Positions 1-33,398 of a stretch of 33,398 nt of DNA are shown piece by piece (position 1 is the stretch's first letter; each line of letters starts with the position of its first letter). The position numbers were made by a program, and so were the translations under genes. Source of the DNA: Limnochordia bacterium (GTDB lineage Bacteria > Bacillota > Limnochordia > Darwinibacteriales > DTU012); assembly GCA_007116145.1 (NCBI GenBank), contig SKJB01000147.1, positions 1 through 33,398 on the forward strand, written 5' to 3'. Below the pieces are notes generated by a model. The model saw nothing but the letters and a program-made list of their open reading frames with translations, did no database searches and had not been told where the DNA came from.

Positions 1-756
1 AAATGCGCTTACTGCAAAAGCTACTTGACTAACAGTTAAACCAGACACTAACCCAATGGAGCCCAAATTACCTATTACCATAAGTCCAGCAAAAGTCCCA
101 CAAAATATCCCGCCAGCTAAAGCCGAAAAATCTTTATCACGAATAATTGCAGAAAAGGCGAGTGCTGTCTTCTCTTTTACTAATAATACACTTGCTTCAT
201 TACTTGGTAGAGTGAGGAACTGAGCCCCACCAATGATCGCAAACCCATATACCGCACCCATCCAACGGAAAATGGTTAGCACATCAAAACCTATATGTAA
301 CAAATAACTTGTTAACGAGGAAACAATAATCGCTCCTGCACCAAAACCTCCAACTGCAAGCCCAGTTACTAAGCCTTTATTTCGAGGGAACCAGCGTACA
401 CTGACTGCAAGGGGGCAGATATAACCAAAACCAATTCCCATGCCGGATAATAGCGCAATACCTACTACTAGTAGTCCAAATCTTCCTTGCGATAACGATG
501 CACCGAAATAGCCAAGACCAAATAATACCCCACCAATGGTTGCTGTGATTCTTGGACCATAACGGTGGTAGAAACGGCCGGCTAAGACCATTGTGAGCGT
601 AAATATCGCAATCGTTATGCCAAATATAAGTTGAGTCTGGGTGATGCTGAGGAAGTATTCGGTCGTTAACGGCTGCACAAACGCACTCCACGCATAGATA
701 CTCCCGAGGCAAACCTGAATTATGATTGATGCAATTAAGACAATATACCCTTTCAT
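1..756 (-). CDS. MFS transporter, OFA (oxalate/formate antiporter-like) family, C-terminus cut by window edge
   Basis: Reading from an ATG at 756 gives 252 codons with no stop before the window edge, so the C-terminal third or more is missing. The protein is very hydrophobic, with about seven membrane segments in the visible part. Residues 121-142 hold the motif RWFPRNKGLVTGLAVGGFGA, typical of the OFA branch of the major facilitator superfamily; residues 60-68 (GRFYHRYGP) match the MFS loop 2-3 motif. OFA members exchange or take up small carboxylates such as oxalate and formate; the substrate here cannot be told. The ribosome site AAAGGGGAT lies about 8 bases before this ATG. A nearby ATG at 760 is in another frame and gives no family match. 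The gene has its own promoter and lies after the efflux terminator, so it is a separate unit. Confidence 0.85.
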   Translation of the reverse strand, partial: MKGYIVLIASIIIQVCLGSIYAWSAFVQPLTTEYFLSITQTQLIFGITIAIFTLTMVLAGRFYHRYGPRITATIGGVLFGLGYFGASLSQGRFGLLVVGIALLSGMGIGFGYICPLAVSVRWFPRNKGLVTGLAVGGFGAGAIIVSSLTSYLLHIGFDVLTIFRWMGAVYGFAIIGGAQFLTLPSNEASVLLVKEKTALAFSAIIRDKDFSALAGGIFCGTFAGLMVIGNLGSIGLVSGLTVSQVAFAVSAF

Positions 757-790
757 ACATAGCTATCCCCTTTACTTAGACCTTCTATTA

Positions 791-819
791 TGTATACTAG
801 AAAAACCTCAGCTTGTCAA
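791..819 (-). promoter_or_regulatory. Sigma-A-type promoter for the MFS gene
   Basis: On the minus strand a perfect -35 box TTGACA (814-819) is followed by a 17-base spacer and TATACA (791-796) as the -10 box. The predicted start of transcription falls about 25-30 bases before the ribosome site of the MFS gene. This is the cleanest promoter in the window. Confidence 0.7.
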
Positions 820-834
820 GCAATTAACAAGAAA

Positions 835-869
835 ACAAAACGACTAACCCTATCAGCTAGTCGTTTTGT
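835..869 (-). terminator. Rho-independent terminator of the efflux operon
   Basis: A perfect 12-bp inverted repeat (835-846 with 858-869, 11-base loop) starts 10 bases after the stop codon of the last efflux gene. On the minus strand the stem ends in TTTTGTTTTC, giving a U-rich tail. It separates the efflux operon from the MFS promoter. Confidence 0.85.
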
Positions 870-878
870 CTATACCCA

Positions 879-2282
879 CTATTGAAACACAAAATTTAAC
901 ATACCGCTCAATATATGCAAATCCATCACTTGCAGCTGGTAGTTATGTTGTTGCTCCCGGAGCCCTAATTCGGCTTCGGCTAACTTCAGTTTAAGCTGTG
1001 TGAGATTAAGGTCATTGAGCATGCCTGAACTTGACAACTGCTCGCCTTGGAGCATTTCTAACATCGCCCGGCGATAATTCAGTAAAGCAATATCCATCTC
1101 GGTCTCTAGATCCGATAAGGTCGCAAAGATTGCATCCACTGCACTTTCGATCTGCTCTTTGGTTCTTATATAGTCTTCCTGCGCTTCATCAAGTACGATT
1201 TGCCGCTCTGTCATCTTTGGATCCCGCACCATAAAATCGGTTAGGGATTGGTTAATCTCCACACGAACACCCCATTCAGGTGTCCAGTTGCCCGGTTTAT
1301 AACCTGCAGTAATATTGACTGTAGGCGCATAGGACCGTTGTTCAGATTCGAGGCTGCGGAAAGCACTTTCTATCCTGCGTTCTGCTCGCCACAGACTAGG
1401 AGCTGCCTGCAAAGCTTCTGCAATATACTCTGTTCGGGTAAGCTCGATAGCCTGCCACAAAACAGTATCCATAGGTTGATAATCATAATTTACGGCTAAG
1501 TCTAACCCCAATATCTGTTGAAGTTGTGCTTGTATCTGTTCGAAACTGCGTTTTGTTTTTGTTGTCGCTAACTCGGCACGCTGCAGACTTATTTGGGCTG
1601 TTAAATAAGCAATCTCACCCACAGCCCCAATGGCTAGTTTCTTCTCTACCTCGTCAAGTGCTACACGCGCATTTATTTCTGCTTGCTTCGCCCACTCGCG
1701 ACGAAGTCTCGCTGCCTCGTGGCGGAAGAAGAGATCATAGACTTCGCGTTTAGCCCGTTGCCTCGCAACCCAGAGCTGATGAGTTGCTACAGCTACATTT
1801 AACTCTGCCTCTGCTAATGCACTGACATCACTGCGAGTGGCTGCATCGACAAAAAGTCGTTGACTAAAAGAGAGAGAATAACCATGGCTTGTGTTTTGAA
1901 TTTTACCTTTGGAGTGTACTACTTTGCCCGATATGCCCGAGCTAATCGCTAGTCCACTCCGTAACTGAAGACTACTTTGTAATCCTAGACTCACCTCACC
2001 AGACCAGTTGGTATTTAACTGCTGCACAGGTGTGGCACTAACATTAACTCTAGGGGCAAAAGCAGCCGAGCGTATCACTACATTGCCTTGAGCTTGTTCG
2101 AGCTGGCGCATCGCAGCAACGACATTGGGATGCGTATCATTGACAAAGGCTAATGCTTGCTCAAAGTGAATCGTTTGTCGTCCAGCTACCACAACGGATG
2201 TTCCAACTAATACAAATAGTAGCAACACCAGCATACTTACTAGCACTCGATAGGTACTAGGGCTGACATACGCTTTATTCAT
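879..2282 (-). CDS. TolC-family outer membrane efflux protein
   Basis: This 467-residue protein has a hydrophobic signal segment (about 12-34) followed by long amphipathic helices with the alanine- and glutamate-rich heptads of TolC-family channels. The two places where TolC carries beta-barrel strands are present: about residues 76-145 (alternating polar and hydrophobic stretch ending SLSFSQRLF) and about 315-345 (YAPTVNITAGY and VRVEINQSL). Length fits the family (430-500). In tripartite pumps such a trimer forms the channel across the outer membrane. The ribosome site GGAGGAGG is 8 bases before the ATG and begins within about ten bases of the stop of the upstream gene, so the two are co-transcribed. 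Finding it last in an operon with adaptor, permease and ATPases supports an efflux role. It implies an outer membrane, unusual for a Bacillota-like genome. Confidence 0.85.
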   Translation of the reverse strand: MNKAYVSPSTYRVLVSMLVLLLFVLVGTSVVVAGRQTIHFEQALAFVNDTHPNVVAAMRQLEQAQGNVVIRSAAFAPRVNVSATPVQQLNTNWSGEVSLGLQSSLQLRSGLAISSGISGKVVHSKGKIQNTSHGYSLSFSQRLFVDAATRSDVSALAEAELNVAVATHQLWVARQRAKREVYDLFFRHEAARLRREWAKQAEINARVALDEVEKKLAIGAVGEIAYLTAQISLQRAELATTKTKRSFEQIQAQLQQILGLDLAVNYDYQPMDTVLWQAIELTRTEYIAEALQAAPSLWRAERRIESAFRSLESEQRSYAPTVNITAGYKPGNWTPEWGVRVEINQSLTDFMVRDPKMTERQIVLDEAQEDYIRTKEQIESAVDAIFATLSDLETEMDIALLNYRRAMLEMLQGEQLSSSGMLNDLNLTQLKLKLAEAELGLREQQHNYQLQVMDLHILSGMLNFVFQ

Positions 2283-2301
2283 CCATTATTCCTCCTCCGT
2301 C

Positions 2302-3360
2302 CTATTCAAAGGACAATACGCCTAATTCTCTTTGATAACGAAGTACAGCCATGTAATAGTTCACACTGCGTTCATTGAGAGAATTCACAGCCATGAGGTA
2401 ACTATTCTCCGATTGCAAAAGTTGATTGCGTGTAATTAAACCAGCCTCTAGCTGGGTTGTCTTCAAACGATAATCATCACGAGCAAGATTGTAATCGACG
2501 TTTGCAGCATCTAACAAGCGTTTTGCATCTTGCAGTCCATACCAGTCAGTGACTAATCGTTGGTCGAAGCTGCGTTCTGCTTTCACGGCATTTAGTCGAT
2601 TAATTAGATAGTTGTTCTCAGCCTTTTGTAAAACTAAAGGGGCAGGATCTTGCGCCATTACTTTTTGTAGTGTTATCTGCGTTAAACGAAAATTAATTTT
2701 CCGTTCCCAAATTGCCTGGTTGTTCTGTTGCGCTAATTCCTGACTTGCAGCCAAGCTTAGATCAAACTCTGGAACCGGCACTTCACTCACTAGATTCACT
2801 GACTCCCACTGCTTATTCATACCTAATAAGAAAAAGAAGTTGTCCACAGCGTTCGCATAATTACGCTTAGAGGTGGCAACACTCGCTTCCACTGCATTAA
2901 AGCGATTTTGTTCCTTAGCGAGTTCTCGTTCTGGCAACTCACCCATGCTCACTCGCCGACTGACTAAGTTTAGGTCATGCTGGGCTAAAGCCAATTGATT
3001 TTCCGCTATCTGTAGCTGACGCTCTTGGCGGCTTAAGGCATAATAGTCCTGCGTTACAGCGAAGATAACATTAGCTTGGGTCGTACTCAACGCACCTTGG
3101 GCTTGTCTAGCTGCCAACTCCATTTTTAACTTATCTTCCTCGATTTGTACTGGCTGTAACGACTGGATTTTCTGATCAATCTCTGTATTACTCCAGTTTA
3201 ACAATGCTATCTGATAATCTATACTACTTTCTAATGCAAACCCAATTGCATCGTCTAAGGTTAGTGGGACATTTACCTGTTTGGCCGACGCAACAATTCC
3301 CATTCCCATTAATAATATCACAACTAGCATACCAACTATTAACTTTTGACAGTTTTTCAT
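2302..3360 (-). CDS. Short TolC-like helical protein, apparently lacking barrel strands
   Basis: I start at the ATG at 3360 (residues MKNCQKL), because GGAGGGG lies 6 bases upstream; an ATG 27 bases further up has no such site. The product is 352 residues with a cleavable signal peptide (about 1-26, ending ASA). The rest is almost wholly helical, with two similar halves and TolC-type repeats such as LTLDDAIGFALESS and ELPERELAKEQNRFNAVEAS. It is about 100 residues shorter than the neighbouring TolC-like protein. The segment between the first helix and residue 90, where barrel strands should be, is only a short polar linker. It may therefore be a periplasmic coiled-coil partner rather than an outer membrane channel. 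It is co-transcribed with the full-size protein downstream (19 bases between genes). Confidence 0.75.
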   Translation of the reverse strand: MKNCQKLIVGMLVVILLMGMGIVASAKQVNVPLTLDDAIGFALESSIDYQIALLNWSNTEIDQKIQSLQPVQIEEDKLKMELAARQAQGALSTTQANVIFAVTQDYYALSRQERQLQIAENQLALAQHDLNLVSRRVSMGELPERELAKEQNRFNAVEASVATSKRNYANAVDNFFFLLGMNKQWESVNLVSEVPVPEFDLSLAASQELAQQNNQAIWERKINFRLTQITLQKVMAQDPAPLVLQKAENNYLINRLNAVKAERSFDQRLVTDWYGLQDAKRLLDAANVDYNLARDDYRLKTTQLEAGLITRNQLLQSENSYLMAVNSLNERSVNYYMAVLRYQRELGVLSFE

Positions 3361-3429
3361 GTGTACCCCTCCAGTATAGTATCTCAAAATATAATCCGAT
3401 CAGAACTTCAGGCATTTAACTAGGTTAGA

Positions 3430-3437
3430 CCACCTCC
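3430..3437 (-). promoter_or_regulatory. Orphan Shine-Dalgarno sequence
   Basis: GGAGGTGG lies between the AbrB-fused ATPase and the short TolC-like gene, yet no start codon sits at a normal distance. The nearest ATG (3415) is about 14 bases away and opens a 63-codon frame that overlaps the TolC-like gene and matches nothing. It may be chance, a ribosome standby site, or the remnant of a lost gene. Confidence 0.35.
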
Positions 3438-3454
3438 ATAAACACATTTGACGT

Positions 3455-4471
3455 CTAGTTCTCTGCGGGTGCCTTAATGATTATCTTGCCATCAACAATT
3501 TCTAAAGCCGCGCGCCCACTGATTCCTAACTCTTCTAGATACTCCTTGGGAATTTGCAATCGGCCTGCAGAATCAAGAACGGTATAACGGGCATGTATAG
3601 CACTCTCCGTTCCATAATCATCTCCAGCTTTCGCTGTTTCTTTCACTTCATCACTACCTACTAAAAGATCTGTACGGACTGTTTCTGTACTAATCTTACC
3701 ATCGCGAATTTCCACTACCCGATCCACCGCATTTGACAAACTACGGTCATGGGTAACCACCACAACAGTAATCCCAAAACGTTCACAAACAGTCCGGAAA
3801 ACTTTCAGAATCTCACTGCTCGTTTTCGAATCTAAGGAACCCGTAGGTTCATCGGCCAATAACACACTCGGGCGGTTTGCTAATCCGACGGCAATAGCTA
3901 CTCGCTGTTGTTGACCTCCTGACATTTCTGACGGTTTGTGATGAATGCGATCTCCAAGCCCAACAGCATCTAACAGCTCACGGGCCCACTTCACATCGCC
4001 TGCTTTCCCATTTAAAATCATAGGCAGACGAACATTATCCAGCGCCGTTAGATAAGGGATCAAGTTTCGGCCAATGTTTTGCCACACAAAGCCAATAACC
4101 TCACGCCGATATGTTAATTGATCCCTAGCACTCATGTTGTTAAGATTCCAGCCAGCAATCCGAGCCACTCCTGCTGTAGGAGTCTCAAGCCCTCCTAGAA
4201 TATTTAGCAGTGTTGTCTTCCCACTTCCACTACTTCCAATAATCGCACATAGTTCGGCCTTATTGATCTTTAGCTCTAAACCTTGGAGCGCCATAACCTC
4301 AAGTTCATTGATCTTATAAATCTTAACGAGGTTATCACAATTAATAATCCGATTTTCCTCAACAGCTATGGGCTTTTGTGTTCGAATCAGATTACGAATC
4401 TTACCCTTCCAGCCACCTTGGATCCGAAGTTTGTTTAACATCGTTTGTTGCATCTGCGTCACTCTCTGCAT
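3455..4471 (-). CDS. ABC transporter ATPase (MacB/LolD type) with C-terminal SpoVT/AbrB-like domain
   Basis: The 338-residue product has a charged N-terminal extension (1-40), a complete ABC ATPase (about 43-265) and a separate C-terminal domain. Visible motifs are Walker A GSSGSGKT (79-86), Q-loop Gln131, signature MSGGQQQ (183-189), Walker B VLLADEP ending in Glu208, D-loop SLD and switch His241. The sequence is of the MacB/LolD/YtrE group that powers FtsX-type permeases. Residues 296-336 (YTVLDSAGRLQIPKEYLEEL and the strand pair that follows) match the swapped-hairpin AbrB fold, usually a DNA-binding or dimerisation unit. The gene starts directly after the permease stop (TAG then ATG, no gap), with GAGGAAG inside the end of the permease gene, so translation is probably coupled. 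The ATPase call is near certain; what the AbrB-like tail does is unknown, and dimerisation is as likely as DNA binding. Confidence 0.9.
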   Translation of the reverse strand: MQRVTQMQQTMLNKLRIQGGWKGKIRNLIRTQKPIAVEENRIINCDNLVKIYKINELEVMALQGLELKINKAELCAIIGSSGSGKTTLLNILGGLETPTAGVARIAGWNLNNMSARDQLTYRREVIGFVWQNIGRNLIPYLTALDNVRLPMILNGKAGDVKWARELLDAVGLGDRIHHKPSEMSGGQQQRVAIAVGLANRPSVLLADEPTGSLDSKTSSEILKVFRTVCERFGITVVVVTHDRSLSNAVDRVVEIRDGKISTETVRTDLLVGSDEVKETAKAGDDYGTESAIHARYTVLDSAGRLQIPKEYLEELGISGRAALEIVDGKIIIKAPAEN

Positions 4472-7315
4472 CTAAACTTCCTCCCCGAGCTTTATGGCTT
4501 GATTCAGTTTCATTTTAGCAAGGGCAACACCCAATCCAATTAATCCAATGAATAAGGTAATTCCTAGCATCATAAAGATCCGAATAATATCCTCATTCTG
4601 CACAACCACCAGGAATGGCGGAATAACGCCAGCGACTCCTTGGGTTACTTGCATGAATGGAATAAAGATATAACTAGCGATCGCACCAAATAAGGTACCA
4701 AGCACTAAGGCTAAACCGACGGAAAGCAGTTGCTCCAAACTGAGCATAATTAGTAACTGCGGAAACGATAAACCAATAGCTCGTAACACCCCAAACTGCA
4801 ACATCCGGTCCTTTAACGATAAGAAACTGTAGAGTAAAAACCCAATTACTGTGATTAACACAGATACGACAAAAACAATGGTTAGCATTCCAAATAGACC
4901 CATTCGCTGCGGATCACGTCGTCCTTGAATAATCTGTGAGCGAGTATCCACAATATTAGTAACCCATATTCCCTCTTCCCGCAGAATCTCAACCATTGGC
5001 GCTAATTGTGCACCAGGTGCTAAGCGTAACCAAACTTGGTAGGGTTCAATAATGTACTGCGATTGCACATAATCTAAATTCACAATTATAAACGGATAAT
5101 CCCTTGGTTGTACCGACGGCCAGTAATCGACCACACCAGCAACAAAGAAATCGATATTCTGACTTCCCACCCGGATTTGAACCCAATCACCAAGGTTAAG
5201 GTTGCCAGCGGTAAAGACATCAGGCGAAACTAAAGCTGCTTCTTCATGCATAATTAGCATGTTTAAATAGTTATTCAAATGATGATCAGCTAAATCCTTT
5301 CGAAACCACGATACATTTGCAAAATCCACAGGATCAATACCAATCATCGTACCCTGGGTGCTGCCAAATGTACCGCGATAACGCATTACTCGGGCAGCAT
5401 CGATTACACCCGGCAACTCTTTATGGATATAAAAAGGGGGTTCTGTTACTTCCACCGGCTCGGGTTGATATTCATCGTCCATATCTGAGCCATAATAGCC
5501 CGATGACACTGACCAGCGGGATTGTAACACGACATCACTACCTGCACCATACATAATACTATCTACATAGTTATAATCAATTGTACGAGCAATCGAAGCT
5601 CCGTAGATTCCTAATGCCACCGTTAAAATAATAAAGAACATCAGGGGTGTATACCGACCTGGATCCCGCGAAAACTGGCGTAAGGTCATAACTAGTGATA
5701 CATCTGGCAACCGTTGCGTTGACCAAGCAAGAAAACGAATGACCCACGGTACAATTCGCAACACTAACAATCCGGCTGCTACTAAGAATAATACAGGCAC
5801 TAAGAACAACATCGGATCTAACAACAAATCAGAAACTTGAGCAGTACCAGTGTTCAAAGCCCTGATCTGCTGCAATAGCATCCGATAACCATACACACTA
5901 AAACCTAGTAAGATATAATCAAGATAAAATCGTTGCCAGATCGGTAGTGAACCACCTCGTCCAATATCTTGTTTATAGCTCACGATACTATGCCGGGCTG
6001 CAGGAATCACTTGGAACAAACAGCTAATCAGCGCCACAACCGCGGCAACTATGGCATAGCGATAGGTATTACTAGAAAGCTCAACGGGCAAGGGTGCACG
6101 ACCAACAAAACTCAAGAATCCAGCAGACGCTCCCATAACTCTCGCAATGAATATCCCTAGATACGGTCCAATCCCAATAGCTAACAGACACAGGATGCCC
6201 CACTCTAGCGTGAAAATAAGGAGTATCTGTGTAACGCCCGCTCCCCGACTTTTTAACATCGCAATTTCATTACGTCGACGACGAATCGTCAAACTTGCTG
6301 CTAACATTACATAATAGAGAATCATACCCATAACAGGTAAACTAAGAATCAACAGTAGCTTTTGAAGAATATCAGCCCGACTCATAAATGAACTGAGCGT
6401 ATTCGATGGGCTACGTACGTATCGAACATTTTTTGCTGTTTGCTCCGCTCGAGATTGCACAGTACGGAGCCCAGTCACAATATTCATCAGTTGATTTACA
6501 CGCACGGAATCATGATCGAAGACAAAATACCAATCATATCCATTTGGTTGGGTATCATCTCGTTGCACTAACTCCGCAAACAACCCCTCGGTTACAAAGA
6601 ATGTTTGCTCAAAAGGTGGCCGACTAATCCAAACTGGTCGATTTAAATCTTCTTGGTTTACCCGAAAAACACCGACTACTTTTATATGGAGATGCCGACG
6701 CTCTTCACCATCAGCAACTGTTAGTGGATAGATATAGACGCGATCAACCATAATATTTAAAGTATCACGGGCTGTTTCATCGATCACCACTTCGATCGTC
6801 TCGTCTCTAATTCCGTGATCTTCATCAGGCCAGCGTCCATCGACAATCGTAATTCGATCCTCTAATCCGGAAACATAGCGGATATCTAAATAACGTCGTT
6901 GGTTATAGCCATCGGCGATAACTGGCTGTACCCACTTACGTTCAATCCGTCCAGTCTGGACTTGATGCAATAGCTCTGTACCAAACCGTGCTGGAATATC
7001 GCGTTTAAACATTGTATCTAATCGCTTAAATTCAGCCCACGCTTCAGCTTGATCGCGCCAAGTGGCTCCCGACAAGATAGCATGATAATCCCGCCACTGA
7101 TCATTGGCTATGTGGACGACACCTGGTGGGCTTTGAGAACTACTACTCCTTTCCCAATGTCGTACCAATGAAAACTGCAAGGAGCCTTCGGTATAAATCG
7201 GAATACTAGAAAATACGCCAACAGCTAACACTAAACCTAAGAGCAAAATTAGCTCTAACTGCCAGTTGTTGACAATTTGTTTAATCATTATCCATAAAAC
7301 CGTAAAAATCCGCAC
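4472..7315 (-). CDS. ABC transporter permease with two FtsX/MacB-type domains
   Basis: This 947-residue membrane protein has about ten membrane segments: one near 20-40, a large extracytoplasmic domain (about 41-315), three segments at 318-440, about three more at 463-578, a second extracytoplasmic domain (about 580-800), then three at 806-935. Both the 318-440 and 806-935 blocks show the FtsX pattern of a long helix followed by a basic cytoplasmic turn (RRRRNEIAMLKSRGAG; LKDRMLQFGVLRAIGLS). The protein therefore looks like two FtsX permeases fused, so one chain may supply the full membrane part. I use the GTG at 7315, since AGGAAGG lies about 9-10 bases upstream; an internal ATG ten codons later lacks one. 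FtsX-type transporters act by moving periplasmic parts rather than passing cargo through the inner membrane. Cargo is unknown; a lipid, peptide or antibiotic is plausible. Confidence 0.88.
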   Translation of the reverse strand: MRIFTVLWIMIKQIVNNWQLELILLLGLVLAVGVFSSIPIYTEGSLQFSLVRHWERSSSSQSPPGVVHIANDQWRDYHAILSGATWRDQAEAWAEFKRLDTMFKRDIPARFGTELLHQVQTGRIERKWVQPVIADGYNQRRYLDIRYVSGLEDRITIVDGRWPDEDHGIRDETIEVVIDETARDTLNIMVDRVYIYPLTVADGEERRHLHIKVVGVFRVNQEDLNRPVWISRPPFEQTFFVTEGLFAELVQRDDTQPNGYDWYFVFDHDSVRVNQLMNIVTGLRTVQSRAEQTAKNVRYVRSPSNTLSSFMSRADILQKLLLILSLPVMGMILYYVMLAASLTIRRRRNEIAMLKSRGAGVTQILLIFTLEWGILCLLAIGIGPYLGIFIARVMGASAGFLSFVGRAPLPVELSSNTYRYAIVAAVVALISCLFQVIPAARHSIVSYKQDIGRGGSLPIWQRFYLDYILLGFSVYGYRMLLQQIRALNTGTAQVSDLLLDPMLFLVPVLFLVAAGLLVLRIVPWVIRFLAWSTQRLPDVSLVMTLRQFSRDPGRYTPLMFFIILTVALGIYGASIARTIDYNYVDSIMYGAGSDVVLQSRWSVSSGYYGSDMDDEYQPEPVEVTEPPFYIHKELPGVIDAARVMRYRGTFGSTQGTMIGIDPVDFANVSWFRKDLADHHLNNYLNMLIMHEEAALVSPDVFTAGNLNLGDWVQIRVGSQNIDFFVAGVVDYWPSVQPRDYPFIIVNLDYVQSQYIIEPYQVWLRLAPGAQLAPMVEILREEGIWVTNIVDTRSQIIQGRRDPQRMGLFGMLTIVFVVSVLITVIGFLLYSFLSLKDRMLQFGVLRAIGLSFPQLLIMLSLEQLLSVGLALVLGTLFGAIASYIFIPFMQVTQGVAGVIPPFLVVVQNEDIIRIFMMLGITLFIGLIGLGVALAKMKLNQAIKLGEEV

Positions 7316-7351
7316 AGATCACAACACCTTCCTTCCTAAACACATCCTGCA

Positions 7352-8377
7352 TCATCGGGCAATAATCTGTTGACCTTCCTCTAATCCTTTGACGATTTCC
7401 ACATGAGTCTGACTCTGGATTCCTACTTCCACATCAACTTCTCGTCGTGTATCGCCTTCTAGTATCCGGACAAATGTCCGACCTTGGAATTCCCGCAGAG
7501 CAGCTTTAGGTAGAATGATAGCATCTTCTCGCTCCTGAATAAGAATTCGAGTTTGTAGCAATGCATTAAAATTGAGCTTCACGTTCGGATCCCTAACCCG
7601 TAAGATAGCGGTAGTATCAGCCTGCCCTAGGGAAAACGATCCTCCTGCTGTTGGAACTTGCACCACGTCAGCATCAATATCGGCATTACTTGGTAAGCGT
7701 ACTTTAGCTAGTTGACCGGGGGCGACTAAACGCAATTGTTGGGTGTTTAAGTTCATCATTAACTGCAACTCAGTGGGATCAGCGATAGTTATGACATTCT
7801 TAAACTCCTCTACTGTTTCTGCAACACGCATATTAATGGCCGTTACTTGACCACGGATCGTTGCATAGATGGTGATTGCTTGAAGTTGTTTATCAAGACG
7901 TTCGAAGTTAAGCCTTGTCTTCTCATAGTCAATTTCGGCCATTCGTAAATCATAGGGATTAACAAATCCCTCGGTTTCAGCCAATGTCTGCAATCTATTC
8001 AGACGTAACATATCACGTTCTAGATCTAATTTGGCCAAGGCATGTCTATGATCTAAATCACCTGCTTCTAAGTAAGCGATAGCCTGTCCAGGTTCCACCC
8101 ATTCGTTATATTTTACTAAGATTGCAGCAATCCGTCCACGTTGGGTAAAGAACAGAGATTCCTCGTTAATTGCAGCTACTCGCGCCAATGCTGATATTTC
8201 TTGTGCAATATATCCCCGTGTTACTGTATGCGTTACAATTCGTGGCGCTGGTGGTTGTAACAAAGGAGGTGGAGCATCTACCGTTTCAACAGGTAATAAT
8301 GGACATCCTGTAAGCATTAGTGCTAAAGACCCGACTAGCACTAGTCGAAATACTTTGTACATCCTGGTTCCTTGCAT
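7352..8377 (-). CDS. Periplasmic adaptor lipoprotein of the efflux pump (HlyD/RND-MFP family)
   Basis: I start at the ATG at 8377: AAGGAG is 8 bases upstream, whereas the in-frame GTG at 8386 overlaps that site. The 341-residue protein begins with a lipoprotein signal whose lipobox LTGC places the modified Cys at residue 25. After a proline-rich linker, two half lipoyl-like motifs (about 76-97, GRIAAILVKYNEWVEPGQAI; and about 170-195, ATIRGQVTAINMRVAETVEE) flank a helical hairpin (about 98-165), then beta-barrel and membrane-proximal domains, ending GLEEGQQI. This order is that of adaptors such as MacA, linking an inner membrane transporter to a TolC channel. The hairpin is short, which fits direct docking on a TolC-like tip. 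It lies 12 bases after the ATPase and 36 before the permease, in one operon. Confidence 0.88.
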   Translation of the reverse strand: MQGTRMYKVFRLVLVGSLALMLTGCPLLPVETVDAPPPLLQPPAPRIVTHTVTRGYIAQEISALARVAAINEESLFFTQRGRIAAILVKYNEWVEPGQAIAYLEAGDLDHRHALAKLDLERDMLRLNRLQTLAETEGFVNPYDLRMAEIDYEKTRLNFERLDKQLQAITIYATIRGQVTAINMRVAETVEEFKNVITIADPTELQLMMNLNTQQLRLVAPGQLAKVRLPSNADIDADVVQVPTAGGSFSLGQADTTAILRVRDPNVKLNFNALLQTRILIQEREDAIILPKAALREFQGRTFVRILEGDTRREVDVEVGIQSQTHVEIVKGLEEGQQIIAR

Positions 8378-8389
8378 AAATTTCACTCC

Positions 8390-9076
8390 TTAGTGAATAA
8401 TTTTGCCATCTTCTAATTCAATAACAAGATCACCAAACTCAATAAATGCCGGATCATGGGTGGTTAGACATATAGTAATACCACCTTCATCAACCATCGA
8501 ACGGAAAAGATTCATAATTTGGATTCCTGTCTTAAAATCTAACTCACCCGTTGGTTCATCCGCTAAAATTAATGCCGGTTGATTGACAATTGCGCGTGCG
8601 ATCCCAACCCGTTGTTGTTCGCCACCGCTCATTTCGAATGTACGATGGGAAGCCCTCTTCCTTAAACCAACAATATCTAGACATTCTAATGTTCGTCTTT
8701 CCCGTTCCCTCCAAGGGACTCTGGTAATACGCATCGGTAATTCTACATTTTCAAAGGCTGAGAAGGTCTGAATTAGAGCAAAAGTTTGAAAAACAAATCC
8801 TACTTGCTTCCGACGCCAGAGTGTTAACTCCTTATCCGAGAATTTAACTAACTCCTTTCCCTTAAATAAAATCTGACCCTGCGAGGGTTGATCCAATCCA
8901 CCGATAATGTTTAAAATCGTAGTCTTGCCTGAACCAGACGGTCCTTTCAAAATAACCAGTTTATTTTCGGGAATTTGTAAGCTCACACCCCGCAAAGCAT
9001 GTACTGGTTTTGCATCCACGTAATATGTTCGTTCAATATTGCGGAGTTCGACAATAGGCTTACAATCTAAGTGCAT
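8390..9076 (-). CDS. ABC transporter ATPase, MacB/LolD type
   Basis: I start at the ATG at 9076, which has AAAGGAGG 7 bases upstream; earlier in-frame starts have none. The 228-residue product is the usual length for a LolD/MacB-type ATPase, with Walker A GPSGSGKT (45-52), Q-loop Gln97, signature MSGGEQQ (149-155), Walker B ending in Glu174, and switch His207. It is first in the operon and is followed by the adaptor, the permease and a second ATPase. Only one permease gene is present, though it is an internally doubled protein, so the two ATPases may form a heterodimer, one under each half. Compared with the second ATPase it lacks both the N-terminal extension and the AbrB-like tail. I see no convincing promoter between it and the upstream terminator, only a purine-rich, AT-rich stretch at about 9140-9175. 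Confidence 0.92.
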   Translation of the reverse strand: MHLDCKPIVELRNIERTYYVDAKPVHALRGVSLQIPENKLVILKGPSGSGKTTILNIIGGLDQPSQGQILFKGKELVKFSDKELTLWRRKQVGFVFQTFALIQTFSAFENVELPMRITRVPWRERERRTLECLDIVGLRKRASHRTFEMSGGEQQRVGIARAIVNQPALILADEPTGELDFKTGIQIMNLFRSMVDEGGITICLTTHDPAFIEFGDLVIELEDGKIIH

Positions 9077-9168
9077 TAGGTAGCCTCCTTTTAATGATCC
9101 TCTAATCTTTCGCCCTGTGTACCACATTACCTGCACTCTTTTATCTTTTTTCTTTTTTCTATATATAC

Positions 9169-9227
9169 AAAAAAATCCTTACAGAATTGGACCTGGGCGT
9201 TTGCACCCAGGTCGAATTCTATAAGGA
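9169..9227 (-). terminator. Long Rho-independent terminator after the sugar importer operon
   Basis: Three stacked stem blocks pair across 9176-9227: 6 bp (9176-9181 with 9222-9227), 6 bp (9183-9188 with 9215-9220) and 7 bp (9191-9197 with 9206-9212), split by small internal mismatches. A run of seven Ts (minus strand, 9169-9175) follows. It begins three bases after the last permease stop codon. Confidence 0.9.
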
Positions 9228-9229
9228 AT

Positions 9230-10099
9230 CTATTCGCCACCCATACCTGACGTACCCATGGTCTCAACAATCTTACTCTGGTTGATAATAAAGATAACAA
9301 TAGGTACAGACATCATCATCAACGTAACTGCCGAAGCCACACCTTGGCGAGCAATACCACCTGCGGCTAATTGGCTAAGAGCATAGGGTAATGTTTTGAG
9401 TTCTTCTGCATAAATAAACATCCCCCCCGTTACTCCCCACAACTGTTGGAACACTAGAATTACAAGTGTTAACCAAGCCGGCTTTACAATAGGCATAACA
9501 ATTCGTGCATAAATCCGGAGTTCACTGGCACCATCGATTCTTGCAGCTTCAATGAGTGTGTCGGGAATCATGGCGTCAATAAACTTCTTCATTAGGTATA
9601 AGCCAAGAGTCCATTGCCAAGCTGGAACGATTACCGCCCAATAGGTATTAACCCATCCGATATAGGAGATGGTTAAATAGTTTGGAATGGCTGTTACTGC
9701 AGGAGCGAACATAAGAGAGAGCACAACTAATTCATTCAAGAAATTCTTGCCCGGAAATTCATGTTTAGAAAGGGCGTAAGCCGCTAACGATCCAGTGATT
9801 ACATTTCCTAGCATACCAATACTTACAATGAAAACTGAATTAAAGAAGTAACGCGATATTGGCACCCATGACTTACCCATTAACACGAATAAATCGGTAA
9901 AGTTATTCATGGTGGGATTTCGCACAAAGAATTGCGGCGGAAAGATAAACAATTCATTGAGCGGTTTGAAAGCATTACTAATGGCAAACACCAAAGGTAA
10001 CGCCATAAAGGCAGCACCAGCAGCTAGAAAAGCAAAAATAACCAAGTCACCACCGGTGGACCGAGATAGTCGTTTCTTTCGTAGTTGTAAACCTAACAC
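9230..10099 (-). CDS. Carbohydrate ABC transporter permease (MalG-like, CUT1 family)
   Basis: The 289-residue protein has about six membrane segments, a short cytoplasmic N-terminus and the MalG-type EAA loop EAARIDGASELRIYARIVMP (184-203), which docks on the transporter ATPase. Such permeases pair with a MalF-like partner to import oligosaccharides. The start is the GTG at 10099, with AGGAGGGG five bases upstream; it lies 11 bases after the stop of the MalF-like gene. It is the last gene of the operon: binding protein, MalF-like, MalG-like. No ATPase gene is present, so a shared MsmX/MsmK-type ATPase encoded elsewhere is likely. The cytoplasmic C-terminus (IVETMGTSGMGGE) is short. Confidence 0.92.
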   Translation of the reverse strand: MLGLQLRKKRLSRSTGGDLVIFAFLAAGAAFMALPLVFAISNAFKPLNELFIFPPQFFVRNPTMNNFTDLFVLMGKSWVPISRYFFNSVFIVSIGMLGNVITGSLAAYALSKHEFPGKNFLNELVVLSLMFAPAVTAIPNYLTISYIGWVNTYWAVIVPAWQWTLGLYLMKKFIDAMIPDTLIEAARIDGASELRIYARIVMPIVKPAWLTLVILVFQQLWGVTGGMFIYAEELKTLPYALSQLAAGGIARQGVASAVTLMMMSVPIVIFIINQSKIVETMGTSGMGGE

Positions 10100-10110
10100 G
10101 TAAACCCCTC

Positions 10111-11064
10111 CTATGATCCAACTTTATTCAATAGTCGCTGTACAATTTTTTGCGTAGCTACCATAGTGAGAAATAGTAATACAGCAATTGCTGACGCATA
10201 ACCCATCTCATAACGAACATTTCCATAGTCATTCAAATGCTGCATAACCGTCCACGTCGCATAATCTGTAGGTGTCGGACCCGTTAAGGCTACTAACTGA
10301 CCAGCCGCATTAAACGAGCCGGTTATCGAAATAATAGCACCAAACATCATATAACCACGCATCGCTGGAATGGTCAAAAACCATAATTCTTGCCAGCGAT
10401 TTCTAATTCCGTCAATGGCACCTGCTTCAAATAAGGACGAGCTAATTCCCTGTAATCCAGCAATAAACACAAGGAAACTTGTTCCCAAACTCATCCATAA
10501 CACTACAATAATTACAATACTCATCATGTAGGTAGGATCAAGTAACCACTGAACAGGGCGATCCACAAAACCCCAGTACATCAAGAAACCATTGATGTAC
10601 CCATAGGTATCACCACTAAATAATAATGTCCAAATCAAGAAAGCATTTCCTGAAATCGATGGGGCATAAAATAGCAGTGTCATAAAGGCTCGAACTTTTG
10701 GTTGTAATTCATTAATAAACCAAGCAAAAATGAAACACATAAAATAACTTAAAGGTCCTGTTATCGCTGAGAAGAACAAGGTGTTCTTCACTGAAATCAG
10801 GAAGACATCGTCGGCCAGAAATAGGCGAATATAATTGTTCCAACCGATCCAAGTAGGCCATTGTAACATATTAAAATAGGTAAAACTCAATACAATGGAT
10901 AACACTACAGGAAACACTGTAAAAGCTAGAAACAAACTGAAAAACGGCAATAAAAATAGATACGTTACTCGAGCGGCATATACACTTTCCCATAGTTTGG
11001 CTAATTTGCCTTGAGTACCGCCTTCTGGACCAATAGCTGGTGCACGGGTTACTACAGAACTCAC
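10111..11064 (-). CDS. Sugar ABC transporter permease (MalF-like, CUT1 family)
   Basis: The 317-residue protein has a polar N-terminal tail (1-33), then about six membrane segments and an EAA-type loop EAGAIDGIRNRWQELWFLTIP starting at Glu213. The motif differs slightly from the usual EAA..DGA form (EAG, DGI) but keeps the key Gly. It forms the translocation pore with the MalG-like protein encoded next. Translation starts at the GTG at 11064, with GGAGGG seven bases upstream. It is separated from the binding-protein gene by 92 bases containing a hairpin, which probably lets the binding protein be made in excess over the permeases, as in malE-malF type operons. Confidence 0.92.
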   Translation of the reverse strand: MSSVVTRAPAIGPEGGTQGKLAKLWESVYAARVTYLFLLPFFSLFLAFTVFPVVLSIVLSFTYFNMLQWPTWIGWNNYIRLFLADDVFLISVKNTLFFSAITGPLSYFMCFIFAWFINELQPKVRAFMTLLFYAPSISGNAFLIWTLLFSGDTYGYINGFLMYWGFVDRPVQWLLDPTYMMSIVIIVVLWMSLGTSFLVFIAGLQGISSSLFEAGAIDGIRNRWQELWFLTIPAMRGYMMFGAIISITGSFNAAGQLVALTGPTPTDYATWTVMQHLNDYGNVRYEMGYASAIAVLLFLTMVATQKIVQRLLNKVGS

Positions 11065-11108
11065 TCAAAATCCCTCCATTCAATTATTTACAGAGCTGCG
11101 TAGTTGCC

Positions 11109-11136
11109 TCTCCTGTACCATGATTGATACAGGAGA
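11109..11136 (-). other. Intergenic hairpin between binding-protein and permease genes
   Basis: A perfect 9-bp inverted repeat (11109-11117 with 11128-11136, 10-base loop) lies between the binding-protein stop codon and the permease start. It has no U-tract on the minus strand, so it is unlikely to be a full terminator. Its place suggests an mRNA-stabilising or partial-attenuation hairpin. Confidence 0.6.
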
Positions 11137-11156
11137 AGCGGTTAAACGCCTACTAC

Positions 11157-14100
11157 TTAATAACGATCTGCCGGGTCTTCTAGTCGGAAAAGATGACTGT
11201 AGTGACTCCAGTAGAGTTCCTCTAGTTCAGGACTAATTTGATCTCTCTTTGTAACTAAACCAAATTCCTCGCGTTTCCTAGCAATTTCCTCATTAGCAGC
11301 CTGATCATAATCAAGAATAGACTCTCGTAACGGACGATTTTGTAATACAACAGCTCGGAAGAGCCAATCAAATTGGCGGTTAACATAGTAACCTCCTAAA
11401 ACAGCTGGAACACCTTCTACCCACGTCCATTGCTCTACTAACAGATCTCTTTCCTCTGCTCGCCATGGTAATTGTTGAAGAGCTTCCACATTAGCCGATG
11501 CGTAACGAGCAGCTGCACCCATGAGACTCTCCATCTCTCGACCAAATCTTACTTGAGTCTCGGTACTGGTCCACCATTTTAGAAATTCCCATGCTTCATC
11601 TTTCTTGTCGCTTTGATTCAAAATTACCGCTCCAGAAGTTCCAGGTGGAACGGCCACTGCGCCTGGAGGTACAACAGTACCAGCAACTGGTACCGTTCGA
11701 GCGATGGTTCCATCTTCCATTCGTGTGCCCGGAACGGTAGTAAAGCCCCATTCTCCTCGTAATTCTGGTGCAAAAACAGATAAGGTATTAAACAAACCAT
11801 AATTTTCAATTACTAAAGGCATCTCACCCATTCGGAAACGGTTTTCTGCATTAAACTCTAAAGGCAAATTATACAAGGTAAATAAATCAGTTAGTTGGTC
11901 AAATACAGCTACTGCTGATTCTGAATCAAGATTGGTCTCGATTACATCCTCTTTAAACAAAGGTATTCCTTTTTGGTACAGGAACATCTGATAGGTCTGC
12001 ATATTCGGACGAATACCAAATTCCATATTCTCCTTCTGCAACTCAGGAATAATCGCATACACATCCTCCCAAGTCTCAGGAACCTCTAATCCTAATTCCT
12101 CCAACACATCCTTACGGTAGAACAACATGGGAAATCCTTGGATTTCTGGTAATGCAAAGACCTTATCTCTAAACCGGAAAGGTAGAAAAGCACTATGCAT
12201 GAAGCGAGTTGCTACTTCGTCAAAATCATCAAATTGACTTAAGTCCGTTAACGCTCCACGGAATGCTAGATCCATGTTTGCAGCCCCTAATGCTACATCC
12301 GGAGCTCTATTTGCGATAATGACAGGAATAAGCAATTGATCCATCGCTTCAATTAACTCAAAATCTACGGTAATTCCAGTAGTAGCTGTAAAGCTATCTT
12401 CAATCATTTGTTTTAAAACTTGCGCCTGATCTCGTCCAGCACCGATCCACACTCGCAACATTTCATCACGCTCAGCCTCGGTCTCCGTAAAATCACCGAC
12501 ACGGTTATAATCGTGTGTAAATGAAGAAATGAAGGACCGAACCTCATGAGTCAACGTTTGAAATGTCGTTGGATTAGCACGTGGTAACGGCTTATCTGGT
12601 GATGCCACAATAAAATAGTCAACTTGTAAAGGCTGTGCTCTCGTTTGCATAATCCAAGTACCAAGGGCTCCGACATTATCACGAAACTCCCCAAGACGAC
12701 GTGGTATGCGATATGGACGATTTGCCATATCTTCAAGCATTCGCGCAAAGGATTCTAGTACTGCGGTGTGTCCACCACGTTCACCCGATACGGCAAATAA
12801 CTCATCAGCCATTCCCTCAATAAGACCACTTTGTATCTGTAAACGTTCGATTAAGCCAGGAATCCGAACTTCTAGTTGATAACTACGCATCGGATCTGGA
12901 GTCGCCGAAGTAATCATAATGATGCGCCGATAAATTGTGTTCAATTCATACAGTGTATCTTCAGTCCGACTTAATAACTCGGCTAAGTCACCTAACACGA
13001 CTTCGAGTCTAATCTCATTTCTACCCTCTTCTAAATATACGTAAGCAGGTCCATTTTCAGAACCTATAACACTCATTTCATAAAACTGGGAATAAGGAAA
13101 ACGGATGGCATCAGCTTCCTTGAACGGAACTTTACCATTAATTAAGAGTCGCCGACTCGAATAAAAACCACGGCGTTGATCTTGTTTTGCTTTAAAGGCT
13201 ATTTGATACAAACCACTTTGTGGAACATCTACTTCCCAAGCAATCCAATCTCCTACATCACGCCAGCGATGTCCACCAATAGAATTTAGGCGAATCTGCG
13301 CCTCATGGTAAGGTTCTACTGTGGGATCACCTTGATCAAATTCAGGAAATAAGGTTGGTGCTGAACGATATATCGAATCCTGACCCTGCACTTTGATAAA
13401 TACGTCTGGCACTGGCTTTAAGCCTTGGTCTGCATAGGTAACAGCCAAATCTGCGTACAAAGGCATCTCCTCAAACTGACGGATTCTTAGCTCATTGATA
13501 ATCATCGGTTCGGTGATACCTTCCCAACGAACGACATTCTTCCCCTCGTTAAAATAAAACAAAAAGGGATTTCTTTCGTAGCCTAAAGGATCAGTAATAT
13601 TCACCCGTTGCCACATCGGTTTCTCCTCTTGGCGAGCTCGTACATGATTACCCATATTATCTATACGGAAAGGTTCGGCATCTCCCCAAACTCGAAAAAA
13701 AGTTAGAAAAGCGGCCTCAGCAAACGGGCGTTCTCCATTTATATACAAGCCGCGTTCGATGGATGAACTACGCCCACTTACAGGGTAATACATGATATCC
13801 ATATTATACAAACCCGATTCTGGCACTTCTACTTCCCACTCTAAATACCCCCGCTCATCTGTTCTTACCGATATACCAGGTGCACCTTGGAAGTTTTCCA
13901 GATATTGTATATTGGATGTAGCATTTGTATAGCTAGCTGCAGGGATGCGTATTTCCACATCAGGACGGCTCTCTTCTACAAAACTAGCTAGATATTCTAG
14001 ATATTGAAGTTCACGAACATAAGCAGTTAATCTCACCAGTTCTAAATCGTCTTCTGTTGCTACTGCCTCCGCTTCAAGAATTACATCGTTTGCATCCCCT

Positions 14101-14216
14101 TCTTCCGCAGCCAATACGACATTAACATGTAAAACAGCGACAGTAATAAACATAAATGCTAACGCGGTAAAAATTATAGATCTCATAAAATGTGTTTTAA
14201 AACTAGTTTTACTCAT
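11157..14216 (-). CDS. Large extracellular sugar-binding protein with two N-terminal beta-sandwich modules
   Basis: I start at the ATG at 14216 (MSKTSF), giving 1019 residues; GGGAGG lies 13 bases upstream, rather far, and earlier in-frame starts lack a signal peptide at their N-terminus. A signal peptide (about 1-36) is followed by two related modules, about 88-248 and 270-410, sharing the phrases WEVEVPESGLYNMD / WEVDVPQSGLYQIA, LYINGERPF / LLINGKVPF and EGKNVVRWE / EGRNEIRLE. These resemble carbohydrate-binding sandwich folds of the CBM6/35 type. A helical spacer (about 411-575) leads to a family 1 solute-binding domain (about 585-985). Ordinary CUT1 binding proteins are about 400-450 residues, so this is more than double. 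No lipobox Cys is seen, so anchoring is unclear. I infer capture of a long or branched glycan for the two permeases downstream. Confidence 0.88.
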   Translation of the reverse strand: MSKTSFKTHFMRSIIFTALAFMFITVAVLHVNVVLAAEEGDANDVILEAEAVATEDDLELVRLTAYVRELQYLEYLASFVEESRPDVEIRIPAASYTNATSNIQYLENFQGAPGISVRTDERGYLEWEVEVPESGLYNMDIMYYPVSGRSSSIERGLYINGERPFAEAAFLTFFRVWGDAEPFRIDNMGNHVRARQEEKPMWQRVNITDPLGYERNPFLFYFNEGKNVVRWEGITEPMIINELRIRQFEEMPLYADLAVTYADQGLKPVPDVFIKVQGQDSIYRSAPTLFPEFDQGDPTVEPYHEAQIRLNSIGGHRWRDVGDWIAWEVDVPQSGLYQIAFKAKQDQRRGFYSSRRLLINGKVPFKEADAIRFPYSQFYEMSVIGSENGPAYVYLEEGRNEIRLEVVLGDLAELLSRTEDTLYELNTIYRRIIMITSATPDPMRSYQLEVRIPGLIERLQIQSGLIEGMADELFAVSGERGGHTAVLESFARMLEDMANRPYRIPRRLGEFRDNVGALGTWIMQTRAQPLQVDYFIVASPDKPLPRANPTTFQTLTHEVRSFISSFTHDYNRVGDFTETEAERDEMLRVWIGAGRDQAQVLKQMIEDSFTATTGITVDFELIEAMDQLLIPVIIANRAPDVALGAANMDLAFRGALTDLSQFDDFDEVATRFMHSAFLPFRFRDKVFALPEIQGFPMLFYRKDVLEELGLEVPETWEDVYAIIPELQKENMEFGIRPNMQTYQMFLYQKGIPLFKEDVIETNLDSESAVAVFDQLTDLFTLYNLPLEFNAENRFRMGEMPLVIENYGLFNTLSVFAPELRGEWGFTTVPGTRMEDGTIARTVPVAGTVVPPGAVAVPPGTSGAVILNQSDKKDEAWEFLKWWTSTETQVRFGREMESLMGAAARYASANVEALQQLPWRAEERDLLVEQWTWVEGVPAVLGGYYVNRQFDWLFRAVVLQNRPLRESILDYDQAANEEIARKREEFGLVTKRDQISPELEELYWSHYSHLFRLEDPADRY

Positions 14217-14741
14217 TTTTTGCTCTGCGCCTCCCTTTCTTAGCCACAAGTAATTATACGATTCCACAATCATGCCGAGATCTTGCCACCCCCTACATCC
14301 CAAAACCTATAGAATATACCCAAAGACATATTCTATGATAGCTACCAAAGATACAAACTTAACTTACAGACAACATGCTCTAGACATAGATATTCCTTAA
14401 CAATAATAAAATATCCTTCTTTTTCTTGAATAAATTTTGTCTAAAAATTGTATGCACCAAATCCTGAGAAACTGAATCCTTCACCACAGCATCTAGGCTA
14501 TTAAGTGACCGATCCCTCTAGAATGTTCCATTCTCTATCTCTTTTTGCAACCTAATACCACCATAACATTATGATCAGCCACACCACTCCCCACCCTAGA
14601 TTCTCAAACCATAATTATATAACACTCTAGTGTTACTACTAGAATATCAAACAAAGAAACACGCTGATTCTAATCTGGCTCAGACGAAGGTGCACACTCC
14701 TATTCCTGACTAAGAGCGTGCATTCAAAAGAGACATGTGGG
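14217..14741 (-). other. Long intergenic region upstream of the importer operon
   Basis: This 525-base AT-rich stretch holds no gene I can support and no riboswitch I recognise. It must carry the promoter of the importer operon. A perfect TATAAT (minus strand, 14253-14258) lies about 37 bases before the start codon but has no good -35 box. Several small inverted repeats are present (14310-14335, 14520-14534, 14621-14634, 14691-14722), which could be operators or transcript hairpins. Confidence 0.5.
14310..14335. repeat. Inverted repeat in the importer leader region
   Basis: TAGAATAT at 14310-14317 pairs with ATATTCTA at 14328-14335 across a 10-base gap; one more A-T pair extends it on the outside. 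The half-site spacing of 18 bases suits either an operator or a leader hairpin. It lies about 95 bases upstream of the binding-protein start. Confidence 0.45.
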
Positions 14742-14767
14742 GCATCAAGAAATTCGTTGCTTGATGC
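14742..14767 (-). terminator. Possible weak terminator overlapping the aconitase stop codon
   Basis: A perfect 8-bp inverted repeat (14742-14749 with 14760-14767, 10-base loop) overlaps the last codons and stop of the aconitase gene. The minus-strand sequence after it is C-rich rather than a U-tract, so termination by it alone is doubtful. A second hairpin at 14691-14722 (9 bp, one mismatch) follows. Confidence 0.35.
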
Positions 14768-16673
14768 AATTAATTTTTCCGCCAGCCAAAAGCATAGCCA
14801 ACTCTTTATCCGTTACATTACACTCCACCAAATAGTCCGTCTGTTGCGTGGTGTTGCGTATCACAAGCGGTTCGCCCTTTGCTATTTGTGTTCGGATATC
14901 TCGAATTTCTAACATATCAAATTCCTGAATGTTATCAAAATCGCTTGGATCTACGAAGGTCAATGGCACAATGCCTGAATTAATTAAGTTCGCTTTGTGA
15001 ATACGAGCAAAACTCTTAGTCAAGACTGCCTTTATCCCCAAAAAAAGTGGGGCCAGAGCAGCATGTTCGCGACTAGAACCTTGGCCATAGTTATCTCCAC
15101 CCACAATGATTCCACCGTTATGTTCCTTTGCGCGTTCTGGAAACTGCGGATTGCAGGGCGTTAGACAAAAACCTGCTAAATAGGGTATATTGGAACGATA
15201 GGGCAGTAATTTAGCGTTAGATGGCATAATATGATCTGTTGTGATATTGTCTTCGACCTTAATAAGCACTTTTCCCTTTACTGTAGCAGGCAGAGGTGTG
15301 TTAAGCGGAAACGCTTTAATATTTGGACCACGCACAACCTCAACAACATCATGTCCTTTTGCGGGAGCGATTATCATATTATCATTAACTAAAAATTGCT
15401 CAGGCAATTCTACTGTAATATCTTGCAGACAATTCCTAGGATCCGTCAGCTTTCCGGTCAACGCACTAAATGCCGCCGTCTCTGGACTCACTAAATATAC
15501 GCCAGCCGAGTCCGTTCCACACCGTCCCTTAAAGTTACGGTTAAATGTGCGCAAACAAATTGCATTCGTGGCTGGGGCTTGCCCCATCCCAATACATGGT
15601 CCACATCCAGATTCTAACACTCGTGCACCTGCCGCAATTAGATCAGCTAGTGCTCCATTTGTAGCAAGCATCGTTAATACTTGTTTCGAACCAGGGGATA
15701 TCACTAAACTCACATTCGGATCCACGGTTTTTCCCTTAAGTATGGTAGCGACTCTCATGAGATCCTGATACGATGAATTCGTACAACTCCCAATTGCCAC
15801 CTGATCCACTTTAATGGGTCCGATTTCGGCCACTGGCGCCACATTATCTGGACTATGGGGCTTTGCTGCTAACGGTTCTAACGTCGATAAGTCGATCTCT
15901 ACTAGTTCATCATAGCGGGCATCCGAATCTGCAGAGAGTTCCACCCAGATGTCTCCTCTGTTTTGCGCCTCGAGAAATGCCTTAGTAATCTGATCACTGG
16001 GAAAAATCGATGTGGTTGCCCCGAGTTCAGCTCCCATATTTGTGATTGTCGCCCGTTCAGGAACACTGAGTTGTGATACTCCCTCACCAGTGTACTCAAT
16101 AACCTTACCGACTCCGCCTTTGACACTTAATATGCGCAGCACTTCGAGGATAATATCCTTTGCAGCCACAAAAGGACGTAGTTTCCCAGTTAACTTCACG
16201 TTAACAACCTGAGGCATACTGATGTAGTAGGTTTCCCCAGCCATCGCAGCAGCCACATCGAGCCCGCCTGCCCCAATGGCCAACATTCCAATACCACCAT
16301 TTGTCGGTGTGTGACTATCGGATCCTAATAATGTTTCCCCGGGAACACCAAAACGTTCTAGGTGCACTTGATGACATATGCCATTTCCTGGTCTTGAGAA
16401 GAAGACTCCGTGCTTACTGGCAACTGTTTGAATATACTTATGATCGTCTGCATTCTCAAAGCCCTCTTGCAACATATTATGGTCAATATATGCCACAGAC
16501 AGTTTTGTTTTTACCTGTTCTATATCCATCGCCTCTAACTGTAAATAGGCCATGGTCCCTGTGGAATCTTGCGTTAGAGTCTGATCAATCCGGATTCCAA
16601 CTTCTAAACCCGGTTCCATAACTCCCTCAACTAAATGATCCTTGATAATCTTTTGTGTCAAATTAAAGCCCAA
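14745..16673 (-). CDS. Aconitate hydratase, Aquifex-type short form
   Basis: Aconitase converts citrate to isocitrate with a [4Fe-4S] cluster. The 642-residue protein carries the cluster ligands Cys297 (GSCTNSS), Cys357 and Cys360 (SGCGPCIG), the substrate-binding SRPGNGICHQVH (93-104), LLGSDSHTPTNGG (115-127), and the swivel-domain active-site GQGSSREHA (530-538). Its size and sequence match the short Aquifex-type aconitases rather than the 850-900-residue AcnA or AcnB forms. I choose the TTG start at 16673: AAAGGGGAG is 6 bases upstream and the resulting N-terminus, MGFNLTQKIIKDHLVEG, matches the family start; an ATG 11 codons upstream has no such support. A promoter (16793-16822) precedes it and 269 bases separate it from glgC, so it is probably its own unit. 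A related leucine-pathway or homoaconitase role is less likely given full length and both domains on one chain. Confidence 0.93.
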   Translation of the reverse strand: MGFNLTQKIIKDHLVEGVMEPGLEVGIRIDQTLTQDSTGTMAYLQLEAMDIEQVKTKLSVAYIDHNMLQEGFENADDHKYIQTVASKHGVFFSRPGNGICHQVHLERFGVPGETLLGSDSHTPTNGGIGMLAIGAGGLDVAAAMAGETYYISMPQVVNVKLTGKLRPFVAAKDIILEVLRILSVKGGVGKVIEYTGEGVSQLSVPERATITNMGAELGATTSIFPSDQITKAFLEAQNRGDIWVELSADSDARYDELVEIDLSTLEPLAAKPHSPDNVAPVAEIGPIKVDQVAIGSCTNSSYQDLMRVATILKGKTVDPNVSLVISPGSKQVLTMLATNGALADLIAAGARVLESGCGPCIGMGQAPATNAICLRTFNRNFKGRCGTDSAGVYLVSPETAAFSALTGKLTDPRNCLQDITVELPEQFLVNDNMIIAPAKGHDVVEVVRGPNIKAFPLNTPLPATVKGKVLIKVEDNITTDHIMPSNAKLLPYRSNIPYLAGFCLTPCNPQFPERAKEHNGGIIVGGDNYGQGSSREHAALAPLFLGIKAVLTKSFARIHKANLINSGIVPLTFVDPSDFDNIQEFDMLEIRDIRTQIAKGEPLVIRNTTQQTDYLVECNVTDKELAMLLAGGKINCIKQRIS

Positions 16674-16762
16674 AAATCTCTCCCCTTTCAAGACAATTAT
16701 CCACACTCACTACCTCGTACCTCGCAGAGGAAGGTGAGAAAATAGACCGATTTGTCCTTAGT

Positions 16763-16858
16763 TGCCTGGTTAAACTTATACTATTAGCTATTTTTATACG
16801 AAATTCCTGCTTTGCGAAACAAAACTAACAGATGCTTAACAAGTCTTATAACCAGGCA
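16763..16858. repeat. Ten-base inverted repeats flanking the aconitase promoter
   Basis: TGCCTGGTTA (16763-16772) and its exact complement TAACCAGGCA (16849-16858) sit 86 bases apart, one on each side of the predicted -35/-10 boxes. The arms are too far apart for a simple hairpin. They could be binding half-sites that act by looping, or chance. Confidence 0.4.
16793..16822 (-). promoter_or_regulatory. Sigma-A-type promoter for the aconitase gene
   Basis: On the minus strand TTGTTT (16817-16822) and TATAAA (16793-16798) are separated by 18 bases. The -10 box is one base from consensus and the -35 box two. The predicted transcript would have a leader of about 110 bases before the TTG start. 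Confidence 0.5.
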
Positions 16859-16942
16859 CTACTTGTATCCTCGGTAGGGTAAGCCTCTTTAGCTAAATTC
16901 TAACCACAAGTACATTCTCCTGCCATTTTGTGAAAAAACTTC

Positions 16943-18058
16943 CTAAATTGCCGTTTTACTACGTGGATTCATTGTGTAGTGTGTGATGGCACCCACTGGA
17001 ATGGAAATACCTTCACCCACAATGGAACGTTCAATTAGGGCATTGGAGCCAATATAACTATTTGGTAAGATAACAGAGTCTTGGACATAAGCTCCCTTCG
17101 CAATATAAACACCACTCGATATCACAGAGTGTTCGACTCTCCCCCATATCGAACAGCCTTCGCCCACAATCGAGTCATGAACAACAGCAGTGGATCCTTG
17201 AAAATGTGGCGGCAAATTAGCTTGCGCCCCATGAATTCGCCAGTTAGAATCATTGATTTTTAAGAGAGAGTGGGGAGTGAGTAAGTCCATGTTTGCTTCC
17301 CACAAACTAGAGATGGTTCCCACATCCTGCCAATAACCCGAAAACGTATACGCTGACAGAGTTACGTTTTCTTCTAGCATAGTAGGAATAATATCCTTTC
17401 CAAAGTCATGTTGAGACAGTGTGTTTTCTTCATCCGATCGTAGCCACTGCTCTAGTACATCCCAATTAAAGACATAGACTCCCATGGATGCCAGATTGCT
17501 TTTTGGAACTTCTGGTTTTTCTTCAAATTCAATAATTCGATTGCTTGCATCCGTCTTCATTATACCAAACTGAGACGCTTGCTCTAACGGCACTTCAATA
17601 ACACCGATGGTTACCGCGGCTTGCTGAACCTTGTGGTAGTTAATCAGCTGACGGTAATCCATCTTATAGATGTGATCTGCTGATAAGATTAGTACATACC
17701 TAGGATTGTAACTCGCAATATAGTCTATGTTCTGGTAGATGGCATTCGCTGTTCCTTTATACCAGTGCCCACCATCTGCTCGGCTGTATGGAGACAGTAC
17801 AGTTAGTCCACCATGCTTGCGATGAAGATCCCAAGTACTCCCAGTTCCTAAATAGGAATGAAGCGCATGGGGTTGGTATTGGGTTAGTACACCCACTGTG
17901 TCTATCCCTGAGTTTGTGCAATTGCTTAATGGAAAGTCAATTAGTCGGTACTTACCCCCAAAGGGCACTGCGGGTTTCGCCATCTTTTTCGTAAGTGAAC
18001 CCAAACGACTACCCCGGCCTCCAGCTAATAACATGGCGATACACTCTTTGTTATTCAA
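16943..18058 (-). CDS. glgC: Glucose-1-phosphate adenylyltransferase (ADP-glucose pyrophosphorylase)
   Basis: GlgC makes ADP-glucose from ATP and glucose-1-phosphate, the committed step of bacterial glycogen synthesis. The 371-residue protein has the nucleotide-binding start [12 protein letters not shown], the effector-region [20 protein letters not shown], the catalytic-region phrases [12 protein letters not shown] and [13 protein letters not shown], and a left-handed beta-helix C-terminus (repeats such as [19 protein letters not shown]). I choose the TTG at 18058, because AGGAG is 8 bases upstream; the in-frame GTG at 18067 overlaps that site. No glgD, glgA or glgB lies beside it, but a debranching pullulanase gene lies directly upstream across a terminator, hinting at shared glycogen metabolism. 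Downstream is aconitase, with no shared pathway. Confidence 0.93.
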
Positions 18059-18134
18059 AAATATCACTCCTGCATTTCATATTTCCACTCATCTAAGCAA
18101 AGTATATGACGAAAAATGCAAAGTAGTACAAGAA

Positions 18135-18170
18135 AGTCCACAGTGGATGAATGCTTATCCACTGTGGACT
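18135..18170 (-). terminator. Terminator of the rhaB-fruK-pulA operon
   Basis: A perfect 14-bp stem (18135-18148 with 18157-18170, 8-base loop) lies 22 bases after the pullulanase stop codon. On the minus strand it is followed by TTTCTTGT, a modest U-tail. It separates the operon from glgC. Confidence 0.8.
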
Positions 18171-18192
18171 GACACGGGTACGATTCCCTACT

Positions 18193-20142
18193 CTACTTCA
18201 TGGTCTTTGATTGCGAAAAAGATGTCTGATCAACTAAGACATAACTAGTTTTGGCTGGAACTACCACCTTATTACCCTCAACGGTACCTAAACGAGCAAT
18301 ACCTGCTTTCTTTCCATTAACAACGATAACCCAGCGATCTCCAGGTAGATCGAAACAGCGACTGATGGTTGCCCCATTGAAGAGAACCACTATCTGTTCC
18401 CACGGATCATCACTAGCATTTGTCAGCACATAACCGAGTATTTGGCCGGCACTCATTGGTAAAAATCGTAAACTACTCTGAATTTCACCTTGCGTTTTCA
18501 TGGAAAAAGCAGGATGGGCCTTCCGTAAGCGAATCAGCCCACAGTAGTACTTGTAGACAGACTCAAAACGTGCCTTGCGGCTCCAATCTATTCGATTAAT
18601 GGAATCAGGAGATTTATAGCTGTTATGCTCCCCATTCTTCGTCCGTAAAAACTCCATTCCAGCATGTAAAAAAGGGATACCCTGGGAAGTTAAAATAATC
18701 GCTGCGCTTAATTTGTGCATTGCCATTCTGTCTTCTTCTGAATCACGGGCATTGGTTTTGGCTAGTTTATCCCATAGCGTGTAGTTATCATGGGCTTCCA
18801 CATAATTAATTGCCTGTGCTGGTTCAGCGGCCCAAGGAAAATGCGAATAGAGTACTTGGGAGAAATCCACTTGATCGTGGGAGGTGGCTCCAACTATCCC
18901 ACATTTGACACTTTCTTCCATTCCCACTGCTCCATTGACAAACCCTGGCTGTTCTCCAAGAAAGACATGCCCCTTAATTGCATCCCGGACATCATCATTA
19001 AAGACACCGGTTCCAGGTAATTCACGCACATTACCTTTTAAGGCCTTTAGTGGGTCGGGTAAGGGCGAATGCCCACCTGTCCACCCTTCTCCATACATAA
19101 TAATACTTGGATCGACGCCATTTAACGCACTCCGAATCTCATTGATGGTAAGGATGTCCATGAGCGCCATGAGATCAAAGCGAAAACCGTCAATTTTATA
19201 TTCGCGCGCCCAATACACAACAGAATCAAGGATCATTTTGCGCACCATGCTTCGCTCAGAAGCAAGCTCATTACCACATCCAGACCCGTTCGTGAAATTT
19301 CCATATGCATCCTGGCGATAGTAATAACCAGGTACTAACCGATTTAAGTGAGAATCCTCGGCTAAATAGGTATGGTTATAAACCACATCCATAATAACAC
19401 GAATACCTCGTTGCTTAAGAGCCTGAATCATCTGCTTAAACTCACGAATGCGAACCACGCCCTGGTGGGGATCGCTGCTATAAGAACCTTCTGGAATATT
19501 ATAATTTTGCGGATCGTAGCCCCAATTATACTCGTTGTTGTCAAACGCACGTTCGTCAATGGTAAAAAAATCATAACAAGGTAATAACTGAACATGAGTG
19601 ATTCCAAGTTCCGTTAGGTGATCCAACCCTGTCGTCACTTGCTTAGGGCCGCGGGTACCACTTTGTGTTAAACCTAAGTATTTCCCCTTATGCACGATAC
19701 CAGAATGGGCATCAATCGAAAAATCTCTCACATGCAGCTCATAAATAATCGAGTTAATAAAGTGATCCAAAGGAGGGCGTAGCAAAGTATCCCATCCTGC
19801 GGGATTTGTCAGCGCTAAGTCCACTATCATACCACGTTCACCATTTACCCCACAAGCTTTCGCATACGGATCAACGGCTTCCAGGGAGATGCCATTTACG
19901 GTTACTATATAATTATAATATCTACCATGATAATCACCGATTAATTCAAGAATCCATGTTCCTTGAATATCTCTAGACATATCATGGGATTCGCTCCGAC
20001 TGTCGTGACCAGTGGGATACGTTAGTAAGACCACCTTACTTGCTGTAGGGGCCCAGATGCGAAAAAAAGTGTGAGATGGAGTATAGTTCGCTCCGAGATC
20101 ATCACCAGAGTAATGTGCGGTAATTACGGTCTCTCTATTCAT
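18193..20142 (-). CDS. pulA: Type I pullulanase (glycogen/alpha-glucan debranching enzyme)
   Basis: Type I pullulanases cut alpha-1,6 branch points in pullulan, limit dextrins and glycogen. The 649-residue protein has an N-terminal CBM48-like module (about 8-115), then a GH13 barrel with the family hallmark YNWGYDP (205-211), VYNHT (254-258), nucleophile Asp323 in DGFRFDLM, acid/base Glu352 in MYGEGW, and transition-state Asp452 in VEAHDN, then a C-terminal sandwich. No signal peptide is seen, so it acts in the cytoplasm, probably on glycogen or imported dextrins. The ATG at 20142 has AAGGAAGG 9 bases upstream and lies 15 bases after the fruK-like gene; it is the last gene of the operon. Glycogen debranching (GlgX-like) is the alternative role, but the YNWGYDP motif favours pullulanase. 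Confidence 0.93.
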   Translation of the reverse strand: MNRETVITAHYSGDDLGANYTPSHTFFRIWAPTASKVVLLTYPTGHDSRSESHDMSRDIQGTWILELIGDYHGRYYNYIVTVNGISLEAVDPYAKACGVNGERGMIVDLALTNPAGWDTLLRPPLDHFINSIIYELHVRDFSIDAHSGIVHKGKYLGLTQSGTRGPKQVTTGLDHLTELGITHVQLLPCYDFFTIDERAFDNNEYNWGYDPQNYNIPEGSYSSDPHQGVVRIREFKQMIQALKQRGIRVIMDVVYNHTYLAEDSHLNRLVPGYYYRQDAYGNFTNGSGCGNELASERSMVRKMILDSVVYWAREYKIDGFRFDLMALMDILTINEIRSALNGVDPSIIMYGEGWTGGHSPLPDPLKALKGNVRELPGTGVFNDDVRDAIKGHVFLGEQPGFVNGAVGMEESVKCGIVGATSHDQVDFSQVLYSHFPWAAEPAQAINYVEAHDNYTLWDKLAKTNARDSEEDRMAMHKLSAAIILTSQGIPFLHAGMEFLRTKNGEHNSYKSPDSINRIDWSRKARFESVYKYYCGLIRLRKAHPAFSMKTQGEIQSSLRFLPMSAGQILGYVLTNASDDPWEQIVVLFNGATISRCFDLPGDRWVIVVNGKKAGIARLGTVEGNKVVVPAKTSYVLVDQTSFSQSKTMK

Positions 20143-20157
20143 TAGTACTAGCCTTCC

Positions 20158-21087
20158 TTAGAGAATTTCAATTGTCACTAAATCGAGAAAAAGTGCTATC
20201 TCATGTAATGGGCGAAAACTTGTGCCCTCTGTGGTAACAGTTGCTGTGGCTGTTGCGGTGGCAAAGTGCACCGTATCCATCCATGAGTGCCCAAGCTGGA
20301 GATAACCTAGGGTTGCAGCGAGCATAGCATCCCCGCATCCGACTGTGCTACGAATGAGAGGAGCAGCGCCTCGTGCCCACACCTTGTGTTGATTATCAGC
20401 GAACAGAACACCATCAGATCCTAATGTTAAGACAACAAACTCAATGCCTATCCCTAACCACAGATTTACAACTTCCACTGCCTCCTCGATGCGTTCAATC
20501 TTAATATTCGAAAGATACTCTGCTTCCATCCGATTTGGCTTGATCATCCAGGGCAACTCCTTAACCCCAGCCACCAACGGAGGACCACTAGTATCAAGCA
20601 CACATTTAACCCCACGCGACTTGGCTAAGGCAATAATCTTCCCGTAAAAATCTTGTGGCACTTGCGGCGGCAGACTACCAGCCAACACCAGATACGTACA
20701 CTCCTCCACATAACGCTCAATGTCTGCAAGCAAACGGGTCAAATCGGAAGGCGTAGGAGTGGGGCCTAGCGCATTGAATTCTGTGGTATCACCAGTGGCC
20801 CCGTGGTATAGCTTGGTATTGATTCGAGTAGACCCTGCATCTAACCAAGTGAAACTCGGCATTACCTTACTTGGTAAACCCTGCAAGACTATTTTTCCTG
20901 TATCACCAGCTAAAAAACCCATTGCCCGACTCTCAATCCCTAATTGTGCCAACACCACTGAAACATTAATTCCTTTGCCTCCACAGTCTAGCTGAGCACG
21001 TTCCGTACGATTCAACCCACCAACAACAAGATTCTCCACCCAAATCGTATGATCGAGTGCCGGATTCAAGGTTACTGTAATGATCAA
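20158..21087 (-). CDS. fruK: PfkB-family hexose-phosphate kinase, probable 1-phosphofructokinase
   Basis: The 309-residue protein begins MIITVTLNPALDHTIWV, as in FruK/LacC kinases, with the sugar-binding GGKGINVS (36-43) and the ATP-site motif STVGCGDAMLA, whose Asp253 is the catalytic base; the usual GAGD is GCGD here. FruK phosphorylates fructose-1-phosphate to fructose-1,6-bisphosphate; the close relative LacC uses tagatose-6-phosphate, and sequence alone does not settle this. No fructose PTS gene is in view, which weakens a classical FruK role. The start is a TTG at 21087, with GAGGTGG 6 bases upstream. It lies 61 bases after rhaB and 15 before pulA, so all three are probably one transcript. 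Confidence 0.82.
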   Translation of the reverse strand: MIITVTLNPALDHTIWVENLVVGGLNRTERAQLDCGGKGINVSVVLAQLGIESRAMGFLAGDTGKIVLQGLPSKVMPSFTWLDAGSTRINTKLYHGATGDTTEFNALGPTPTPSDLTRLLADIERYVEECTYLVLAGSLPPQVPQDFYGKIIALAKSRGVKCVLDTSGPPLVAGVKELPWMIKPNRMEAEYLSNIKIERIEEAVEVVNLWLGIGIEFVVLTLGSDGVLFADNQHKVWARGAAPLIRSTVGCGDAMLAATLGYLQLGHSWMDTVHFATATATATVTTEGTSFRPLHEIALFLDLVTIEIL

Positions 21088-21148
21088 TCGTTACCACCTC
21101 TTTACCGTACTAGGGGAAGTACTGTTAGCATTGCCATTGTCCATACTT

Positions 21149-22579
21149 TTAACGCGGTAGATATTCCTTTAATGGAACAGAACGAGAAACAAGTTCACGC
21201 CCTTCCGAGAGGTTGGCGATTTCTCCCTTTGCCATTAATTGAACAAGCATATTACCCATGGCAGTGGCTTCAATTGGTCCGGTAACCACTCGTTTTCGGG
21301 TAGAATCTGCGGTGAATTGGCATAACAGTTCCGCTTGAATTCCTCCTCCAACCATGTGAATTGTATCAACAGTATGACCAACCAATCCTTCGAGCTTACC
21401 TAAAGTCGTCTCGTAACTCTTTGCTAAACTCTCATAGATGCAGCGAGCCATTTCCCCATAATCTTCTGGTTGCGGTTGATTCGTTGACTGGCAATACTCG
21501 CGAATCGCTGTAGGCATATCACTTGGACTGAGAAATCTCGCATCATTTGGATCGACGCTACACTTGAAAGGTTGTGCTGCAGCCGCTGCCTGCGTGATTT
21601 GATCGTAACTTATGTTTAAACCAGCCCGATCCCAGCTACGCTTACACTCTTGTATTAACCATAGTCCACTGATGTTCTTTAAAAACCGTACTGTATTGCC
21701 CACTCCACACTCATTGGTAAAGTTCTCTTTGAGGGAATGTTCATTAATAATCGGCGCCTCCAATTCCATTCCTAATAAGGACCAGGTTCCACTACTTAGG
21801 TATGCATCCCGGGTACTATGTAGAGGTGTAGCTGCTACGGCGGATGCGGTATCATGACTACCCACAGCGATAACTGGTAAGTCTGCCTTCACCCCTAATT
21901 CTTCTTTGAGTCCCGCCGTCATCTGCCCAACTGTATCGCCAGGAAAAATGAGGGGACTCATAATATCCAAAGGTATATCGAGGGCTGTAAATAACTCCTT
22001 TGCCCAACAAGCTTCTGTGGGATCAAATAATTGAGATGTGGAACTAATGGTATGCTCGTTGCTTTTCTGACCCGTCAAGAAATAGTTAAGAAGATCGGGG
22101 ACAAATAGTAGACTCTTCGCGTTATCTAAAACCCAAGGCCGATATTTCCGATCTGCATAGAGCTGCACGATGGTGTTGAGCTGCATAAATTGGATTCCGG
22201 TTTTTTGATATATTGCGGCTGGTGATACCTTGTTAAATATTTCGTCTAACAAACCATCTGTTCGCTTATCGCGGTAATGAAACGTTTGGCCTAATAGGTT
22301 CTCCCCTTGGTCGAGAACACCATAGTCGACACCCCACGTGTCCACCGCTACGCTTGCTATTTGATTATCTGTTAACTGCATCGCTTTTTGGAGTCCTTTT
22401 TTTATCTCACTAAAAAGACGAAGCATGTCCCAATACAAATTACCATGAATTTGATCGGGCCCGTTACTAAATTTATGCACTTCTTCTAAAGCAATCGTTT
22501 TACCATCATAGCGCCCAAGAATGGCTCGTCCGCTGGAAGCACCGAGATCAAAGGCTAAGAGATTTACTGTTGGTTTCAT
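21149..22579 (-). CDS. rhaB: Rhamnulokinase
   Basis: RhaB phosphorylates L-rhamnulose to L-rhamnulose-1-phosphate in rhamnose breakdown. The 476-residue FGGY-family protein shows the RhaB start LLAFDLGASSGRAILGRYDG (7-26), the phrase SVAVDTWGVDYGVLD, the HYRDKRTDG substrate region, GSHDTASAVAATP, and the C-terminal nucleotide site HMVGGGIQAELLCQFTAD. The ATG at 22579 has GGGAGG ten bases upstream. It is the first gene of a minus-strand operon (rhaB, fruK-like, pulA) and faces away from the Gfo/Idh gene across a 170-base regulatory gap. No rhamnose isomerase (rhaA) or aldolase (rhaD) gene lies in the window, so either they are elsewhere or the substrate is another deoxy-ketose. Confidence 0.9.
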   Translation of the reverse strand: MKPTVNLLAFDLGASSGRAILGRYDGKTIALEEVHKFSNGPDQIHGNLYWDMLRLFSEIKKGLQKAMQLTDNQIASVAVDTWGVDYGVLDQGENLLGQTFHYRDKRTDGLLDEIFNKVSPAAIYQKTGIQFMQLNTIVQLYADRKYRPWVLDNAKSLLFVPDLLNYFLTGQKSNEHTISSTSQLFDPTEACWAKELFTALDIPLDIMSPLIFPGDTVGQMTAGLKEELGVKADLPVIAVGSHDTASAVAATPLHSTRDAYLSSGTWSLLGMELEAPIINEHSLKENFTNECGVGNTVRFLKNISGLWLIQECKRSWDRAGLNISYDQITQAAAAAQPFKCSVDPNDARFLSPSDMPTAIREYCQSTNQPQPEDYGEMARCIYESLAKSYETTLGKLEGLVGHTVDTIHMVGGGIQAELLCQFTADSTRKRVVTGPIEATAMGNMLVQLMAKGEIANLSEGRELVSRSVPLKEYLPR

Positions 22580-22662
22580 CCTGATTGTTCCTCCCGAAAT
22601 AAGGTTATAAATACTTATTCTCTTTTATTGCATAGATCGTGTACCAAACCCTCCTTTTTCCA

Positions 22663-22674
22663 GTTAATATTAAC
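22663..22674. repeat. Perfect 12-bp palindrome in the divergent promoter region
   Basis: GTTAATATTAAC reads the same on both strands and overlaps the -35 box of the predicted plus-strand promoter, between rhaB and the Gfo/Idh gene. Its place suits a regulator site controlling one or both directions. AT-rich DNA yields such palindromes by chance fairly often. Confidence 0.45.
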
Positions 22675-22699
22675 AAAAAAATTCTAAGCAGGATATAAG
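22670..22699 (+). promoter_or_regulatory. Sigma-A-type promoter for the oxidoreductase/TIM-barrel pair
   Basis: TTAACA (22670-22675) and TATAAG (22694-22699) are separated by 18 bases and lie about 50 bases before the start codon at 22750. Each box is one base from consensus. The -35 overlaps the palindrome at 22663-22674. Confidence 0.5.
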
Positions 22700-22749
22700 C
22701 CATATATTCTTGAATAATTACAATAATTGTTAAAAATGGAGGTGGAAAC

Positions 22750-23922
22750 ATGATTGAAGGAAAAGAAACGGTAATAAAGACTCGCGTGTTACGCCACGGG
22801 GTAGTGGGTGGTGGTACAGGTTCGTTTATTGGTGATGTTCATCGTAAAGCTGCAACCTTTGACGGTAAATCTGAACTTTTAGCTGGCTGCTTCTCGCGCG
22901 ATTGGGATGTAACAAAACAAACAGGTCAAATGCTAGGTTTAGATAGCCAAAGGTTATATAAAACCTTTCAAGAAATGGCTTTAGCTGAGGGTACGCGTGG
23001 AGATGGCATTGATTATGTAAGTATTTGTACGCCAAATTATGCCCATTACGAGATAGCTAAAATATTTCTGCAACAAGGTATCCATGTGGTCTGCGATAAA
23101 CCATTAGCACTAACGGTGGCTCAAGGAGAGGAACTAGCAGATCTTGCCCAAAGGAACGATTTACTTTTCTGCGTAACCTATGCCTACTCAGCCCATCCGC
23201 TCCTCTGCCAGGCACGTGAAATGATTCGCCGTGGCGAAATCGGTGAAATCCGGGTGGTTGTTGGCGAATATCCACAAGGATGGTTAGCCGATAATTTAGA
23301 GGATACGGGCCAACGACAAGCAACCTGGCGCACCGATCCAAAAATGGCAGGCATCTCCAATTGTGTCGGCGATATTGGTAGTCACATTGAGCATACTGTA
23401 TACTTTCTCACGGGTTTGAAGATTAAGTCGCTCTGTGCTAACCTTACAGCTTTCGGCGAAGGACGCGAACTAGATACCAATGCTGAGGTTTTAGTGCGAC
23501 TCGAGAACGGTGCCACTGGCTCTTATTGGTGCTCCCAAGTAGCAATCGGCAATGATAATGGTTTACGAGTACGTATCTATGGTACTAAAGGCGCAATTGA
23601 GTGGGAACAAGAAAATCCTAACAGCATGAAAGTAACTTTTGCCAACGAACCTGTGCAAATCTATGGGCGCGGCAGTGGCTACCTATATCCAGAAGCCTCG
23701 GAACTCTCTCGAATCCCAAGCGGTCACCCTGAAGGATACTACACTGCATTTGCCAATCTCTATAACGCCTTTATTAGTGCTCTAATTAAAAAACAAGCTG
23801 GCCTCACCTTAACTACAAAGGATTTAGATTTCCCTAATGTTCATGATGGAATTCAAGGCATTAAATTTATCCATGCATGTGTAGATAGCTCAAAACAAGG
23901 AGCTGTCTGGGTTAACTTATAG
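22750..23922 (+). CDS. Gfo/Idh/MocA-family sugar oxidoreductase (first of three)
   Basis: The 390-residue protein has an N-terminal NAD(P)-binding fold with HGVVGGGTGSFIGDVHRKA (16-34), the conserved CDKPLA (115-120, with Lys117 the catalytic lysine), and the catalytic GDIGSHIEH (207-215, Asp208 and His212), followed by the beta-sheet domain typical of the family. Members oxidise or reduce a ring carbon of sugars, glycosides or inositols. The ATG at 22750 is preceded by GGAGG at 7 bases. The next gene, a xylose-isomerase-like TIM barrel, begins 20 bases after its stop, so the two form an operon, the only plus-strand one here. Such pairs occur in inositol catabolism (IolG with IolE/IolI) and in 3-keto-glycoside cleavage (DgpA with DgpC); I cannot tell which applies. 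Confidence 0.9.
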   Translation: MIEGKETVIKTRVLRHGVVGGGTGSFIGDVHRKAATFDGKSELLAGCFSRDWDVTKQTGQMLGLDSQRLYKTFQEMALAEGTRGDGIDYVSICTPNYAHYEIAKIFLQQGIHVVCDKPLALTVAQGEELADLAQRNDLLFCVTYAYSAHPLLCQAREMIRRGEIGEIRVVVGEYPQGWLADNLEDTGQRQATWRTDPKMAGISNCVGDIGSHIEHTVYFLTGLKIKSLCANLTAFGEGRELDTNAEVLVRLENGATGSYWCSQVAIGNDNGLRVRIYGTKGAIEWEQENPNSMKVTFANEPVQIYGRGSGYLYPEASELSRIPSGHPEGYYTAFANLYNAFISALIKKQAGLTLTTKDLDFPNVHDGIQGIKFIHACVDSSKQGAVWVNL

Positions 23923-23942
23923 AATTTGAGGAGGAACTGCTA

Positions 23943-24935
23943 ATGGCACGACCAATTACACTATTTACCGGCCAATGGGCTGACATGAGTTTTGAAGATA
24001 TTTGTCAATTTGCAAATAACGCTGGTTATGATGGTTTAGAAATCGCGTGTTGGGGCGATCACATGGATGTAAAGCAAGCTGCTACCAATCCAGCATACAT
24101 CGAAAATCGCAAGGCGATTCTAGCTAAGTACAACTTGCAATGCTGGGCTTTAGGTAACCATCTAGCCGGACAATGTGTGGGCGATGATTGGGACGCACGC
24201 TTGGACAACTTTGCTCCTGAAGCGGTTAAGGGAAACCCAGAGAAAATTCGCGCCTGGGCAATTAGCGAGATGTTAGCAACAGCCCAGGCTGCTAAAAATA
24301 TGGGTTGTGCCGTGGTAACAGGTTTTACTGGATCTCCAATTTGGAAGTATCTCTACTCCTTCCCCCAAACTACTGAAGAGATGATAGCAGAAGGTTTTCA
24401 ACGGATACTTAAATTATGGACTCCAATCTTTGATGAGTTCGATAAACAAGAAGTAAAATTCGCCCTGGAAGTCCATCCAACCGAAATTGCCTTTGATTTC
24501 TATACCACCGAGCGGCTGTTCAAAACGTTTAATCATCGTCCCACCCTTGGCTTAAACTTTGATCCTAGCCACTTACTCTGGCAAGGTGTTACACCCCACA
24601 TCTTTTTGCGAAAATTCGCCAACAAGGTTTATCACGTCCACATGAAAGATGTGGCTGTTAACCTCAACGGTCGAACCAGTATCTTAGGCTCTCATATTGA
24701 ATTCGGAGATGCCCGCCGAGGTTGGAACTTCCGTTCTTTGGGTCATGGTGATGTTAACTTTGAAGAAATCATACGTGCCTTAAACGATGTGGGCTACACC
24801 GGTCCTCTATCCGTCGAATGGGAGGACAGCGGCATGGAACGTCAGTTTGGCGCTAAAGAGGCAAGGGAATTCGTAAGCAAAATTGACTTTGCACCGTCTG
24901 CTGTCGCTTTTGATGATGCGATCAAAAAATCGTAA
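23943..24935 (+). CDS. Sugar phosphate isomerase/epimerase-like TIM barrel (xylose-isomerase-like, AP2Ec family)
   Basis: The 330-residue protein has the fold signature of the AP endonuclease 2 family, with probable metal ligands Glu176 (LEVHPTE), Asp207 (NFDPSH), His233 (HVHMKD) and Glu292 (SVEWED). N-terminal FTGQWADMSFEDICQFANNA and YDGLEIACWGDH form the first strands. Related enzymes isomerise or epimerise keto-sugars, dehydrate inosose, or eliminate the aglycone of 3-keto-glycosides. The ATG at 23943 has GAGGAGG upstream. Being directly behind a Gfo/Idh/MocA gene, it most likely acts on that enzyme's keto product. It ends 12 bases before a strong terminator. Confidence 0.88.
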   Translation: MARPITLFTGQWADMSFEDICQFANNAGYDGLEIACWGDHMDVKQAATNPAYIENRKAILAKYNLQCWALGNHLAGQCVGDDWDARLDNFAPEAVKGNPEKIRAWAISEMLATAQAAKNMGCAVVTGFTGSPIWKYLYSFPQTTEEMIAEGFQRILKLWTPIFDEFDKQEVKFALEVHPTEIAFDFYTTERLFKTFNHRPTLGLNFDPSHLLWQGVTPHIFLRKFANKVYHVHMKDVAVNLNGRTSILGSHIEFGDARRGWNFRSLGHGDVNFEEIIRALNDVGYTGPLSVEWEDSGMERQFGAKEAREFVSKIDFAPSAVAFDDAIKKS

Positions 24936-24947
24936 TCAATCCTAGAT

Positions 24948-24987
24948 ATAAACGTCCCTTCTCTGCAGAAGGAGACGTTTATTTTTT
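24948..24987 (+). terminator. Rho-independent terminator between convergent genes
   Basis: Arms 24948-24962 and 24967-24982 pair through 15 bp with one bulged A (24973) and a four-base loop. TTTATTTTTT follows on the plus strand. The minus-strand side has no U-tract, so it serves mainly the TIM-barrel operon, though its tail abuts the stop of the convergent radical SAM gene. Confidence 0.9.
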
Positions 24988-26239
24988 AGCCGCAACATTT
25001 CTTATACTTTTTGCCACTTTGACACGGACAAAGATCGTTACGCCCGATTTGATCCCAAAGGGTGCGGTAAACATCCTTGGTTAGCTGACGAATACCGTGT
25101 GGAGCTTGGCGCTGTTGCAATTGGGACACAATTGCTTTGTTAAATGGTTGCACATACGTAAAAAATTGACGATATCCCGCGCACAGATGGTTATGTCCCG
25201 CTTCGCCATCGGGGCTTAAGCCTACCCGGTTTTTTGGACAACCTCCGTAACAATATGTTAAAACTGGACATCTCTTACAGTATTCTGTGAGCGTATCAAG
25301 CTTATCCTGACCAAATTGCTTTTGGTTTGGCGAGTCCACCATATCCACCATTTTTGTTATTAAAAAATTCCCTAAGAGGTGATCCGGGTCGACATAGTGG
25401 TCACAAGCATACACATCGCCATTGTGCTCCATAGCTAGGAATCGACCACAGGTTGGGGCAAACACACAAACACTCGGGCCCATTCCTGCCCCTATGCCAA
25501 CTAATCCTTCAAAGAGTTGTACATAGATCTCTCCGAGATCCTCACACACCCACTCATTATAAATCTGCGTGAGAAAGCGACCATATTCTATTCCACCCAC
25601 ACTACGCACACCTACTTTCCCATCCACTTCTTGCTCGACAATGGGAATAAACTGTAGGTAATTCACCCCTAACTCCTTAAAGTAATGGTACATTTTCAAG
25701 GGGTGTTCAACATTTACATTGTTAACAACACAAAGCACATTAAACTCAACGTTAGATGCCTGCATACGCTCAAGACTAGCGCGTACTTCAGCACTCGTGT
25801 TACCACCCTTTTTATCCTTCCGGTAGCGATCATGTAGTTCTGGTGGTCCATCGAGACTCAAGCCCACGAGAAACTTGTGTTTACGCAAAAATTCACACCA
25901 GTTGTTGTCAAGTAGCATCCCATTCGTCTGGATCGAGTTTGCGATTGTCCATCCTTTTGGACGGTTTGCCTCTTGTAACTCTACAACCTTACGAAAAAAA
26001 TCAAGACCCATTAAAGTGGGTTCCCCACCTTGCCACGCAAAAGACACCTCAGGTCCTGGCTGCTGTGCAATATATTGCACGATATATTCCTCAAGCACAT
26101 GCTCCTGCATCCGGAAATCGGACTGATTTGGATAGAGCTTGGATTTCGTTAAATAAAAACAATATTCACAGTCCAAGTTACAAGTTGCCCCAATGGGTTT
26201 GGTCATAATATGAAACGGTAATGAGCGAGCAATAGCCAA
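24986..26239 (-). CDS. Anaerobic sulfatase-maturase-like radical SAM protein with SPASM domain and SEC-C tail
   Basis: The 417-residue protein has the radical SAM cluster CNLDCEYC (Cys20, Cys24, Cys27) in the phrase KPIGATCNLDCEYCFYL typical of anaerobic sulfatase maturases, which turn a sulfatase Cys or Ser into formylglycine. Further on are WQGGEP, SIQTNG and GLSLDGP, then a SPASM-type Cys set (CVFAPTCG, YACDHY, YCKRCPVLTYCYGGC). Residues 399-417 (GRNDLCPCQSGKKYKKCCG) form a complete SEC-C zinc motif. I favour the TTG at 26239 because AAGG is nine bases upstream; a GTG at 26248 sits too close to the ribosome site but cannot be excluded. It follows the second Gfo/Idh gene with no terminator, so it belongs to the KdgK-Gfo/Idh operon. 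No sulfatase gene is in the window, so its target lies elsewhere or is another peptide. Confidence 0.88.
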   Translation of the reverse strand: MAIARSLPFHIMTKPIGATCNLDCEYCFYLTKSKLYPNQSDFRMQEHVLEEYIVQYIAQQPGPEVSFAWQGGEPTLMGLDFFRKVVELQEANRPKGWTIANSIQTNGMLLDNNWCEFLRKHKFLVGLSLDGPPELHDRYRKDKKGGNTSAEVRASLERMQASNVEFNVLCVVNNVNVEHPLKMYHYFKELGVNYLQFIPIVEQEVDGKVGVRSVGGIEYGRFLTQIYNEWVCEDLGEIYVQLFEGLVGIGAGMGPSVCVFAPTCGRFLAMEHNGDVYACDHYVDPDHLLGNFLITKMVDMVDSPNQKQFGQDKLDTLTEYCKRCPVLTYCYGGCPKNRVGLSPDGEAGHNHLCAGYRQFFTYVQPFNKAIVSQLQQRQAPHGIRQLTKDVYRTLWDQIGRNDLCPCQSGKKYKKCCG

Positions 26240-26304
26240 ATTCTCCACCCTTCCTCGGTCATAATAACAGCCCTATCCATCACTGCTAAAAAGCCGCTTC
26301 TTCT

Positions 26305-27378
26305 CTACTCCACCCGTAAAGCTACTTTTTGGGCCTGCAAACACAACTCCGCCGCCTTAAACACATGCTCTTGAGTCATTGCAAGCTCTGTGCGGTTTAG
26401 GCAATCAGTGATTAATTGACCAAAGAAGGGATAACCTACTTTACCAGCTAGAGACAGGTGATGCTCTCCATCGTTGTTGACTAGGTAAAGCTGATCTCCT
26501 TGACGATCACGGCAAATGTCAGTATATTTACGTAGCTCGATATAACCCTCTGTGCCTAGTATTAAAGTCCGACCATCTCCCCAAGTGGTAAGGCCATCTG
26601 GGGTAAACCAGTCTACACGAAAATAATTTGTGGCACCATTATCACCAATCAAGGTAGCATCACCGAAATCTTCAAACTCAGGAAAATCCTTGTTACTATA
26701 ATTAGCCACTTTACTCGCAGCGACCTGCGCATCTTGACAATTTGCGTACGATAGAAATTGTTCAATTTGATGCGAACCAATGTCAGTTAAGATACCACCA
26801 TATTGCTCACGCTGGAAGAACCAATCTGGCCGGCTCGGTCGATCTAGGCGGTGAGGTCCTAGCCCAATCACTTGTAAGACGCGACCTATCGCACCGTCTT
26901 GAATTAAACTCCCTGCATGAACAGCACTCTCTACATGTAAGCGTTCACTAAAATACACTGCATATTTTTTTTGCACCTGCGCTACCTTGTCTTTTGCTTG
27001 TGCAAGCTGTGTGAGTGTTGTAAACGGTGTTTTATCAGTAAAATAATCCTTGCCATGATCCATTGCTCGCATCCCAAGAGCACACCGGAGTGAAGGAATC
27101 GCGGCTCCAGCTATCATCTGCACGCTTATATCCTCTAGCACCTCTGCTTCGGATCGCGCCACCTTCACACCTGGATAGCGCTGTACGAAATCTGCAACCT
27201 TTGCTGCATCTTTGTCATATACCCATTTCAATTCTGCGCCTGCTTCTATCAGACCATTACACATTCCATAAATGTGCCCATGATCTAGGGCAACAGCTGC
27301 GAAAACAAACTCGCCGGGTTCACAGACGCGATTTACTTTCCCTTGCGGGGCATAATTCATTCCATCTCTCTTGTCCAT
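26305..27378 (-). CDS. Gfo/Idh/MocA-family oxidoreductase (second of three), divergent nucleotide motif
   Basis: I start at the ATG at 27378, with AAGGAGG ten bases upstream; the product has 357 residues. The Rossmann-like N-terminus reads FAAVALDHGHIYGMCNGLIEAG, so the usual GxGxxG is replaced by a DHGH form. The catalytic lysine phrase is DYFTDKTPF (Lys116), in place of the usual EKP. GGILTDIGSHQIEQFL gives Asp199 and His203 as catalytic partners. The family oxidises or reduces sugar ring carbons, but the altered nucleotide motif makes cofactor use uncertain; some relatives keep a tightly bound cofactor. It sits 48 bases after a KdgK-like kinase and 65 bases before the radical SAM gene, in one likely operon. 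Confidence 0.85.
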   Translation of the reverse strand: MDKRDGMNYAPQGKVNRVCEPGEFVFAAVALDHGHIYGMCNGLIEAGAELKWVYDKDAAKVADFVQRYPGVKVARSEAEVLEDISVQMIAGAAIPSLRCALGMRAMDHGKDYFTDKTPFTTLTQLAQAKDKVAQVQKKYAVYFSERLHVESAVHAGSLIQDGAIGRVLQVIGLGPHRLDRPSRPDWFFQREQYGGILTDIGSHQIEQFLSYANCQDAQVAASKVANYSNKDFPEFEDFGDATLIGDNGATNYFRVDWFTPDGLTTWGDGRTLILGTEGYIELRKYTDICRDRQGDQLYLVNNDGEHHLSLAGKVGYPFFGQLITDCLNRTELAMTQEHVFKAAELCLQAQKVALRVE

Positions 27379-27426
27379 TGCTGTAATACCTCCTTGTGTC
27401 CTCGATTGCATGCCGAGTACGAATTG

Positions 27427-28410
27427 CTATCGTTTTAAGGTCTCCACATCACCTGATAAATATTGGTCCACTAAATCCCTGGTAATCCAAGAAAAATCAC
27501 CCACATAGGTGTTCTTTAACGTCATCGATGCATTACCAAGCCTCACACCTAGATCAATCCCTGACTCCAGATAGCCGGTAAGAAAACCACCTGCTAAGGC
27601 ATCGCCAGCCCCGAGACGCTCCACCCCATTGAGCTTCCCGAATTGATCCTGTGCTACAACTCTGCCTTGGGATACACATGTGATCCGCCACAGAGCATCG
27701 CTATTCCCACTGCTGTGCACCAAAACAACTGTGGGAATGCCTAAATCTTTGCTGAGCTTCTGCGCAAGACGATCTCCTGGCAGACTAGTGAGACCAAACA
27801 GAGTGCGCGCATCACCACCGGATAGAAATAGAATATCAATGTATGGATAATAAGACTGCAACGTTTCTTGTGCTTTGGCAGCCGTCCACAACTTACTGCG
27901 ATAATTCGTATCAAAGGCTACTATTTTACCTTGCGCTTTTGCGGTTTGTACAGCATGGAGACAAACGTTATGCGCATTTTGGCTCAGAGCGGGATTGATC
28001 CCGCTCAGTAGGAAAATTCGAGTTTGGGAAAGAATTTCAGTCCAATGAAAATCATCCATGGAAATGTGACTAAATACGGAGTGCTCTCGATCATAATAGG
28101 CTACTCCTGGTCTAGGCGCTTGAGCATTCTCGAAAAATAACAAACCCTGGCGATGGGTATCTGACTTTGCTATCCAACTTGTATCCACGCCATGCTCACG
28201 ACAGCGATTAATGATCACACGGCCCAAAGGGTTGTTGGCAACCTTTGTAACATACGACACCTTAAGTCCTAAACGTGCAGCAGCTATGGCCGTATTAAGC
28301 TCACTACCTGCCGGATATATCCGTAAAGACCCCGTCTGCTCAAATACACCTGGACCAGGTGGGGAAATGCGAATTAGTGATTCACCGAAACTAATTACAT
28401 CAAAACCCAT
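27427..28410 (-). CDS. PfkB-family sugar kinase, probable 2-keto-3-deoxygluconate kinase
   Basis: The 327-residue protein begins MGFDVISFGESLIRISPPGP, has GSELNTAIAAARLG (35-48) for sugar binding, the KdgK phrase FDTNYRSKLW (166-175), and the anion-hole motif LGAGDALAGGF with catalytic Asp270. KdgK makes 2-keto-3-deoxy-6-phosphogluconate during uronate and pectin breakdown. I use the ATG at 28410, with GGGAGG seven bases upstream; an earlier in-frame ATG lacks one. It leads an operon with the second Gfo/Idh gene and the radical SAM gene. Upstream is the terminator of the third Gfo/Idh gene; a TATGAT (minus strand, 28440-28445) could be the -10 box, but its -35 partner is poor. Fructokinase or another PfkB sugar kinase remains possible, and no KDPG aldolase is in view. 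Confidence 0.85.
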   Translation of the reverse strand: MGFDVISFGESLIRISPPGPGVFEQTGSLRIYPAGSELNTAIAAARLGLKVSYVTKVANNPLGRVIINRCREHGVDTSWIAKSDTHRQGLLFFENAQAPRPGVAYYDREHSVFSHISMDDFHWTEILSQTRIFLLSGINPALSQNAHNVCLHAVQTAKAQGKIVAFDTNYRSKLWTAAKAQETLQSYYPYIDILFLSGGDARTLFGLTSLPGDRLAQKLSKDLGIPTVVLVHSSGNSDALWRITCVSQGRVVAQDQFGKLNGVERLGAGDALAGGFLTGYLESGIDLGVRLGNASMTLKNTYVGDFSWITRDLVDQYLSGDVETLKR

Positions 28411-28447
28411 CAACGAACCTCCCAACGTTGCCAAATTTAATCATACT

Positions 28448-28488
28448 GGAAAAGCAGAAAAACCTAAAAAGTATTAGGTCTTTCTGCT
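28448..28488 (-). terminator. Rho-independent terminator after the third Gfo/Idh gene
   Basis: Arms 28453-28467 and 28474-28488 pair through 8 bp plus 6 bp, with one mismatch between them and a six-base loop. On the minus strand the stem runs into TTTTCC. It separates the third Gfo/Idh gene from the KdgK operon. Confidence 0.75.
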
Positions 28489-28506
28489 CAAAATCATCTA
28501 ATAGAC

Positions 28507-29664
28507 CTAGAATGTACCAGACGCATCTATGGTTTTGCCGGACGTTTCTTTCGTAAAGGTCGACTTCTTAACCCGTTCCTGTAATTTCTCAAGAAATAGC
28601 TCTTCATCTACAGGAATATCCGCCCATGAATCTGTCCAAGACGACAAATGCATAGCATTCGAGATTTGCAAACCTCGAATACCCTCCTCACCTGGTGCTA
28701 ATAATGGAGTTCCCTTAAGAATTGCGTTTACCCAATTCGTAGTAATACCCTTGTGACCAGTCAGTTGGCCTTTAATGGGAATATCACACTTCCATACTTC
28801 GGGACTACCAAAGCCACCCTTATACTCGGCATTGAATTGCCGTTCTCCGACTCGCAATCGCCAGAAAGTCATTTTATTATCCTCAATAACTATTTTACCC
28901 CGATCGCCAGTAATCTCAAATCGGTTTGTACCTGGTGCTTCTCCCGTTGCTGTGACAAACAAGCCCGTGGCACCATTCTCATATTCCACATACGCAGTTA
29001 CATCATCTTCTACTTCGATGTTATGGTAGCGACCGAAGTGACAGAATGCACGTACGCGCTTAGGCAATCCGCAACTCCATTGCCAAATATCCAATTGGTG
29101 GGGATCTTGGTTAAGCAACACTCCGCCGCCTTCCCCAGCCCAAGTAGCGCGCCAGCCGCCTGAATCATAATAGCTTTGTGGGCGATACCAACTCGTAATA
29201 ATCCATACGGTTCGTTTCAATTCGCCTAATTCACCAGAATGCAGCAAATCACGTAATCGCTGATACGTAGGATTCGTTCTCTGGTTGTACATGATCCCAA
29301 AGACTTTATCGCTCTTCTCCGCTGCCTCATTCATTTCACGTACCTGCTTAGTGTATACACCTGCTGGTTTTTCGACTAAGACATGTAATCCATTTGCAAA
29401 ACCTTGAATCGCTAATCCTGGATGATCATAGTGAGGAGTAGCGACCATGATTGCATCGACACATTTAGCTGCAAATAATGCATCTGGAGTTTCAAACGTC
29501 TGAATGTCTTCACCCAGGTTTTCTTTAGCCCACTTTATCCGATCTGGATTAGAGTCACACACTGCAACTAATTCTGCATTTGGGACTTCGCTCTTAATCA
29601 AGTAATTAGCATGAATAGTACCCATGTTACCAATACCAATAATACCAATTCTTACTTTATCCAT
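28507..29664 (-). CDS. Gfo/Idh/MocA-family oxidoreductase (third of three)
   Basis: The 385-residue protein has a clean NAD(P) motif GIIGIGNMGTIHA (7-19), the catalytic VEKP (Lys99), and GEGGGVLLNQDPHQLD (177-192), where His189 is catalytic and the usual Asp four places before it is Asn185. This Asn form is common in one branch of the family. Members act on sugars, glycosides, inositols or sugar amines. The ATG at 29664 has AGGAGGG eight bases upstream. It lies between two terminators, so it is a single-gene unit; a TATAAA-like box about 30 bases upstream of the start may be its promoter. Its neighbours are the DUF5696/permease operon on one side and the KdgK operon on the other, so it probably works in the same catabolic set. 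Confidence 0.88.
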   Translation of the reverse strand: MDKVRIGIIGIGNMGTIHANYLIKSEVPNAELVAVCDSNPDRIKWAKENLGEDIQTFETPDALFAAKCVDAIMVATPHYDHPGLAIQGFANGLHVLVEKPAGVYTKQVREMNEAAEKSDKVFGIMYNQRTNPTYQRLRDLLHSGELGELKRTVWIITSWYRPQSYYDSGGWRATWAGEGGGVLLNQDPHQLDIWQWSCGLPKRVRAFCHFGRYHNIEVEDDVTAYVEYENGATGLFVTATGEAPGTNRFEITGDRGKIVIEDNKMTFWRLRVGERQFNAEYKGGFGSPEVWKCDIPIKGQLTGHKGITTNWVNAILKGTPLLAPGEEGIRGLQISNAMHLSSWTDSWADIPVDEELFLEKLQERVKKSTFTKETSGKTIDASGTF

Positions 29665-29713
29665 GTATTAAACCCTCCTAAACCTACTAACTTTATATCC
29701 CTGCAATTCCAAA

Positions 29714-29747
29714 CACAAGCTTCCTCAAAATATTGAGGAAGCTTGTG
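29714..29747 (-). terminator. Terminator of the DUF5696/permease operon
   Basis: A perfect 15-bp stem (29714-29728 with 29733-29747) with a four-base loop lies nine bases after the last permease stop codon. The tail on the minus strand is short (TTTGG), so termination rests mainly on the strong stem. Confidence 0.75.
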
Positions 29748-29755
29748 GAAAATGA

Positions 29756-30751
29756 CTAACCAACAATACCAGTTCGCTCCACACTCTCAATAAAGTATCT
29801 TTGTAGGAATCCATAGACGAACAACAGTGGTACAATAAACATCAGCATACCAGTGTTTCGAATAACGGATATATACTCATCACTGTACTGATAGCCACCG
29901 AACGATGAGGTCAATCGCTCTAGCATAAACGGTAGCAAGGTAGCAGAGCGCCGCATATACATGGAGGTCAGGAAAATGTCATTCCATTGCCACACAAAAG
30001 AGAAAAGAAATACAATCAAGATCGCTGGTGCTGCACCAGGAAGCATAATGGTAAAGAATGTGCGAATCTGACCAGCACCGTCTACTAAGGCTGCTTCTTC
30101 TAAATCCTTCGGCATTCCCTTAAAGAACTGACGCATAATGTAGATGAACAAGCCATTCTTTAAACCCATACCCGTAGCCGATGTCAGCACAAACGGCCAA
30201 TACGTTCCTAAGAGATTAATGGGTTCTCTACCAAACCAGCCTGCTATCCCAAAGAAATCAAAGAACCGGAAATTTAGAAACAAAGGTACCATGATCATCT
30301 GAGGTGGTACTAACAATGTTAGAATAACCATGCCAAACAAAAAGCCACTGCCAGGAAATTTGAAGCGAGCAAATCCGTACCCGATAAAGGTACACGATGC
30401 CAACTGCAAGGATGAAACTAAGAACGCTAGTGTAACAGAGTTTCGAAACGAAACCAGATAATTCATTTCTTCATAAACATCGCGATAGTTTCGCAAAATA
30501 CTCCTCATATCTAATCGTCTTGGTATCCATTTTACCGTCAGATCAAAGAGATCAGACTCTGCCATAATCGATGACGACAACTTAATAATCAATGGATACA
30601 AGATAATAAAAGCAATACCAATCACTAATACCGCCCTGATAAAGCTCCATGTAACGCCACTCCAGAAGGCAGATGTCAGAAATCTGCTTGTACGGACTGC
30701 ACCCTCTGGAACACTGTTAACTGGGTTGCTTTTGCTAATTAAGGTTTTCAT
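29756..30751 (-). CDS. Carbohydrate ABC transporter permease (MalG-like, CUT1 family), second importer
   Basis: The 331-residue protein has an extra polar N-terminus (1-35), about six membrane segments and an EAA loop LEEAALVDGAGQIRTFFTIM (about 217-236). It should form the pore with the MalF-like protein encoded just upstream and take up a sugar with help of a binding protein and an ATPase, neither of which is in view. The ATG at 30751 is preceded by GGGAGG seven bases before. It is the last gene of an operon that begins beyond the window edge and includes the DUF5696 gene. It is clearly a paralogue, not a duplicate, of the permease at 9230. Confidence 0.92.
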   Translation of the reverse strand: MKTLISKSNPVNSVPEGAVRTSRFLTSAFWSGVTWSFIRAVLVIGIAFIILYPLIIKLSSSIMAESDLFDLTVKWIPRRLDMRSILRNYRDVYEEMNYLVSFRNSVTLAFLVSSLQLASCTFIGYGFARFKFPGSGFLFGMVILTLLVPPQMIMVPLFLNFRFFDFFGIAGWFGREPINLLGTYWPFVLTSATGMGLKNGLFIYIMRQFFKGMPKDLEEAALVDGAGQIRTFFTIMLPGAAPAILIVFLFSFVWQWNDIFLTSMYMRRSATLLPFMLERLTSSFGGYQYSDEYISVIRNTGMLMFIVPLLFVYGFLQRYFIESVERTGIVG

Positions 30752-30774
30752 TTATGAACCTCCCAAGTTTAAGA

Positions 30775-31677
30775 TCATTCCATATAGAAAACGTGTTTTG
30801 AGATGAACCCAAAGACTATCACTAAGAACAAAGCAATAGCGCCAAAGTACATCCACGTCATGGCAACACTTACACCATATATCCCACGACTCCATGCAGC
30901 ATTAGAAATATAGGTTACTAAACTATTTCCAGGAGCTGTAAAGGAATCTACAATGATGAAAACCATGTTGGTTAGAAACAAGGGAGATATCAAAGGAAAC
31001 GTGATTTTCCAGAAACTTTCCCATGCTGTTGCTCCCTCGATCTTTGCTGTCTCGAACAAAGATGATGGAATACTCTGCAACCCAGCTAAAAAGATCAAAA
31101 TTGGAATTGCTGATGCGTTAATCACATCTGGTATGCGGTTTACCGCAGTTACAATATAGACAATGAAATCCTGCGGCATCCGTAACTGCATCATAACCTG
31201 AACGACTGCTCGAGATGTGGCGATTGTGTCTTCTTGATCTGCAACATAAGCTAACATGCGATGCAAAATATCCTGTGCTTCCAATTGTGCAATAATCCCA
31301 GCCGTTAAAATTACAGGCATAAAGAAAATAACTCGAGCAAGCAATCGGCCCTTAAATTCTTGATTTAACAGAGTAGCCGCAAAAAAACTAAAAATAATTA
31401 CGGCTGGAATATCTGTTAAAATCCGGATCGTGGTCTCGGTAAAGATCCGCATAAAGCTAGGATCAACCCGTAGCGCATAACGAAAATTTTCAAACCCCAA
31501 ATAATTTAAATTGAATCCATGGGGTGTAACTTCCAATTCACTTAAACTAAAGACAAACGATTGAATCATGGGTCCTAGAAAAAACAGTAAAAACCCGATA
31601 GTAAACGGTGCTGTGAAGACTATTCCCCAGAGAGCTCGCTTTCCAGTCAACGTTAAACGAGGTTTTAGACTAATCAT
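30775..31677 (-). CDS. Sugar ABC transporter permease (MalF-like, CUT1 family), second importer
   Basis: The 300-residue protein has about six membrane segments and the EAA-type loop ETAKIEGATAWESFWKITFP (209-228). An unusually long extracytoplasmic insertion (about 132-172, rich in charged residues) lies between two membrane segments, absent from the other MalF-like permease here; it might contact the binding protein or the DUF5696 protein. The ATG at 31677 lies one base after the stop of the DUF5696 gene, with GAGGGGG inside that gene's end, so the two are translationally coupled. The pair functions with the MalG-like protein encoded 23 bases downstream. Confidence 0.9.
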   Translation of the reverse strand: MISLKPRLTLTGKRALWGIVFTAPFTIGFLLFFLGPMIQSFVFSLSELEVTPHGFNLNYLGFENFRYALRVDPSFMRIFTETTIRILTDIPAVIIFSFFAATLLNQEFKGRLLARVIFFMPVILTAGIIAQLEAQDILHRMLAYVADQEDTIATSRAVVQVMMQLRMPQDFIVYIVTAVNRIPDVINASAIPILIFLAGLQSIPSSLFETAKIEGATAWESFWKITFPLISPLFLTNMVFIIVDSFTAPGNSLVTYISNAAWSRGIYGVSVAMTWMYFGAIALFLVIVFGFISKHVFYME

Positions 31678-31678
31678 A

Positions 31679-33398
31679 CTAGCGTTCCCCCTCTACAATA
31701 ATGAAATCTTCTCCACCAACAACATGACCATTAACTTCCATGGTTACATTGTTGTAGTTGACAATAATTGTAACCCCATTCTCATATGTGGTTTGCATTA
31801 CTCTGCTTGCCAATTCTTGATGGTCAACAATTCGTTGGCCTTGAACTCTTCCTAATGCGTTATTTAGTGTGGCATAGAGTTCACTCGCAAATGGTAGCCA
31901 ATCCCCATAATACAGTGCATACAGCTGATCAAAATCAGTGGCTTTTACTTCCGATGATTTTGCATAACTACCAATAAAATAAGGATAGGATCCTGTTTCT
32001 AAGGTTTTTAACATATTTACATGCCAACCACCCGACAGGTTGATAGGTATGCCTGCATAGTCAATATAACCACGTAATGCCATTTGAAAGAAGGGAACTT
32101 CTCTGTTAAACAAGTTTTGGTTACTGCTACGCATGGGCACATTTAAGACCGTATCTGCAAAGGGTAGAGCGTAAGAATTACCATGGTCTACCATGATTTT
32201 TAGACCTTGATCTTGCATCTTCTGCAATTGCTCTTGAATAATGTTCACAGATTCAACCCGATTGACTAAACGATCTAATTCATATCGGAAGTCAGAGTTA
32301 GCTTCTCTAGCCATATCAAACAAAGAAATATTATTGATCTTGTACTTATCATAGTTTGCTAAGAAGCTATCCACTAAAGGACCCACTCTTGAGGGTGATA
32401 GTACATAATGGTATAACCGATTATCGCGAGTAAACATACTCGTGGAATACTGGTAAGAACGAGCAACTAAACGATTAAGGAGCCGCGATCCGTCTTGGCG
32501 AGGATTAAAATCATTGAATACTGTGTTACGATACACATTGAGGAAGCCAACACTAGGATATAGTTCGAATCCTCTTTCGTTCAAAAAGTCATTGAAGCTC
32601 ATTAACTCGTTTTGCGTCCCAATAACTCTTTCGATCTTCGCTTCGGTTGGATAATCATGTTTGATTCCACCGTCTAACCAACCACTATACTTAACTTTGA
32701 TATTATCAATTCCAGCATTGACTAAGTCTTGCACTAACTCTCTAGACTGACTAATAGTGGTTAACGGAAAGGTTACAGTACGAGAAATACCCAATATTGG
32801 TTTGCGCTTGTCAATCGCTGCGACTAATTCCAAATAAAACGGAATATTATCAGCAGGTTCTCGCAGGACCAAATCATAGCGGTTTACTAGATACTCTTGG
32901 TACATGTTAGCCATTCCCACATAGTTCGCTTGATCACCAGCTAGGAATCCATAGCGGATGACAAAGTCACCTTGGTAGATCTGCGATTGATAGGAGGGTA
33001 CTTGACCAGCATGATCGAGATTAATGACTCCTCTAGGAATCGGTGTAAACTGGGCAAAGATCTTATTGTAGTTATCGGTTTTCTCGGAAATATCGGCTCG
33101 TATTCTGGCTAAAGCTGCACCCTCTTCAATAATTGCAAAAAAGGCATTGTCACCCTGCTTTAGTCCAAAAACTGGTAAACGGACAGTCTCTGGATGCCTG
33201 ATAACCTCATTGCGGACATCTAAGGTGTTATCTCGACCATAGACAAGCTCATTGTAAGCAGCTGAATAAGTCCGTCCATTATTTAGATCGATTAGAGCCC
33301 CTGATCCATCGGGAACAAACATATAGCCTTCTTGTTCAACATTAGCTGCTCCAAAGAATTCTAAAACATCAATATCTAACAGTGGGAAGGTATGTTTC
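31679..33398 (-). CDS. DUF5696-family protein, N-terminus cut by window edge
   Basis: The reading frame is open to the window edge: 25 codons lie upstream of an internal ATG (33322) and include LLDIDVLEFFGAANVEQEGY, which runs straight into MFVPDGSGALI, so the true start lies outside. The visible 572 residues match what I know as DUF5696, a family of unknown function found near CUT1 importers in Bacillota. An N-terminal beta-rich part (about 1-150) precedes a region with alternating strands and helices that looks like a TIM barrel (NIKVKYSGWLDGG, ELYPSVGFLNVYRN, NISLFDMAREANSDF, KIMVDHGNSYALPFADT, DYAGIPINLSGGWHVNMLKT), then a small C-terminal strand pair ending TIIVNYNN. I infer a glycosidase-like, possibly secreted enzyme, but no function is established. 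It is coupled to the permease gene downstream. Confidence 0.8.
   Translation of the reverse strand, partial: KHTFPLLDIDVLEFFGAANVEQEGYMFVPDGSGALIDLNNGRTYSAAYNELVYGRDNTLDVRNEVIRHPETVRLPVFGLKQGDNAFFAIIEEGAALARIRADISEKTDNYNKIFAQFTPIPRGVINLDHAGQVPSYQSQIYQGDFVIRYGFLAGDQANYVGMANMYQEYLVNRYDLVLREPADNIPFYLELVAAIDKRKPILGISRTVTFPLTTISQSRELVQDLVNAGIDNIKVKYSGWLDGGIKHDYPTEAKIERVIGTQNELMSFNDFLNERGFELYPSVGFLNVYRNTVFNDFNPRQDGSRLLNRLVARSYQYSTSMFTRDNRLYHYVLSPSRVGPLVDSFLANYDKYKINNISLFDMAREANSDFRYELDRLVNRVESVNIIQEQLQKMQDQGLKIMVDHGNSYALPFADTVLNVPMRSSNQNLFNREVPFFQMALRGYIDYAGIPINLSGGWHVNMLKTLETGSYPYFIGSYAKSSEVKATDFDQLYALYYGDWLPFASELYATLNNALGRVQGQRIVDHQELASRVMQTTYENGVTIIVNYNNVTMEVNGHVVGGEDFIIVEGER

Follow-up and report, generated by a model that had tools for sequence, protein, structure and literature searches.

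The contig studied here (SKJB01000147.1 of the Limnochordia bacterium assembly GCA_007116145.1; 33,398 nucleotides, hereafter the window) ends within a gene of the DUF5696 family that runs into the permease genes of a CUT1 importer. Is this gene a new glycoside-acting enzyme, or is it part of the importer? We favor, at a probability of roughly 0.55, the reading that DUF5696 is exported and handles glycans as a subunit of a distinct CUT1 importer, with catalysis limited to some lineages at most. The features at this end of the window are:

29756..30751, minus strand: MalG-type permease G2 (BPD_transp_1, E 3.8e-15; its position after F2 is conserved)
30775..31677, minus strand: MalF-type permease F2, of the DUF5696-dedicated lineage (BPD_transp_1)
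31675..31681, minus strand: junction TAG-T-ATG, the DUF5696 stop, one base and the MalF start, read from the sequence as translational coupling
31679..33397, minus strand: DUF5696 gene, C-terminal 572 aa (PF18952 match; truncated at its 5' end by the contig boundary), covering the C-terminal portion of a beta-sandwich, a TIM barrel and a C-terminal beta domain, GH129-like

The span 29756-33398, which the earlier note gave to the DUF5696 protein and its coupled importer, begins at the MalG end and holds MalG, MalF and a partial DUF5696 gene. The single base that it placed between the DUF5696 stop and the MalF start is there: the minus-strand junction reads AGAGGGGGAACGC-TAG-T-ATG, and a GAGGGGG resembling a Shine-Dalgarno sequence lies within the DUF5696 gene. 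In a profile search the ORF matched PF18952 (DUF5696) over positions 49-612 of 612 with 625 bits (E 1.4e-187), above the curated cut-off of 25.6 bits. The window holds 572 aa of a full protein predicted at ~945 aa and, because it is the whole contig, the gene cannot be extended within it. The missing N-terminal part was found as a 368-codon frame at the end of another contig of the genome (G000:C59), 67% identical over 363 aa to its closest relative; by comparison with locus L040, the assembly gap between the contigs takes up ~9 residues. Two of the items sought beyond position 33398 are on C59, a signal peptide in the N-terminal half of DUF5696 and, directly upstream, a YIP1 gene (NHL-TPR-Yip1). 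A scan for promoters and terminators upstream of this YIP1 gene found none.

The link to the permease was followed through 120 collected DUF5696 genes. A MalF-type permease comes directly after DUF5696 on the same strand in 114 of them, most commonly through a 4-base ATGA overlap, so the adjacency in the window is not chance; a YIP1 gene precedes DUF5696 in 114/120. In most of the six genes lacking the following MalF, its place is taken by a spurious antisense ORF or by the end of a contig. In a tree of 195 permeases, one clade (support 100) is made up of all 112 MalF permeases that follow DUF5696. Across 21 genomes every MalF2 gene (67/67) follows DUF5696, and 66 of 70 DUF5696 matches occur with MalF2, the other four being fragments. 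MalF2 was present in 20 of 250 phylum genomes, and DUF5696 in all 20. Contig G006:C18 was dismissed as an exception to the pairing, as a scaffold gap cuts the DUF5696 gene there. That the coupling is a chance neighborhood with no joint function has a negligible probability, contradicted as it is by the 67/67 pairing in 21 genomes and by the dedicated permease clade; these same results uphold the earlier argument from the tight link to a joint function with import. No point in support of a chance neighborhood was found.

Elsewhere the usual cassette order is CBM-SBP, MalF1G1, NHL-Yip1, DUF5696, MalF2G2, SBP. Further candidate parts lie in the window at some distance:

9230..10099, minus strand: MalG1 (BPD_transp_1; cluster membership; adjoins the 980-type SBP)
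10111..11064, minus strand: MalF1 (BPD_transp_1; cluster membership; adjoins the 980-type SBP)
11157..14303, minus strand: 980-type solute-binding protein (SBP), N-terminally extended by two CBM6/CBM35-like modules (SBP_bac_1 at residues 629-917)

This SBP belongs to the same cluster as the one that precedes MalF1G1-YIP1-DUF5696 elsewhere, and is probably the partner of the window's DUF5696 and MalF2G2 permeases, although it lies 15 kb downstream of DUF5696 and the usual cassette place is upstream. The adjoining MalF1/MalG1 pair (9230..11064) would likewise be the second half of the cassette. The modeled extension of the SBP (pLDDT 88.7) matched CBM35 and CBM6; its matches to Cry proteins were generic jelly-rolls with low TM-scores and were disregarded.

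Like the maltose/oligosaccharide importers of the CUT1 type (MalFGK-E), this system has MalF/MalG permeases, family-1 binding proteins and a shared MalK/MsmX-type ATPase. The CUT1 EAA-loop motif is present (consensus IEGATxWExFWKITFPMxSP in A5), SBPs are found in the cassettes of relatives, and the genome has one OB_MalK ATPase, on contig C163 and outside the operon, as with shared MsmX ATPases. Classical CUT1 systems have one permease pair, whereas the DUF5696 cassette has two, and we know of no classical system with an exported glycosidase-fold partner or an NHL-TPR-Yip1 protein. Cassette proteins diverge in step (distance correlations of 0.87-0.95), DUF5696 fastest with a mean identity of 36%; because the whole cassette moves together, these correlations cannot single out the permease as the DUF5696 partner. 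Neighboring enzymes vary by copy, including GH26, GH38, GH20, GH9, GH5, GH43, GH29, apiosidase and pectate lyase.

The fold was examined through a full-length relative (55% identical in the window part), whose AF2 model (pLDDT 93.2, pTM 0.88) consists of a beta-sandwich, a TIM barrel and a small C-terminal beta domain. The barrel and small C-terminal strand domain proposed in the earlier note are thus both present, as is its glycosidase kinship. Foldseek placed the model nearest to DagB (5opq, E 1.9e-27, TM 0.69 over the target) and NagBb (5wzn, E 6.2e-25), followed by GH101 (2e-16) and GH36 (2e-12). The PDB gave no match to the single sequence; an alignment profile was needed, and matched the GH129 enzymes 8rzg (2e-9), 5opq (2.9e-9) and 5wzn (3.6e-5). 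A search of a viral structure library gave no useful match. Since the solved structures closest to it are those of the GH129-type DagB and NagBb, followed by GH101, the modeled DUF5696 protein is a relative of barrel glycosidases with a GH129/GH101-type fold. In G009 and G002:C118 weak DUF5696 matches were rejected as non-relatives, since their sequences read as another barrel protein and a glycogen-branching-type enzyme.

DagB (ZgGH129, ZGAL_3152; PDB 5opq, 8rzk), first in the PDB by both structure and profile, is an exo-alpha-1,3-(3,6-anhydro)-D-galactosidase of Zobellia whose beta-sandwich, TIM barrel and C-terminal beta domain are arranged as in DUF5696 (PMC5698469), at ~12% identity. DagB acts in a carrageenan PUL, while DUF5696 is encoded in an ABC importer cassette. 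The catalytic acids of DagB are D486, E517, E531 and D202 of the partner subunit, D486 corresponding to NagBb D435 (PMC5698469); these are conserved and needed in DagB, whereas the column of D486 and D435, that of the nucleophile, varies in DUF5696. NagBb, a GH129 alpha-N-acetylgalactosaminidase of Bifidobacterium bifidum, shares the fold, but its dyad is not conserved across DUF5696. The GH101 endo-alpha-N-acetylgalactosaminidases (5a55, 2zxq) have the same superfamily fold but are much larger, and no sequence-level match to them was found. It is very improbable that DUF5696 is GH129 proper, an alpha-N-acetylgalactosaminidase, as fold and weak profile similarity might suggest: besides the unconserved NagBb dyad, searches with PF11308 were empty in this genome, its relatives and the phylum, leaving a remote profile-profile link alone (E 9e-5), and the gene neighbors are aimed at mannan, xylan, pectin and cellulose.

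Catalytic positions were mapped to NagBb by this weak profile alignment (hhalign) and by spacing (43 residues, the same in both); the nucleophile column is ambiguous by ~1 residue, and hhalign itself pairs residue 731 (L072 numbering) with the GH129 Asp two after the nucleophile. In the window the positions are:

32039..32041, minus strand: Asn453, barrel strand 7 region (invariant, 124/124)
32186..32188, minus strand: Asp404, GH129 acid/base position, end of barrel strand 5 (mapped to NagBb E478)
32291..32293, minus strand: Asp369, N-S-D-F motif, the best conserved acid of the catalytic face (Asp in 117/124)
32315..32317, minus strand: Asp361, GH129 nucleophile position, end of barrel strand 4 (mapped to NagBb D435)
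32657..32680, minus strand: Trp240 to His247 (GWxxGGxxH), loop after barrel strand 2 (W in 121/124, H in 100/124)

Asp404 lies three residues before the near-invariant Asn407. The nucleophile position (731) holds a carboxylate in 80 of 124 members and the acid/base position in 47; both do so in 30 members and neither in 27. Among 805 columns they rank 325th and 593rd in conservation, that is, as variable, and acid status changes on the tree at least 16 and at least 21 times, respectively. By contrast, in GH129 control sequences from Paenibacillaceae both positions are carboxylates in 25/25, invariant down to 20% identity. On these sequences a uniform new glycosidase family is not supported, and the earlier proposal of a new glycoside-acting enzyme family does not stand as worded. 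Conserved residues outside any pocket, which it had counted against an enzyme, are found in part, because conservation peaks in the beta-sandwich (37 of the 80 top conserved columns) rather than on the barrel's catalytic face and the GH129 Asp/Glu columns are variable; W240, H247, D369, N407 and N453, however, sit on loops and strand ends of that face. The MalF2 partnership, not a catalytic dyad, is the conserved feature of DUF5696.

A published locus bears on both name and function. The xylan degradation locus of Caldicellulosiruptor (Anaerocellum) bescii, xloEFG-X-GH129-axoFGE (Athe_0174-0185), responds to xylan with 4- to 100-fold induction, strongest for the proximal genes, and includes a gene listed as GH129 without an activity test (PMC8579813). 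In our locus L155 a XynF-like GH43-CBM22-GH43-CBM6 protein comes after the series SBP-MalF-MalG-NHL/Yip1-DUF5696-MalF-MalG-SBP; we infer from this gene order and from the XynF domain makeup that L155 is the bescii locus, which would have the same eight-gene cassette with its DUF5696 apparently labeled GH129. None of the papers searched uses the name DUF5696. The family has no known activity, as the earlier note said, but through this label it is apparently not wholly unannotated. The DUF5696 member of the xylan locus has Thr at both dyad positions.

Alternatively, all DUF5696 proteins could be active, exo-acting members of the GH129/GH101 glycosidase superfamily whose catalytic residues have moved within the barrel (e.g. 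to Asp652 or Asp739, L072 numbering); they would clip sugar at the cell surface and feed it to the importer. The glycosidase fold, the bescii label (PMC8579813) and a DagB acid/base that is not conserved with NagBb within the fold (PMC5698469) are consistent with this, as are carboxylates at 652 in 84/124, at 731 in 80/124 and at 739 in 117/124, and an apparent trade-off between 652 and 774 (58 and 21 discordant genes). But no carboxylate on the barrel face is universal (739 is Asn in five members, four of them with Thr at 731, and Ala or His in two), GH129 controls keep both positions in 25/25, and the trade-off is not significant when relatedness is taken into account (median p 0.375), so relocation of the acid/base to 652 was rejected. 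We hold this alternative to be unlikely. The protein may be an active enzyme, in the window's clade at least, because Asp is the commonest residue at 731 (78/124), 739 is nearly always Asp, and the clade keeps both. Asp361, Asp369 and Asp404 are invariant in its nine members (support 100), and the window protein also keeps E190. If enzymes made up a minority of lineages, among them the window's, and the rest were non-catalytic receptors, the window gene would be an active glycosidase; with Asp rather than Glu at its acid/base position, we consider this quite improbable.

Under the favored reading of an importer subunit, DUF5696 would sit at the cell surface or in the periplasm, belonging to the one permease lineage MalF2/MalG2, its conserved beta-sandwich docking on the NHL-Yip1 protein, the permease or both. 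The variable barrel face would bind the oligosaccharide that both kinds of binding protein, CBM-carrying and plain, hand over, and paralogs in one genome would therefore serve different glycans. In many lineages it may act without cutting, as a pseudo-glycosidase receptor; others, including the window's with Asp361 and Asp404 kept, may still cleave a glycosidic linkage ahead of transport. The genome's single shared MsmX/MalK-type ATPase would hydrolyze the ATP. Because the family often lacks the cutting residues of a glycosidase, a recognition role is possible, and DUF5696 may help the membrane importer recognize plant sugars rather than being simply a new enzyme. More tentatively, these cassettes could form an ABC importer class of their own: an exported glycosidase fold would have become a fixed, mostly non-catalytic glycan-recognition subunit, which an NHL-propeller/TPR/Yip1 membrane scaffold holds and which serves two permease pairs and two SBPs.

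Two proteins of the cassette lack an assigned role, and DUF5696 proteins are liable to be annotated as GH129. A pseudo-enzyme receptor would change how glycan uptake is annotated from gene neighborhoods in cassette-bearing bacteria, and would be a novel importer architecture testable in cultured species; an enzyme would mean a family of glycosidases in which no catalytic pair is fixed, an equally odd outcome. The cassette users are plant-polysaccharide degraders, namely Paenibacillus, Caldicellulosiruptor-type thermophiles and digester Bacillota that carry as many as 11 copies.

All 33,398 bases of the window make up one entire contig (G000:C126). On its minus strand the DUF5696 gene ends in TAG; after a single base, T, comes the start ATG of a MalF-type permease gene, and a MalG-type permease gene lies next. 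The earlier note wanted sequence past the window end, for the signal peptide and any YIP1 or binding-protein gene; another contig of the genome, C59, supplied a signal-peptide-like start and an NHL-TPR-Yip1 gene upstream of it. The parts are as follows (L182 is a stretch of C59 with its own numbering).

Right end of window, minus strand: DUF5696 protein, C-terminal 572 residues
26305-28434 and 28507-29664, minus strand: two GFO/IDH dehydrogenases flanking a KDG-kinase-like PfkB kinase, immediately following MalG
C59 44504-45592 of 45,594 bases, the contig end: DUF5696 N-terminal part
L182 14508-15593: DUF5696 N-terminal frame, 362 residues, signal-peptide-like start MNTRQLVFKNALVGLMVLSLLLAGNLTASA
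L182 12266-14440: directly before the DUF5696 frame, a protein of 724 aa that combines NHL repeats with a TPR-like region and a Yip1 domain

The two halves belong together because the genome has a single C-terminal and a single N-terminal DUF5696 match; comparison with the closest relative, L040, suggests that about nine residues were lost in the assembly gap. We propose an operon YIP1 - DUF5696 - MalF2 - MalG2, possibly extending into the sugar dehydrogenase and kinase genes after MalG2 (29664-26305). The cluster of the dehydrogenase at 28507-29664 (minus strand) recurs near several other DUF5696 cassettes.

A PDB search with a single DUF5696 sequence gave no match. The profile of 74 relatives matched the GH129-type structures of DagB (8rzg/5opq, 2e-9) and NagBb (4e-5). 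L072, a full-length relative (944 aa, 55% identity to the window part), was modelled with AlphaFold2 (pLDDT 93.2, pTM 0.88), placing an N-terminal domain and a beta-sandwich ahead of the barrel. Foldseek with this model retrieved DagB (1.9e-27), NagBb (6e-25) and GH101 (2e-16), then GH36 and GH31. Model and matches thus lend support to the TIM barrel and small C-terminal beta domain that the earlier note had suggested from the sequence.

The GH129 acid/base, which we take to be E478 in NagBb, lies there in LTSSEEVSDW. Paenibacillus GH129 IGSEGGNDFA aligned opposite DUF5696 LMVSGGNAYALPYA, and the acid/base position is therefore L072 774, three before the near-invariant Asn777. We place the nucleophile at 731, where barrel strand 4 ends. 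From there to 774 is 43 residues, the spacing also seen in NagBb, whose D435, in the stretch CAYLDVF, is one of two catalytic residues (PMC5698469). The mapping of 731 is less certain than that of 774, because hhalign left a gap there, pairing 731 with an Asp two residues past the nucleophile.

Among 124 non-redundant DUF5696 proteins, D or E occupies 731 in 80 and 774 in 47; 30 have a carboxylate at both positions and 27 at neither. Ranked for conservation over 805 columns, 731 is 325th and 774 is 593rd. On a tree built without these two columns (all trees by FastTree), acid status changes at least 16 times at 731 and at least 21 times at 774. A GH129 control set (25 sequences, identities as low as ~20%) had the two catalytic residues in 25/25. 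The best kept acid on the catalytic face of the barrel is Asp739 (117/124); Asn stands there in five members, four of which have Thr at 731. Of the 80 best-conserved columns, 37 fall in the beta-sandwich (L072 373-544). That DUF5696 is a true glycosidase family with displaced catalytic residues seems to us rather unlikely. In the window's own clade (nine members, support 100), positions 731, 739 and 774 are all still Asp (window D361, D369 and D404), which makes the window protein a fair candidate for an active enzyme.

The genomic partnership was followed through 120 DUF5696 genes from Paenibacillus, Cohnella, bacilli, Caldicoprobacter, Mahella, and Halanaerobiaceae-type and digester Bacillota MAGs. 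A MalF permease directly follows DUF5696 in 114/120, and a Yip1 gene precedes it in 114/120. The usual cassette is [SBP] - 980-aa SBP - MalF1 - MalG1 - NHL-TPR-Yip1 - DUF5696 - MalF2 - MalG2 - [SBP], where SBP is a solute-binding protein and NHL-TPR-Yip1 is one gene or two split genes, depending on the cassette. In a tree of 195 permeases, a branch with support 100 separates the MalF2 permeases (n=112) from the rest. A MalF2 profile search of 21 genomes yielded 67 strong matches, with a score gap to every other permease; in 66 cases the gene immediately upstream is DUF5696, and the remaining match comes after a scaffold gap with a DUF5696-like C-terminus encoded on its far side. At L184 2933-2973 a scaffold gap, likely a mis-join in assembly, links a chemotaxis-receptor gene to the last DUF5696 codons. 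Among 250 genomes of the phylum, DUF5696 is present in 20/20 MalF2-positive ones. Several DUF5696-positive genomes outside the MalF2 list (L156, L159, L160, L168), which may or may not be in the 250-genome sample, have a same-cluster permease after DUF5696. Pairwise distances of the cassette proteins correlate at 0.87-0.95, DUF5696 diverging fastest. MalF2 of the window (30775-31677, minus strand) has an apparent extra loop, at about residues 128-185 ahead of the EAA region and variable among MalF2 proteins, that could be a docking site.

What is established for DUF5696 is its fold, its gene coupling, the one-to-one link with a permease lineage, an export signal and a dyad that is not conserved. 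We favor, at a probability of roughly 0.55, a mixed, mainly non-catalytic importer subunit. It would reside outside the cytoplasmic membrane close to MalF2G2, scaffolded by NHL-Yip1, and would recognise oligosaccharide ahead of import, perhaps with trimming in some lineages; a shared MalK/MsmX-type ATPase would power transport.

Enzymes beside the cassettes vary by copy: GH26-CBM35, GH38, GH20, GH5-CBM46, GH9, GH29, apiosidase-like, pectate lyase, GH26-CBM27 and GH43-CBM22-GH43-CBM6. The last, in the Caldicellulosiruptor-like cassette L155, matches XynF of the Caldicellulosiruptor xylan degradation locus (Csac_2411, PMC5658599). The order of that locus, xloEFG-X-GH129-axoFGE, whose genes are 4- to 100-fold up on xylan (PMC8579813), is exactly the DUF5696 cassette order; gene order and XynF architecture suggest that L155 is this locus. 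Both dyad positions of its DUF5696 member are Thr; GH129 as a label therefore need not mean GH129 catalysis. The GH129 proteins of Paenibacillus O199, reported only on crystalline cellulose (PMC4867992), could be DUF5696 proteins that took their name from similarity.

Other window genes are:

11157-14303, minus strand: 980-type SBP, 1048 aa, with a 560-aa N-terminal extension
24986-26248, minus strand, in line with the importer genes: anaerobic sulfatase maturase, radical SAM (TIGR03942, 463 bits, over cut-off)
22750-24935, plus strand: divergent pair of genes, for a GFO/IDH/MocA dehydrogenase and a xylose-isomerase-like barrel protein
879-9136, minus strand: outer-membrane efflux proteins, HlyD-type adaptor, MacB/FtsX-like permease and ABC ATPases

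The SBP extension (modelled at pLDDT 88.7, two jelly rolls and a helical part) has CBM35/CBM6-like matches, and the protein is predicted to carry its own carbohydrate-binding modules. With the permease pair at 9230-11064 it is probably the cassette's other half, here separated. Six sulfatase matches were found in the genome, none within the window; together with the maturase they suggest a sulfated glycan. The pair at 22750-24935 is weakly similar to levoglucosan and glycoside 3-dehydrogenases and is possibly a 3-keto-glycoside route. The genes at 879-9136 appear to encode a tripartite efflux system, which would imply a diderm Bacillota-like host.
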